A DNA stretch of 54,066 nucleotides from Comamonadaceae bacterium (GTDB lineage Bacteria; Pseudomonadota; Gammaproteobacteria; Burkholderiales; Rhodocyclaceae). Below the pieces are notes generated by a model. It saw only the letters and a program-made list of their open reading frames with translations. It ran no database searches and was not told the origin of the DNA. The stretch lies in NCBI GenBank assembly GCA_029255645.1, contig JANLJE010000032.1:1-54066 (forward strand). Direction: 5' to 3'. This document shows positions 1 through 54,066 of this stretch, piece after piece (position 1 is the stretch's first letter; every line of letters starts with the position of its first letter). Made by a program: the position numbers and the translations under genes.

Positions 1-64
1 GGGATTCGAACTCGCGACCCCTTGCACCCCATGCAAGTGCGCTACCAGGCTGCGCCACGCCCCG
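1..64 (-). tRNA. tRNA-Pro (anticodon GGG), 3' end cut by window edge
   Basis: Read on the minus strand, the sequence begins CGGGGCGTGGCGCAG, followed by a D-arm, an anticodon arm CTTGC-ATGGGGT-GCAAG with GGG at the anticodon position, a variable loop and the T-arm GTTCGAATCC. This is a proline tRNA reading CCC (and CCU by wobble). The acceptor 3' strand and the CCA lie beyond the window start, so the gene is partial here. A good promoter lies just upstream (76-104). Confidence 0.95.
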
Positions 65-75
65 ACAAGCTGCGC

Positions 76-104
76 ATTGTATAGCCCAGAACCCTGCCGC
101 GCAA
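76..104 (-). promoter_or_regulatory. Promoter of tRNA-Pro
   Basis: On the minus strand TTGCGC (99-104) and TACAAT (76-81) are separated by exactly 17 bp, a sigma70-type arrangement placed about 12 bp before the tRNA 5' end, with a GC-rich stretch between. Confidence 0.7.
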
Positions 105-141
105 GCACTTTCTGTGGTGTTTCCCTGTTCTTTTGTGGCAT

Positions 142-2448
142 TTAGTCGCTCTGGTCCTCGATTCCGTACTTTTTCTCCATTTGGCGCATCATCAGGGCAT
201 AGCCGCCGACCAGCAGCACATAGATGATCAGACTCCCCTGAGCGGCCATGTAGAAGCCCAGGGGGAAGCCGAAGAGGACGATGGTATTGAGGCTGCCCGC
301 CAGGTAACTGGCAACATAGGTCGCCAGAAACCAGACCAGCAGCAGCGCCAGGGTGAGTTGGCAGTTACGCCGCCAGTAACGCTTGTTGCGTTGTTCAAGA
401 TCCGGGGTATGCACAGGGCCGGCCGGGTAGCGGACGCTTTCAACGAAATCCTGGATTGCCCTGGAGGGCGGCGAGGTCATCAGGCTGACCACCGGAATCA
501 CCAGCATGCCCACGCCTACGCCCCAGACGCCGGCAGCAATCGACCGGATACCAAACCAGGGTTCCATGCGCAGGCCGTGCAGGCCCAGCCCGCCGATGTT
601 GTATTCCACTTCGAGTCGGACGATGTAGAAAATGCACATCAGGACGCCGGCCAGCATGCCGGCAATGGCACCTTGCTGATTGGCCCGCTTCCAGAAGATG
701 CCCAGCACGAGCGCCGGGAAAAAGGCGGAAGCCGCCAGCGAAAAGGCCCAGGCAACCATGTAGAGGATGGTGCCGGGTTTCTGGGCGGCCACCAGCGCAG
801 CCAGTACCGCCACCACCAGGAGCAGGGACTTGGAAATGATCAGGCGCCACTGGGTGGAGGCATCGGGACGAATGATGCGGTAATAAACGTCATGGGAAAG
901 CGCACTGGCGATGGTCAGCAAGAGCCCATCGGCAGTCGACAGCGCCGCGGCCAGGCCACCCGCGGCGACGAGGCCGGAGATGACGTAGGGCATGCCGGCG
1001 ATTTCCGGTAACGCGAGCACGATTACATCGGGATTCAAGCTCAATTCAGCCAGTTGCAAACGACCGTCGCTGTTGATGTCCTCGCTGGACACCAGGCCGA
1101 CCCGGCTCCAGGCCGAAAACCAGGCAGGCAGCTTGTCCAGTTCAAGATCAATGAGGTGGGTATAAATCTCGAACTTGGCGAACACCGCATAGGCAGGGGC
1201 CGTCAGGTACAGCAGCATGATGAACAGCAGCGACCAGAACACCGATTCCCGCGCCTGAGCGACCGTGGGTGTGGTGTAGTACCGGGTCAGCACATGCGGC
1301 AAGGCGGCGGTGCCGATGGTGAGGCAGAACACCAGCGCGATGAAATCGATCCGTGCCTGATCGCGTTCCGCTTCGCTGTTGCCGGGATAGGCCTGGGCGT
1401 GCGGCTGGGGAGCTCTGGCTCTGGCTTCGGCTTGCGTCATTTCCGCCAGCCAGTATTCACGCGCCAGTTCCGGCGTGCTGGGCAATTCGCGCTGCTGACG
1501 TTCCAGGGCCACGATCTCCCGCGCCTGGGCGTCACGGTTTTTCAGTTCATTGATGCGCCGGGTGATGGCATCCCGCTCCTGCTGCAAGGAAGCGGGCAGA
1601 CGCTCGATCTTTTCCCGGAAGGCGGCGGCCCGGATACTGAAGAGTTCCCGGGCCTCGGCCTCGGCTGGCCGGGCGAACAATTCCTTTTCGACTTCCCCCA
1701 CCTCCGCCAGCACCTGGCCGTACATGATCTGGGGCAAGGGAACTCCGGTGTTCTGGTAGGAAAGAAGGGTCACGGGCACCAGATAGGCGACGATCAGGAT
1801 CATGTACTGGGCCACCTGGGTCCAGGTCACGGCCCGCATGCCGCCCAGAAAGGAACAGACGAGGATGCCCGCCAGGCCGACGAACACCCCCACCTCAAAC
1901 TGCAAGCCAACGAAACGGCTGGTGATCAGGCCCACCCCATAGATCTGGGCGACGACATACACGAAAGAACAGAGGATGGTCACCGCCACTCCCACCAGGC
2001 GGGCGCTATTGCCGCCATAGCGGGCACTCAGGAAATCGGGGATGGTGTATTGGCCAAAGCGGCGCAAGTAGGGGGCCAGCAGGACGGCCACCAGCACGAA
2101 GCCGCCGGTCCAGCCCAGCACATAGGCCAGCCCCTGATACCCTGCCAGAAAGAGGGTGCCGGCCAGACCGATGAAGGAGGCGGCGCTCATCCAGTCCGCC
2201 CCGGTGGCAATGCCGTTGAAGATCGCGGGCACCTGGCGCCCAGCCACGTAATACTCGGAGATATCGGCAGTGCGGCTCAGAACGCCGATGGCGGCATAGA
2301 GAAAGATGGTAAAGAACAAGAAGACATAGCCAATCCAGCGCGACGGCATGCCCTGTCGTTCAAGAAAATACAAGGCGCCGAGTTGCACCAGAAAGCCGGC
2401 GGTGTACACGCCGTAGTAACGCCGCAATTGCCGGGCGAGAGGACTCAC
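142..2448 (-). CDS. Sodium:solute symporter (VC_2705-like) with fused C-terminal DUF4212-like small subunit
   Basis: A 768-residue SSS-family transporter, probably taking up acetate or a related monocarboxylate with Na+ at the inner membrane; the substrate is inferred from the nearby acetyl-CoA synthetase gene. Family hallmarks include SEYYVAGRQVP (about 64-74), the GADWMSAASFIG helix (83-94) and PDFLSARYG. Two features are unusual. Residues ~250-362 are a long hydrophilic, charged, probably coiled-coil insertion between membrane segments. The last 78 residues (from YWRRNCQL, ~691) look like DUF4212, the small symporter subunit: WF in a first helix, then the GFPLGFYMAAQGSL motif and a second helix. 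That subunit is usually a separate gene. The start is GTG, directly after the stop of the upstream gene, with GGAG 8 nt upstream. Confidence 0.88.
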   Translation of the reverse strand: MSPLARQLRRYYGVYTAGFLVQLGALYFLERQGMPSRWIGYVFLFFTIFLYAAIGVLSRTADISEYYVAGRQVPAIFNGIATGADWMSAASFIGLAGTLFLAGYQGLAYVLGWTGGFVLVAVLLAPYLRRFGQYTIPDFLSARYGGNSARLVGVAVTILCSFVYVVAQIYGVGLITSRFVGLQFEVGVFVGLAGILVCSFLGGMRAVTWTQVAQYMILIVAYLVPVTLLSYQNTGVPLPQIMYGQVLAEVGEVEKELFARPAEAEARELFSIRAAAFREKIERLPASLQQERDAITRRINELKNRDAQAREIVALERQQRELPSTPELAREYWLAEMTQAEARARAPQPHAQAYPGNSEAERDQARIDFIALVFCLTIGTAALPHVLTRYYTTPTVAQARESVFWSLLFIMLLYLTAPAYAVFAKFEIYTHLIDLELDKLPAWFSAWSRVGLVSSEDINSDGRLQLAELSLNPDVIVLALPEIAGMPYVISGLVAAGGLAAALSTADGLLLTIASALSHDVYYRIIRPDASTQWRLIISKSLLLVVAVLAALVAAQKPGTILYMVAWAFSLAASAFFPALVLGIFWKRANQQGAIAGMLAGVLMCIFYIVRLEVEYNIGGLGLHGLRMEPWFGIRSIAAGVWGVGVGMLVIPVVSLMTSPPSRAIQDFVESVRYPAGPVHTPDLEQRNKRYWRRNCQLTLALLLVWFLATYVASYLAGSLNTIVLFGFPLGFYMAAQGSLIIYVLLVGGYALMMRQMEKKYGIEDQSD

Positions 2449-3084
2449 TCAAGATGCTCCATGCAGCCAGCGATGGGCCCGGGCCAGTTCCTGCAAGGCG
2501 GCGGGGGAATCCACCCCCCGGCGCCGCGCGGCGGCCAGCAGACGCTGCAGCAGCCGGGCCTGGAGCAGGGTTTCACCCATCACATCGCGCCGGTCGCCAT
2601 GATCGAGGGAAAAATAGTCGAGCCAGCCTTCCAGGCCATGACCCGGCTCGCCCGCCTCGCGGAACAGTTCTGGCAGCAACACCGCCAGGTCCAGCCAGCA
2701 AAAGCGGGGTTCGAGCCCCAGGTTCAACCGCAGGGCCGGCTCCAGAAAGGCGCGCACAAAGGGCAGCTGAAAGCTCGCCAGCGGCGCCTTGCCGACAAAT
2801 TCGAGCCAGGCCAGCCAGGCCTCCGGGTCATGGCTGCCGGGTTCGATCCAGAAGGCATCATCGGGATGGATACTGCCGTGACTGACTCCTACCGCGGCGA
2901 GCTGCTTGATCCGGTGCTGCTGCGGATCAAGCCCCTCGGTGTGGAGGTGCAGCACCCCATATCGAACCTGGTAATGCGCCTGCCCCAGGGAGGGCGCGGG
3001 CAGCTCCTGCCAGGCCCGCAGGCGGGTTTGCAGGGGTTCGGCCAGAACGACCGTCGTGGAGGGGGTAAAAAAACGCAAGGCCAT
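2449..3084 (-). CDS. DnaQ-like (DEDD exonuclease fold) protein lacking catalytic acids
   Basis: A 211-residue protein that aligns by eye with the 3'-5' exonuclease domain of DnaQ/RNase T. ExoI V-L-D-x-E-T-x-G-L-D-P is here VLHLHTEGLDP (44-54), so both metal-binding acids are replaced by His46 and His48. ExoII H-N-x-x-F-D is FQLPFV (105-110), so the Asp is lost too. Only ExoIII H-x4-D survives, as HGDRRD (162-167). It is therefore probably not a nuclease and may act by binding. It lies 3 nt after the cNMP/CBS gene and its stop abuts the symporter GTG, so it is clearly in that operon. Similar symporter/CBS/DnaQ neighbourhoods exist in other proteobacteria (recalled, not searched). Alternative: an exonuclease with a rearranged active site. 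Confidence 0.75.
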   Translation of the reverse strand: MALRFFTPSTTVVLAEPLQTRLRAWQELPAPSLGQAHYQVRYGVLHLHTEGLDPQQHRIKQLAAVGVSHGSIHPDDAFWIEPGSHDPEAWLAWLEFVGKAPLASFQLPFVRAFLEPALRLNLGLEPRFCWLDLAVLLPELFREAGEPGHGLEGWLDYFSLDHGDRRDVMGETLLQARLLQRLLAAARRRGVDSPAALQELARAHRWLHGAS

Positions 3085-3087
3085 GGT

Positions 3088-5034
3088 TCAGCCTGCCTGA
3101 AAATCGAGGCGCAGCTTTTGCTGCAGTTTCCGGGCCTGGCGAAATGCCTCCTTGAGAATGCGGCGATCAAGTTCGTTGAGGCGATCAGGGTAGATCAGGT
3201 TGTGTCCCTGCCCGCCTTCGACCCCATCGAGCTGCTGCTGACGCAGGCGCAATAGCTGGATGTAATTGAAGGCTTCGATGATGCCGTCGATCTCATCTGC
3301 ATTGAAGGCAAGGCGGGCGCCGGCATGGCGCAGCCGCAAGACGGTGTTGGTCTGATACACCCTGGCCGCCAGGGCATAAACACGGGCGCCATCGACAAAC
3401 AGGCGGGTGCCGTATTTCTTCAGGTCGATGGCGCCGGGATGACCGGCCTCCAGGTCCGTGACAAAATCGCGGATCTTGCCCAGCGGCGGCTGCACCGCCA
3501 GACCATTGACCGCCATGGAGCGCAGGAAAATGGGATTGTCCGCCGCATGATCGAGCAGCCTGTGGCGCAGCCGGTCCGCCAGATGGCTTTGCCCGTACAA
3601 GGGACGAAAGTCGAAGAAGATGGAGGCATTTAGCAATGCATCGGGTTGCGGACGGCGGATCCACTCCTCGAACAGTTCCTGCCACTCCTCCAGCGTCAGA
3701 CACCACTGCGGGTTGCTGGCCATGATGTTGCCTTTGCACAAGGAAAAGCCGCAGCGGTCCAGATCGGCATTCACGGCCCGGGCAAATTCCAGCAGGCGCA
3801 TCTTCAGCATTTCCTTGTCGCTAAAGTCATTGCAGACAAAGATGATGCCGTTATCCTGGTCGGTGCTGAAGGTCTGCTCGTTCCGGCCCTCGGAACCGAA
3901 GGCCAGCCAGCACCAGTCGATACCATACAAATCGTGATGTTCCAGATTCTGTTCAAGAATCCGATGCGTCAGGGCGTCGTTGAGCGTGGAGATGAACTGG
4001 GTCAGTTGCTCCGCTCCCACCCCCTGGGCCAGCAGGTTGAAAGCCAGTTGGCGAATATCCCGGGCGGCCTGCTGCAGGTTGCCGATATCCGGCGCCTGTT
4101 CGATAGCCTGACGAATCCGGGTCAGGCCGATGCGCTGCAACGCAAACAGATCCCGCTCGGACACCACTCCGCTCAAGCGCCCTTCTCCATCCACCACCAG
4201 CACATGGCGAATACCATGCGCGGCCATCGCCAGCATGGCATCGTAAGCACTGGCGTGTTCGGTCAGGCAATACGGCGAGCCGCTCATGACCTCGGCAATG
4301 GGCGTATCCAGTGCAACTTCGGCCAGCACCACCCGGTCGAGCAGATCCGCCCGGGTCAGAATACCCACCGGCTTTTGCGCCGCATCCACCACGGCCACGG
4401 AGCCGACATGCGCCCGGGACATGATTTCCAGCGCCTGACGCAGCGGGGTATCGCGGCTCACCTGGATCGGGTTACGGGAACCCACCTGGAACAGCGGTGA
4501 GCTCAAGCTCTGCTGGTCGCTCGCCTGCTGGGCAAACAGCAATTGCAACTGTTCGCGGGATTGATTCAGCAAGGTGGCAATGTACCGGGTGCAAAAGGCA
4601 TTGAATTCGGGGCTCATCTCCATCAGGGTGAGCACATCCGCCGCCGCCACGACGAAGCAGGCGACATCGCTGGCCGCCACATAGCGGTTGGTGGAGGGCC
4701 GCTGGGCGGTCACCGCCCCGATGGGAAAGCACTCCCCGACCCCCAGGGCCAGCACCGAGTGGCCGGTCACGGCCACATCGCCCACCTGCAAGGACTGCAC
4801 CTTGCCCTGTTCGATGATGTAGAAATGGCGAGCCACCCCGTCTCCGGGCCCGATGATTTCCGCCCCCTTGGGATAGAACACGGCGGCCGCCCGTTCGGCC
4901 AGATAATCCAGCGCCCGGGCTTCCATGCGCTGGAATGGCAGATGGCGTGTCAGGAAATCCCGGGTGATCCTGGCCACCCGTTGTTGTCCCTGAATGCCGG
5001 GCCCTGCCGGCGAGCCCTGCGGTTCCACGATCAA
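3088..5034 (-). CDS. cNMP-binding / CBS-pair / DUF294 nucleotidyltransferase-like signalling protein
   Basis: 648 residues, soluble. Order of domains: cyclic-nucleotide-binding fold (~35-150, with FYIIEQGKVQ and GECFPIGA), two CBS motifs (~185-310, ending in GVVSERDLF), then a DUF294 putative nucleotidyltransferase with GSEGRNEQTFSTDQDN (380-405, acidic pair in DQD) and the DUF294 C-terminal helical part. This architecture resembles GlnD-like uridylyltransferases joined to energy-sensing modules, and is often found beside acetate-type symporters. Likely role: sensing adenylate or cyclic nucleotide state and controlling the transporter; target unknown. The start is TTG, supported by AGGAG 7 nt upstream. 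A 93-nt spacer separates it from the preceding exonuclease-fusion gene. Confidence 0.85.
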   Translation of the reverse strand: MIVEPQGSPAGPGIQGQQRVARITRDFLTRHLPFQRMEARALDYLAERAAAVFYPKGAEIIGPGDGVARHFYIIEQGKVQSLQVGDVAVTGHSVLALGVGECFPIGAVTAQRPSTNRYVAASDVACFVVAAADVLTLMEMSPEFNAFCTRYIATLLNQSREQLQLLFAQQASDQQSLSSPLFQVGSRNPIQVSRDTPLRQALEIMSRAHVGSVAVVDAAQKPVGILTRADLLDRVVLAEVALDTPIAEVMSGSPYCLTEHASAYDAMLAMAAHGIRHVLVVDGEGRLSGVVSERDLFALQRIGLTRIRQAIEQAPDIGNLQQAARDIRQLAFNLLAQGVGAEQLTQFISTLNDALTHRILEQNLEHHDLYGIDWCWLAFGSEGRNEQTFSTDQDNGIIFVCNDFSDKEMLKMRLLEFARAVNADLDRCGFSLCKGNIMASNPQWCLTLEEWQELFEEWIRRPQPDALLNASIFFDFRPLYGQSHLADRLRHRLLDHAADNPIFLRSMAVNGLAVQPPLGKIRDFVTDLEAGHPGAIDLKKYGTRLFVDGARVYALAARVYQTNTVLRLRHAGARLAFNADEIDGIIEAFNYIQLLRLRQQQLDGVEGGQGHNLIYPDRLNELDRRILKEAFRQARKLQQKLRLDFQAG

Positions 5035-5127
5035 GATGATTCTCCTGGTGAATTAAAGCATTGCGGCTTCATTTTATGGGCTGGCGGAACCGGCAAGGCA
5101 GGCGCCCCCAGCCGCGCCGGCTCAGTA

Positions 5128-7299
5128 TCAGTACTTGACCCGGGCAAAGTAGGTTTTCTGCGACGCATCCAGGGCCTGGCGCAGGGTGTGGATACCTTTT
5201 TCAGCAAGTAGCGGCAACATCTTCAGGAAGATCTCGCCGGTAGCAATGGCATCCCCCAGCGCGTTGTGGCGCCCGACAATCTGGACGCCCAGACGTTCGG
5301 CAATCACATCGAGCCTGTGGGATTCCTGGTTGGGATGGATCACGGCGGAAAGCAGCAAGGTATCGAGTACCGGCTGATGAAAATGAATGCCCGTGCTGGC
5401 TTCCTTGATCTGCAGGAAACGCAGGTCGAAGGCGGCGTTGTGCGCCACCAGCACGGTGTCGGCACAAAAGGCCTGGAAGGCGGGCAGGACCGCGCCGATG
5501 ACGGGCTGGCCACGGATCATTTCTTCAGTGATGCCGTGGATGGGAATGCCTTCGGGCCGCAGCGGGCGCTGCGGGTCCACCAGCTGGTCGAAGGATTCCT
5601 GGCGCAGCAGACGGCCATTGACGATGCGCACCGCGCCGATCTGGATGATTTCGTCGCCGTTGGCCGGCTCCAGCCCGGTGGTCTCGGTATCGAAGACGGT
5701 ATAGGACATTTCCATCAGATTACGATCGAGATCCACCCCGGTGTCCTGGAATTTGAACAGATCAAAATCGTAATACTCGGGCCGCCCCTGGCCGGCATCA
5801 AGGGGGAGTGGCGCCCTTTCCTGCGCCGCCTGAACCACTGGCAGCACGAAGCGGAAATAGGCCCGGTGGGCGGCCCTCTCGCGCTGATACCAGACTTCTC
5901 CCCCGTGCCGATCCAGGACTTCGCGCAGGGACATCGGCGCAACCTCCTCACCCACCTGCAGGTTTTCCTGCTCCCAGGTGTAGAAGGTTTCAGAGGACAT
6001 GACCTGGCCGGACCAGAGCAGATCCAGGTAAGCGAGCCGGCCCTCGGAAAGCACCCGGAAGCGCAGTTCGCGGATTTGATAATGCTCGACCAGCCGCCCG
6101 GCCAGAAAAGTCATGGCAAAGGTCAGGGAAAAACTGTCGGCGCGGACCCAGAGGTTATCTTCCATCACCTCGATCTTGCTGGGCAGGTTGAAGCGCGCCT
6201 CGATGCGTCGCTGGGCGGCCTTGACCAGATCTTCGGTGGAAACTTCTTCCAGCGGCCAGCGTATCCGGATGGCGTCGGCAAACCGCTGGACCGTGCTTTC
6301 CAGCTGCCGGCTCATGCGCCCGACTTCCTCGGCGATCACCCGCACAAAACGCTCCCGCTCCGCTGGCTCCATGTCCGGATAGTCATGCAAGGTTTCCACG
6401 GCGGCCCGCACATTGCCCAGGGCGCCCCGGTTGCCTTCGGTCAGATCGACCAGGGCGTGGTTGCGGACGCGCTCTTGTTCCATGCTGCGGGTGATGTTTT
6501 CCACGGTGAGCACATAGCCGGACATGATGCGCGCCTCTCCCGTCTGATCGCCGGGCGCCAGGACCGGCACCATCTGCACCCGCAGGAACTGCCCACTGGC
6601 GGTGGTGGTGATGAAATTGGCAACATTGGCCGTCAGCCCCCGCGCCAGCCGCTGGCGGATGGCCTCTTCCGCGTGGGCGATGCGGCTTTTGTCGATGATC
6701 GAAAAAATGGACCGCCCCAGGCCGATCAGGGCACCGGAAGCGACAAAGGTGGGGCCCTGAGCCAGGGCATGGAATTCGAGCCGGGCGCGATTGTTGTAGA
6801 GCAGGATGCGCCCATCGAGATTACAGACCACCACCGCCTGGGCCAGTTCGGACATGAGCGCGGCGAGCCGGTTTTTCTCCTCCTCCACCGAGGCCTTGGC
6901 TCGGGCGATCTGCGCCTCGACATCGGCCATCAAGGCGTCGCGTTGCTGGGCCAGGTCGTTGATGGCGCGCGCCACCTGCCGGACTTCGGGCGGCCCCGTT
7001 TCGGTGGTGATGCGGAAATTGCGGTTGGCGCCCAACATCAGGCGCAAATGCTCGGCCATCTGCAGCAGGCCCTGCACATATTGACGGAAAAGGGTACGCA
7101 CCACGACCAGGCCCAGACCAAAGCCCATGGCGGTGAGCAGGGCCCCCAAGGGCAGATGCGGCACGATCAGCGCTTTGAGCAAAGCCCGCTGGCTGCCATC
7201 CATTTTCATCCATACCAGGGTGGAGGTCAGGAGAAAAGGCCCCGTCACCAGGGCTCCCAGCACCAGTACCGCCAGGGCAAAACGATAGCGGGCCTGCAT
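5128..7299 (-). CDS. Membrane pseudo-histidine-kinase fused to DnaQ-family 3'-5' exonuclease
   Basis: 723 residues. N-terminus: two membrane helices (~8-32 and ~48-70), a HAMP-like stretch, a coiled coil, and a PAS-like domain (~145-270). Then a kinase-like module in which the dimerisation motif reads DLTEGNRGALGNVR where active kinases have H-E-L-R-T-P-L, so the phospho-accepting His is missing. The following ATPase-like part lacks a recognisable N box and keeps only an HGGEVW-like end. C-terminus: a complete DEDD exonuclease with DTE (537-539), HNAAFD (620-625) and H-x4-D (678-683), so this half should be active. Substrate unknown; DNA, RNA or dinucleotides are all possible. Three nt after the receiver gene, hence co-translated. 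The combination suggests a nuclease controlled from the membrane. Confidence 0.82.
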   Translation of the reverse strand: MQARYRFALAVLVLGALVTGPFLLTSTLVWMKMDGSQRALLKALIVPHLPLGALLTAMGFGLGLVVVRTLFRQYVQGLLQMAEHLRLMLGANRNFRITTETGPPEVRQVARAINDLAQQRDALMADVEAQIARAKASVEEEKNRLAALMSELAQAVVVCNLDGRILLYNNRARLEFHALAQGPTFVASGALIGLGRSIFSIIDKSRIAHAEEAIRQRLARGLTANVANFITTTASGQFLRVQMVPVLAPGDQTGEARIMSGYVLTVENITRSMEQERVRNHALVDLTEGNRGALGNVRAAVETLHDYPDMEPAERERFVRVIAEEVGRMSRQLESTVQRFADAIRIRWPLEEVSTEDLVKAAQRRIEARFNLPSKIEVMEDNLWVRADSFSLTFAMTFLAGRLVEHYQIRELRFRVLSEGRLAYLDLLWSGQVMSSETFYTWEQENLQVGEEVAPMSLREVLDRHGGEVWYQRERAAHRAYFRFVLPVVQAAQERAPLPLDAGQGRPEYYDFDLFKFQDTGVDLDRNLMEMSYTVFDTETTGLEPANGDEIIQIGAVRIVNGRLLRQESFDQLVDPQRPLRPEGIPIHGITEEMIRGQPVIGAVLPAFQAFCADTVLVAHNAAFDLRFLQIKEASTGIHFHQPVLDTLLLSAVIHPNQESHRLDVIAERLGVQIVGRHNALGDAIATGEIFLKMLPLLAEKGIHTLRQALDASQKTYFARVKY

Positions 7300-7302
7300 G
7301 GC

Positions 7303-7674
7303 TCAGACGCCCTCGAGCAACTGCTTGATCTGACTGACCAGTTCCTTGTTGGAAAAAGGCTTGGTCACATAGGCATCGGCTCCCAGGCCCAGGCCCTTGG
7401 CAACTTCCGTATCCCGCCCCTTGGCCGTGAGCATGACGATTCTGGTGGCACTCCTGGCCGGGTCGGCACGCAACAGTTCACATACTTCGTAGCCAGACTT
7501 CTTCGGCATCATCACGTCCAGAAGGATCAGGTCGGGATGAAAGGCTTCGACCTGCTCCAGGGCCGCCTCGCCATCGGACGCGACCGCCACCTGAAACCCC
7601 TCGCGCTTCAAGAGGAATTCCAGGGACAGGACGATGTTGGGCTCATCATCCACAATCAGGATCTTGTGGGACAT
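7303..7674 (-). CDS. Single-domain response regulator (CheY-like receiver)
   Basis: 123 residues, a receiver domain only. All key residues are present: acidic pocket D9/D10, phosphoacceptor D53 in LLDVMMP, T83 in MLTAKG, and K105 in VTKPF. There is no output domain. It lies between the transporter-fused kinase (30 nt upstream) and the pseudo-kinase/exonuclease (3 nt downstream), so the natural reading is that the kinase phosphorylates it and it acts by protein contact, perhaps on the exonuclease protein. In the related CrbS/CrbR and MxtR/ErdR acetate-sensing pairs the regulator has a DNA-binding domain; here it does not. Confidence 0.93.
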   Translation of the reverse strand: MSHKILIVDDEPNIVLSLEFLLKREGFQVAVASDGEAALEQVEAFHPDLILLDVMMPKKSGYEVCELLRADPARSATRIVMLTAKGRDTEVAKGLGLGADAYVTKPFSNKELVSQIKQLLEGV

Positions 7675-7704
7675 GGGGTATCTCCTCCCGTTGTCATGTC
7701 GGGT

Positions 7705-10398
7705 TTATTCGATGCGCTGGCAAGGCAGTTCAAAGATGAATTCCGAGCCCTGACCGGGTTCGCTCTCCACCCACAGATGACCACCAAAGTATTCGACAAT
7801 CTGCCGGCTGATGGGTAGGCCCAGGCCAGTTCCCTTGGGCTTGTCGGTCAGGGCATTGCCGCCCTGACGGAAACGCTCAAAGATGAAATCCTTCTCTTCC
7901 GCCCCCATCCCCGGGCCATTATCGCGCACCGCAACCCGCACCCGGTCTGCCATGCAGGTCAAGTTCACTTCCACCCGCCCCTGGCCGGCGGGCGCGAATT
8001 TCACTGCATTCGAGAGCAGATTGATCATCACCTGGGTGAGCCGGTCCTGGTCCGCCATCACCAGAACCGGCGTCACGGGACAATTCAGTGCAAGGCCCAC
8101 GCCCTTGTCGCGGAAAAGTTGTTCCAGAGCCGCAGCGGCATCGCGCACCAAGCCGACCAGATCGACCTGGTGCGCGGTCCAGTCCGCCCGCCCCGACTCC
8201 AGCTTGGCCAGATCAAGAATCTGGTTGATCAAGCGGGTCAGACGCTCCGTCTCGGTCACGATGATACCGAGAAAACGCTGACGGTCCGACAACGCCATAT
8301 CCGGGTGATCCGCCAGCAATTCGGAAAAAGCCCGGATCGAGGTCAAGGGTGTGCGCAGTTCATGGGTCACGGTGGAGACGAAATCATCCTTGAGCCGATC
8401 CAGTTCGCGCAACTGCGCATTCACCGCCTGCAGTTCCTGGGTGGCGGCCTCCAATTCACGGGACTTCTTCTCCAGTTCCTGGCTATGGGCGCGTACTAGG
8501 GACGCCTCATCGAGAATATCGAGCACTTCGTCCAGACCCAGTTCCTCCTCCTCCACTACCGAGGCCAGCACGACCCGGGCACTGGCAGAACCGATGGCCC
8601 CCGCCAGCAGGCCTTCGGCAAAGCGGGCCAGTTCTGCATCCACTTCGCGGCTTTCCAGGTTGGTCAGCCCCCGTTTGCGGGCATAGGAGCGCAATTGCTG
8701 GCGCGCCCGCTCCGCGCCCAGGAAACGCTCGAGCAAGCCGGCCAAGGCCGGGTAGGAGGCCTTGCCTCGCCACAGCAACGGGTTGGCCTCGATGTCACGA
8801 CGACGCAGGATATCGACAAACCGATTGGCCTGACCGGCTTCCACCGCATCGGGCCGGATGCTGAGGGACAGCAACACATACAAGCCGGTATTCAGGAACA
8901 GGCTCCAGAACAGGCAATGAGAAATCTCGTCCAGGCCCTCCAGACCAAACAGGGCATGTGCCTTGAGCCCGTTGATGCCCCACAGGCCCTGGCTGACAAA
9001 ATCACCGGGAATCCAGCCGGACTTGGCGAAGGACGGCAGCAGCAGGGTGTAGCCCCAGACCAAAAAGCCGGCGAACAGCCCGGCCAGGGCACCGGCCCCA
9101 TTGCCTTGCTTCCAGTACATGCCGCCAAACAGGGCGGGAGCGAACTGGGCCACGGCCGAGAACGAGATCAGGCCGATCCCGACCAGGGCATGAGCCTCCC
9201 CGGCGGCACGGAAATAGCCGTAACCCAGGAGCAAGATGAGGGCGATGGCCACCCGGCGAATGTAAAGCAGCAGGCGGGAGAGGTCCGGACGCCGTTCCAG
9301 CCGCAGCCTCCCGGAGCGCAGCAGGGCGGGCATGACCAGATCGTTGCAGACCATGGTAGAGAGGGCGATGGTCTCGACGATGACCATGCCGGTGGTGGCC
9401 GAAAGACCTCCGAGGAAAGCCAGCAAGGCCAGGGTTTCCTGGCCCTGGGAGAGGGGCAGGCTGAGGACAAAGGTATCGCCGTTACCAGGCATCCCCAGCA
9501 GCAACCCCGCCAGCGCAATCGGCAGCACAAATACATTGATCAGGAGCAGGTACAAGGGAAAGAGCCAGACCGCACGGCGCAGATGACTTTCATCGACATT
9601 TTCCACGACCATGATCTGGAACTGGCGCGGCAACAACACAATCGCCAGCGCCGAGAGCAACACCAGGGGCATCCAGTTACCCAGACTGAGATCCAGACTG
9701 AGCCGCCGGCTCAGTTCGGGAAGCGCTTCCGCCTGCTGAAAAATATCCGTAAACCCGTCGAACAAGCCATAGGTGACAAACACCCCAACGGCCAGGAAAG
9801 CCAGCAGTTTGACAATGGATTCGAAGGCGATGGCCGCCACCATGCCTTCGTGCCGTTCCGTGGCATCCAGATGCCGGGTGCCGAACAGGATGGAAAACAC
9901 CGCCAGCGCAATCGCAATCAACGCGGTGGCATCGAGCCCCAGCAAGGCAACCGTCCCTTTACCCGGGAAAAGCACATCGAGGCTGGCGGCAACCGCTTTT
10001 AATTGCAGGGCGATATAGGGCACGATGCCAATCACCGCAATCACCGTCACCAGCCCCGCCAGGGATTGCCGCTTGCCATAACGGGCCGCCATGAAATCGG
10101 CAATGGAAATCAGGCGCTCCTGTTTGCTGATGCGGATCATCTTCAGGATGACGGGGGCCAGCATCAACATCAGCGTAGGGCCCAGGTAAATGGTGAGAAA
10201 CCCCATGCCGCCCGATGCAGCCCGCCCGACACTGCCAAAAAAGGTCCACGAGGTGCAGTAAACCGCCAGGGAAAGGCCATGGACATTGGCCGAAATGATG
10301 GAGCGCCCCTGATCCGCGCGCCGATCACCAAAGCGGGCAATGGCAAACAGCAACGCCAGATAAGCCACGGCCAGGAAGGAAACACCCCAGGGATTCAT
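7705..10398 (-). CDS. Sodium:solute symporter-type sensor histidine kinase (CrbS/CbrA-like)
   Basis: 897 residues. The first ~480 form an SLC5/SSS-type membrane domain with about 12-13 helices (early motif SANVHGLSLAVYCTSWTFFG). A cytosolic STAC-like segment (~540-610) and a coiled coil follow. The kinase core has the H box VTHELRTPLTSIRAF (His near 665), N box NLLSNAVKF, G1 DNGPGMG, F box IFERFRQG, and G2 GTGLGLPIS, so it is a complete kinase without a built-in receiver. Proteins of this type (CrbS, MxtR, CbrA) sense or carry small organic acids or amino acids. The neighbouring acs suggests acetate as the signal, which is inference. The partner receiver is the next gene. Confidence 0.92.
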   Translation of the reverse strand: MNPWGVSFLAVAYLALLFAIARFGDRRADQGRSIISANVHGLSLAVYCTSWTFFGSVGRAASGGMGFLTIYLGPTLMLMLAPVILKMIRISKQERLISIADFMAARYGKRQSLAGLVTVIAVIGIVPYIALQLKAVAASLDVLFPGKGTVALLGLDATALIAIALAVFSILFGTRHLDATERHEGMVAAIAFESIVKLLAFLAVGVFVTYGLFDGFTDIFQQAEALPELSRRLSLDLSLGNWMPLVLLSALAIVLLPRQFQIMVVENVDESHLRRAVWLFPLYLLLINVFVLPIALAGLLLGMPGNGDTFVLSLPLSQGQETLALLAFLGGLSATTGMVIVETIALSTMVCNDLVMPALLRSGRLRLERRPDLSRLLLYIRRVAIALILLLGYGYFRAAGEAHALVGIGLISFSAVAQFAPALFGGMYWKQGNGAGALAGLFAGFLVWGYTLLLPSFAKSGWIPGDFVSQGLWGINGLKAHALFGLEGLDEISHCLFWSLFLNTGLYVLLSLSIRPDAVEAGQANRFVDILRRRDIEANPLLWRGKASYPALAGLLERFLGAERARQQLRSYARKRGLTNLESREVDAELARFAEGLLAGAIGSASARVVLASVVEEEELGLDEVLDILDEASLVRAHSQELEKKSRELEAATQELQAVNAQLRELDRLKDDFVSTVTHELRTPLTSIRAFSELLADHPDMALSDRQRFLGIIVTETERLTRLINQILDLAKLESGRADWTAHQVDLVGLVRDAAAALEQLFRDKGVGLALNCPVTPVLVMADQDRLTQVMINLLSNAVKFAPAGQGRVEVNLTCMADRVRVAVRDNGPGMGAEEKDFIFERFRQGGNALTDKPKGTGLGLPISRQIVEYFGGHLWVESEPGQGSEFIFELPCQRIE

Positions 10399-10404
10399 GC
10401 GTGC

Positions 10405-10593
10405 TTATGCCTTGTGCGCCTCTATAATCCAGGCCGCCAGAGCAATCAGCACGGCCCAGACCCCGAACAGGTAGAGGTAGGCGGCCAGACCCGAACCCCC
10501 CGCCTGAGTATTGAGCAAGGGGGGATTGAGCAACACCAACCCCAGCAGCGCCAGGGCCACCAGGCGTTGACGCCTCATATCAAAACGCTGCAT
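10405..10593 (-). CDS. Small membrane protein, 62 aa, two predicted helices
   Basis: Starts at ATG 10593 with a clear GGAGGG six nt upstream. The protein begins MQRFDMRRQRL, then a hydrophobic helix (ALALLGLVLLN), a short loop with QAGGSG, and a second helix (YLYLFGVWAVLIALAAWII) ending EAHKA. It sits 6 nt before the sensor kinase gene, and its ATG overlaps the stop of the 41-codon frame upstream. I do not recognise the family. The position suggests an accessory subunit for the symporter-type kinase, by analogy with small SSS subunits. Confidence 0.8.
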   Translation of the reverse strand: MQRFDMRRQRLVALALLGLVLLNPPLLNTQAGGSGLAAYLYLFGVWAVLIALAAWIIEAHKA

Positions 10594-10718
10594 CAGACAC
10601 CCTCCAGAAAAAGCCAGACGAAAACGGCCGACGCGTAAACAAACGCGCCGGCCGCCTCGGGCGCCACGCTTGCCGTGGCTGCCAGTTTGGGACACCCGCA
10701 CAACAGATAGGCGCCCAT
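10593..10718 (-). CDS. Very small membrane protein candidate, 41 aa
   Basis: A short minus-strand frame from ATG 10718. AGGAG lies 6 nt upstream, and its TGA overlaps the next ATG as TGATG, a typical translational coupling. The peptide begins MGAYLLCGCPKLAA and ends in a single hydrophobic helix (AGAFVYASAVFVWLFLEGV). Two nearby cysteines (C7, C9) could form a metal or redox site. The upstream ACACTATAAGG may be a -10 region. It could be a leader peptide controlling the 62-aa protein and the kinase, or a small subunit. No family recognised. Confidence 0.5.
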   Translation of the reverse strand: MGAYLLCGCPKLAATASVAPEAAGAFVYASAVFVWLFLEGV

Positions 10719-10892
10719 GTCTCTCTCCTGCCTCCTTATAGTGTGTTTTCAGACGGACATGGGCAGAATGCCCGCCTGGATTGCGCTTCCTCCGGGGAAG
10801 CAGGAACCCCTCTGGGGATTCCGGATACGACGCCGGCAAGCCGGCGGCCGGAAGCTGCCCGGAGGCAAATCCGGCCTGAGGCCATCACCCCA

Positions 10893-12854
10893 TCACCCCT
10901 TCAACTGCTCCAGGATGGCCGGGTTTTCCAGAGTGGAAGTGTCTTGCGTGACTTCCTCGCCCTTGGCCAGGGAACGCAGCAGACGGCGCATGATCTTGCC
11001 GGAACGGGTCTTGGGCAGGTTCTCGCCGAAGCGGATGTCCTTGGGCTTGGCGATGGGGCCAATTTCCTTGCCGACCCAGTCCTGCAGTTCCTTGATCACC
11101 TTCCTGGCCTCGTCCCCGGTGGGACGGGAACCCTTCAGGACGACGAAGGCGACGATGGCCTCCCCGGTCAGGTCATCCGGACGCCCCACCACGGCGGCTT
11201 CGGCCACGAGTTCGTGGGCCACCAGGGCGGATTCGATTTCCATGGTGCCCATGCGGTGGCCGGAGACGTTCAGCACATCGTCGATCCGGCCGGTGATGGT
11301 GAAGTAGCCGGTATTGGCATCACGGATGGCGCCGTCGCCGGCGAGGTAGAGACGACCGCCCAGGTCTTCAGGGTAGTAGGACTTCTTGAAGCGCTCGGGA
11401 TCGCCCCAGATGGTGCGGATCATCGAAGGCCAGGGTTTCTTCACCACCAGGATGCCGCCCTGCCCCCAGGGTAGCTCGGCACCGGTCTCGTCCACCACGG
11501 CGACCTGGATGCCGGGGAACGGCAGGGTGCAGGAGCCGGGAACCAGGGGGGTGGCGCCGGGCATGGGGGTGATCATGTGCCCCCCGGTCTCGGTCTGCCA
11601 GAAGGTATCGACAATGGGGCAACGGCCGCCACCGATGTGCTCGTAGTACCACTCCCAGGCGGCGGGGTTGATGGGTTCGCCCACGGAGCCGAGCAGACGC
11701 AGGCTCGAAAGGTCGTAGTTTTTCGGATGCACGGCGGGGTTGTTATCGGCAGCCTTGATCAGGGAACGGATCGCGGTGGGGGCGGTGTAGAAGATGGTGG
11801 CCTTGTGGTCCTGGATCATCTTCCAGAAACGGCCGGCGTCGGGATAGGTGGGCACGCCTTCGAACACGATCTCGGTCGCGCCGCTGGCCAGGGGACCATA
11901 GGTGATGTAGGTGTGGCCGGTGACCCAGCCGATGTCGGCGGTACACCAGAAGACATCGGTCGGCTTGATGTCGAAGGTGTACTTCATGGTCAGGATGGCA
12001 TGCACCAGGTAGCCGCCGGAAGAATGCTGCACGCCCTTGGGCTTGCCGGTGGAGCCGGAAGTGTAAAGCAGGAACAGCGGATGCTCGGCCTCGACCCACT
12101 CGGGTTCGCAGGTTTCGGGTTGGTTGGCGAGCCCCTCGTGCAGCCATTCGTCCCGCCCTGCGACCATGTTCACTTCGGCGCCGGTGCGCTTGAAGACGAT
12201 CACATTCCTGGCAGATTCGCAGCCGCCCATGGCAAAGGCCTCATCGGCGATGGGCTTCAAGGGAATGGCCTTGCCGCCGCGGAACTGGCCGTCGGAAGTG
12301 ATCAGCATCACAGCGCCGGCATCCTGGATGCGGTCGCGCAGGGACAGGGCGGAGAAGCCACCGAACACCACGGAATGGATGGCGCCGATGCGGGCACAGG
12401 CCTGCATGGCGACGATGCCTTCGATGGTCATGGGCATGTAAATGACGACGCGGTCGCCCTTCCTGACGCCCTTGGACTTGAGCAGATTGGCCATCTTGCA
12501 GACCCGGACCAGCAGTTCCTGGTAGGTAACCCTGGTGACCTGACCGTCGTCGGCCTCGAAAATGATGGCAGTCTTGTCGCCGAGACCGGCTTCGACGTTG
12601 CGATCCAGGCAGTTGTAGGAGACGTTCAGCTTGCCATCGGTGAACCACTTGTAGAAAGGAGCGTCGGATTCATCCAGCACCTTGGTAAAAGGGGTCTGCC
12701 AACTCACCAGTTCCCGGGCATGACGCGCCCAGTAAGCTTCGTAATCCTGTTCGGCTTCCGCGCACAGCGCCTTATAGGCATCCATTCCGGAAACCGCTGC
12801 GTTCTTTACAAAATCCGGGGATGGGTAATAGAACTGCACGGATTCATTTGACAT
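10893..12854 (-). CDS. acs: Acetyl-CoA synthetase (AMP-forming)
   Basis: 653 residues, the usual Acs length. It activates acetate with ATP and CoA to acetyl-CoA via acetyl-AMP. Seen: the P-loop-like adenylation motif [11 protein letters not shown], the [10 protein letters not shown] region, [10 protein letters not shown], and the C-terminal [11 protein letters not shown] with the catalytic lysine that is commonly acetylated in this family. The chosen start, [11 protein letters not shown], has GGAGAAGG just upstream; an in-frame start 23 codons earlier has no such site. Upstream it carries two near-identical direct repeats 40 bp apart, likely regulator sites. Downstream on the same strand lies the transporter-kinase locus, so acetate activation and sensing are linked. 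Confidence 0.97.
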
Positions 12855-12904
12855 AAACCTTCTCCTCTGCGATCGGGGTATCGAGTGACATTCTGGGTGG
12901 GCGG

Positions 12905-12958
12905 TACAAACCGTTACTGGCACCGCATTAGACGCGGATAATCTTACAAACCGCTTAC
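12905..12958 (-). promoter_or_regulatory. Paired direct repeats upstream of acs
   Basis: TACAAACCGTTAC (12905-12917) and TACAAACCGCTTAC (12945-12958) are direct repeats whose starts are 40 bp apart, close to four helical turns, and they end about 50 bp before the acs start codon. The arrangement fits two dimers or protomers of an activator on the same DNA face. The regulator is not identifiable from the window. Confidence 0.5.
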
Positions 12959-13086
12959 ACTTTCACGCTGCAGCGCAGCATCGGCGCGGCCTGCGGCCCA
13001 CCCGGAACCCCATCGGGGTCCGCAGCAGCCCGATCCGGTCGTGATAAACTCCGGCTTCCTTTTCTGCCTCATTTTTCATCACGCCC

Positions 13087-13611
13087 ATGAAATCCTCTGA
13101 ATCCTTGATGGAAAAATTCATTTTCGCGAGCCGCTGGCTGCAGGCTCCGCTGTACCTGGGTCTGATCGCGGCTCAAGGCGTCTATGTCTACCATTTCTTC
13201 CATGAACTCACCCACCTGGTCGTCAATGCGGGCACCCTTTCCGAAGCGGACGTGATGCTCATCGTCCTGGGCCTGATCGACGTGGTGATGATCGCCAACC
13301 TGCTCATCATGGTGATCATCGGCGGCTACGAGACCTTCGTCTCCCGCCTCAACCTGGACCTGCATCCGGATCAACCCGAGTGGCTCTCCCACATCAATGC
13401 GGGGGTGCTCAAGATCAAGCTGTCCACCGCGATCATCGGCATTTCGGCGATCCACCTGCTAAAGACCTTCATCAATGCCGGCAACCTGCCCGAGCACACC
13501 ATCAAATGGCAGGTCATCATCCACCTGACCTTCATCATTTCCGCCCTGGCCATGGCTTACACGGACAAGATCATGAATCAGTCCCTGAACCTGGTCAAAA
13601 GCAACCACTGA
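13087..13611 (+). CDS. YqhA / UPF0114 family membrane protein
   Basis: 174 residues recognised as the TIGR00645/YqhA family of integral membrane proteins of unknown function. Four hydrophobic segments are visible (around 17-40, 52-75, 108-128 and 140-160), with the family stretch [22 protein letters not shown] between helices two and three. A -10-like GATAAACT lies about 40 bp upstream. Divergent from acs, and followed by fumarase after 38 nt, so probably co-transcribed with it. Confidence 0.88.
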
Positions 13612-13612
13612 A

Positions 13613-13640
13613 TACGCCACCCACGCTACGCCACCCACGG
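13613..13640 (+). repeat. Tandem duplication, 14 bp x2
   Basis: TACGCCACCCACGC is repeated with one final base change, filling most of the spacer between the YqhA-like gene and fumarase. Confidence 0.85.
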
Positions 13641-13649
13641 AGAAACCCC

Positions 13650-15194
13650 ATGACGAGCATCCGCCAGGAAGACCTGATCCAGTCCATCGCCGACGCTTTC
13701 CAGTACATCAGCTACTACCACCCCCTGGACTACATCAAGTCCCTCGGCGAAGCCTATGAGCGTGAACAATCTCCCGCCGCCAAGGACGCCATTGCCCAGA
13801 TCCTGACCAACTCCCGCATGGCCGCCGAAGGCCATCGCCCGATTTGCCAGGACACCGGCATCTGCGTGGTCTTCCTCAAGGTCGGCATGAACGTGCGCTG
13901 GGACGACGCCACCCTGAGCCTGCAGGACATGGTCGATGAAGGCGTGCGCCGCGCCTACATGAACCCGGACAATCCCCTGCGCGCCTCGATACTGGCCGAC
14001 CCGGCCGGCGCCCGCAAGAACACCAGGGACAACACCCCGGCCGTGGTGCACTTCGAAATCGTCCCCGGCGACCACGTGGAAGTGATCTGTGCCGCCAAGG
14101 GTGGCGGCTCCGAAGCCAAGTCCAAGTTCGCCATGCTCAACCCCTCCGACAACCTGGTGGACTGGGTCTTGCAGAAGATTCCGGAAATGGGCGCCGGCTG
14201 GTGTCCTCCCGGCATCATCGGCATCGGCATCGGCGGCACCCCGGAAAAGGCCATGCTGCTGGCCAAGGAATCGATCATGGCGCCGGTGGACATCCACGAA
14301 CTGAAAGCCAAGGCGGCTGAATACGCAAAAACGGGCGCCAAGCTGAGCCGCGCCGAAGAACTGCGCCTCGAACTGATGGAAAAGATCAACGCCCTGGGCG
14401 TCGGAGCCCAAGGTCTGGGCGGCCTCACCACGGTGCTCGACGTCAAGGTGCTGGACTACCCCTGCCACGCCGCCAACCTGCCGGTGGCCCTGGTGCCCAA
14501 CTGCGCCGCCACCCGCCACGTGCACTTCCACCTGGATGGCTCCGGCCCCGCCCAGCTGGAAGTGCCCAAGCTGGAAGACTGGCCCGCCGTGACCTGGAGC
14601 CCGGACCTGAAGACCGCCACCCAGGTCGATCTCGACACCCTGACCAAGGCAGAGGTCGCTTCCTGGAAGCCAGGCCAGAAGCTGCTCCTGAACGGCAAGA
14701 TGCTGACCGGCCGCGATGCCGCCCACAAGCGCATTGCCGACATGCTGGCCAAGGGCGAGCCGCTGCCGGTGGACTTCACCAACCGGGTCATCTACTACGT
14801 CGGCCCGGTGGACCCGGTGCGCGACGAAGTGGTCGGCCCCGCCGGCCCCACCACCGCCACCCGCATGGACAAGTTCACCCGCATGATGCTCGAACAAACC
14901 GGCCTGATCGCGATGATCGGCAAGGCCGAGCGCGGCCCCATCGCCATCGAGGCGATCAAGGACAACAAGTCGGCCTACCTGATGGCCGTGGGCGGCGCCG
15001 CCTACCTGGTGGCCAAGGCCATCAAGTCCGCCAGGGTGGCAGGCTTCGAGGACCTGGGCATGGAAGCGATCTATGAGTTCGACGTGCAGAACATGCCCGT
15101 CACCGTGGCCGTGGACTCCGCCGGCACCAGCGTGCATGAGACCGGCCCCAGGGAATGGCAGATCAAGATCGGCAAGATTCCGGTCAAGGCCTGA
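13650..15194 (+). CDS. Fumarate hydratase class I (iron-sulfur)
   Basis: 514 residues covering both the alpha (N-terminal) and beta (C-terminal) parts of class I fumarases, as in FumA/FumB. It interconverts fumarate and malate in the TCA cycle. Seen: RPICQDTGICVVF with a cluster-binding cysteine, the glycine-rich GIIGIGIGGTPEKAM, KVLDYPCHAANLPVALVPNC with two further cysteines, and the beta-part signature GPTTATRMD. Start ATG 13650 follows GGAGA 7 nt upstream. A strong terminator follows. As an oxygen-sensitive [4Fe-4S] enzyme it fits a facultative or microaerobic life style. Confidence 0.95.
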   Translation: MTSIRQEDLIQSIADAFQYISYYHPLDYIKSLGEAYEREQSPAAKDAIAQILTNSRMAAEGHRPICQDTGICVVFLKVGMNVRWDDATLSLQDMVDEGVRRAYMNPDNPLRASILADPAGARKNTRDNTPAVVHFEIVPGDHVEVICAAKGGGSEAKSKFAMLNPSDNLVDWVLQKIPEMGAGWCPPGIIGIGIGGTPEKAMLLAKESIMAPVDIHELKAKAAEYAKTGAKLSRAEELRLELMEKINALGVGAQGLGGLTTVLDVKVLDYPCHAANLPVALVPNCAATRHVHFHLDGSGPAQLEVPKLEDWPAVTWSPDLKTATQVDLDTLTKAEVASWKPGQKLLLNGKMLTGRDAAHKRIADMLAKGEPLPVDFTNRVIYYVGPVDPVRDEVVGPAGPTTATRMDKFTRMMLEQTGLIAMIGKAERGPIAIEAIKDNKSAYLMAVGGAAYLVAKAIKSARVAGFEDLGMEAIYEFDVQNMPVTVAVDSAGTSVHETGPREWQIKIGKIPVKA

Positions 15195-15221
15195 TTACCC
15201 ACGCAATTTCCCGCAAACAAG

Positions 15222-15264
15222 AAGGCCCGTCACTGGCACGAAGACTTGCCCGGACGGGCCTTTT
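15222..15264 (+). terminator. Intrinsic terminator after fumarase
   Basis: AAGGCCCGTC (15222-15231) pairs with GACGGGCCTT, followed by TTTT at 15261-15264. A T-rich complement on the other side means it may also end the convergent gene at 15307. Confidence 0.9.
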
Positions 15265-15306
15265 GGCATCGAGCCCACTGCCCTCGGGCCACCCCAAAAG
15301 CCCGAA

Positions 15307-16341
15307 TCAAGAACCCAGGGGTTGCCGCCCTTTCCCGAGCGCCTCCCCTTCCCCATGCACCACGACCCGCCCGCCACCTTCGGCCATCGCCTGCTCCATG
15401 CGCGCCAATGCCAGGCCCAGCAAGGCCTCGCCAGAAACATTTCCATCTTCAGGACGGCTGGCGGCGCCGGAACTGATGGAGAGTGACACTTGCCGCCCCT
15501 GCACTGCAATTCTGGCGGCAGCAACACTCTTGATCACCCGGCCGGCAAAGGCCGCACATTGCTCCAGACGACTGCTCCGCGTCACGATCGCAAAACAGCC
15601 GGGCCGGTAGTGCCCGATGAAATCCGAACCGCCCAATTTGCCCTGGATCAAGCGTGCGATTTTCTCGGCAATGCGACTGGCCGCGGCTTTGCCCACGCCA
15701 TCCTCCAGTGCTCCATAAGCATCCACACCAAACAACAAGATTGCCCCGTGCCCCCCCTGCCCAGAAAAAGTCCGCTCTATCCCGGCCTCCAGCAAGGTGC
15801 GGGAAAGCAGGCCCGCATCACGGAAATTCGCCCCGCCTCTGGTCGCAGCAGGCGTTGATGCAGGCGCTGATGCAGGCGCTGATGTCGGCGTTGATGCAGG
15901 CGCTGATGTAGGCGCTGATGTAGGCGTTGATGCGGGCTGTTTGCGCGGCGGATCGAGCGGGGCCTGCAAGCCTGCCTTGTGGGGTTGCAACATCGCGAGA
16001 ATCCCGGACTTTCCCATGCCATCCAGGATGAACCCGGTCACGCCGATTTTTTCTGCCTCACCGGCAATTTCCGCAATCCTGTTTTCCGAGCCCACCAGAT
16101 AAAAAGGAATACGCCGCAACCGTTGTAACCTGTTGTGGCGCAAGCGGTCCAGCAAATCCATGCCATTCAGTTTGGCGATATCCGGGGCGGCGATGACGGC
16201 CACCACATCATGGTCGAGCACCAGAGTCTGCCAGGCCGACTCACCATCCGCCGCCTCGACGATATGAAAATCCGCATCGAGATGCCGGGCCAGGATGCTC
16301 CGGATCACTTTCGAACCATGAACAAGCAAGATATTTCCCAT
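15307..16341 (-). CDS. Receiver-like plus degenerate GGDEF protein with tetrapeptide-repeat linker
   Basis: 344 residues. N-terminus: a CheY-like fold (MGNILLVHGSKVIRSILARH onward, ~1-125). The usual phospho-site region reads IAAPDIAKLNGMDLL, where by my alignment the acceptor Asp is an Ala, although a shifted Asp is nearby. Residues ~140-170 are seven [A/T]-S-[T/A]-P tetrapeptides encoded by a 12-bp DNA repeat. The C-terminal domain has the GGDEF fold, but the signature loop reads GHYRPGCFAIV in place of RYGGDEFAVL, so it should not make cyclic di-GMP. A product-binding or scaffold role is possible. Convergent with fumarase and sharing its terminator region; no partner gene nearby. Confidence 0.75.
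   Translation of the reverse strand: MGNILLVHGSKVIRSILARHLDADFHIVEAADGESAWQTLVLDHDVVAVIAAPDIAKLNGMDLLDRLRHNRLQRLRRIPFYLVGSENRIAEIAGEAEKIGVTGFILDGMGKSGILAMLQPHKAGLQAPLDPPRKQPASTPTSAPTSAPASTPTSAPASAPASTPAATRGGANFRDAGLLSRTLLEAGIERTFSGQGGHGAILLFGVDAYGALEDGVGKAAASRIAEKIARLIQGKLGGSDFIGHYRPGCFAIVTRSSRLEQCAAFAGRVIKSVAAARIAVQGRQVSLSISSGAASRPEDGNVSGEALLGLALARMEQAMAEGGGRVVVHGEGEALGKGRQPLGS
15848..15931 (-). repeat. 12-bp minisatellite, 7 copies, coding
   Basis: Seven consecutive 12-bp units, G(C/T)AGGCG(C/T)TGAT on the plus strand with minor changes, encoding (A/T)S(T/A)P tetrapeptides on the minus strand. Because the unit is a multiple of 3, copy-number change would lengthen or shorten the linker without a frameshift. 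Confidence 0.95.
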
Positions 16342-16416
16342 GGGCCCGCATTATCCTGGAAAACAGGGAGTTATGCTATTTGATTCAGAAAAATCCCCCC
16401 AGAGCCGGATTCAGGT

Positions 16417-16959
16417 TCATTCCAGCGCCGATGGCCGCACGTTTTTTTGTCCAGTTTCCGGCTGGCTGGCGACGGGTAGCGCGCCGAAGATGCTGTGCCA
16501 AGCTTTGTCGCGGTTGACTTCAACTCCACGCTGTTCGCACAGCGTGCGCACGTACTTGATGACGAACGTGTGCAGCCGATCCAGAGCGGCTTCGGGCTGG
16601 TTTTTCACGATCGCTTCGCGCACGTGCTGCGCGACCGTTTCGAAATTGCGTTCGTCGACTGTGGCGTTCAGGATGGTCAGTCCAGGCTCGTCGCGCAAAC
16701 AGTTCTCAGCCTGACCGTACAAGATCAGCGCCTGGATGACTTTGCCGACCAGATGATTGCCTTCGACCGCCCAAAATCCGCGTAAGCGGTTGGCTTTGGA
16801 AGTGCCACGCTCGCGGTAGGCCGTGGCATCGATGTCACCGCGCGTGTGCTCCTCGAAGAACTCACTGAACGTGCGGTCCGAGAAATCGAGTACGTAGCCG
16901 CTGCCCATGCGGAGCAGTCGTTCCAGTTTGCGGCGTTCTAAGGAGGACAAATCGGCCAT
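16417..16959 (-). pseudogene. AbiJ-like abortive-infection protein, C-terminally truncated
   Basis: 180 codons. The first ~160 resemble proteins with an AbiJ N-terminal domain and an abortive-infection C-terminal (Abi_C-like) domain: MADLSSLERRKLERLLRMGSG, a TFSEFF segment, and PEAALDRLHTFVIKYVRTLCE followed by HSIFGAL. After HSIFGAL the expected closing helices are absent and the frame runs into PVASQPETGQKNVRPSALE, which looks like unrelated DNA. It follows the AbiEii-like toxin by 29 nt on the same strand. Family assignment is from memory and moderate; truncation is inferred from the abrupt change in character. Confidence 0.55.
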
Positions 16960-16988
16960 GGGGATTTCTTTGGTGCATAGGTAACCGA

Positions 16989-17831
16989 TCAGTCTTTCGG
17001 CTTCGGCAAGTCGGCGGCGCGTACCGCGCGTAGTACTTCCCGAAAGACATCATCGAATGGCGGAAGATGGCTCATTTGATGCGAGAGTCGAGCATCCCAG
17101 AGTCGGCGCAGACGATCTTCCTTGGCGGCGATTGCCTGCTCCATGCCTGCAACGACACGTTGCCGCAGTGCCAACTTGGTATCGAGTTCGGCGCGCATCT
17201 CCGCAACGCGCAAATTGGCGGAGCCAAGCAGATACCAGAGGTCATAAAGGTCGCGCGGCTCGTTGCGCGCCCGATCGCTCAAGGCCAGCAGCTTTTCAAC
17301 CACGATTTCCTCGATGGCGTAGACCTTCACGGTCGGCCCTTCGGGCAGGTCGTCAAAGCTGTCGTAGGTGCGATGAATCGGGCGATCTTGCAGCGGGAAG
17401 CACAGGACTTCGTTGATCGTGATGTCAACCTTCACGTCGTTCGCGGCGGGTAGCGGCCCCTGGTAGCGTAGATAAAACGTGCGGCTGTTCTGGTGACCGT
17501 GGCGGTCTTCGCGGTCGAAAGCGATCCGCAAGCCGCAGGCAACTTCGACAGCCGCGAAGATTTCGTTCAATCCCGCCAGTATCTCTTCGAGGGTGATCGG
17601 ACGGGTCAGCGTGAAGTCCAAGTCTTCCGAAAACCGATAGTCCTCGAACCAGCAGCGTCGCAGGGCCGTGCCACCTTTGAAGGCCAGCATGTCGCGTAAC
17701 GGATGACCGGCCAAACCGGTCAGGAACCAGGCCAACACGTAATCGCGTTCGATGACGGCCTCGGGGATGCGCCGCCCGCCAGCGGTCACCAGCGTGTTCG
17801 AGATCAGGGAAATATTACGTTGAGGAATCAT
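16989..17831 (-). CDS. AbiEii/AbiGii-family nucleotidyltransferase toxin
   Basis: 280 residues. A minimal nucleotidyltransferase of the type IV toxin-antitoxin AbiE family. Key motif: FKGGTALRRCW (51-61) followed by SEDLDFTL (68-75), the G-G-T...S-x-D-x-D site that binds NTP and metal; a later KVYAIEEIVVEKLLAL region and DLYDLWYL are also typical. Characterised members of the family block growth by adding nucleotides to tRNA. The start at MIPQRNISL overlaps the antitoxin stop as TGATG, so the two are translationally coupled. It appears intact. Confidence 0.88.
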   Translation of the reverse strand: MIPQRNISLISNTLVTAGGRRIPEAVIERDYVLAWFLTGLAGHPLRDMLAFKGGTALRRCWFEDYRFSEDLDFTLTRPITLEEILAGLNEIFAAVEVACGLRIAFDREDRHGHQNSRTFYLRYQGPLPAANDVKVDITINEVLCFPLQDRPIHRTYDSFDDLPEGPTVKVYAIEEIVVEKLLALSDRARNEPRDLYDLWYLLGSANLRVAEMRAELDTKLALRQRVVAGMEQAIAAKEDRLRRLWDARLSHQMSHLPPFDDVFREVLRAVRAADLPKPKD

Positions 17832-18667
17832 CAGCCAAGCCTCACGGCATCCAGTTCTTCGGGAGTCACGTTGAGCTGGAGCCGCCAACGTGAGAGGAAT
17901 GCTCCCTCGGCGGGGAGCAGTGGATCAAGGCGCTGGTAAGTTGCCGTCAGCATGCCGCGCAGCGGCTCCAGCACCGAAGCATCGGCCAGATCATAGTGTT
18001 CCAGCAGATAGCCAAGGCGGCGCACGACGGCGCCGACGCCGAGACGTCGCGCATAGTCCAGCAGCCGTTCGACTTTCAGTACGTCCCGCTTCATCCACAA
18101 GCCCTTGGCGACTTCGGTAACGCCACCGGCAAATGCCGGGTGTCGCAGGCCATCGATGATGGTGCGCTCCATGTCGCTGATCATCACGAAGCGCTCCTTG
18201 TCGATCCAGTGCTTCATGACTCCGAATTCTTGCTCCGCCGTAATGTGGACAAACCGAAAGTCATAGCCGCCCACCGTCTGCGGACGCACGCGCCGCGTGC
18301 ATGACACATACACGGTGAAGTTCGGCTGCGTCACCATGCGATGCAGTTCAAGCGCGGTGCCGTGCGACAGGAAGTAGGGCGCCGTACCGGCGAGTTCACG
18401 CGCGATCAAGTACGGGCTGTCGATGTGCTCAGTGGCCCGGCCGAGTTCGAAGGGCACGAGGTTGTACAGGCCAGGCTTCAGTCGCGTCACCAAGCCTCGC
18501 TGCTGGGCCTTGTGCACGAGATTCCGGGCTGATGCCGACGACAGGCCGGTGATCAATTCCACATCCGCCAAGGTGAATGTGGACCGGCGTAGTTCATTCA
18601 GCTCAGTGAAGAGCTGCGCTGCCCGTGGGCCTAGCGTCTTGGTTTGCAAGTGATATTTTGCGCTCAA
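17831..18667 (-). CDS. AbiEi-family antitoxin (type IV TA)
   Basis: 278 residues from the chosen start. N-terminal winged-helix part (FTLADVELITGLSSASARNLVHKAQQRGLVTRLKPGLYNL), then the AbiEi antitoxin region, including SHGTALELH and VRPQTVGGYDFRFVHI. In characterised AbiE systems the antitoxin represses its own operon through this DNA-binding domain. No ATG is available near the expected start; TTG 18667 is chosen because a good promoter (-10 at 18701-18706) predicts transcription from about 18694, which rules out the longer upstream extension. The start is uncertain by a few codons. Coupled to the toxin by TGATG. Confidence 0.8.
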   Translation of the reverse strand: MSAKYHLQTKTLGPRAAQLFTELNELRRSTFTLADVELITGLSSASARNLVHKAQQRGLVTRLKPGLYNLVPFELGRATEHIDSPYLIARELAGTAPYFLSHGTALELHRMVTQPNFTVYVSCTRRVRPQTVGGYDFRFVHITAEQEFGVMKHWIDKERFVMISDMERTIIDGLRHPAFAGGVTEVAKGLWMKRDVLKVERLLDYARRLGVGAVVRRLGYLLEHYDLADASVLEPLRGMLTATYQRLDPLLPAEGAFLSRWRLQLNVTPEELDAVRLG

Positions 18668-18700
18668 TTTGCGCCCCCAAAGGAAACGTATTGCGCAGTA

Positions 18701-18729
18701 AATATAACACCAGCGATATCCGGCGGCAA
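18701..18729 (-). promoter_or_regulatory. Promoter of the AbiE-type operon
   Basis: TTGCCG (minus strand, 18724-18729) and TATATT (18701-18706) with a 17-bp spacer. A perfect 7-bp dyad GTCTCCCTCTGGGAGAC lies just upstream (18732-18748) and could be a regulator site. Confidence 0.6.
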
Positions 18730-18833
18730 GCTTGTCTCCCTCTGGGAGACGAATTGAGGAGCGTAATATGTAGCGGACAAAAATTCGAAGGCGAAAGTCG
18801 CCATAGGCCGCACCCAAAAAAAGGGAGTGTTCG

Positions 18834-18921
18834 ATGACCGTCAGTGCCCACAATCCAGACCAATACATGACCAGTCTGCGGCTGATCATTGCCCAAGGAC
18901 GCAAGCGGATTGGCCTGCTAG
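18834..18921 (+). pseudogene. N-terminal fragment of a possible SIR2-like defence gene
   Basis: A good ribosome-binding site (AGGGAG, 6 nt) precedes ATG 18834. The first 29 codons (MTVSAHNPDQYMTSLRLI, then IAQGRKRIGLLA) resemble the start of NAD-binding SIR2-type proteins, whose GRKRIGLLxGAGA-like stretch would come next. The reading frame is interrupted exactly there by transposase-derived DNA. It is divergent from the AbiE operon. The identification rests on a short stretch and is weak; that the gene is cut is clear from the junction. Confidence 0.35.
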
Positions 18922-19545
18922 CTTGCCTTTCGTCATATCGCTTGCAACCGTCATCCCGACCACGACACCCTGGCCACCTTCCGCAAGCGCTTTGGCAAGG
19001 AGTTCAGCGACGCGCGCCGCGAAGAAAGCCAAGACCGGCAAGAAACCCGGAGGGCGGGAACCCAAGGCGCCCGATGCCACCCCGCGCGCCGCGGATCAGG
19101 TCAATCTGACCGATGAGGAATCGCGCATCATGAAGGTGACTGGCGGTGGCTTCGAGCAGAGCTACAACGCCCAGGCGGCGGTCGATACCGAAACGATGCT
19201 GGTGCTCGCCGCCCACATGACGCAAGCGGGCAACGACAAGGCGCAGGTCGAACCCATGGTGGCCCAGCTGCAGGCGCTCCCCGAAGGCCTGAATTCTCCC
19301 CAACAGCTGCTGGCCGATACAGGTTTCTTCAGTGGCAGGAATGTCGAAATATGCAAAGCCGCCCAGATCACCCCGCTGATTGCGGTCGGTCGCGACGAGC
19401 ACCACCCGGATTGGCGGGAGCGCTTCGAAGAACCGGCACCGCTCACCGAGCCGGCCTGTCACGTCGAACAGATGCGGCACGCGCTCAAGACCAAGCCTGG
19501 TCGCGCGACCTACGCGCTTAAAAAGCAGACGGTCGAACCGGTAGT
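18922..19545 (+). pseudogene. IS1182-like transposase remnant with internal deletion
   Basis: Begins mid-protein with LAFRHIACNRHPDHDTLATF then RKRFGKEF, typical of the N-terminal half of IS1182-type DDE transposases. Near 19007-19017 the frame switches directly to the basic linker KKAKTGKKPGG, so roughly 100 codons are missing. It then continues through DQVNLTDEESRIM, GGGFEQSYNAQAAVD and LLADTGFFSGRNVE to ATYALKKQTVEPV, where the conserved C-terminal GxxxFRxFxLRG region should follow but does not. No terminal inverted repeats are seen at either side. Certainly inactive. Confidence 0.85.
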
Positions 19546-19552
19546 GTTGTCC

Positions 19553-19618
19553 ATGACCCTCGAACAACTCAAGGCCCAGCGCGAAGCCCTGCAGGCTGCG
19601 CGCTTCAACGGTGCGTGA
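19553..19618 (+). pseudogene. Possible phage head-tail (gpW-like) N-terminal fragment
   Basis: Directly after the transposase break an in-frame ATG begins MTLEQLKAQREALQAARFNG, then A and stop. This is like the start of small phage head-tail joining proteins (gpW-like), which open with a similar amphipathic helix. Only 21 codons remain. Weak, because the match is a single short helix. Confidence 0.3.
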
Positions 19619-19666
19619 CCTATGCTGGCTCCGTTTTCAAGACAGCGGTTCAATTCGTGCGCTGTC

Positions 19667-19789
19667 ATGAGGAAGGCGATGCCGGGTAAAGAGAGGAAGC
19701 GGAAGGTTCACCGTCCTGAGTTCAAGGCCAGGGTGGGTTTGGTGGCCTGGCGTGGGTTGAAGACGATCCATGAGATTAGCCAGGAAGTC
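19667..19789 (+). pseudogene. IS3-family OrfA N-terminal remnant
   Basis: Codons from ATG 19667 read MRKAMPGKERKRKVHRPEFK, then ARVGLVAWRGLKTIHEISQEV, matching the helix-turn-helix start of IS3-type OrfA (K-R-x-F-x-x-E-F-K-A-K-V-A-L-E-A). The match ends at QEV (19789), where the next conserved stretch (Y-x-V-H-P) is replaced by unrelated sequence. A third broken element in the same 1-kb stretch. Confidence 0.75.
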
Positions 19790-19949
19790 TTCAACCGCGA
19801 CCCGGCAGGGGAACCTCGGGACCGACCTGCCCCCCTGAAGGCTATTTTGGAATCGGGCAAGTTGCGTCTCGAACTTCACCCGCACGATCACACCGGATGG
19901 CAAGCGATTCAGGTTAAACTTTTACGGCCAAAACCCTGCAACCCGGCGG

Positions 19950-19986
19950 AAAAATCCATCAAGTTGTTGTAAAAAATGGATTTTTT
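19950..19986 (+). terminator. AT-rich hairpin upstream of the CoA-transferase
   Basis: AAAAATCCA (19950-19958) pairs with TGGATTTTT (19977-19985), with an 18-nt loop and trailing T/A run. It may end transcription from the IS graveyard before the CoA-transferase. The remaining DNA at 19790-20058 shows nothing else I can support. Confidence 0.45.
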
Positions 19987-20058
19987 AAACAAAAAAAGTT
20001 AACCAAAGAAACAAGGTCAGCAGGATGCGGCCATTCTTCAACCTACAGGAATTTTCCC

Positions 20059-21570
20059 ATGTCCCACAGCAATCGCATCCACAACGCCCACCTGCGCAGC
20101 AAGATCATGTCGGCGGAAGAAGCCGCCACGCTGATCCCCTCCGGCGTCAATGTCGGCATGAGCGGCTTCACCGGCGCCGGCTATCCCAAGGTAGTACCTG
20201 CCGCCCTGGCCAAGCGCATCATGGATGCCAACCTGCACGGCAAGAAGTTCAAGATCGGGGTGTGGACCGGCGCCTCCACCGCCCCGGAACTGGACGGGGC
20301 CCTGGCCATGGTCGATGGCGTCGAGATGCGCCTGCCCTATCAGTCCGACCCCACCTGCCGCAAACGCATCAATGCCGGCGAGATGGAATACATCGACATC
20401 CACCTCTCTCATGTGGCCCAGTTCGTCTGGTTCGGTTTCCTCGGCAAACTCGACATGGCCGTGGTGGAAGTGGCCGGCATCACCGAGGATGGGCGCCTGA
20501 TCCCTTCCTCCTCGGTCGGCAATAACAAGACCTGGCTGGACCGGGCCGAAAAAGTGATCCTGGAAGTCAATACCTGGCAGAACCCGGCCCTGGAAGGCAT
20601 GCACGACATCTACTATGGCACCCAGCTCCCCCCCTTTCGCCAGCCCATCCCCCTGATCAAGACCAGCGACCGGATCGGTGAGCCCTACCTGAAGGTGAAC
20701 CCGGACAAGGTCATTGCCGTGGTGGAAACCCACCAGGCCGACCGCAACTCGGCCTTTGCCGCACCTGACGAAGGTTCCCGCAAGATCGCGGGCCACATTC
20801 TGGAATTCCTTGAGCACGAAGTGAAGGTGGGCCGCCTGCCCCGGGAACTGCTGCCCCTGCAATCCGGCGTCGGCAACATTGCCAACGCCGTGCTGGCCGA
20901 TCTCAACCAGGGCGCCTTCGAGAACCTGACGGCCTACACCGAAGTGCTGCAGGACGGCATGCTCGACATGATCAAATCCGGCAAACTCACCTGCGCCTCG
21001 GCCACTGCCTTCTCCCTCTCCCCCGGCGCCCTCACCGAACTGAACGCGGACCTGGAACGCTACAAAGACAGCATCATCCTGCGCCCCCAGGAAATCTCGA
21101 ACCACCCGGAAATCATCCGCCGCCTGGGCGTGATTGCCATGAACGGCATCATCGAAGCCGACATCTACGGCAACATCAACTCCACCCATGTGATGGGCAC
21201 CCGGATCATGAACGGCATCGGCGGTTCCGGCGACTTTGCCCGCAACGCCTACCTCTGCATCTTCATGACCCCTTCCCAGGCCAAGGGCGGCGCCATTTCC
21301 AGCATCGTGCCCATGGCCTCCCATGTAGACCACACCGAGCACGACGTGCAGGTACTGGTCACCGAACAGGGCCTCGCCGACCTGCGCGGCCTGTCACCCA
21401 AGCAACGCGCCAAGGTGATCATCGAGAACTGCGCCCACCCCCACTTCAAGCCGGCCCTGATGGATTACTACAAGCGCGCCCTCGACCACTCCCCCGGCAA
21501 GCAGACGCCGCACCTGCTCGAAGAAGCCCTGTCCTGGCACCTGCGCTACCTCAGGGAGGGCCAGATGTAA
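20059..21570 (+). CDS. Acetyl-CoA hydrolase/transferase family, succinate CoA-transferase type
   Basis: 503 residues, matching the YgfH/AarC/ScpC-type class I CoA-transferases that move CoA between succinyl- or acetyl-CoA and acetate, propionate or succinate. Seen: the N-terminal GMSGFTGAGYPK glycine-rich loop, the mid-domain SDRIGEPYLKVNPDKVIAVV, the AMNGIIEADIYGNINSTHVMG region, and GGSGDFARNAYLCIF with VTEQGLADLRGLSP, standard for the family. Together with Acs and fumarase this suggests strong acetate/short-chain acid metabolism. The start ATG follows AGGA with 10 nt spacing. Confidence 0.92.
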   Translation: MSHSNRIHNAHLRSKIMSAEEAATLIPSGVNVGMSGFTGAGYPKVVPAALAKRIMDANLHGKKFKIGVWTGASTAPELDGALAMVDGVEMRLPYQSDPTCRKRINAGEMEYIDIHLSHVAQFVWFGFLGKLDMAVVEVAGITEDGRLIPSSSVGNNKTWLDRAEKVILEVNTWQNPALEGMHDIYYGTQLPPFRQPIPLIKTSDRIGEPYLKVNPDKVIAVVETHQADRNSAFAAPDEGSRKIAGHILEFLEHEVKVGRLPRELLPLQSGVGNIANAVLADLNQGAFENLTAYTEVLQDGMLDMIKSGKLTCASATAFSLSPGALTELNADLERYKDSIILRPQEISNHPEIIRRLGVIAMNGIIEADIYGNINSTHVMGTRIMNGIGGSGDFARNAYLCIFMTPSQAKGGAISSIVPMASHVDHTEHDVQVLVTEQGLADLRGLSPKQRAKVIIENCAHPHFKPALMDYYKRALDHSPGKQTPHLLEEALSWHLRYLREGQM

Positions 21571-21595
21571 GCCATCAGGAAAAACGCGGATCAAT

Positions 21596-21625
21596 CTGTC
21601 ACCCCCGCGCAAGCCGGAATGACAG
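21596..21625. repeat. Palindromic REP-like element
   Basis: CTGTCA...TGACAG flanking CCCCCGCGCAAGCCGGAA resembles the CCCGCGNAAGCGGG-type palindromes dispersed in many proteobacterial genomes. It sits 26 bp after the CoA-transferase stop and may act as a transcript end or stabiliser; there is no T run. Confidence 0.5.
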
Positions 21626-21649
21626 ACGGGGCGGCACTGTCGACAAGGT

Positions 21650-21678
21650 TTGACCGGAGGCCGCGAAACCATTATGAT
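21650..21678 (+). promoter_or_regulatory. Promoter of tRNA-Ser
   Basis: TTGACC (21650-21655) and TATGAT (21673-21678) are 17 bp apart. The -10 is followed by a GC-rich discriminator (TCGCGCC), as usual for stringently controlled stable RNA genes, 13 bp before the tRNA. Confidence 0.85.
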
Positions 21679-21691
21679 TCGCGCCTCCTGT

Positions 21692-21785
21692 GGAGACGTG
21701 GCCGAGAGGTCGAAGGCACTCCCCTGCTAAGGGAGCATGCGCGCTAAAACGTGCATCGAGGGTTCGAATCCCTCCGTCTCCGCCA
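21692..21785 (+). tRNA. tRNA-Ser (anticodon GCT), CCA encoded
   Basis: GGAGACG pairs with CGTCTCC; the anticodon arm ends in CTGCTAA with GCT; a long class II variable arm and the T-arm GGTTCGAATCC follow, then G discriminator and CCA. The 94-nt length fits serine tRNAs. It has its own promoter and terminator. Confidence 0.97.
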
Positions 21786-21799
21786 CAGGAACACCCTCG

Positions 21800-21831
21800 A
21801 AAGCCCCGCCAGACGGGGCTTTTGCTTTTTT
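21800..21831 (+). terminator. Intrinsic terminator of tRNA-Ser
   Basis: AAGCCCCG (21801-21808) and CGGGGCTT (21814-21821) form a stem followed by TTGCTTTTTT. Confidence 0.92.
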
Positions 21832-21858
21832 AGCCGTTGGACAACTGCGGTCGGTAGA

Positions 21859-22548
21859 TCAGGTCGCCACCCCGAACAGCGCACCGACTCCCGCGGTCAA
21901 GGCCATTGCCAGGGCACCCCAGAAAGTGACTCGCCAGGCAGCGACGAGCACCGGCGCGCCGCCGGCTTTGGCTGCCAATGAGCCCAGTAACGCGAGGAAC
22001 AAGAGCGAGCTGACCGGCACGGTCCACATGAGCGAGGCCGCCGGCAACAGCAGGACGACGAGGAGGGGAAGGCTGGCGCCGACCGAGAATGTACCGGCAG
22101 ACGCAAACGCAGCCTGAACCGGGCGGGCCGTCGATATTTCTGAAATACCGAGTTCATCGCGGGCATGCGCCCCTAGCGCGTCGTGCTCCATGAGCTGAAT
22201 CGCCACCGCGCTGGCGAGTTCTGGATCCAGCCCACGCCTGACATATATCTCAGCCAATTCCGCTTGCTCCTGTTCGGGCGCACTGGCCAGCTCTGCACGC
22301 TCCCGGGCAAGATCCGCCTGCTCCGTGTCAGATTGGGAACTGACTGATACATACTCGCCCGCTGCCATCGACATCGCGCCTGCAACAAGACCGGCAACCC
22401 CCGACACCAAGACCGCCTGGGGGTCTGTCCCTGCTGCTGCCACCCCCAGAACCAGACTGGCGGTCGATACGATTCCGTCGTTTGCACCCAGAACCGCAGC
22501 ACGGAGCCAGCCAATCCGATCTGTCTTGTGCCATTCACCATGTCTCAT
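21859..22548 (-). CDS. VIT1/CCC1 family iron/manganese transporter
   Basis: 229 residues. Recognised by WLRAAVLGANDGIVSTASLVLGV near the N-terminus (the metal-binding first helix of VIT1/CCC1 proteins) and GLVAGAMSMAAGEYVSVSSQSDTE in the second. A hydrophilic metal-binding helical stretch follows, rich in Glu (residues ~85-130), and then three hydrophobic helices. Family members export Fe2+ or Mn2+ from the cytoplasm. ATG 22548 (MRHGEWHKTDR) is chosen because of GGAG 6 nt upstream; an earlier in-frame start 21 codons upstream lacks support. It stands alone, with no evident operon. Confidence 0.9.
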   Translation of the reverse strand: MRHGEWHKTDRIGWLRAAVLGANDGIVSTASLVLGVAAAGTDPQAVLVSGVAGLVAGAMSMAAGEYVSVSSQSDTEQADLARERAELASAPEQEQAELAEIYVRRGLDPELASAVAIQLMEHDALGAHARDELGISEISTARPVQAAFASAGTFSVGASLPLLVVLLLPAASLMWTVPVSSLLFLALLGSLAAKAGGAPVLVAAWRVTFWGALAMALTAGVGALFGVAT

Positions 22549-22752
22549 GCGAAGCTCCAATTGAAATAAAAAACGAAGTCCAAGTTCAGACGCGACAAGA
22601 AGCGGGAGCAAGGCACGCCGTCGCCTGCAACCTGCCGCTCATCCTTGCGACGGGCCGACATGCTGACCCCTGGCCTTGGGGCATGTCAACCAAGCGGACT
22701 CCCCCCTTTCGCGGCGGCGCTCCCGCGTCAATTCCCTGGCCCGTCCCGGTCT

Positions 22753-23694
22753 TCAGAGTTGATAGACATCCACTCCGCCTTGCAGCGCGCGCTCCACGGC
22801 GCGCTTATCGAGATGAGGCGCAAACAGGGTGATGAAGTCATACTCGTAGCGCCGCAGGAAAATGCCCCGGGGCAGGGCCAGACGGGTGGTATTGGATTCG
22901 AACAAATGGTCTGCCGCCCGGGCTTCCAGGCCGGTATCCCGCTCCCGGTCAAAGGCCAGGGCCGCAATGATCCCCAAACCCAGCCCCAGGGTGACATAGG
23001 TCTTGATCACATCGGCATCCAGGGCGGTGAGCACCACCCGGGGTTCCAGTCCCTGGCGTTCAAAAGCGCGATTGATGCCGGAGCGGCCCGTAAAAGCCGA
23101 GTCATAAGTAATCAAAGGCCAGCGTGCCAGTTCGGCGAGCGAAATCAAGGATTGTTGCAAAATGGGATGCCCGGCCGGCGCAATGACGCAGTGATTCCAT
23201 TGCCGCACCGGCAATGTCACCAGCCCCGGATGGCCGTCCAGGGACTCGGTGGCAATGCCGATATCCACATCGCCTTTCTCGACCCAATCGGCGATCTGGG
23301 CCGGCGTTCCCTGGTGCAGGATCAACTGCACATTGGGGTGCAAGGCAACAAACTCCTTGACCGCCAGCGGCAGCGCATAACGGGCCTGGGTATGCGTGGC
23401 GGCCACCGTCAAGGTGCCCGTATCGCCGCCGGAAAAATCCTTGCCCAGGCGCTGGAGATTCTCCGCTTCACGCAAGATGCGCCCGGCACTTTCAATGATG
23501 GCTTTTCCCGGCTCGGTGATGGCAGTGAAGCGCTTGCCGCTGCGCTCGAAAATCATCACCCCCAACTCATCTTCGAGCAGCTTGATCTGCTTGGACACCC
23601 CCGGCTGCGAGGTAAACAAGGCTTCCGCCGCCTCGGAAACATTCATCCCCCGGCGGGCGACTTCGACGATGTAACGGAGTTGTTGCAGTTTCAT
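22753..23694 (-). CDS. cysB: LysR-type regulator CysB
   Basis: 313 residues. N-terminal winged HTH (MKLQQLRYIVEVARRGMNVS...TSQPGVSKQIKLLEDELG) characteristic of CysB/Cbl rather than general LysR proteins; the effector-binding half includes TATHTQARYALP-like AATHTQARYALPLAV. CysB activates sulfate assimilation genes when O-/N-acetylserine is present and represses its own gene. It is divergent from cysI, with 161 bp between the starts, consistent with this role. Confidence 0.95.
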   Translation of the reverse strand: MKLQQLRYIVEVARRGMNVSEAAEALFTSQPGVSKQIKLLEDELGVMIFERSGKRFTAITEPGKAIIESAGRILREAENLQRLGKDFSGGDTGTLTVAATHTQARYALPLAVKEFVALHPNVQLILHQGTPAQIADWVEKGDVDIGIATESLDGHPGLVTLPVRQWNHCVIAPAGHPILQQSLISLAELARWPLITYDSAFTGRSGINRAFERQGLEPRVVLTALDADVIKTYVTLGLGLGIIAALAFDRERDTGLEARAADHLFESNTTRLALPRGIFLRRYEYDFITLFAPHLDKRAVERALQGGVDVYQL

Positions 23695-23722
23695 GGCAGA
23701 AAGCGCCTCTTTAATAGCATCA

Positions 23723-23740
23723 GGTTATAACAATGTAACC
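23723..23740. promoter_or_regulatory. Dyad in the cysB-cysI intergenic region
   Basis: GGTTATAACAATGTAACC: GGTTA and TAACC are inverted around 8 bp. Located 29 bp before cysB, it is a candidate CysB autoregulatory site. Confidence 0.45.
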
Positions 23741-23855
23741 CGATATTCTTTTTAGTTCAAACGCCCCCCTGCTACCATCCGCCCCTGTTCATGATCGGCA
23801 ACCGGAACGCAGAAACCCTTCCCGTCCGGCCCGATCGCCAGCTGAGGTTTGCTGC

Positions 23856-25565
23856 ATGTACCGTTACGACAATCATGATTTCGCCCTGGTGCGGGAACGG
23901 GTCGCCCAGTTCCGCGACCAAGTGGCCCGCTGGCAAAGCGGCGAACTCACCGACGAGGAATTCCGCCCCCTGCGCCTGCAAAATGGCCTCTACATCCAGC
24001 GCCATGCCCCCATGCTGCGCATCGCGGTGCCCTATGCCATGCTCTCCAGCGCCCAGCTGCGCGCCCTCGCCCACGTAGCCCGCACCTGGGACAAGGGCTA
24101 CGGCCATTTCACCACTCGCCACAACATGCAGTTCAACTGGCCGAAGATCGAGGACTGTCCGGACATCCTCGCCTACCTGGCCAACGTGGAAATGCACGCC
24201 ATCCAGACCTCGGGCAACTGCATCCGCAACATCACCACCGACCAGTTCGCCGGAGTGGCCGCCGACGAGATCATCGACCCCCGCCCCCTGGCGGAAATCC
24301 TGCGCCAGTGGAGCACCTTCCACCCGGAATTCGCTTTCCTGCCGCGCAAGTTCAAGATCGCCATCTCCGGCACCCGGGAAGACCGGGCCCTGACCTGGTT
24401 CCACGATGTCGGCCTGCATCTGAATCTGGATGCCGAGGGTGAGCCCAGCTTCCGGGTCATCGTGGGTGGCGGCCTGGGCCGCACCCCCATTCGTGGCGAA
24501 GTGGTGCGCGAGAATCTGCCCTGGCAGCACATCCTCACCTATCTCGAAGCCATCCTGCGGGTCTACAACCTGCAGGGGCGCCGTGACAACCTGTACAAGG
24601 CGCGCATCAAGATCCTCGTCCAGGCCCTGGGCGTGGACGAATTCAGCCGCCAGGTGGAAGCCGAATGGGCCCACCTCAAGGACGGCCCCGCCACCCTGAC
24701 CCGGGAAGAATACGAGCGGGTCAGGGCCCACTTCGGCGCCCCCGCCTACAAGACCCTGCCTGCCGGGCAGGCCGGCCTGCAGGCCCAGCCAGCCGGGGAC
24801 AAGGCCTTCGCCCGCTGGCTGGCCCGCTGTATCGCACCGCACAAGGTCCCGGGTTACGCCGCCGTCACCCTTTCCCTGAAAGCTCCCGGGCAGCCCCCCG
24901 GCGACATCACCGCAGCACAAATGGAAGCCGCCGCCCAGCTCGCCGACGAATTCAGCTTTGGCGAAGCCCGCTCCTCCCACGAGCAGAATCTGATCCTGGC
25001 CGATGTGGAGCAAAGCCGCCTGTACGAACTCTGGCAAGCCGCCAAAGCCCTCAACCTGGCCACCCCCAGCGTCGGCCTGCTCACCGACATGATCTGCTGC
25101 CCTGGCGGCGACTTCTGCGACCTGGCCAATGCCAAGTCCATCCCGATCGCCAACGCCATCCAGGCGCGCTTCAGTGACCTGGATTACCTGTTTGACCTGG
25201 GCGAACTGGACCTCAACATCTCCGGCTGCATGAACGCCTGCGGCCACCACCATGTGGCCCATATCGGCATCCTGGGGGTGGACAAGAACGATGCCGAGTT
25301 CTATCAGATCACCCTGGGCGGTCGTCAGGGCAGCCAAGCCCGCACCGGCAAGGTGATTGGCCCCTCCTTTGCAGCGGCAGAAGTCCCGGATGCCGTGGAA
25401 AAGATCATCGGCGTCTACCTGGCGCATCGCCACCCGGACGAAGTTTTTCTGGATACTTTCGACCGCATCGGCATCGAACCCTTCAAAGACAAGGTTTATG
25501 AAAGTCGCGCCCATGGCAAGGCCAGACCTCACCCTGCGGAACAACGAACGGAACAACGAACATGA
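23856..25565 (+). CDS. cysI: Assimilatory sulfite (nitrite/sulfite) reductase hemoprotein
   Basis: 569 residues with the two-fold repeated siroheme reductase layout. Cluster-binding cysteines are seen in CCPGGDFCDLAN and SGCMNACGHHH (C-x5-C...C-x3-C pattern), and siroheme-contacting stretches in GHFTTRHNMQFNWPK and GNCIRNITTDQFAG. It reduces sulfite to sulfide (six electrons). No CysJ-type flavoprotein is adjacent, so electrons probably come from ferredoxin or a distant reductase. First gene of cysI-DUF934-cysH; its stop overlaps the next start as ATGA. Confidence 0.93.
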   Translation: MYRYDNHDFALVRERVAQFRDQVARWQSGELTDEEFRPLRLQNGLYIQRHAPMLRIAVPYAMLSSAQLRALAHVARTWDKGYGHFTTRHNMQFNWPKIEDCPDILAYLANVEMHAIQTSGNCIRNITTDQFAGVAADEIIDPRPLAEILRQWSTFHPEFAFLPRKFKIAISGTREDRALTWFHDVGLHLNLDAEGEPSFRVIVGGGLGRTPIRGEVVRENLPWQHILTYLEAILRVYNLQGRRDNLYKARIKILVQALGVDEFSRQVEAEWAHLKDGPATLTREEYERVRAHFGAPAYKTLPAGQAGLQAQPAGDKAFARWLARCIAPHKVPGYAAVTLSLKAPGQPPGDITAAQMEAAAQLADEFSFGEARSSHEQNLILADVEQSRLYELWQAAKALNLATPSVGLLTDMICCPGGDFCDLANAKSIPIANAIQARFSDLDYLFDLGELDLNISGCMNACGHHHVAHIGILGVDKNDAEFYQITLGGRQGSQARTGKVIGPSFAAAEVPDAVEKIIGVYLAHRHPDEVFLDTFDRIGIEPFKDKVYESRAHGKARPHPAEQRTEQRT

Positions 25566-26065
25566 GTACGCTGATCAAGAACCGGGCCATCGCCGCTGAC
25601 ACCTGGCAACCCATTGCCGCTGCAGAAGACTTGCACAACCAGCCCCTGCCCGAAGGCGACCTCCTCTTTCCCCCCGCCCTCTGGCAAGCCCGCAAAAACG
25701 AAATCATCTCCCGCTACAAGCGCATTGGGCTATGGCTGGAGCCCGATGCCGATCTGGCCGAACTGGCCGACGACCTGCACTACTTCATGGTCATCGCCAT
25801 TCACTTCCCCAGATTTGCCGATGGCCGCGGCTACTCGCTCGCCCGGCTGCTGCGGGAGCGCCATCACTACGAAGGGGAAATCCGAGCCGTTGGTGACGTC
25901 CTGCACGACCAGCTCTTCCTGATGCAGCGCGTCGGCTTCGACGCCTGGGCCCTCAAGGAGGGCAAGGATGCCGAAAAAGCCCTGAACGCCTTCGCCACCT
26001 TCAAAGCGCCCTACCAAAGCGCGGTTGATGAACCCCTGCCCCTGTTTCGCCGGAGAAACGCATGA
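25562..26065 (+). CDS. DUF934 family protein of the sulfate-assimilation operon
   Basis: 167 residues, recognised as DUF934: LHNQPLPEGDLLFPPALW, GLWLEPDADLAELADDL, and FPRFADGRGYSLARLLRER. Function not established; the family is almost always next to cysI and cysH, so a role in electron supply to or assembly of the sulfite reductase is likely. ATGA overlaps at both ends show tight translational coupling to cysI and cysH. Confidence 0.92.
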   Translation: MSTLIKNRAIAADTWQPIAAAEDLHNQPLPEGDLLFPPALWQARKNEIISRYKRIGLWLEPDADLAELADDLHYFMVIAIHFPRFADGRGYSLARLLRERHHYEGEIRAVGDVLHDQLFLMQRVGFDAWALKEGKDAEKALNAFATFKAPYQSAVDEPLPLFRRRNA

Positions 26066-26859
26066 GCACCGTAGTGAGCACCGTTGTGAGCAACATCGCC
26101 CGCCCCGCGCCCCCCCGCCCCGGCAACCCCGCCACCCAGCCGGAACTCAGCGCCGGGTTGCTCGCCAGCCTGGAACAAAAAACAGGCGCCGTCATCCTCC
26201 TGCTCAAAGAAATCGCCGCGCAATTTTCCCCCGCCGTCTTCGCCAACAGCTTTGGCGCCGAAGACATGGTCCTGACGGACCTGATCCTCAAGCACCAGCC
26301 GAACCTGGAAATGTTCAGCCTCGACACCGGTCGCCTGCCGCCCGAAACCCATGAACTGATGGCCGCCACCGAAAAACATTACAACACCCGCCTCACGGTT
26401 TACTACCCCCGCCACGAGCTCGTGGAAACCTACGTTCGCACCCATGGCATCAACGCGTTCTACGAATCCGTGGAATTACGCAAAGCCTGTTGCCAGATAC
26501 GCAAAGTGGAACCCTTGCAGCGGGCCCTCACGGGGAAAAAAGCCTGGATCACCGGCATGCGCGCCCAGCAATCCACCACTCGCGAAACGCTCGCGGTGCG
26601 CAGTTTCGACACCCCCCATGGCCTGGAAAAATTCAACCCCCTGGCCGACTGGAGCGAAAAGGAAGTCTGGGCCTACATCCGCCAGCACCAGGTCCCCTAC
26701 AACGCCCTGCACGACCAGTTCTACCCCAGCATCGGCTGCGCCCCCTGCACCCGCCCCATCAGCCTGGGCGAAGACATCCGCGCCGGCCGCTGGTGGTGGG
26801 AAGACCCGGCAACCAGGGAATGCGGACTGCACACCGGAAAACCCATTGAAAACCGTTAA
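26062..26859 (+). CDS. cysH: Adenylyl-sulfate (APS) reductase, assimilatory
   Basis: 265 residues. It reduces activated sulfate to sulfite with thioredoxin. Cysteine pairs in RKACCQIRK and SIGCAPCTRP bind a [4Fe-4S] cluster and mark the APS-using (plant/Pseudomonas) subtype, not the cluster-free PAPS type. Other hallmarks are NSFGAEDMVLTDLI, LDTGRLPPETHELM, and the C-terminal RWWWEDPATRECGLH with the catalytic cysteine. The N-terminus contains a small duplication (STVVSTVV) from a 12-bp DNA repeat. Coupled to the DUF934 gene by ATGA. Confidence 0.95.
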   Translation: MSTVVSTVVSNIARPAPPRPGNPATQPELSAGLLASLEQKTGAVILLLKEIAAQFSPAVFANSFGAEDMVLTDLILKHQPNLEMFSLDTGRLPPETHELMAATEKHYNTRLTVYYPRHELVETYVRTHGINAFYESVELRKACCQIRKVEPLQRALTGKKAWITGMRAQQSTTRETLAVRSFDTPHGLEKFNPLADWSEKEVWAYIRQHQVPYNALHDQFYPSIGCAPCTRPISLGEDIRAGRWWWEDPATRECGLHTGKPIENR

Positions 26860-27164
26860 TTGACAAGCCCAAGCCTCGAGTTTGGCGACCCATTCCGGAA
26901 TACAGGTTTCCAGGGTATCCCGCAAAAGCATCCCGCAAAAGCATCCCGAAAAAAGCATCCCGAAAAAAACGGCTCTTTGACCAAGCCCATGTTTCCAACC
27001 CCATGTTTCGCATGCCGCAGCAACGCATTCCCTGAAGGGGGAAAACGCCACGGCGAGGATTGGCCGCCAGCAAAGGATGTGCGAGCGGCCATCGGCGAAG
27101 GCTGATGAGCCGGCGCGTGATGGCAAAATGACGCCACCTGCCTAATTTTGATGGCCATCGATCA
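26860..27164. other. Intergenic stretch, no gene seen
   Basis: About 300 bp between cysH and the DUF1778 remnant. It contains the four-copy repeat at 26917-26970 and no frame with a credible start or recognisable product. Confidence 0.6.
26917..26970 (+). repeat. 13-14 bp tandem repeat, 4 copies
   Basis: ATCCCGCAAAAGC twice, then ATCCCGAAAAAAGC and a final ATCCCGAAAAAAACGG, in the spacer after cysH. Confidence 0.9.
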
Positions 27165-27374
27165 TTGGCCACCAAGAAGGCTGCCATGCTCGCTCATACA
27201 GGAAAGCGGCTCACCACGAGAATCACTGACCATGTGCAGGGAAAACTGCAAGCGGCAGCGGACCTCGTTAGTGCAACGTTGAACCAGTTTGTCGTCCAAG
27301 CGGCGCTGGAAAAAGCCGAGAAGGTCATTGAAAGCGAATCGACGATCATCCTGACGCGTCGGGAATCCTTGAAA

Positions 27375-27434
27375 CTGCTGGAGACTGCTGGAGACTGCTG
27401 GAGACTGCTGGAGACTGCTGGAGACTGCTGGAGA
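27375..27434 (+). repeat. 10-bp tandem repeat, 6 perfect copies, in antitoxin gene
   Basis: CTGCTGGAGA repeated six times without mismatch. A unit not divisible by 3 makes copy number decide the frame: 1, 4 or 7 copies keep the original frame through this point. Confidence 0.97.
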
Positions 27435-27467
27435 TGATTGAGAATCCGCCACCGCGCAACGAGAGGT

Positions 27468-27483
27468 TTCTTCAGTTCTTCAG
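27468..27483 (+). repeat. 8-bp duplication TTCTTCAG x2
   Basis: Two perfect adjacent copies of TTCTTCAG; removal of one restores the downstream antitoxin frame. Confidence 0.85.
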
Positions 27484-27514
27484 GCCCAGGCCCGTTATCG
27501 GAAGTTAAAGAACG

Positions 27515-27571
27515 ATGCGGGTTCTACCGCTTGACGACAGGCACGACCAGAAGGGCTTCGATTGCGGTGAG
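27515..27571 (+). pseudogene. GNAT toxin (TacT-like) N-terminal remnant
   Basis: ATG 27515 overlaps the end of the reconstructed antitoxin frame, as is usual in these pairs, and reads MRVLPLDDRHDQKGFDCGE, a typical opening of DUF1778-linked GNAT toxins. After Glu19 the sequence no longer resembles the family and runs into the rpsT terminator. The acetyltransferase core is gone, so no toxin can be made. Confidence 0.75.
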
Positions 27572-27605
27572 GTAGACCTGCATTGTGCGCCCTGCCGGGC
27601 GCACC

Positions 27606-27636
27606 AAAAAAAAAGGCACCCGCAGGTGCCGTTTTT
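27606..27636 (-). terminator. Intrinsic terminator of rpsT, bidirectional
   Basis: GGCACC-CGCA-GGTGCC stem (27615-27630), with nine A (T on the minus strand) on one side and GTTTTT on the other. Confidence 0.93.
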
Positions 27637-27697
27637 CGTTCGCGTCCGCATCGAAACTGAAGCGTCGAAACTGAAGCATCGAAACAGGACGGGCAGA

Positions 27698-27967
27698 TCA
27701 GGCCGCAGTAAGGGCCTTGATCTGGGCGGACAGGCGGCTCTTGTGACGAGCCGCCTTGTTCTTGTGAATGATCTTCTTGTCGGCAATACGATCCACCACT
27801 GCCATGGAAGTCTGGAAGACGCCCTGGGCAGCAGCCTTGTCGCCCGCCGCAATCGCGGAGCGCACACGCTTGATCGCGGTACGCAGCGTGGAACGGAGAC
27901 TGGCATTGTGGGCGCGCTGCTTGACAGCTTGACGGGCGCGCTTGCGGGCTTGTGCGCTGTTGGCCAT
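27698..27967 (-). CDS. rpsT: 30S ribosomal protein S20
   Basis: 89 residues, basic and alanine-rich, beginning [20 protein letters not shown] and with [19 protein letters not shown] and [18 protein letters not shown], all typical of S20, a primary binder of 16S rRNA. Single gene with its own terminator. Confidence 0.97.
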
Positions 27968-28180
27968 GAAAAATCCTAAGTCGGTAAAAAACTAAAGGCG
28001 GAATTCTAAGGGCTTCCAGCAGAAACCGCAAGGAAAAGCTGGGAAGAAAAAACCTCCCAGATATTCCTCCTCCCCGCCGCTACCGGTAATCACCGGCAAG
28101 CAACCGCTAAGCAGACGGCATTGCCCAACCCTGCACATCCCGCTAAATTGACGGCATCCCTACCAACAAGGCTTGAAATC

Positions 28181-28603
28181 ATGAAAAACCGCCACGCTCA
28201 CGGCTTCACCCTGGTCGAACTGATGATCGTCGTCGCGATCGTGGCCATTTTGGCAAGCATCGCCCTGCCGGCCTACAACGACTATGTCACCCGCAGCAAA
28301 ATTCCCGAAGCCACCTCCGGGCTCTCCGGGCTTCGAGTAAAACTTGAGCAGCACTTCGACAACAACCGCACCTACGCTAACTTCGACTGCGCCGCCAATG
28401 CGCCGGGCGGCAAGTATTTCGATTTCGCCTGCAATCTCGGCGCCAACACCTACACCCTGACGGCCACGGGCAAGGGCAGCATGGCGGGCTTCGTCTACAC
28501 CCTGAATGAAGCCAACCAGAAGGCCACGACCGGAGTCCAGGCTGGCTCTGGCTGGACTGCCAACGATCAATGCTGGGTCACGCGAAAGGATGGATCGTGC
28601 TGA
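28181..28603 (+). CDS. pilE: Type IV pilin PilE-like
   Basis: 140 residues. Short leader MKNRHAHG, cleavage before Phe9 by PilD, Glu13 at mature +5, and the hydrophobic helix TLVELMIVVAIVAILASIAL; C-terminal cysteines (C-W-V-T-R-K-D-G-S-C) form the usual disulfide loop. It is probably a minor pilin PilE of the fimT-pilV-pilW-pilX-pilY1 set, though major pilin cannot be excluded. Start ATG 28181 rather than an upstream in-frame ATG, because this gives a normal leader. Its end overlaps fimT. In many relatives pilE lies at the other end of this operon. Confidence 0.88.
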   Translation: MKNRHAHGFTLVELMIVVAIVAILASIALPAYNDYVTRSKIPEATSGLSGLRVKLEQHFDNNRTYANFDCAANAPGGKYFDFACNLGANTYTLTATGKGSMAGFVYTLNEANQKATTGVQAGSGWTANDQCWVTRKDGSC

Positions 28604-29136
28604 ACCCCAACTTGGCTGCCCAGAAGGGCATGTCGCTGATAGAAATCCTCATAGGCATCGCCATTCTCGGGATCGTCTTGATGCAGGGCATCCCTTCCTT
28701 CAGCGAGTGGCTTCAAAACGCCCAGATCAGGACGGTGGCCGAAAGCCTCACCTCGGGGCTGCAGCAAGCCCGCAGTGAAGCCGTGCGCCGCAACGCCCAT
28801 GTGATCTTCGAGCCCACCAGCGGTGGCGCCCAGGGTGCAACCGGTTGGGAAATCCGGCTGCGTAATTCCGACGCCGTGCTGCAAGCCCAACCCGACGGCA
28901 CCGGCAGCCATAATGCAACCGTCATAGCGAATGGCACCCAGATCACCTTCAACGGCATGGGTCGGGTCCTCGAGAAAAATCCGGATGGCTCTCCCCCCAT
29001 TACCGTCATCGACATCGACAACCCCAACATCGCCGCCGACAAGAGCCGCAACCTGCGGATCACCATCTCTTCCGGCGGTGAAATCCGCATGTGTGACCCC
29101 AATGTTCCCGACCCTACGGACCCAAGATCATGTTGA
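28597..29136 (+). CDS. fimT: Minor pilin FimT/GspH family
   Basis: 179 residues from GTG 28597, which has AAGGA 6 nt upstream and overlaps the pilE stop by 7 nt. Leader ends at Gly11; mature N-terminus MSLIEILIGIAILGIVLMQG has Glu at +5. The C-terminal part (FEPTSGGAQGATGWEIRL; FNGMGRV) fits the GspH/FimT domain, a component of the priming complex at the pilus tip. The usual DNA-uptake role of FimT is possible but not shown. Its stop overlaps pilV. Confidence 0.88.
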   Translation: MLNPNLAAQKGMSLIEILIGIAILGIVLMQGIPSFSEWLQNAQIRTVAESLTSGLQQARSEAVRRNAHVIFEPTSGGAQGATGWEIRLRNSDAVLQAQPDGTGSHNATVIANGTQITFNGMGRVLEKNPDGSPPITVIDIDNPNIAADKSRNLRITISSGGEIRMCDPNVPDPTDPRSC

Positions 29137-29534
29137 GCGCACAATCCCCCTCCCCAAGCAAGACCCAGACCGGCTCGGCCCTGCTGGAAGGGCTCATTGC
29201 CGTCCTCATCTTCTCCTTAGGCATCCTCGCCCTGGTCGGCCTACAAGCCAATTCGACACGCATTGTCACCGACTCCAAGATGCGCATCGATGCCAGCAAC
29301 ATCGCCAGTCAGCGCCTGGGCGAAATGCGGGCCAAGCCGGGCAGCATCACTGCCTTTGCGGAATCCGATACCCCAGTACCCGAACTCCCGAGTGGCAAGC
29401 GCTCCACCCAAATCGAGGGCGATGCCACGAACGGCTATGTCGTCACCGTCACCGTGACCTGGAAGATACCCGGCAGTAGCGAAGATCAGAAGTACAGCAG
29501 CGTCACTCAACTCATCAACAACCCCGGACCCTGA
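29130..29534 (+). CDS. pilV: Minor pilin / pilus modification protein PilV
   Basis: 134 residues. Prepilin leader ending Gly15, then SALLEGLIAVLIFSLGILALVGLQ with Glu20 at +5; then the IASQRLGEMRAKPG stretch typical of PilV. Overlaps fimT by 7 nt and is 13 nt from pilW, so one operon. Structural part of the tip complex with PilW and PilX. Confidence 0.9.
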   Translation: MLSAQSPSPSKTQTGSALLEGLIAVLIFSLGILALVGLQANSTRIVTDSKMRIDASNIASQRLGEMRAKPGSITAFAESDTPVPELPSGKRSTQIEGDATNGYVVTVTVTWKIPGSSEDQKYSSVTQLINNPGP

Positions 29535-29547
29535 GAAGGAGAAATCC

Positions 29548-30705
29548 ATGCACGACTCATTTTCAAGAAATCGGGGTTTTGGCCTGGTGGAAATCATGGT
29601 GGGCCTGGTGATCGGCATGATCACCTCCCTTATCGTCTTTCAGGTCTTTGAGGTCACCGAACGCCAGAAGAGAACCACGACCGGCGGCGCGGACGCGCAG
29701 ACCAATGGCGCTTATGCGCTCTACATGATGGAACGGGATATCCGCATGGCCGGATTTGGTCTCGATGGAAAAGAAATCGGCCAATGCACCACCTGGTATT
29801 CCTATTACGCTGGGCAAAAGACCCCCGGCCCGATCGAAGGACTCGATGCCGCCGCCCCCGTTTTGATCGAAGACGGCGGCGCCCAATCCGACCAGATTCA
29901 TATCGTTTATTACAGCAACCCCGCCGATGCCAGTGTCAGTTTCCCCAACTATTCCTTGTCTCTTGACGATACGATGCCGTTGACATCAGTGGTTTTCAAG
30001 GTAACGAATGTCGCCGGCTGCAAACCCGGAGAACTGGCGCTGATCATTCAGGATGGTGGTAGTTGCACACTGATTGGCGTCACCGACGTCAGCAAGACCC
30101 AGCAAGGCGAACAACAGATCCACCATGGCACCGGCCAAAACAATCCTGAAGCGGAACCCTACAACCCCAAAAGCAACTACAAAACGGCCAATAACTGGCC
30201 AGAACACACCAAAGGCGCCACCGTGCGCTGCGGCCTGAAAGCCCCCTTCGTGCGTAATTACCGCATCGAAAATAATAGGCTCGTCCATGAGGACAACGGT
30301 GAAGTCGGCGAAAAAGATGCCGACGACAATTACATTTCCGTTGAATTGACCCCCAATACCGTTGCCCTTCAGGCGCAGTATGGTATCTCCGTCGATAACA
30401 AAACACTGGACATCAGTGACTGGGTTGATCCAACCAGAGCGTGGGCGAAAGACACGCTCACCAAAGACGATGGCTACCGGATCAAGGCCCTTCGTCTCGC
30501 CGTTGTCGCGCGCAGTAGTGAATACGAGAAACCCAATCCGGGTGAAGCCTGTAGCACCACCACCGCCGCCATGGTGGCTGCCTGGTCGGAGTGGGCCGAT
30601 CTCAGCAGCGTGACAGCGCTGCCCGACTGGCAATGCTATCGCTACAAGGTCTTTGAAACCGTGATTCCCCTGCGTAACGTCATCTGGGCCGGGCCCAAAA
30701 CTTGA
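29548..30705 (+). CDS. pilW: Minor pilin PilW
   Basis: 385 residues, large as normal for PilW. Leader to Gly10, then FGLVEIMVGLVIGMITSLIV with Glu15 at +5; YALYMMERDIRMAGFG after the helix is characteristic. The remainder is a long exported globular domain with four or more cysteines. A clear AAGGAG lies 8 nt before the ATG. Works with PilV and PilX to present PilY1. Confidence 0.92.
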   Translation: MHDSFSRNRGFGLVEIMVGLVIGMITSLIVFQVFEVTERQKRTTTGGADAQTNGAYALYMMERDIRMAGFGLDGKEIGQCTTWYSYYAGQKTPGPIEGLDAAAPVLIEDGGAQSDQIHIVYYSNPADASVSFPNYSLSLDDTMPLTSVVFKVTNVAGCKPGELALIIQDGGSCTLIGVTDVSKTQQGEQQIHHGTGQNNPEAEPYNPKSNYKTANNWPEHTKGATVRCGLKAPFVRNYRIENNRLVHEDNGEVGEKDADDNYISVELTPNTVALQAQYGISVDNKTLDISDWVDPTRAWAKDTLTKDDGYRIKALRLAVVARSSEYEKPNPGEACSTTTAAMVAAWSEWADLSSVTALPDWQCYRYKVFETVIPLRNVIWAGPKT

Positions 30706-30717
30706 GAAGGTGACACC

Positions 30718-31425
30718 ATGAACGATTCCCACGCCCACGCACTGCGAACCCCCGCCCCCCGTCAGCAGGGCCTGGCCCTGATGATGGCCCTGATCGCCCT
30801 GGTTGCCATGACCCTGGCCGGCATCGCCCTGGTACGCTCGATTGACACCAACGCGCTGATTGCCGGCAACCTGGCCTTTCGCCAAAGCGCCACCCTGAGC
30901 GCCGAACAAGGCATCGAAGCCGCCATCAAGACCCTCTCCAGCCTCAGTGCCAGCGCGCGGGAACAGGACCAGGCAGGCAAAGGCTACTTTTCCACCATGC
31001 AGGATGCCGGCCTCGTCGACGGCAAAGGGATCGACTACACCGGCAACCGCACCGCCCCCACCAATGACAACATCCAGTGGAAAGACCAGGCCGGAACCGC
31101 CCAGGATGGCGCCGTCACCCCTTTTTGCCAGGCCGATCCGGACGCAGCCGGCAACCGCATCTGCTACATCATCCATCGGCAGTGCAAGAATCCTGGCTCA
31201 CCCACGGTCGACAACACTCAATGTATTTTCGAATCCGTATGCAAGGGAGGGAATCGGGACAGCAAGTCAGGTGAAAAAGTTTCCACCACCTATAACTACC
31301 TGAGCAACAAAGAAGGAACCGAAGTATGCGCAAAGCGGCTGCTGTTTTACAAAATCACTGTCCGCGCCGCCTCCCCCCGTGGCAACAGCAGTTATGTCCA
31401 GGCCTTCGTGAAGGAGGCCGAATAA
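30718..31425 (+). CDS. pilX: Minor pilin PilX
   Basis: 235 residues. Leader to Gly18, then LALMMALIALVAMTLAGIAL. Position +5 is Met23 instead of Glu, as in PilX/GspK-type tip pilins. SAEQGIEAAIKTL follows, then a soluble domain with several cysteine pairs. The stop overlaps a possible pilY1 ATG (TAATG). Confidence 0.9.
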   Translation: MNDSHAHALRTPAPRQQGLALMMALIALVAMTLAGIALVRSIDTNALIAGNLAFRQSATLSAEQGIEAAIKTLSSLSASAREQDQAGKGYFSTMQDAGLVDGKGIDYTGNRTAPTNDNIQWKDQAGTAQDGAVTPFCQADPDAAGNRICYIIHRQCKNPGSPTVDNTQCIFESVCKGGNRDSKSGEKVSTTYNYLSNKEGTEVCAKRLLFYKITVRAASPRGNSSYVQAFVKEAE

Positions 31426-31478
31426 TGCCCGCCCACCCGATCACCCAATCCCCTGCAACACTTCCGAAGGAGCATGAG

Positions 31479-34400
31479 ATGAACACATCAGGATCACGCC
31501 TGCGCCCCTTGCTGATGCTGACGGCACTACTGGGCAGTTTCTGTTATTACCCGCTTGTCCAGAGCGCCCCGGCCGACCTCGCGGATGTCCCGCTGGCACA
31601 AGCGGCTACCGTCACGGTATTGCCCAATATCTACTTCATTCTCGATGACTCCGGCAGTATGGATTGGGACTACATGCCTGATTATGCAGTCACTAGCTAT
31701 TGCCGCGGCTCGGGCACCAGCCTTCTCAGCTGCGGCCCCGGCGACCCGCCCTATTACAGCAGCGCCTTCAACCGGGTGTACTACAACCCCATGATCAATT
31801 ACACGCCTCCGGTCAATCCAGACGGCAGCAGCAAGACCAGTTACACCAGCTGGAACAATGTTCCCCAGGATGGCTACGGCATTCAGAGCACCAGCAAGAC
31901 CAACCTGGTCACCCAATACCCGGAACGGATGGCCTGCAAAAATTTGTATTACAACGCCTCGAGTTGTGTCAGCCAGATCGACGCCAGCAACAACTACAGC
32001 TACCCAGATGGAACTTACAAGAACCGAGTCCTTAAAAAAAGCGGCGCGCCGTTTTACTACAACGTCACGGTGGAGTGGTGCTCAACCCAGGAATCATCAG
32101 GACCAAAGTTCGGGAAATCAGGGACTTGCCAGGCCCAAAAAGACAGCACCTACCAATATGTCCGCTATAGCAACTGGCAACGGGTCGATATCGTTCCGAC
32201 CCGCACCAGCTATCCCGGCCCCAACGGCACGACCCGCAGCTATAGCGAGGAAATGACCAATTTTGCCAACTGGTACGCCTGGTACCGGACCCGCATGCAG
32301 ATGACAAAAACCGGGGTCGGCCGGGCCTTTGCCGATATTCGCGGCACCCCCAACCCGAATGACCCTCTGGACAAGAATTACTTTCACGCCCGGGTTGGCT
32401 TTTCCACCATCCATGATACAACCACGAAGGATGGCTCCACCTTCCTGAAAATCGACAACTTTGATGTGAGCCACAAGAACACCTGGTTTTCCCGCCTCTA
32501 TGCCATCAATCCGGAAAGCGGCACTCCATTGCCCGGGGCACTCGCCAAGGCGGGTCGCATCTACGCCGGCAAACTGACCCCTGACCCGGTGCAGTATTCC
32601 TGCCAGCGGAATTTCACCATTCTCTCCACGGATGGTTTCTGGAATTCCGTCACCTCTACCTACGGCCCCACCAAGGAAGATGGAAGCACCAAAGTAGGCG
32701 AGCAAGATGGCGCCCCAGGCGTGACCCGCCCCTCTTATGATAAAAACAAGACGCCTGATACCTTGGCGGATGTGGCTTATTACTATTACCACACCGACCT
32801 GCGCCCGGGCACCTGCACGCTCTGTACCAATAACGTCCCCTCTGCCGGCAGCAAGGTGGACGAGGACGATGTCGCCCAGCATCAGCACATGACCACCTTT
32901 ACCGTGGGGCTAGGCGTCGATGGCACCTTGAAATACCAGGACGGCTACAAAACCGCCACGACGGGCGATTATCAAGCCATCAAACAGGGGACCAAAGATT
33001 GGCCTACCGTGAATATAAATTATGATGACGAGCGGAAGATCGATGATCTCTGGCACACCGCCGTCAATGGCCGCGGCACTTACTTTAGCGCCCGCGACCC
33101 CGAGACCCTGGTAAACGGCCTGGTGGCGGCGCTCGGCAGCATGAAGGCAACGAGCGGTTCCGGCGCCGCCGCCGCGACCAGCAATCCGGATATTGTGCAA
33201 GGCGATAACGGTATCTATATCGCCAACTATCGTACCGTGCAGTGGGATGGGGAATTGTCGGCCCACACCATCGACGTGAGCACCGGCGAAATTTCCGCCC
33301 CCTACTGGAAAGCCGCCGCCAAATTGGACGCCAAGACCAGTGAAGATGCCGATGCCCGCACCATCTATACGGCCAAGGACAACACGCTGATCGACTTCCT
33401 CTATGACAGTCTCAGCACTGAGCAAAAGGCGCATTTCGACAAGAACAATCTGCTCAGCCAATACGCCGCCATGAGCGATACCGACAAGGCCGCGGCCACA
33501 CCACAACGGCTGTTCAACTATCTGCGCGGCCAGAACCGTTACGAAGACCAGGATAGGCCAGATGGGTTTGTCTACAATCGCCTGTATCGGGATCGCAGCA
33601 CCGTGCTGGGCGATGTGATTCACTCTCAACCCGTGTTCGTGCGTGACCCCAGACTCGATTACGAGGATGCCGGTTACGCTGCCTTCAAGTCGGCCCAGAC
33701 CAGCCGGGCGCCCACGGTTTATCTGTCCGCCAACGACGGCATGCTGCATGCATTTGCAGGCGACATCGCCAGTGGTGGTGGCGAGCGCTGGGCTTTCGTT
33801 CCCCCGATGGTGATGGACAAGATGTGGAACCTGGCCGACAAGGAATACGCCAATAACCACAAATACCTCGTCGATGGCCCCCTCGCCGTCGGCGACATCG
33901 CCACTGGTGATAATTGGAAAACCGTCCTGATCGGCGCCTTGGGCAAGGGCGGGCGCGGTTATTACGCGCTCGACATCACCGATGCTGCGGCCCCACAGTT
34001 CCTATGGACCTTCTCGGCTGACGACGATCCCGATCTGGGCTATTCCTTTGGCCCCGCCATTTTCACCAAGGTAGACGGAACCTGGGTGGTCCTGATTCCT
34101 TCCGGCTACAACAACATCCCTGAAGACGGCAAATACACCTCTGCCAGTGGCAAGGGTTTTCTATTCGTGGTCAACGCAGCGACCGGGCAAGTCATCAAGA
34201 AAATCCCGACCGGGGCCGGTAACGTAGCCACCCCCAGCGGCCTGGGCCGAGTTGCACCCAAGGTAGACGACATCGGCAAGAACAACAGTGCCAAGCTTGC
34301 CTACGGGGGGGACCTGGAGGGCAATCTCTGGCGTTTTGATCTGCTCGATGGCTCTGCCTCAAAGCTCATTGCCCTGGGGAGTTCCCAACCCATCACCACC

Positions 34401-34982
34401 AGCCCGGAAATTGGGGAAATCGCCGGCAAGACCGTCCTGCTCTTTGGCACGGGCCGCTATCTGGGCCAGAGCGACCTGGCCAACAACCAGCAGCAAGCCC
34501 TGTATGCCGTCAAGGACGTGGATGGCAATACGGTCGCCAAAGCCGACTTGGTACAGCAGACCATCACCGGGGACAAGATCAGCGTCAACAGCGTCGATTG
34601 GAATGGAAAGGGCGGCTGGTATGTCAATCTCCCCGATCCCAAGGAGCGTTCTTATCTGACCCCGATCCTGGTTTCAGGCACCATCATCTTTGCCAGCACC
34701 ATTCCGGAAGCCACCGAATGCTCCCCCGGCGGCTACAGCCATCTTTTCATGATGAACTATGAGACGGGCGGCAGCATTGACGATAAACAGGCGGTCTATA
34801 CGCTGACCTCGCCAGTAGTCGGCATCTCGGTCTTCCGCCTGCCGGACGGCTCCATCAAGGTGATTCCGGTGACCGCCGATGGCGCCAAACCGCAACCGCT
34901 CAGCGTAACCACGGCTGCCGGCGGCGGTGGCAGTGGCGGCAACAACTTCAGGCGCATGATGTGGCGTGAATTGATCGACTAA
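31479..34982 (+). CDS. pilY1: Type IV pilus tip adhesin PilY1
   Basis: 1167 residues, secreted (signal helix RPLLMLTALLGSFCYYPLVQSA, cut near residue 30). N-terminal half: von Willebrand A-like domain with the MIDAS motif D56-x-S-G-S (ILDDSGSM). C-terminal half: PilC/PilY1 beta-propeller, with SGGGERWAFVPP, KGGRGYYALDIT, and a calcium-loop-like DDDPDLGYSFG. It promotes pilus extension, adhesion and surface sensing. ATG 31479 has AAGGAG upstream and gives a classical signal peptide; ATG 31425 (overlapping pilX, GGAGG upstream) would add 18 residues and remains possible. The Tyr/Asn/Ser-rich region at ~80-250 is a probable adhesive insert. Confidence 0.93.
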   Translation: MNTSGSRLRPLLMLTALLGSFCYYPLVQSAPADLADVPLAQAATVTVLPNIYFILDDSGSMDWDYMPDYAVTSYCRGSGTSLLSCGPGDPPYYSSAFNRVYYNPMINYTPPVNPDGSSKTSYTSWNNVPQDGYGIQSTSKTNLVTQYPERMACKNLYYNASSCVSQIDASNNYSYPDGTYKNRVLKKSGAPFYYNVTVEWCSTQESSGPKFGKSGTCQAQKDSTYQYVRYSNWQRVDIVPTRTSYPGPNGTTRSYSEEMTNFANWYAWYRTRMQMTKTGVGRAFADIRGTPNPNDPLDKNYFHARVGFSTIHDTTTKDGSTFLKIDNFDVSHKNTWFSRLYAINPESGTPLPGALAKAGRIYAGKLTPDPVQYSCQRNFTILSTDGFWNSVTSTYGPTKEDGSTKVGEQDGAPGVTRPSYDKNKTPDTLADVAYYYYHTDLRPGTCTLCTNNVPSAGSKVDEDDVAQHQHMTTFTVGLGVDGTLKYQDGYKTATTGDYQAIKQGTKDWPTVNINYDDERKIDDLWHTAVNGRGTYFSARDPETLVNGLVAALGSMKATSGSGAAAATSNPDIVQGDNGIYIANYRTVQWDGELSAHTIDVSTGEISAPYWKAAAKLDAKTSEDADARTIYTAKDNTLIDFLYDSLSTEQKAHFDKNNLLSQYAAMSDTDKAAATPQRLFNYLRGQNRYEDQDRPDGFVYNRLYRDRSTVLGDVIHSQPVFVRDPRLDYEDAGYAAFKSAQTSRAPTVYLSANDGMLHAFAGDIASGGGERWAFVPPMVMDKMWNLADKEYANNHKYLVDGPLAVGDIATGDNWKTVLIGALGKGGRGYYALDITDAAAPQFLWTFSADDDPDLGYSFGPAIFTKVDGTWVVLIPSGYNNIPEDGKYTSASGKGFLFVVNAATGQVIKKIPTGAGNVATPSGLGRVAPKVDDIGKNNSAKLAYGGDLEGNLWRFDLLDGSASKLIALGSSQPITTSPEIGEIAGKTVLLFGTGRYLGQSDLANNQQQALYAVKDVDGNTVAKADLVQQTITGDKISVNSVDWNGKGGWYVNLPDPKERSYLTPILVSGTIIFASTIPEATECSPGGYSHLFMMNYETGGSIDDKQAVYTLTSPVVGISVFRLPDGSIKVIPVTADGAKPQPLSVTTAAGGGGSGGNNFRRMMWRELID

Positions 34983-35006
34983 GATAGCGCCCAGGCAACC
35001 TCTCAA

Positions 35007-35028
35007 CTACGCCCCGCAAGGGGCGTAG
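35007..35028 (+). promoter_or_regulatory. 9-bp hairpin with GCAA tetraloop before the TonB-like gene
   Basis: CTACGCCCC-GCAA-GGGGCGTAG is a perfect stem-loop ending 7 nt before ATG 35036. There is no T run, so it is a poor terminator; its 3' arm holds the only Shine-Dalgarno-like purines (AAGGGG), so it may hide the ribosome-binding site. Confidence 0.6.
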
Positions 35029-35035
35029 CAGTTTG

Positions 35036-35707
35036 ATGAACCTCCCCTCCCTTTACCCTGCGCTGGCGCTTTCCTTGATCCTGCACGGTGGCTTGCTCAT
35101 GCTCACCAGCGGCAAGATCAGCGGTGCTGCCGCTGAGGGCCCGCCGGTTTCCACCCCACACCCGCCATCGCACAAGCGGGTCATCCAGCTGAGTTGGCGA
35201 CACCCACACGCGCCGGCCTCACCTCGCCCTTTACCTCCTGAAGAGGCCGAACCGCCTGCGCCCCTGCAGACCGTCTTGCCGAACAGGCGGGCACCGCCAG
35301 AACCCGGCGCCGAAGAAAAAATCGCCGCAAGCACGACGGGGCTGGAGACGGCCACGAGCCAGGCTACCCGTTCCCCCCTGGGGCCTGGCTACTACTTCCA
35401 ACGCGACGAAGTAGAGCGTATGCCGCACATCGTGGCGGATGTGGCGGATGAAAAACTGGAAGCGCAATTCCAGGCCCACGCGTCAGGCGGACGACTGGTG
35501 CTGGAGTTGTGGATCAACGAACAAGGGATCGTGGACAAGATCGATGTCCTGGAAAGCACCCAAACTCCGGAGCTGGCACAGCTCATCATTTCGAGTTTTG
35601 CAAAAGCAAGCTTTTTCCCAGCCCAGCGACACGCCCGGGCAGTCAAAAGCCGCTTGAAAATTGAAGTCGTGGTCAAACCCAAGTGGGAAAGGCTGGAGCT
35701 GGAATGA
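35036..35707 (+). CDS. TonB-like energy-transducer family protein
   Basis: 223 residues. N-terminal membrane anchor (LYPALALSLILHGGLLMLTSG), a Pro-rich periplasmic linker (~45-100), and a C-terminal domain with SGGRLVLELWINEQGIVDKIDV and FFPAQRHARAVKSRLKIEV, reminiscent of TonB C-terminal domains (G-x-V-x-x-x-x-V). No exbB/exbD is near. It follows pilY1 by 53 nt, so it may be read through from the pilin operon and serve envelope assembly. The C-terminal beta-sheet is divergent from classical TonB, so substrate receptor coupling is uncertain. Confidence 0.7.
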   Translation: MNLPSLYPALALSLILHGGLLMLTSGKISGAAAEGPPVSTPHPPSHKRVIQLSWRHPHAPASPRPLPPEEAEPPAPLQTVLPNRRAPPEPGAEEKIAASTTGLETATSQATRSPLGPGYYFQRDEVERMPHIVADVADEKLEAQFQAHASGGRLVLELWINEQGIVDKIDVLESTQTPELAQLIISSFAKASFFPAQRHARAVKSRLKIEVVVKPKWERLELE

Positions 35708-35759
35708 CTCACGCTCTTTGTTTGCCCGGCGCCATGCCTCAAAGTTGTCGAGCAGGCTT

Positions 35760-36698
35760 CTAATCCGCACTGCCTTGCTGGCTCAACTCCCTGGGTAGCG
35801 GAAAATTCACATCTTCTTCCACGCCCGGTAGTTCCAGCACCTCCCCCTGCCCCAGCCGCCGCAGCCGTTCCACCACGCAGGCCACCAGGTTTTCCGGGGC
35901 GGAGGCGCCGGCGGAGACGCCGACCCGTTGCTTGCCCGCCAGCCAGCCGGCCTGCAGTTCTTCCGCCGAATCCACCAGATGCGCGGCGATGCCCATGCCC
36001 GCAGCAACTTCCTTGAGGCGCCGGGAGTTGGAGCTGTTCTGGCTGCCCACCACGATCACCAGATCGCACTGTTCTGCCAGGGCTTTCACTGCGTCCTGGC
36101 GGTTCTGCGTGGCGTAGCAGATGTCATCTTTCTTGGGCCCCTGGATCATGGGAAAACGTTGGCGCAGGGCGTGGATGACGACGCTGGCATCATCCACGGA
36201 AAGCGTGGTCTGGGTCACATAGGCGAGCCGGGCCGGGTCCCGCACCTCGAGACGGGCCACATCGTCTGCCGTTTCCACCAGATACATGCCACCCTGGCTC
36301 TGGCCCATGGTGCCTTCCACTTCAGGGTGGCCGCGATGACCGATCATCACGACTTCACGGGCCTGGGTGCGCATCTTGCCTACTTCCACATGGACCTTGG
36401 TCACGAGAGGACAGGTTGCATCGAAAACCGTGAGGCCCCGGGCTTCGGCTTCTTCACGCACTGCCCTGGAAACGCCGTGGGCGCTGAAAATCACCGTGCT
36501 GCCGGTGGGCACATCGTTGAGCGCTTCGACAAAGATGGCGCCCTTGGCGCGCAGGCCGTCACAGACGAACTTGTTGTGCACCACTTCATGACGCACGTAG
36601 ATGGGTGCCCCGAATTTTTCCAGGGCTTTTTCAACAATGGCAATGGCCCGTTCCACGCCGGCACAAAAGCCACGAGGATTGGCGAGAAGGATTTCCAT
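35760..36698 (-). CDS. ispH: 4-hydroxy-3-methylbut-2-enyl diphosphate reductase
   Basis: 312 residues. Last step of the MEP isoprenoid pathway, giving IPP and DMAPP. Three cluster cysteines are seen: C12 in [12 protein letters not shown], one in [11 protein letters not shown], and one in [11 protein letters not shown]; also HGVSRAV and the SQNSSNS motif that binds the diphosphate. Two nt after fkpB, as in many proteobacteria. Confidence 0.97.
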
Positions 36699-36700
36699 AT

Positions 36701-37153
36701 TCAGAGGATGCCGATGATTTCCACCTCGAAGCGGATGGGTTTGCCCGCCAGGGGGTGGTTGAAGTCGAACAGGCCGTGGGTGGCATCCAGCTCACGCAGG
36801 AAGCCGGAGAAGGACTGGCCGTCGGGAGCGGTGAATTCCACCACGGAGTTTTCCTTGAGTGCCATGCCGGGCGGCAGGGCGGCGAGGGCAATGCGCTCCA
36901 CCAGGCGGGGATTGGGGACGCCGAAAGCCTCCTCGGGTTCGAGGTCGAAGACGAAACGCTCGCCTTCGGGCAGGCCGATCAGGCAGCGTTCCAGGCATTC
37001 CGCCAGTTGGCCGCTGCCCATCTGCAAGGTGGAGGGGGACATCTCGAAGGTGGACAGGAATTCCTCGCCATCCAGGGCACAAACCCGGTAGTGCAGGGTG
37101 AGGAAGCTGTCGGAGCGGACGCTGGGGGCCGTCGCGGTGGAGGGGGTCGTCAT
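36701..37153 (-). CDS. fkpB: FKBP-type peptidyl-prolyl isomerase, SlpA/FkpB type
   Basis: 150 residues, with the split FKBP fold and inserted-flap domain of Slp[16 protein letters not shown] at the start, [21 protein letters not shown] in the middle, and [17 protein letters not shown] at the end. A folding helper in the cytosol. Start overlaps the oxidoreductase stop as TGATG, and ispH follows directly. Confidence 0.93.
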
Positions 37154-37713
37154 CAGGCAAATCTTTCTTCGAGCCAGGGGTCGGCTTCGTTGTGGTAACC
37201 GCGCACCTCCCAGAAACCCGGGCGGTCCGCGGCGAGAAATTCAATGGCCTTGAGCCACTTGGCGCTCTTCCAGCCATAACGCCGGGGCACCACCAGCCGC
37301 ACCGGGCCGCCGTGCACCGGAGCCAGGGGGCCGCCGTTGACGCCGTGGGCGATGAGTACATCCTCGTCCAGCAAGGCGGACAAAGGCAGATTGGTGGTAT
37401 AGCCGTCGTAACCCTGCAGGCTGACGAAGCGGGCCTCGGGAAGCGGCTGGGCCAGGGCCAGCACCACGCTGGCGCGCACGCCTTCCCAAGTCAGGTCGAG
37501 GGTGCTCCAGGTGGTGACACAGTGGAAGTCGGATGTAGCGCTGATCTGGGGGAGAGCCTGGAGCGCCGGCCAATCCAGTTCCACTTCCCGGGCCACCAGG
37601 CCATGGAGGCGCAGGCGCCAGTCTGCATGGCTGATATCAGGGCGGATGCCCAGGTCCAGGACGGGAAATTCAGGGGCCAGATGCTGGCCGGGGGGAATGC
37701 GGTTTTGTGTCAT
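37153..37713 (-). CDS. Sulfite oxidase-like molybdopterin oxidoreductase
   Basis: 186 residues, a short single-domain form of the sulfite oxidase/YedY superfamily. The molybdenum-ligating cysteine is in FHCVTTWS; other family stretches are SLQGYDGYTTNLPL, PLAPVHGGPVRLVVPRRYGWK and WLKAIEF. No signal peptide or Tat motif is visible, so it is probably cytosolic. Substrate unknown. It is inserted between lspA and fkpB, genes that are normally adjacent, and is coupled to fkpB by TGATG. Confidence 0.9.
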   Translation of the reverse strand: MTQNRIPPGQHLAPEFPVLDLGIRPDISHADWRLRLHGLVAREVELDWPALQALPQISATSDFHCVTTWSTLDLTWEGVRASVVLALAQPLPEARFVSLQGYDGYTTNLPLSALLDEDVLIAHGVNGGPLAPVHGGPVRLVVPRRYGWKSAKWLKAIEFLAADRPGFWEVRGYHNEADPWLEERFA

Positions 37714-37834
37714 TTATTTCCAGCCTCGATAAGGGATTCAGCGTTGACAGGCAGATCGCGCAACTCTGGCATCAGGGGCTCCAGAACTGGCTTCATGGCG
37801 GCGTGACCGGTCTTGCCACCAGTAAACCCGACGA

Positions 37835-37867
37835 GTTAGCCCGACGTAAGCCCGACGTAAGCCCGAC
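37835..37867 (-). repeat. 11-bp tandem repeat, 3 copies
   Basis: GTTAGCCCGAC followed by GTAAGCCCGAC twice, in the 201-bp spacer between lspA and the oxidoreductase. Nothing else is recognised in that spacer. Confidence 0.9.
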
Positions 37868-37914
37868 CAGTAATCCAGACGAATTGCGGGGGCGGACCAT
37901 GGCGAGCGTGTCGC

Positions 37915-38412
37915 TCACACGGATGCGCCTCGTTTCCTGCGCCCAGCTTGCAACTGATCGAGTACCAGCAGCACGGCGCCGATGGTGATGGCGGAATCCG
38001 CCACGTTGAAGGCCGGCCAGTGCCAGCCTGCGACATGGAAATCGAGGAAATCCACCACTGCGCCATACAGGATGCGGTCGATCACGTTGCCGATAGCCCC
38101 GCCCAGGATCAGGGTGAGAGCGAAGTTCTGGCGCTTTTGTTCCGGATGGGCCCGCAGCATGCGGATGATCCAGCCGGAAATGGTCAGGGCCAGGGCCACG
38201 AAGAACCACTTCTGCCAGCCCCCGGCCCCCGCCAGGAAGCTGAAAGCCGCCCCGGGATTATAGGCCAGCACCAGATCGATGAAGGAGGTCAGGGGCAGGC
38301 TCTCCCCCGGCTGGAAGCAGGCCAGGATCGCCTGCTTGCTGAGCTGATCCAGCAGGATCAGCCCCGCCGCCAGGCCCAGCCAGCCCCAGAAGTTCCGGCC
38401 CGGCTCAGGCAT
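37915..38412 (-). CDS. lspA: Lipoprotein signal peptidase (signal peptidase II)
   Basis: 165 residues, four membrane helices. Catalytic aspartates are in [18 protein letters not shown] and in FNVADSAI. It cleaves lipoprotein signal peptides at the inner membrane. Its ATG lies inside the last codons of ileS (8-nt overlap), so it is co-translated. The C-terminus [11 protein letters not shown] is basic. Confidence 0.96.
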
Positions 38413-41197
38413 GGTTCCGCACCTCGCCGTCGCCATACAGGTTGCTGATGCAACGACCGCACAGTTCGGGATGTCCGGCATCCTCACCCACGTCCTCGCG
38501 CACATGCCAGCAGCGTTCGCACTTGGTCCCCGTGGCCGGTTGCACCTGGACGGCGGCAGGCCCTTGTTGCAGATGGGCGGCAGAGGCGATGAAGACGAAC
38601 TTCAGGTCATCCCCCAGGCTGGCCAGGGTGGCATATTGCTCGCCGGCGGCGGTCACGGTGACTTCGGCCTGGAGGGAGGAGCCGATCTGGCCTGCTTCGC
38701 GCAGGGCTTCCAGGGCCTTGGTGACTTCGCCGCGCACCTCGCGGATCCGTTTCCACTTGGCCAGCAGCTCGCCTTCGCCATCCTGGGCCGGCAGCTCGTG
38801 CCAGGTGTGGAACATGATGGACTGGTCCGCGTCGCCGGAGAGGATCTGCCAGATTTCCTCGGCGGTGAAGGAGAGGATCGGCGCCATCAGGCGGATGAAG
38901 CTCTGGGTCACGTGCCACAGGGCGCTCTGGGCCGAGCGGCGGGCCCTGGAGGCCGGCGCCGTGGTATACAGGCGGTCCTTCAGGATGTCCAGCCAGAAGC
39001 CGCCCAGGTCCTCGGAGCAGAAGGTCTGCAGGGCCTGCACCACGCGGTGGAACTCATAGCGGTCGTAGTCGGCCTGGGCCTGGGTCTGCAGCTGGCGGGT
39101 CAGGGCCAGGGCGTAGCGGTCGATCTCGAACCATTCGTCCACCGGCAGCATGTCCTTGGCCGCGTCGAAGTCGGCGATGTTGGCCAGCAGGAAACGCAGG
39201 GTGTTGCGGATGCGGCGATAGGCTTCCACCACCCGGGCCAGGATTTCCCTGGACATGGCCAGCTCGCCGGAATAATCCGTGGCGGCCACCCACAGGCGCA
39301 GGATCTCGGCGCCCATCTTGTCGGAGACTTCCTGGGGCAAGATGGTGTTGCCCAGGGACTTGCTCATCTTGCGCCCCTGCTGATCCACCGTGAAGCCGTG
39401 GGTGAGCAGGGCCCGGTAGGGCGGGTGGCCGTCGATGGCGGTGCCGGTGAGCAAGGAGGAATGAAACCAGCCCCGGTGCTGGTCCGAGCCTTCCAGGTAG
39501 AGGTCGGCCCGGGGGCCGGTGGCGTGGCCGTCGTTATGGGAGCCCCGCAGCACATGCCAGTGGGTGGTGCCGGAGTCGAACCAGACATCCAGGGTGTCGC
39601 TGATCTTGTCGTACTGGGCGGCCTCGGCCCCCAGGAGCTCGGCGGCATCCAGCTTGAACCAGGCTTCGATGCCCTCCTTTTCCACGCGCTGGGCCACGGC
39701 TTCCATCAGTTCCACGGTGCGCGGATGCAGTTCCCCCGTTTCCTTGTGCAGGAAGAAGGGAATCGGCACGCCCCAGTTGCGCTGGCGGGAGATGCACCAG
39801 TCGGGCCGGTTGGCGATCATGTTGTGCAGGCGGGGCTTGCCCCAGGCCGGATAGAAGGCGGTGGCCTCGACCCCGGCCAGGGCTTTTTCGCGCAGGGACT
39901 TGCCATCGAGCGGCAGGCGATCCATGCCGACAAACCATTGCGCGGTGGCCCGGTAGATCACCGGGGTCTTGTGGCGCCAGCAGTGCATGTAGCTGTGCAT
40001 CACGCTGCCGTGGGAGAGCAGGCAGCCCACTGCGCCGAGCTTGTCGCAGATGACCGGGTTGGCCTTCCAGATGGAGAGGCCGCCGAAGAAGGGGAGCTCG
40101 TCCACATAGACGCCGTCACCCTTGACGATGGAAATGATCTCGTCGCTGCTGCGGCCGTAGGCATGCCAGGCGTTGAAGTCGTCCACGCCGTGGGCGGGGG
40201 CGCAGTGCACGATGCCGGTGCCCGCATCCAGGCCGACGTAGTCGGCGAGCAAAACCGGGGCGACGCGGTCATATAGCGGATGGCAAAATTCGAGCAGTTC
40301 CAGCGCCTTGCCCCTGGTCGTCGCCAGCACCGTGCCTTCAAGGCCGTAGCGCTTCAGGCAATCTGCCACCAGTTCCTTGGCCAGCACCAGCAGGCGGTCA
40401 CCCACATCGACCAGGGCGTATTCGTGCCCGGGGTGAATGTTGAGAGCCTGGTTGGCCGGGATGGTCCATGGCGTGGTGGTCCAGATTACCGCATGGGCGG
40501 GCTTGGGCAGGGCGCCCAGGCCGAAGGCGGCGGCCAGTTTGGGGGCATCGGCCGCGCTGACGGGAAAGGCCACGTCGATGGTGGGGGATTTCTTGTCGGC
40601 ATATTCCACCTCGGCCTCGGCCAGGGCGGAGCCGCAGTCAAAGCACCAGTTCACCGGCTTCAGGCCCTTGAAGACGTAGCCCTGCCTGACCATCTCGGCC
40701 AGGGCGCGGATCTCGCCGGCCTCGTTGACGAAGTTCATGGTCAGGTAAGGGTTGTCCCAATCCCCCAGCACGCCGAGGCGGATGAATTCCTTCTTCTGCA
40801 CTTCCACCTGCTCGGCGGCATAGGCGCGGCATAGTTCCCGCACCTTGTCGGCAGGCAGGTTCTTGCCGTGGATGACCTCGATCTTGTGCTCGATGGGCAG
40901 GCCGTGGCAGTCCCAGCCCGGCACATAGGGCGCATCGAAACCCGCCAGGGTCCTGGAACGGACGATGATGTCCTTGAGGATCTTGTTCAGGGCGTGACCC
41001 AGGTGCAGGTTGCCGTTGGCGTAGGGAGGGCCATCGTGCAGGATGAACTTGGGCCGGCCGGCGCAGATCTCGCGAATCTTCCGGTACAGCTTCTTGTCCT
41101 GCCATTGCTGCACCCAGACGGGTTCCCGCCTGGGCAGGTCGCCGCGCATGGGGAAGGCGGTATCGGGAAGGTTCAGGGTAGTCTTGTAATCGGCCAT
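38405..41197 (-). CDS. ileS: Isoleucyl-tRNA synthetase
   Basis: 930 residues. HIGH motif as HLGH in [19 protein letters not shown] in [10 protein letters not shown], the CP1 editing domain between, and a C-terminal zinc site (CERCWHVRE...CGRC). Charges tRNA-Ile. ATG 41197 ([11 protein letters not shown]) lies 4 nt after the ribF stop; an in-frame GTG five codons earlier is less likely. Confidence 0.97.
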
Positions 41198-41201
41198 GGG
41201 T

Positions 41202-42125
41202 TCACTCAGCACTGAAAAAAGCCCGGGCCGCTACCGCATCGGCGGCAATCCGGGCCTGCAAGGCGGAAAGGTCGGAAAACTTCATTTCGTCGCGCAGTTT
41301 GTGCACGAACTCGACGGACAGGTGGGCGCCATAAATGTCGCCCTGGAAATCGAAGATATGCACTTCCAGCAGGGGCCGGGTCCCCCCCAGGGTGGGGCGG
41401 ATGCCCAGATTGGCCACCCCCTGGCGAACCGGGCCGCCGGGCTCCAGCACCCGCACGGCAAACACACCGCTCATGGGCAGGGGGTTGTGCCGGATGTAGA
41501 TGTTGGCGGTGGCAAAGCCTAGTTGCCGGCCCAGCTTGCGGCCATGCACCACCCGGCCGTCAATGGCGTAGGGGCGCCCCAGCAAGGTAGCGGCCTTGGC
41601 CATGTCGCCCTCCGCCAGGGCCTGGCGCACGACCGAACTGGAAACCCGTTCGCCCCCCAGTACCACGCTTTTCATGGCCTCCACGGCAAAGCCGCAGGCG
41701 CGGCCCGCAGCCTGGAGATAGGCAAAATCCCCCAAGCGGCCGGCGCCGAAGCGGAAGTCATCGCCGATGATCACATGGCGGACCTGGAGGCATTGCACCA
41801 GAATCTGTTCCACGAAAGCATCGGCGCTCAAGCCGGCAAAAGCCTGATTGAAATGGGCCACATAGGTCTGCTCCACCCCGGCCAGGGTGAAATACCGGAG
41901 CTTTTCGCGCAAGGTGGTGAGCCGCGCCGGCGCCGAGTCGGGCGCAAAGAATTCGCGGGGATGCGGTTCGAACGTCACCAGACTGGCGGGCAGTCCATGC
42001 GCTTGGGCCACCGTCCTGAGGCGCTCCAGCAAAGCCAGGTGGCCCCGATGCACCCCGTCGAAATTACCCAGGGTGAGCACGGTGGCAGAAGGGGATGGAC
42101 GGTGGAAACCGCGAAAAACGAGCAT
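41202..42125 (-). CDS. ribF: Bifunctional riboflavin kinase/FAD synthetase
   Basis: 307 residues from [11 protein letters not shown]-terminal nucleotidyltransferase with [12 protein letters not shown] and [14 protein letters not shown]-terminal flavokinase with [15 protein letters not shown] and [10 protein letters not shown]. Makes FMN and FAD. First gene of the ribF-ileS-lspA operon. No FMN riboswitch is visible in the short leader. Confidence 0.95.
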
Positions 42126-42154
42126 GGACGAAGATGCTGCCGAAAAAAGCGGCA

Positions 42155-42160
42155 ATTATA
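42155..42160 (-). promoter_or_regulatory. -10 box upstream of ribF
   Basis: Perfect TATAAT on the minus strand, 30 bp before the ribF start, giving a leader of about 20 nt. No good -35 is seen at 16-18 bp. Confidence 0.45.
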
Positions 42161-42187
42161 CCGTTTCGACGGCCGCTGCCCGGTATT

Positions 42188-42225
42188 GCTTCTGCACGGC
42201 GGCTTCTGCACGGCGGCTTCTGCAC
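42188..42225 (+). repeat. 14-bp tandem repeat, 2.7 copies
   Basis: GCTTCTGCACGGCG twice, then GCTTCTGCAC, between amiC and ribF, next to the presumed ribF promoter. Confidence 0.9.
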
Positions 42226-42253
42226 TACCGTCCGGGCCAGCGGTGCGGAGGCT

Positions 42254-43594
42254 TCAACCCAACCGGGCCATCGGCGATTTGGCGGGAGGAGGATTCTGCT
42301 CCAGATATTGCAGGACGCCCCGGACCAGCGCCTCGGCCATCTGGTCCTGATAGCGCTCATCGGCCAGTTTGCGCTCTTCTTCCGGATTGGAGATGAAGGC
42401 GGTTTCGACCAGGATCGAAGGAATGTCCGGCGCCTTCAATACGGCAAAGCCGGCCTGCTCGACATTGGTCTTGTGCAGGCGGTTGATGCCCCCCAGTTCC
42501 CCCAGCACGGCCTTGGCCAGACGCATGCTGTCGGCGCTGGTGGCGGTCTGGGAGAGATCGAGCAGGGTACGGGCCAGGAACGGGTCCTTGACATTGAGAT
42601 TCACGCCGCCCACCAGATCGGCATCGTTTTCCTTCTGGGCCAGCCAGCGCGCCGCCGTGCTCGAAGCGCCCTTTTCAGACAGGATGAACACCGAAGAGCC
42701 CCGGGCTTCGGGCTTGATCCAGGCATCGGCATGAATGGAAACGAACAGATCCGACTGCACCCGGCGGGCCTTTTGCACCCGGGTTCCCAGGGGCACGAAA
42801 AAGTCGCCATCGCGGGTCAGGGCGACGCGCACATTGGCCTGGCGCTCGAGCTTGGCCTTGAGGCGCCGGGCAATGGCCAGGGTCACGATTTTTTCGTAGG
42901 TGCCGCCCTGGCCCACCGCCCCCGGGTCCTCGCCGCCGTGGCCGGGGTCCAGGGTGATGGTGATGAGACGGTTGACCCTGGACTTGCCGGTACCCGAGGA
43001 CTTGCCCGGATCAGAGGGCTTGTCCGTGCCAGAGGATTTGCCCGGCGGGGATTTGGGCGGTTCCTCCAGTTTCAGTTCTTCGGCCTCGCGCAAGGGGCGG
43101 TCGCTGCGGCTTTGCTCTTCGAGCAGGGCCAGCAGCGGGTCCACCGGATTTTCCGGATACACGTCCAGCACCAGCCGGTGGCCATACTCGCCGACGGGCG
43201 CCAGGGTGAAGACCTGGGGCGCCACCCTGGTCTTGAGTTCCATCACCAGCCGCACCACGCCCGGCTTGAAACGCCCGGCCCGCAGCAGCTTGATGTAAGG
43301 GTCACTGTCGGAAACCTTGCCGGAAAGGCTTTCCAGCACCTTGTTGAATTCGATGCCTTCGATATCCACCACCAGCCGGTCGGGATTTTCCACGGTGAAA
43401 TGGGTGAACTTGACGGGCGCGTCGTGCTCCAGGGTGACCCGGGTGTAGTCGGCCGCCGGCCAGACCCGGACCGCCAGAATGGAGGGATTGCGCGGCGCCG
43501 CCAGCGCCAGGGAGGTGACGGATAGCGCTAGGCTGGCCCCGGCGAAATGCAGGAGTCGGCGGCGTCCCAGGCTGCGTAGAGACTTGTCAGACAT
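42254..43594 (-). CDS. amiC: N-acetylmuramoyl-L-alanine amidase, AmiC type
   Basis: 446 residues. A Tat-like signal (GRRRLLHFAGASLALSVTSLALA) indicates export as a folded protein. Then an AMIN domain (~35-150) that targets the septum, a low-complexity linker with KSSGTDKP and KSSGTGKS repeats (~190-215), and the Zn amidase_3 domain with DPGHGGEDPGA, SIHADA, and catalytic Glu in VETAFISNPEEE. It cuts septal peptidoglycan in daughter-cell separation. Start ATG 43594 has GGAGGG six nt upstream and lies inside the end of tsaE (67-nt overlap). Confidence 0.95.
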   Translation of the reverse strand: MSDKSLRSLGRRRLLHFAGASLALSVTSLALAAPRNPSILAVRVWPAADYTRVTLEHDAPVKFTHFTVENPDRLVVDIEGIEFNKVLESLSGKVSDSDPYIKLLRAGRFKPGVVRLVMELKTRVAPQVFTLAPVGEYGHRLVLDVYPENPVDPLLALLEEQSRSDRPLREAEELKLEEPPKSPPGKSSGTDKPSDPGKSSGTGKSRVNRLITITLDPGHGGEDPGAVGQGGTYEKIVTLAIARRLKAKLERQANVRVALTRDGDFFVPLGTRVQKARRVQSDLFVSIHADAWIKPEARGSSVFILSEKGASSTAARWLAQKENDADLVGGVNLNVKDPFLARTLLDLSQTATSADSMRLAKAVLGELGGINRLHKTNVEQAGFAVLKAPDIPSILVETAFISNPEEERKLADERYQDQMAEALVRGVLQYLEQNPPPAKSPMARLG

Positions 43595-44043
43595 GGCAGA
43601 CCCTCCTTGCTGCAGGCCAACAGGCGGACCCGGCGTCCAGCGGACTGATGCCGGATGGCGAGGCGCAGATCTGCCGGCGGGACATAGCCCGCCGCTTTTT
43701 CCGGCCACTCCACCAGACAGACCGAATCTTTGCGAAAGTATTCGCCCAAGCCTGCATCAACAAATTCCTCCGGCGAACCGAAGCGATAAAAATCAAAGTG
43801 ATACAAGTATAAGCTCGAAACCACGTAAACTTCAACCAGCGCATAGGTAGGGCTCTTGACCGGCCCGGTGTGGCCCAGGGCCCGCAGCAGGGCCCGCACC
43901 AGGGTGGTCTTGCCCGCGCCCAGGTCCCCTTCCAGATAAATCACCAGCCCCGGCCGGATAGATTGGGCCATGAGCCCGCCCAGACGCTGGGTGGCGGCCT
44001 CGTCGGGCAGGCTCAATTCACGGGTACACTGCGGCTCATGCAT
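43528..44043 (-). CDS. tsaE: tRNA threonylcarbamoyladenosine ATPase TsaE
   Basis: 171 residues. Walker A GDLGAGKTTLVR, then KSPTYALVEVY, YHFDFYRFGS and LVEWPEKA, all typical. It drives formation of t6A37 on ANN-decoding tRNAs together with TsaB and TsaD. ATG 44043 is supported by AAGGAG 8 nt upstream. The C-terminus runs about 20 residues longer than usual because the frame continues across the amiC start. Start codon overlaps that of queG on the opposite strand. Confidence 0.94.
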   Translation of the reverse strand: MHEPQCTRELSLPDEAATQRLGGLMAQSIRPGLVIYLEGDLGAGKTTLVRALLRALGHTGPVKSPTYALVEVYVVSSLYLYHFDFYRFGSPEEFVDAGLGEYFRKDSVCLVEWPEKAAGYVPPADLRLAIRHQSAGRRVRLLACSKEGLPCLTSLYAAWDAADSCISPGPA

Positions 44044-45102
44044 GATACGGACTCCTTGACTCGACTGGCTGCGGACCTGGGCGACTGGGCCCGGGAACTG
44101 GGGTTTGCGCGGCTCGGCATCGCCCGGGCCGAGGTCGGGGATGCCGCCGCCCGCCTGGCCGGGTGGCTGGCCGCCGGCCGGCACGGGGAGATGGATTATA
44201 TGGCGCGCCACGCCGCCTTGCGCAGCCAGCCCCAGGCGCTCTTGCCCGGCACCCTCACGGTGATTTCCGTGGCGCTCGACTACTGGCCCGAAGCCGGCCT
44301 GTCGCCTGCGCTCGCCAACCTCGCCAACCTCGCCGACCAGGAGCGGGCCTACATTTCCCGCTACGCCCTGGGGCGCGACTATCACAAGGTGATGCGTCGC
44401 CGCCTGCAAAAGTTGGCCAGCCGCATGGAAAACGCCATCGGCCCCTTCGGCTACCGGGTGTTTTGCGACTCGGCGCCGGTGCTGGAAGTGGAGTTCGCGC
44501 GCCAGGCGGGCCTCGGCTGGCGCGGTAAGCACAGCCTCCTCTTGTCGCGCCAAGGTTCCTGGCGCTTTCTCGGCGAAATCTACACCGACCTGGCCCTGCC
44601 TACGAGCGCGCCGGAACGAGACCACTGCGGCAGTTGCACCGCCTGCCTTGCCGCCTGCCCCACCCAGGCCATCATCGCCCCCTATCAGGTGGATGCCCGC
44701 CGCTGCATCTCCTACCTCACCATCGAACTGGCGGGCGCCATTCCCGAGGCGCTGCGGCCGCAGATCGGCAACCGCATCTACGGCTGCGACGACTGCCAGC
44801 TAGGTTGCCCCTGGAACCGCTTCGCCCGGCTGGGCGACCCGGAATTCGCGCCCCGCCAGGGGCTGGACCGGGCCTCCCTGGTGGACCTCTTTGCCTGGGA
44901 AGCCCGGGAGTTCGAGGACCGGCTGGCGGGCAGTCCCATCCGCCGCATCGGCCATGAACGCTGGCTGCGCAACCTCGCCGTGGCCCTGGGCAACGGCCCC
45001 GCCACCCCGGCGGCCCTGGCAGCCCTGGAACAGAGAAAAGGCCACGCCTCGCCGCTGGTGCAGGAACATGTCGCCTGGGCCCTCGCCCGGCTGGCGCCCT
45101 GA
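44038..45102 (+). CDS. queG: Epoxyqueuosine reductase
   Basis: 354 residues. Last step of queuosine synthesis on tRNA, cobalamin-dependent. Two [4Fe-4S] motifs: CGSCTACLAACPTQAI and GCDDCQLGCPWN; the N-terminal part contains ARELGFARLGIARAEV and GRHGEMDYMARH; a HEAT-like C-terminus with LRNLAVALGNG. ATG 44038 begins a normal-length protein, though no good ribosome-binding site precedes it. A 9-bp duplication gives LANLANLAD. Its stop lies in the first unit of a 10-bp repeat. Confidence 0.95.
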   Translation: MHDTDSLTRLAADLGDWARELGFARLGIARAEVGDAAARLAGWLAAGRHGEMDYMARHAALRSQPQALLPGTLTVISVALDYWPEAGLSPALANLANLADQERAYISRYALGRDYHKVMRRRLQKLASRMENAIGPFGYRVFCDSAPVLEVEFARQAGLGWRGKHSLLLSRQGSWRFLGEIYTDLALPTSAPERDHCGSCTACLAACPTQAIIAPYQVDARRCISYLTIELAGAIPEALRPQIGNRIYGCDDCQLGCPWNRFARLGDPEFAPRQGLDRASLVDLFAWEAREFEDRLAGSPIRRIGHERWLRNLAVALGNGPATPAALAALEQRKGHASPLVQEHVAWALARLAP

Positions 45103-45130
45103 TCCGCCCTGATCCGCCCTGATCCGCCCC
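45095..45130 (+). repeat. 10-bp tandem repeat at the queG stop
   Basis: CGCCCTGATC three times, then CGCCCC. The first unit contains the queG TGA. Confidence 0.92.
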
Positions 45131-45183
45131 GGAATCGGACCAGGGAATCGGGACAGGGCGGCGGCCTGCCGAAAGCGTCAGCC

Positions 45184-45236
45184 CGGTACAAATGGGGCTG
45201 AACGGTACAAATGGGGCTAAGATAAGCCCCCATTTA
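45184..45236 (+). repeat. 19-bp duplication followed by an inverted repeat
   Basis: CGGTACAAATGGGGCTGAA and CGGTACAAATGGGGCTAAG are adjacent. The second copy's AAATGGGGCT is then mirrored by AGCCCCCATTT after AAGATA, forming a hairpin just before the diguanylate cyclase. Confidence 0.85.
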
Positions 45237-45260
45237 CACTCTGACACCCGGGATACTCAA

Positions 45261-46445
45261 GTGCCCAAGCTCTGGCAGTCCATCTTCCAGCACATCGTGG
45301 CCCCGGCCCAACTGAGCCCCGGGCAACTGCTCGGGCTGCTGCTCCCGGTTGAACGCTCGCCCCACCTGCAACGCCACGCGGCCTCGGTGATCCTCGCCCG
45401 GGTCCGGCTCATCGCCGCCCTGTTTGCCGTGCTGGTACCCCTGTTTTCGGGGGTGGACCTGCTGGTTTTCGATGCCCCCGTTGCCTGGCGCATGGTCGCC
45501 CTGCGCCTGCTCTCTGCCGCCCTGTTCGTGGCCCTGGCCTGGCCCCGGGAACTCTCCACCACCCGGCCCTATCCCCAGGCCCTGCTGACCCTGCTGGCCC
45601 TGCTCCTGATTCCGCCCCTGTTCCACCTGCTCTCCGCCGACATGCTGGCGACGGCCAACGCCACGGACAAGCAGCGGCTGATAACCCAGCTCTATGGCTA
45701 TCTGCCCACCATCGTCCTGGGCGGGCTGGCCATCTTTCCCCTGACCGCGCTGGAAACCATCGCCCTGGCCCTGCCCGTGATCGTCACGGGCGTGCTCACC
45801 TTTTTGCTCGGCGGCCAGAACCTCAGCCTGGAACAATATGGCGGCGCCCTCTGGTTCATGACGATGATGCTCGGGGTTTCCATGTTCTCGGGCATGAGCC
45901 AGTGTCACTACATGGCAACCCTGGTCCTGAAGGCCATGCACGACCCGCTCACCGGCGCTTACACCCGCCAGTCCGGCGAGGAGGCCCTGAGCCTGCTGTT
46001 CCGCCTCAGCACCCTGTCCGACAAGCCCCTGAGCGTAGCCTTTCTCGACCTGGATCATTTCAAGAGCATCAACGACAAGTATGGCCATGATGCCGGCGAC
46101 CAGTGCCTGCGCCACCTGGCCGAGGGCGTGCGCCAGGGCCTGCGCCGCAGCGACCTGCTGATCCGCTGGGGTGGCGAGGAGTTCATCGCCGTCCTGCCCG
46201 ATACCCCGGACGAGAATGTCCTGCCCCTGCTGCAAAGGCTGCGGGAGCAGCACCTGGGCCTGCGCCCCGACGGCACCCCCCTGACCGCCTCCATCGGCCT
46301 GGCCGACACTCAGGAAGACGGCATCACCGACTGGGAGACCCTGGTACAGCGGGCCGACCAGCGCATGTACGCCGCCAAGCATCAGGGCCGGGACGGGGTG
46401 GTGGGCCCGGACGGCCAGAAAATTTCCCTGACCCCCGCCGCTTGA
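45261..46445 (+). CDS. Membrane diguanylate cyclase
   Basis: 394 residues from GTG 45261. Six hydrophobic helices (~40-215) without a recognisable sensor domain, then an active-looking GGDEF domain: DPLTGAYTR, FLDLDHFKSINDKYGHDAGD, and RWGGEEFIAVL. RxxD five residues before GGEEF is the product-inhibition site. It makes c-di-GMP and would favour biofilm or reduced motility; link to the pili is possible but not shown. A longer in-frame start at 45192 would run through the duplicated hairpin region, so it is less likely. Start uncertain. Confidence 0.85.
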   Translation: MPKLWQSIFQHIVAPAQLSPGQLLGLLLPVERSPHLQRHAASVILARVRLIAALFAVLVPLFSGVDLLVFDAPVAWRMVALRLLSAALFVALAWPRELSTTRPYPQALLTLLALLLIPPLFHLLSADMLATANATDKQRLITQLYGYLPTIVLGGLAIFPLTALETIALALPVIVTGVLTFLLGGQNLSLEQYGGALWFMTMMLGVSMFSGMSQCHYMATLVLKAMHDPLTGAYTRQSGEEALSLLFRLSTLSDKPLSVAFLDLDHFKSINDKYGHDAGDQCLRHLAEGVRQGLRRSDLLIRWGGEEFIAVLPDTPDENVLPLLQRLREQHLGLRPDGTPLTASIGLADTQEDGITDWETLVQRADQRMYAAKHQGRDGVVGPDGQKISLTPAA

Positions 46446-46461
46446 AGACAGGAACTATCCC

Positions 46462-47112
46462 ATGAGCTACGGCATCACCGACCTTTGCACCTTCATCCTT
46501 GGCACGATCTTCATCGTGCTGCTGCCAGGCCCCAATTCCGTCTATGTGATGACGGTGGCATCGCGCCGCGGCGTGAGCACGGGGTTCCGGGCCGCGGCCG
46601 GCATCTTGCTGGGCGACACGATCCTGATGATGCTCTCGGTGACCGGGCTGGCTTCCCTGCTCAAGACCTCGCCCCTGCTGTTCATGGGGCTCAAATATGC
46701 AGGGGCGGCCTATCTGGCCTGGCTGGGTTTGAACTTGCTGCGGGCCGCCTGGCAGACCTGGCGGGACGACTGCGCTGCAACCGGCGAGGAGAACTCCCGA
46801 CTGGACGCCTCCCGCCCCTTTTGCACCGCCCTGTTGATCGACCTGACCAATCCCAAGGCGATCCTGTTCTTCGTTTCCTTCTTCATCCAGTTCGTTTCCC
46901 CGGACTACCCCCACCCTGCCCTGTCCTTCCTGATTCTGGGGGGGATCGTGCAGGTCTGCAGCGGGCTCTACCTGACCGCCCTGATCTTCGGCGGGGCGCT
47001 CCTGGCCCGCCGGATCAGGAAGGCGCGCTGGCTGACGGCCTGCACCAACGGGGCCGTGGGCAGCCTGTTCATCGGCTTCGGGGTGAAGCTGGCAGGCGCC
47101 AACCTCGGCTGA
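46462..47112 (+). CDS. LysE-family efflux protein, LeuE-like
   Basis: 216 residues, six hydrophobic helices. GTIFIVLLPGPNSVYVMTVASRRGVSTGFRAA-type start (split here for length: GTIFIVLLPGPNS, then VASRRGVSTGF) and LTNPKAILFFVSFFIQF mark the RhtB/LysE family; the detail is closest to E. coli LeuE. Exports neutral amino acids, probably leucine. AGGA lies 9 nt upstream of ATG, 16 nt after the cyclase stop; the two may be co-transcribed. Confidence 0.9.
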   Translation: MSYGITDLCTFILGTIFIVLLPGPNSVYVMTVASRRGVSTGFRAAAGILLGDTILMMLSVTGLASLLKTSPLLFMGLKYAGAAYLAWLGLNLLRAAWQTWRDDCAATGEENSRLDASRPFCTALLIDLTNPKAILFFVSFFIQFVSPDYPHPALSFLILGGIVQVCSGLYLTALIFGGALLARRIRKARWLTACTNGAVGSLFIGFGVKLAGANLG

Positions 47113-47206
47113 CCGATCCCCGGCGATTCCCAAAGAGGGGCGGCACCAGCGCCGCTCCCTGCACCCGGCGTTCCACGGCCCGATGCGGAGGTTCGATGCA
47201 ACTTCA

Positions 47207-47262
47207 GGAAACTCAGAGCAGGAAACTCAGAGCAGGAAACTCAGAGCGGGAAACTCAGAGCG
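47207..47262 (+). repeat. 14-bp tandem repeat, 4 copies, across the azoR stop
   Basis: GGAAACTCAGAGCA twice, GGAAACTCAGAGCG twice. The last copy contains the azoR stop codon (minus strand). Confidence 0.95.
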
Positions 47263-47854
47263 ACAGGGCCTGGATTTGTGCCCCGGCCTCGACAAAGGCC
47301 TTGTCTTCCGCATCACCGCCCAGGGCCAGACCCTCGGCGTAAATGAACGTCACATCGCTCATCCCCAGGAAGGCCAGCAAGATCTTCAGGTAAGACACCT
47401 GGGTATCTGCCGGAGTGTCCCGGTAGATGCCGCCCCGAGCCAGGGCCACATAGACCTTCTTGCCCTGGAGCAGGCCTTCGGAGCCGTTGGCGGTATAGCG
47501 GAAGGTGACCCCGGCCCGGGCGATGGCGTCGATCCATGACTTCAGCTGCACCGACACGCCGAAGTTGTACATGGGCACGCCCAGCACGATGACATCGGCC
47601 GCCTGAACCTCGGCAATCAGGGCATCATCCAGGGCCACCCGGGCGGCCTGCTCCGCCGTGCGCTGCTCGGCGGGGGTGAACAAGGCCGCCAGCGACGGGG
47701 CATCCAGGACCGGGTGCGGATCACGGGCCAGATCCCGCACTTTCAGACCAGCCTCGGGCTGCAAGACCCGCAGGCGGGCGCTGACGAGGTCGGCCAGACG
47801 GGTGGAATTGGCGCCGCTGGTGCGGGCACTGGTGTTGATCTGCAGAATGTTCAT
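47255..47854 (-). CDS. azoR: FMN-dependent NADH-azoreductase
   Basis: 199 residues, flavodoxin-like. FMN-binding stretches [16 protein letters not shown] and [22 protein letters not shown]; then ARGGIYRD and [14 protein letters not shown]. It reduces quinones and azo compounds with NADH, and in cells probably guards against electrophiles. Divergent from a LysR gene that likely controls it. The stop codon sits in a tandem repeat. Confidence 0.95.
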
Positions 47855-47949
47855 GGTGTGCTCTCCTGGTAAGGGGCAGCGATGTCGCTGCCCTGGTGCA
47901 TTCTATTAGCCAATCCTGAGCAACAGAAGGGCGTAAACTGGTTACCATC

Positions 47950-47965
47950 GTTCCACCAACGGAAC
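47950..47965. promoter_or_regulatory. Inverted repeat between azoR and the LysR gene
   Basis: GTTCC-ACCAAC-GGAAC, ending 7 bp before the LysR-gene ATG. It fits a LysR-type operator that could autorepress the regulator and control azoR. Confidence 0.5.
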
Positions 47966-47972
47966 AATCGCC

Positions 47973-48878
47973 ATGAGCCAGGACGCCCACGATCTGATCC
48001 TCTTTGCCCGCACTCTCGAAGCCGGCAGCTTTTCCAAAGCCGCCGAACTGACACGGCTGCCCAAATCCACCCTGTCGCGCCGCATTTCCGGCCTGGAAGA
48101 ACGGCTGGGGGAAAAACTGCTGCTGCGCAGCACCCGCCGTCTCGCCGTCACCGAATTCGGCGAGCGCATCCTGGAACATGCCCGGCGCCTGCAAGAAGAG
48201 ACCGATGCCGCCATGGCCATGGCCCAGCACCGGCAGGAAACCCCCCGGGGCAAGCTCAGGGTCGCCCTGCCGCCGGATTTCGTGGAACTGGACCTCACCC
48301 CGCTGCTGCTGCGCTTCGCCGCGGATTACCCGGAAGTGCGCCTGGATCTGGACCTGTCTCCCCGCCGGGTGGACCTGATCGCGGAACGCTTCGATCTGGC
48401 CGTGCGCATTGCCACCCAGTTGCCCGACGACGGCACCCTGGTCGCAAGGAAACTGTGTGAATTCGGTAACGGCCTCTACGCCAGCCCGGCCTATCTGGCC
48501 CGCTACGGCCCGCCCCAGCACCCGGACGAACTGGCCGGGCATGTGGGCCTGGCCCTTGTCAATGGCGTCGGTGAGGTACTGCCGTGGCGGCTGAGCCGGG
48601 AGGCAGAAAGATGGGAAGGACATCCGAAGTGCCCGCTGACCTCCAACTCGCTGGGTTTACAGCGCAACCTGGCGGCGCACGGCCTGGGCATTGTCGGCCT
48701 GGCCGACCGGCTGGCCCAGCCCTGGGTGGTCCAGGGCCGGCTGCAGCGGGTGCTGCCCGAGTGGTCCCTGCCCGGCATCACCGTCTGGAGCATCACCCCG
48801 GGCCGCCGCCTGCTGCCGGCCCGCACCCTGGCCTTCATGGAAATGTTGCGGGACAACCTGGCTCCCCCACGCGCCTGA
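47973..48878 (+). CDS. LysR-family transcriptional regulator
   Basis: 301 residues. Winged HTH LILFARTLEAGSFSKAAELT, then LPKSTLSRRISGLEERLGEKL; effector-binding half with RGKLRVALPPDF, RFDLAVRIATQLPDDGTLVA and LPEWSLPG-type end. It is of the large group that controls neighbouring detoxification genes. Divergent from azoR over 118 bp with a dyad between, so azoR is the likely target; inducer unknown (quinone or azo compound likely). Confidence 0.92.
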   Translation: MSQDAHDLILFARTLEAGSFSKAAELTRLPKSTLSRRISGLEERLGEKLLLRSTRRLAVTEFGERILEHARRLQEETDAAMAMAQHRQETPRGKLRVALPPDFVELDLTPLLLRFAADYPEVRLDLDLSPRRVDLIAERFDLAVRIATQLPDDGTLVARKLCEFGNGLYASPAYLARYGPPQHPDELAGHVGLALVNGVGEVLPWRLSREAERWEGHPKCPLTSNSLGLQRNLAAHGLGIVGLADRLAQPWVVQGRLQRVLPEWSLPGITVWSITPGRRLLPARTLAFMEMLRDNLAPPRA

Positions 48879-48883
48879 CGCGC

Positions 48884-48921
48884 CCTCGAGATACCAGCAG
48901 CCTTGTTCTCGAGGCCCTTTT
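48884..48921 (+). terminator. Terminator after the LysR gene
   Basis: CCTCGAGA (48884-48891) pairs with TCTCGAGG (48907-48914), followed by CCCTTTT. The convergent small gene ends inside its T run. Confidence 0.8.
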
Positions 48922-49141
48922 AGCGCGGCTTGAGCGGGTACGACTTGAAGATCTGACGCACATCCCGTTCGGCCTGCTCCTGGGTGCAGAGACTGGGGTC
49001 GTCGTCATGGCCGCTGAAAAAATCGTCGGCCTGGGCGCGCATCACCATCTGGATCGCGGCATCGTCTTCCATGGTGTAGATCTCGGTGAGCAGCGTGCTC
49101 ACTTCATCCAGGTACTGCTCGTAGGTCATGGGTCTGGCCAT
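48920..49141 (-). CDS. Small acidic protein of unknown function, 73 aa
   Basis: Begins MARPMTYEQYLDEVSTLLTE and continues with DDAAIQMVMRAQADDFFSGHDD, ending in QIFKSYPLKPR. Soluble, mostly helical, acidic with a basic tail. A start at the second Met (49129) is also possible. Not recognised. Its neighbour upstream is the transglutaminase-like gene, 116 bp away with a three-copy repeat between. Confidence 0.6.
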   Translation of the reverse strand: MARPMTYEQYLDEVSTLLTEIYTMEDDAAIQMVMRAQADDFFSGHDDDPSLCTQEQAERDVRQIFKSYPLKPR

Positions 49142-49212
49142 GGGCGCACTCTCGCTTTCTTCATCGGCGGCGCGGATGATAGCGACAGCCCGGCAGGGCC
49201 GCAACAGCCGCA

Positions 49213-49251
49213 GGCTTCTGGTGCTGGCTTCTGGTGCTGGCTTCTGGTGCT
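49213..49251 (+). repeat. 13-bp tandem repeat, 3 copies
   Basis: GGCTTCTGGTGCT three times, ending 7 bp before the stop of the transglutaminase-like gene (minus strand). Confidence 0.95.
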
Positions 49252-49257
49252 GGCACA

Positions 49258-50148
49258 TCAGGCCACGACAAACCCGGAGCCTGAATCGGTGGACAGGGCC
49301 TCGCTACGCCGGTAGGGCAGTTCCCAACCGGCAGCCTGATCCTCCAGCGCGCGGATGCTGATGATCGGCGCCTGAGAGGTGACGTTGCCAAAAATGGTGG
49401 CAAAGGACACGTCTGCCGCATCCCGGCCTGTGCCGATGCGGATGAAGCCCATGGGAATGGCGGTGCCCGAAGGATCAAAGAGATACCAGCGCTGATCCAG
49501 GAAAACCTCCACGCAGGCATGAAAATCCGTGGGCCCCAGGGCCGGGTCGGCGCCATAGTCGATCCCCGTGACGAAGCGGGCGGGAATGCTCAGGGCCCGG
49601 CACAGGGCAATCATCAGATGGGCAAAATCCCGGCATACCCCGACCCGGTCGATCAGGGTATCCAGAGCCCAGGTGTTGGAGTTGCTGCTGTTGCCCTGGA
49701 AACGCACCTGGCGCTGCACCCATTCCTGAATCGCCATGACCCGCCCGTATCCCCGGGGCAGGCCGCCGAACTCGGCCATCACCAGCCTCCCCAGCCGGTC
49801 CGAGGGACAGTAGCGGCTGGGATAGAGATAGGGCAGCACCTCCGGCGGCAGGCACGCCACCGGCACTTCCGCCAGCAGCTCCGGGGCCGCCAGGAAATGC
49901 ACCAGCTCCAGGCTGGCCCGATAGCCCAGATGCAGATGCCCCGGCGGCGCCGCCAGACGCAGGAAACGGGCCTGGGTCAGGGCATCGGTGTGACTTGCGG
50001 TGGGCATTGCCGGAAAAACTCCCAGGCGCTCATCGAGGAGATGCTGGCTGGCGGTACGGGCCGCCTGGAAATTGAAGATGAAATCGGCACCGTAACCATC
50101 CACGTCGTAGTGGAGGTCGATGCTCAGTTCGATACGGACCATGGCCAT
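49258..50148 (-). CDS. Transglutaminase-like cysteine protease family protein
   Basis: 296 residues. Transglutaminase-core triad: Cys in RVGVCRDFAHL, His in TDFHACVEVF, Asp in LFDPSG. The N-terminal beta-rich part (IELSIDLHYDVDGYGADFIF) resembles the bacterial transglutaminase N-terminal domain. No signal peptide, so cytosolic. Such proteins are often hydrolases or peptide ligases of unknown substrate. Two starts (50148 and 50142) share one GGAG; either may be used. Confidence 0.88.
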   Translation of the reverse strand: MAMVRIELSIDLHYDVDGYGADFIFNFQAARTASQHLLDERLGVFPAMPTASHTDALTQARFLRLAAPPGHLHLGYRASLELVHFLAAPELLAEVPVACLPPEVLPYLYPSRYCPSDRLGRLVMAEFGGLPRGYGRVMAIQEWVQRQVRFQGNSSNSNTWALDTLIDRVGVCRDFAHLMIALCRALSIPARFVTGIDYGADPALGPTDFHACVEVFLDQRWYLFDPSGTAIPMGFIRIGTGRDAADVSFATIFGNVTSQAPIISIRALEDQAAGWELPYRRSEALSTDSGSGFVVA

Positions 50149-50470
50149 CGGTCTCCGCAACAAGTAGGCAGGAAGCCAGCTCGACAGCACCGGCAAGAAG
50201 AGGTCGGGGCAGCAGGCCCCGTCCCCATCTTACGCCCTGTCCGAGCAAAAGCGGGTGATATGTTGGCCTGACATGTTGGCCTGACTGCCGGAGCAGATCG
50301 CCCCCTACACCCGGGCCGGCAGGTTGTCCGGGCGCGTTTCGCCTTCATCATCCCGGGCGAGGCTAACGGCCGGCCCCATGATTTCCTGGTGATCCGGCCT
50401 GGGCGTGGCCCCAGGGACAAAGCCCCCCGCTAGACCGTATAGTTGTGGTTTTACCTGGAAGGATGCGCCC
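50149..50470. other. Intergenic stretch between the transglutaminase-like gene and ppk2
   Basis: Holds a 13-bp duplication (50260-50285) and a weak TATAGT (50438-50443) that may be the ppk2 -10. No gene seen. Confidence 0.6.
50260..50285 (+). repeat. 13-bp tandem duplication
   Basis: ATGTTGGCCTGAC twice without mismatch. Confidence 0.93.
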
Positions 50471-51622
50471 ATGGACTCGCCGAAGAAGACCACGACACCT
50501 CATCTGACGGTTGCCCGAACCGCCGCGCCCCGCCGCACCAAGTCAGGAGACATCACCCCCGCCACGACCCAGGCGGGTATCGCCCATTTTGAAGTGGAGC
50601 AGGCCGTGGCCGCCGCCCAGACCGCCAAGGCCGTGGCCGTCGCCGACATTCTCCAGTCCGCCGCCAAGGGCGATATCCAGTCCGTCGCCAGCACCCTGGA
50701 AGCAATCATGGCCGGAGCCTCCCCCGATGACGCGGCGGTGCTGCGCGAAGCCTTGATGAAGGGAGAGGAGGTGGCCAGCAAGCTGCCGGTACGCCCCGAC
50801 GACGAGCTCTCCGACGACTGGCGCACGGGCGGCTATCCCTACAAGAACCTGATGTCCCGCAAAAATTACGAGAAGCAGAAATACCAGCTGCAGGTGGAAC
50901 TCCTGAAGCTCCAGGCCTGGGTCAAGGAAACCGGCCAGAAGGTGGTGATCGTCTTCGAGGGCCGGGACGCGGCGGGCAAGGGCGGCACCATCAAGCGCTT
51001 CATGGAACACCTCAACCCGCGCGGCGCCACCGTGGTGGCCCTGGAAAAACCTTCGGAAGTGGAACGCGGCCAGTGGTACTTCCAGCGTTACATCCAGCAC
51101 CTGCCTTCCGCCGGCGAGATCGTGCTGTTCGACCGCTCCTGGTACAACCGGGCCGGGGTGGAACGGGTGATGGGCTTTTGCACGCCCGATGAGTACGCCG
51201 AATTCATGCGCCAGACGCCGGAATTCGAGCGCAATCTGGTCAGGAGTGGCGTACATCTGATCAAGTTCTGGTTCTCCGTCAGCCGGGGCGAGCAGCGCCG
51301 CCGTTTCAATGAGCGGGAAAACCACCCCCTGAAGCAGTGGAAGCTTTCCCCCATCGATCTCGCCTCCCTCGACAAGTGGGACGACTACACCAAGGCCAAG
51401 GAGGCCATGTTCTTCTACACGGATACGGCCGACTCGCCCTGGACGGTGGTCAAGTCCGACTGCAAGAAGCGGGCGCGCCTCAATGCCATGCGCTACGTGC
51501 TACACAAGCTGCCCTACACCAACAAGGACCTGGAGCGCATCGGCCCCCTGGACCCCCTGCTGGTGGGCCGTGCCAACGTGGTTTATGAGCTAGGCGAGAA
51601 GGAAGGGGCCGCCCTCCTGTGA
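50471..51622 (+). CDS. ppk2: Polyphosphate kinase 2
   Basis: 383 residues. Walker [15 protein letters not shown], lid/Walker [19 protein letters not shown], then [14 protein letters not shown] and [14 protein letters not shown], all typical of one-domain PPK2 proteins that use polyphosphate to phosphorylate GDP or ADP (or the reverse). The first ~110 residues are an Ala-rich helical extension not needed in shorter PPK2 proteins. AAGGATG precedes ATG 50471. Its stop overlaps miaA (GTGA). Confidence 0.94.
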
Positions 51623-52578
51623 GCCCTCCTCAGGTAAACCCCGGAGGTGCCCTGCCCCCCGCCATTTTGCTCATGGGCCCCACCGCCAGCGGCAAGACTG
51701 CCCTCGCCCTGGAACTGGCGCGGCGCTTCCCGGTGGAATTGATCAGCGTCGATTCCGCCCTGGTGTTCAAGGACATGGACATCGGCACGGCCAAGCCGGA
51801 CAAGGAAACGCTGGCCGCCTTCCCGCACCGGCTGGTGGACCTGATCAGCCCCGAGGAAGCCTATTCCGCCGCCCGCTTTCGCAAGGAAGCCCTGGCCGCC
51901 ATGGCCGAGATCCGCGCCGCCGGCAAGGTGCCCCTCCTGGTCGGCGGCACCCTGCTCTATTTCAAGGCCCTGCTCGAAGGTCTGGCGGATTTGCCCCAGG
52001 CCGATCCGGCAATCCGCGCCCAGCTCGATGCGGAAGCGGCCGCAAAGGGCTGGCCCGCCCTGCATGCCGAACTCGCCCGGCTCGACCCCGAAACCGCGGC
52101 CCGGCTCCATCCCACCGATGCCCAGCGGCTACAGCGCGCCCTGGAAATCTGCCGGCTCACGGGCCGCCCCATGAGCGAACTGCTGGCCGCCGGCCAGGAC
52201 GGCGCGCCGCCCTACCGCTTTCTTTCCCTTTCCCTCTTGCCCTCCGAACGCAGCGTGCTGCATGAACGCATCGCCCGCCGTTTCCAGGAAATGCTGCTGG
52301 GCGGGCTGGTGGAAGAAGTGGAAAGGCTGCGCCGCCGTTATGACCTAAAGCCGGAACTCCCTTCCATGCGCTGTGTCGGTTACCGCCAGGTGTGGGAATG
52401 GATGGAGGGCCGCTATTCCCGCCAGGAACTCACGAACCGGGGCATCTTCGCCACCCGGCAACTCGCCAAGCGCCAGATCACCTGGCTCACCAACAGCATT
52501 CCCGGCGAAATTTTCGACTGTCTCGCCGCCAACCTGAATGAACGGGTCACCCGGCGGGTGGACGATTTCCTCGACTGA
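51619..52578 (+). CDS. miaA: tRNA dimethylallyltransferase
   Basis: 319 residues from a GTG that overlaps the ppk2 stop. P-loop [12 protein letters not shown], then [34 protein letters not shown], and [11 protein letters not shown]. It adds a dimethylallyl group to A37 of UNN-decoding tRNAs; the donor DMAPP depends on ispH, also in this window. The stop codon forms part of the duplicated TGAA flanking a small inserted element. Confidence 0.96.
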
Positions 52579-52579
52579 A

Positions 52580-52676
52580 GGGCACATCGAAAACCTCGCT
52601 TTGAGAAAAACCAACCTTGATGAATCCGTTACTTAACGAACTGAAACGGGTGAAAATCCGGTTTTTCGAGGCGCCC
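52580..52676. mobile_element. MITE-like element, 97 bp
   Basis: Terminal inverted repeats GGGCACATCGAAAACC (left) and, reverse-complemented, GGGCGCCTCGAAAAACC (right) differ at few positions. The element is flanked by a 4-bp direct repeat TGAA (52576-52579 and 52677-52680), as left by a transposase. No coding capacity inside, so it must have been moved in trans. It abuts the miaA stop codon. Confidence 0.65.
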
Positions 52677-52823
52677 TGAAGCCCCGGACGGCGAGCGCGA
52701 CCCACCACCTCGCCGACGGTCTGGACGGCTTCGGGGCTGCCCGGGCTGCCTGGCACGAGTGGGGCGATGCCGCCTGCTACCGGCCCATGCCCCACGGTCG
52801 GCTCGGCCGGCCCGGCGCCAAAC

Positions 52824-52991
52824 TCAGGCGCCCCGCCCGACCCGGGGCTGGCGCCGCCAGCAGGCCGGTAGATGGACTTGCGCCGGCAATTCCCGGGGGC
52901 GATAAATTTCCCGGGCCTGGCGCTGCATTTCCCGCTCCAGGTGCGCGACACCGATCATGCGATCAAACCAGCCTTGCAATTGCTGCATCAT
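52824..52991 (-). CDS. Small protein, 55 aa, under a LexA-type box
   Basis: ATG 52991 has a near-perfect GGAGG 7 nt upstream. The protein begins MMQQLQGWFDRMIGVAHLER and continues with EMQRQAREIYRPRELPAQVH, ending LPACWRRQPRVGRGA. It has an amphipathic helix over the first ~30 residues and a basic, Pro/Arg-rich tail. No family recognised. A CTGT-N8-ACAG site lies 27 bp upstream, so it is probably induced by DNA damage. The nearest upstream gene, nfsB, is on the same strand 121 bp away. An SOS cell-division or repair modulator is a guess only. The DNA between it and the MITE (52681-52823) shows nothing I can support. Confidence 0.65.
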   Translation of the reverse strand: MMQQLQGWFDRMIGVAHLEREMQRQAREIYRPRELPAQVHLPACWRRQPRVGRGA

Positions 52992-53015
52992 GATTCCACC
53001 TCCAGCGACGTTGGT

Positions 53016-53035
53016 TACTGTATAAATCCACAGGT
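53016..53035 (-). promoter_or_regulatory. LexA-type SOS box
   Basis: TACTGTATAAATCCACAGGT contains CTG-N10-CAG, in the stricter form CTGT-N8-ACAG, the consensus of proteobacterial LexA sites. It overlaps a -10-like TATACA read toward the small gene at 52824-52991. Confidence 0.7.
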
Positions 53036-53112
53036 GAAATATACAGCACTTCTACTGGATGCGCATCGCGCTTTGCAGTCGGCTCTTTGCCGTCATTTGC
53101 CCCGCTGCGACT

Positions 53113-53766
53113 TCACAGTTCGGAGATCACCACCGCTTCGGGCAGGCGGGACTTGGGCAGCTTGGCGTTGAAATCCGTCTCGGAACGATAGCCCAGGGCC
53201 ACCACCACCAGGCTGGTCAGATTGCGGGCTTCCAGACCCAGTTCCTGATCCAGCAGGGCGCTGTCGAAACCTTCCATGGTGCAGGCATCGATTTCCAGGC
53301 AGGCCGCCCCCAACAGCAGGGTGCCCAGGGCCAGGTAGACCTGCTTGGCGATCCAGATGCCCTCGTCCTTGAGTTCATTCCGGTGCAGATTCACGTAGAA
53401 CCGCCGGGTTTGGTCCTGGGTCGCCATGGCTTCGGGATTGGCAAAACGGCCATCCCGGTTTTCCTGTTCGATCACGGCCTGCAGATGCGCGTCGTCCAGC
53501 GTGCGTTTGCCGCACAGCACCACCACGTGGGAGGCATTCAGGACCTTGGCTTCGTTGTAGGCAAAGCCGCCGTGCATGGCCTTGGCGACCCGGGCCTTGC
53601 CGGCTTCGGAACCCGCCAGGATGAAATGCCAGGGCTGGGAATTGACCGATGCCGGCGCATTCTGCAGCAGGGTGCGCAACTGGGCAAGCTGGGCCTCGGG
53701 AATGCGCTTGCCGGCCGCGAAGGCCTTGGTGGAATAACGGGTCTGGGCGATTTTGGCGATATTCAT
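53113..53766 (-). CDS. nfsB: Oxygen-insensitive NAD(P)H nitroreductase
   Basis: 217 residues, the same length as E. coli NfsB. N-terminal MNIAKIAQTRYSTKAF, NAPASVNSQPWHFILAGS for FMN binding, and EGFDSALLDQELGL plus VVVALGYRSETDFNAKLPKSR at the end. Reduces nitro-aromatics and quinones in two-electron steps. ATG 53766 is supported by AAGGA 6 nt upstream. Monocistronic. Confidence 0.95.
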   Translation of the reverse strand: MNIAKIAQTRYSTKAFAAGKRIPEAQLAQLRTLLQNAPASVNSQPWHFILAGSEAGKARVAKAMHGGFAYNEAKVLNASHVVVLCGKRTLDDAHLQAVIEQENRDGRFANPEAMATQDQTRRFYVNLHRNELKDEGIWIAKQVYLALGTLLLGAACLEIDACTMEGFDSALLDQELGLEARNLTSLVVVALGYRSETDFNAKLPKSRLPEAVVISEL

Positions 53767-54066
53767 GAGTCGTCCTTGCATGAGGGTCAGGGTTGAACGG
53801 GGTAGCCGGAATCCCAAGTATGCCAGTCATCCGCCCCGCTACGCCACCTCCCCTTCTTGACATCGAACTGACGCAAGCGACCATTTTCTGCCGTGACCTT
53901 TGCAGCCCCGGGTTTGCAGCCCCAGGTTTGAGTCCCAAGCCTTGAGTCCCCCAGGTCGCGCCCGATCCGGTCAGATCGCCGCTCAAATCGTTACCGGCGG
54001 CGGGCGGCGGCGGGCATCAGGTGGGGCATCAGGTGGGGCATCAGGTGGGGCATCAGGTGGGGCATC
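53767..54066. other. Intergenic stretch at the window end
   Basis: No gene seen. It contains imperfect repeats around CCCAGGTTTGAGTCCC (53910-53955) and the 12-bp repeat array that runs off the window. Confidence 0.55.
54012..54066 (+). repeat. 12-bp tandem repeat, at least 4.6 copies, runs off the window
   Basis: GGGCATCAGGTG repeated without mismatch to the last base of the window; total length unknown. Confidence 0.95.

Follow-up and report, generated by a model that had tools for sequence, protein, structure and literature searches.

A conserved DUF294 and DnaQ-type exonuclease gene pair in a putative acetate/monocarboxylate control operon

We find that the genes for a DUF294 nucleotidyltransferase and a DnaQ-type exonuclease are conserved as neighbours, and that this pairing extends far beyond the operon described here. 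The operon lies in a 54,066-nucleotide stretch of Comamonadaceae DNA (contig JANLJE010000032.1; hereafter the window). We tentatively read the locus as an acetate/monocarboxylate control operon resting on this pair, with a probability of about 0.4. Because gene order is conserved, chance can be excluded. The Pseudomonas pair has already been published. Its wider breadth and an eraser role for the exonuclease were not found in our literature searches, and neither were a proven function for DUF294 proteins or an enzymatic activity of any member.

The DUF294-exonuclease pair across bacteria

Strong DUF294 matches occur at 86 places in the order sample (E < 1e-30, window included), 47 in the class sample (E ≤ 3.3e-25) and 60 in the phylum sample (E ≤ 2.5e-18). 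Our tally of 154 DUF294 genes in 140 loci combines 67, 45 and 42 of these places, respectively, and excludes weaker matches; in the class sample it omits the window and one other place. The remaining 18 order-sample places were added as stretches of 5 to 6 kb that give direct neighbours only. Weak DUF294 matches in frames of ~860 to 1000 aa fit what are presumably GlnD/GlnE proteins. The DUF294_C domain was detected at E ≤ 0.001 in 42 of the 115 class-sample genomes, with 40 exceeding the curated cut-off.

A DnaQ-type open reading frame (ORF) lies on the same strand within 400 nt of 109 of the 154 DUF294 genes and elsewhere in the locus for another 22; none is in view for the other 23, some of which sit near contig ends. 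DUF294 is also paired with a DnaQ-type exonuclease in 17 of the 18 added loci. Two natural fusions (exonuclease-CBS-CBS-DUF294-DUF294_C) join the partners in one protein with both active sites intact; Pfam was run on one of the two, and the catalytic residues of L252, from the phylum sample, were read by eye. The nucleotidyltransferase motif is intact in 149 of the 154 DUF294 genes, variant in one and lacking in four. Among the 68 stand-alone exonuclease partners of the order and class samples, the active site reads DEDHD in 47 and DEEHD in 20, and a single partner is dead (L122, a member of the window's own family). The DEEHD partners (20/68) carry a D-to-E change at the exoII acid.

Plasmids also carry the pair. 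Seven plasmid regions were read among the 40 matches listed of 69 matching, and the exonuclease was present in six (Cytobacillus, Vibrio, Rhizobium, Paracoccus, Cupriavidus and P. aeruginosa); in the seventh, from Skermanella, none was annotated within 5 kb. The Cytobacillus region takes the pairing into the Bacillota. One gene separates DUF294 from the exonuclease in Rhizobium, the Paracoccus order is acs-DUF485-actP-DUF294-hyp-REC-exonuclease, and the Cupriavidus exonuclease was recognised by profile.

The window's DUF294 protein (3088-5034, minus strand; TTG start uncertain) consists of a cNMP-binding domain, two CBS domains, the DUF294 nucleotidyltransferase and DUF294_C (Pfam, including PF03445 and PF10335). 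It has the GSxGR..DQD site, and the motif GSEGR...TDQDN is intact in all 57 sequences compared (window plus 56 relatives). GlnD and GlnE bear their own removing activity (an HD domain and a second transferase, respectively), whereas the eraser proposed here is a separate DEDDh exonuclease. DUF294 resembles them in combining a GlnD/E-like nucleotidyltransferase with a C-terminal domain that, in the accessible portion of PMC3710099, belongs to the same clan as theirs. The accessible text of PMC5715377 already predicts that the DUF294 protein acts by nucleotidylation. As DUF294 falls in the GlnD/GlnE group, we propose that it writes by nucleotidylation, that the exonuclease erases by hydrolysis, and that a relay steers the two. 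This chemistry for the pair is possible, at somewhat less than even odds.

The same pair could instead tail and trim RNA: DUF294 would add nucleotides to the 3′ end of an RNA, either a small RNA or a tRNA, for the DEDDh partner to trim. Both enzyme families include members acting on RNA 3′ ends, and the pair and its fusions suit an add/remove cycle. We nevertheless consider this improbable, given the grouping of DUF294_C with GlnD/GlnE C-terminal domains, as far as the available source text goes, and the association of the pair with transporters and sensory domains. A nucleotide messenger, a small oligonucleotide signal made by DUF294 and destroyed by an Orn-like exonuclease, seems more improbable still. 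The cNMP and CBS domains do sense nucleotides, and structural neighbours of the DnaQ fold (Foldseek with the 2449-3084 model) include oligoribonuclease, NrnC and the Cap18 exonuclease. However, no effector or receptor was recognised in the loci, most of which were scanned with our own profiles only, and DUF294 is GlnD/GlnE-like in the source text available rather than like a known messenger synthase.

Anatomy and conservation of the operon

All genes of the operon lie on the minus strand beside acs (acetate-CoA ligase; 10893-12923, TIGR02188 967 bits, true start probably internal). ORF calls, Pfam and NCBIfam bear out the gene inventory given in an earlier note on this DNA: kinase, receiver, pseudo-kinase/exonuclease fusion, DUF294 protein, dead DnaQ, symporter and acs. 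That note had placed the symporter within 2449-10718, but it lies at 142-2448. It is a sodium:solute symporter of the VC_2705 family (PF00474 E 6.7e-59; TIGR03648 773.5 bits) with a fused C-terminal DUF4212 small-subunit domain (PF13937 E 7.4e-26). Two DUF4212 tyrosines, examined as possible modification sites, are conserved in 63 of 66 sequences, which is not decisive. The other end given in the note, 10718, falls on the start codon (ATG) of a 41-codon ORF (10593-10718, minus strand). This ORF is preceded by AGGAGG, and its stop overlaps by 1 base the start of a 62-aa hydrophobic ORF (10405-10593, minus strand) immediately ahead of the kinase. The P. fluorescens CrbR-type binding motif gives no signal in the window: it matches twice against 1.62 matches expected, and neither match lies upstream of acs.

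The kinase (7705-10398, minus strand, 897 aa) is an SLC5/SSF-fused, CrbS/CbrA-like histidine kinase with HisKA and HATPase domains (Pfam) and intact kinase motifs; H679 and N797 are kept in 56 of 57 rows, the other row being gapped. Residues 9-458 match the CbrA SLC5-STAC structure 10ED (phmmer, E 1.1e-75). The match ends at residue 458, ahead of the STAC region, a stretch in which Pfam gave no match. As in CbrX-CbrA, a small hydrophobic peptide gene stands just ahead of the SLC5-kinase, but the partner of CbrA is CbrB, a sigma-54 regulator, and the 62-aa ORF is CbrX-like by position and size only. It has a match in 49 of the 80 loci examined around the exonuclease fusion; homology to CbrX is without sequence support, the best PDB sequence match (E 0.69) being not significant. 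The locus resembles CrbS/CrbR (MxtR/ErdR) in linking a symporter-fused histidine kinase to acs and acetate use. It differs in that CrbS, in the source text available, is of the hybrid type and pairs with a LuxR-family regulator, whereas Pfam finds no Response_reg domain inside the window kinase, and its neighbour is an output-less receiver next to a nuclease.

This lone receiver (7303-7674, minus strand, 123 aa; PF00072 E 3.4e-31) keeps its phospho-Asp and accessory residues, with D53 and K105 each present in 60 of 60 sequences. At the locus there is no LuxR-family DNA-binding partner, the 123-aa receiver only; a CrbR encoded elsewhere in the genome seems unlikely, though conceivable. Only one LuxR-type (GerE) regulator in the genome exceeds the Pfam cut-off. 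It adjoins another, symporter-free kinase (read by eye), which makes the lone receiver the more plausible partner of our kinase, short of proof. These observations bear on the view that the locus is an ordinary CrbS/R-type operon, in which acetate-regulon targets are co-transcribed without acting on one another and the receiver serves another regulator. In its favour, the accessible text of PMC5715377 and PMC9927547 places the Pseudomonas DUF294 gene under CrbR (ErdR), co-operonic with the exonuclease gene and near glcB or actP. The window receiver, however, is without a DNA-binding part and stands between the kinase and the fusion, an order that recurs in Accumulibacter and Cupriavidus; the sole LuxR-type regulator over the cut-off has, by eye, a neighbouring kinase of its own; and beyond the class, the receiver again adjoins the fusion in phylum-sample loci (L240-L250) ordered DUF294-receiver-fusion-kinase. 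We think this view rather improbable.

The fusion itself (5128-7299, minus strand; here exoFus) comprises two N-terminal hydrophobic helices, a coiled coil, a PAS-like part, a HisKA/HATPase-like pseudo-kinase (residues 272-491, 5827-6486) and a DEDDh exonuclease domain (residues 533-700, 5200-5703; PF00929 E 1.1e-33). Both labels proposed for it, pseudo-kinase and intact exonuclease, were right. The middle part aligns with HisKA and HATPase of the same operons' kinase (one hhalign comparison; probability 91.4%, E 8.9e-7) and matches histidine-kinase folds by Foldseek, and its phospho-His position is E, D or Q in all 81 sequences; in the window, His is replaced by Glu, the N-box Asn by Arg and the G1 Asp by Trp. 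The five catalytic residues (D537, E539, D625, H678 and D683 in the window) are intact in 81 of 81 sequences, window included. Alignment A1 covers 36 of these. The predicted structure is of moderate quality (pLDDT 69.3, pTM 0.40). The protein shares its fold and all five catalytic residues with PolC/DnaQ exonuclease, oligoribonuclease and RNase T, but is set apart by its membrane pseudo-kinase portion and by having DUF294 as its partner.

The relay might turn on a membrane exoribonuclease against carbon-metabolism mRNAs or small RNAs, with DUF294 a separate regulator. DEDDh exonucleases are mostly nucleases, the exoFus domain is 37-38% identical to the PolC exonuclease domain 2p1j (Foldseek), and the P. 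putida authors suggested mRNA decay for pp_0353 (PMC9927547, section 8); targeted RNA decay lies close both to their speculation and to the earlier note. It leaves unexplained why the usual neighbour is a nucleotidyltransferase, twice fused to the exonuclease, and Pfam found no RNA-binding domain in the window proteins or the four relatives scanned. We regard it as unlikely.

Co-conservation of the exonuclease genes with the kinase and symporter, which the earlier note had made a test, held. A receiver lies within 300 nt on the same strand for 18 of 20 exoFus genes from the order, class and phylum samples, leaving two without an adjacent one, and a symporter-kinase is in the same locus for 13 of 20. 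The order kinase-receiver-exoFus-DUF294 is kept in all 11 Accumulibacter genomes searched, with the kinase in two pieces in two of them. The tally of 80 loci gave a kinase in 76, a count that includes short weak matches inside exoFus (56 loci exceed 300 bits), acs in 51 and a symporter in 44, the last two including a few weak matches. In 20 of the 80 loci (18 titled Accumulibacter, 2 Pseudomonadota) exoFus is without a neighbouring receiver, kinase or DUF294, some of these stretches being short. The lone Accumulibacter copies are no case against co-conservation: in each of the 11 genomes searched, out of 20 such genomes, they proved to be second copies, the full set being present elsewhere.

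The DnaQ-like protein without its acids (2449-3084, minus strand) occupies the slot of the partner exonuclease of other bacteria. Pfam returned nothing at E ≤ 1, and NCBIfam gave weak DEDD-exonuclease matches only (best E 0.0005), but its AlphaFold model (mean pLDDT 88.4) matches PolC/DnaQ exonuclease domains in the PDB (Foldseek), and it reads HHVRE where the active site is DEDHD; its description as a DnaQ fold that has lost its acids was accurate. In its family (n = 45; alignment A2 holds 29), Glu, the second Asp and His are missing from every sequence, the first Asp is kept in 42 and the last Asp in one. A recent pseudogene is ruled out: all 45 lost the same three residues, and other invariant columns are kept (18 among the 29 aligned sequences). 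A dead copy is no general trait of such loci either, as only 1 of the 68 stand-alone partners from the order and class samples is dead. The protein seems to have decayed within one lineage from an enzyme that is apparently active elsewhere. The earlier note had cast it as binding partner of an exonuclease that is the output of the signalling chain. The output idea draws partial support from the receiver beside exoFus. The partnership found no support in the tests run, and the most constant neighbour of the exonuclease across bacteria is the DUF294 nucleotidyltransferase.

A possible switch for organic-acid use

In the switch that we propose, the symporter-kinase would read its own substrate and, judging by gene order and intact residues, phosphorylate the lone receiver. 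The receiver would dock on the kinase-like hairpin of exoFus, which is missing the residues needed to phosphorylate itself, and would thereby switch the membrane-held DEDDh active site. That the receiver acts on exoFus is probable. DUF294, tuned by its cNMP and CBS domains, would attach a nucleoside monophosphate (NMP), most likely to a protein side chain bearing a hydroxyl group, as with GlnD/GlnE; the exonuclease would hydrolyse it off and release 5′-NMP. As exonuclease substrate, our first choice would be a protein-bound nucleotidyl group, ahead of RNA, a DNA end or a messenger. The window's lineage has a second exonuclease copy next to the full-length DUF294; its acids are gone, and it has probably been retained for binding or as a scaffold. 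Counting against the proposal are the second Accumulibacter exoFus away from kinase and receiver, the two exoFus genes with no adjacent receiver, the 23 DUF294 genes with no DnaQ-type ORF in view, the Skermanella region and the D-to-E change in 20 stand-alone partners. Taken from end to end, with DUF294 marking a metabolic protein or a transporter, the exonuclease erasing and the transporter-kinase steering the eraser through the docked receiver, the scheme is doubtful.

The most likely single target would be the symporter or its small subunit, with the modified form off, an assignment we hold with similar doubt. A symporter match is lacking in 50 of the 140 loci (some matches in the other 90 may be kinase symporter domains), and none is annotated within 5 kb in the Cytobacillus and Vibrio regions; the symporter therefore cannot be the universal target.

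The closest published counterpart is the P. putida pair PP_0354/PP_0353, with PFLU5625 as the P. fluorescens DUF294 gene; to this pair we assign PA3233/PA3232 of P. aeruginosa by our own matching. There too an operon linked to the acetate regulon has a cNMP/CBS/DUF294 gene with an RNase_T-type gene after it, and the P. aeruginosa pair adjoins actP, much as the window's DUF294 gene is followed by the DnaQ-type gene and the symporter. By contrast, the window's solo partner is dead, whereas the Pseudomonas exonuclease is a short protein that reads by eye as intact in the plasmid copy from P. aeruginosa. Neither a lone receiver nor a pseudo-kinase exonuclease is annotated there, the window adding a membrane exonuclease with an intact active site. 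In P. putida, deletion of pp_0353 (exonuclease) or actP-I impairs growth on pyruvate, deletion of pp_0354 (DUF294) does not, and the pp_0353 deletion causes no defect on acetate itself (PMC9927547). The accessible text of two other studies reports no phenotype for a P. fluorescens PFLU5625 deletion (PMC5715377) and no growth defect on propionate for P. aeruginosa ΔPA3234 (actP; PMC9765439). The P. putida pattern on pyruvate fits a writer and an eraser, but the pp_0354 null result is also compatible with redundancy or irrelevance, and the absence of an acetate defect and the null results in the other two species weigh against this reading.

The operon joins a nutrient-sensing kinase to a probable nucleotide-attaching enzyme and a possible nucleotide-removing one, whose genes are usually neighbours, and could be an on/off switch for carbon uptake. 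DUF294 proteins occur in many Proteobacteria, and the exonuclease partner, the fusions and the mutant pattern sharpen a vague annotation. If the proposal is true, the output of this two-component system would be neither transcription nor, to our knowledge, any known enzyme output. The eraser, a DEDDh exonuclease of the proofreading type, would also represent a class of de-AMPylase not described before. Organic-acid use would then be under a widespread form of post-translational control, and the DnaQ fold would have gained a further function.

Pairing of DUF294 and exonuclease genes

Most of the sampled DUF294 genes, which encode cNMP/CBS/DUF294 nucleotidyltransferases such as the one at 3088-5034 (- strand) of the window, lie beside a gene for a DnaQ-type exonuclease. 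We sampled DUF294 places from the order, the class and the phylum, fetched their surroundings and ran broad profiles, which gave 154 DUF294 genes in 140 loci. A DnaQ-type ORF lay on the same strand within 400 nt of 109 of them (order 50/67, class 28/45, phylum 31/42); these counts ignore kinship, and the listed class-sample genomes each have a different family code. Another 22 had a DnaQ-type ORF elsewhere in the locus, and for 23 the broad profiles found none in view in the 140 loci. Seen from the exonuclease side, 109 of the 122 DnaQ-type ORFs in these loci stood beside a DUF294 gene, and several of the other 13 encode the membrane pseudo-kinase fused to a DEDDh exonuclease (exoFus), separated from DUF294 only by a receiver gene. 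As a yardstick, the 2.9-Mb genome that contains the window has four RNase_T genes. Pairing was also found at 17 of 18 further order-sample places, for which shorter stretches were used.

Two natural fusions carry the partners on one chain, in the order exonuclease-CBS-CBS-DUF294-DUF294_C, with DEDDh and nucleotidyltransferase motifs intact in both (Pfam was run on L214, and the exonuclease of L252 was read by eye). Among named plasmid regions, six of the seven opened had an exonuclease gene by DUF294. These were from Cytobacillus (Bacillota), Vibrio, Cupriavidus and P. aeruginosa, together with Rhizobium, where one gene separates the two, and Paracoccus, where two genes do, one of them a receiver. 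In the Skermanella region, no exonuclease was annotated within 5 kb of DUF294. A small hypothetical protein with a hydrophobic N-terminus is encoded directly after DUF294 in the Rhizobium (L217, 6439-6963) and Skermanella (L219, 6410-6991) regions; neither protein matched the profiles used.

Active and dead partner exonucleases

We tallied the five catalytic positions in 78 partner exonucleases from the order and class samples. All nine pseudo-kinase-fused partners and the one directly fused partner read DEDHD, as did 47 of the 68 stand-alone partners. Twenty stand-alone partners read DEEHD, 19 of them from outside the window's order, and the single dead one (L122) belongs to the window's family. 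The window's own DnaQ-like protein (2449-3084, - strand) is predicted to have a PolC/DnaQ exonuclease-like fold that has lost its acids, and in its family the Glu, second Asp and His are missing in 45/45 members. The DEEHD form is a uniform change, with Glu replacing the exoII Asp (class-sample loci L175-L179 and L181-L188, for example); the Vibrio plasmid partner also shows it by eye. This substitution may alter metal binding.

The operon and its pseudo-kinase-fused exonuclease

The gene content described in the earlier note proved right and is not a chance assembly. The window begins at the contig edge. Its first 13 kb encode, all on the - strand, acs and a pair of short ORFs, then the symporter-fused histidine kinase and the lone receiver, then exoFus, DUF294 and the DnaQ-fold protein, and lastly a symporter bearing DUF4212 at its C-terminus (ORF calls, Pfam and NCBIfam). 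Both the symporter-kinase and the lone receiver retain their working residues. A 41-codon ORF (10593-10718, - strand), possibly a leader peptide, separates acs from the small hydrophobic ORF; several relatives have short, mutually alike ORFs at this position. Elsewhere on the + strand are an Acetyl-CoA hydrolase/transferase family gene about 7 kb from acs (20059-21570), and genes for a PilY1-like protein (31326-34982), a GGDEF protein (45192-46445) and a Polyphosphate kinase 2 (50405-51622). The P. putida acetate:succinate CoA-transferase ScpC, a CrbR/ErdR target, is one that we take to belong to the Acetyl-CoA hydrolase/transferase family.

ExoFus (5128-7299, - strand) has a pair of hydrophobic helices in its N-terminal part, followed by a coiled coil and a PAS-like part. 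Next comes a HisKA/HATPase-like part in which the phospho-His, the N-box Asn and the G1 Asp are missing, and then a DEDDh exonuclease with its full set of catalytic residues; confidence in the structure model of exoFus is moderate (pLDDT 69.3). A one-genome-per-species scan gave 489 related stretches, of which we analysed the best 80, titled mostly Dechloromonas, Azonexus, Accumulibacter and other Rhodocyclales. Among these best 80, several of which end at contig ends, the receiver was present in 59, DUF294 in 59 and the dead DnaQ in 44, with gene order as in the window. In 20 of the 80 loci, 18 of them titled Accumulibacter (L034, L045 and L069, for example), exoFus had neither the kinase nor the receiver nor DUF294 as a neighbour. 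The kinase-receiver-exoFus-DUF294 set was present elsewhere in all 11 genomes with a stand-alone exoFus that were searched; the stand-alone gene of the Accumulibacter-titled loci is a second copy. An extra short DUF294 gene lay between exoFus and the full DUF294 gene in four of five loci read, and a matching gap of about 1.1 kb was common among the best 80, so many relatives have two nucleotidyltransferases per operon. The short gene is absent from the window, L006 and L075, and likewise, by spacing, from L084. The samples of order, class and phylum contain 20 exoFus genes. Of these, 18 have an adjacent receiver and 13 share their locus with a symporter-kinase. Outside the class, the phylum-sample loci are arranged DUF294-receiver-exoFus-kinase.

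A putative writer and eraser of nucleotidylation

DEDDh exonucleases cut the 5' phosphodiester of a nucleotide bearing a free 3'-OH. In the mechanism that we propose, DUF294 would be the writer of nucleotidylation and the exonuclease its eraser; without the eraser the transporter would be stuck off, and without the writer it would not. In excerpts of the published work, the DUF294 C-terminal domain is placed together with the corresponding domains of GlnD and GlnE (PMC3710099), and a role in controlling proteins through nucleotidylation is predicted for the DUF294 protein of Pseudomonas, whose deletion gave no phenotype (PMC5715377); the nucleotidylation accounts in these excerpts contain no eraser. 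Excerpts of a P. putida study report that deletion of the exonuclease or of the symporter gene actP-I slowed growth on pyruvate and deletion of DUF294 did not, that all three mutants grew without a defect on 20 mM acetate, and that its authors suggest mRNA decay for the exonuclease (PMC9927547). The pyruvate pattern fits a writer and an eraser, a fit drawn from growth curves that could be coincidence. Already known are CrbS/R, CbrX-CbrA and, in Pseudomonas, a DUF294/RNase_T pair among the targets of the acetate regulon. Among the papers listed in our literature searches, some of them capped and with most subscription journals outside their coverage, there was no report of a DUF294-exonuclease pairing that spans Proteobacteria and Bacillota, the exonuclease-DUF294 fusions, the receiver/pseudo-kinase-exonuclease arrangement or the exonuclease as an eraser of nucleotidylation; because coverage was partial, this is weak evidence of absence.

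The lone receiver may be the switch of exoFus, given the gene order, its intact residues, the adjacent kinase-like fold and the absence of a plausible LuxR-type alternative. A relay to the membrane nuclease, as the earlier note reads the locus, is plausible, with putative contacts. The core claim with better support is the pairing of DUF294 with the exonuclease, read most simply as a writer and an eraser whose catalytic step, target and contacts are putative.
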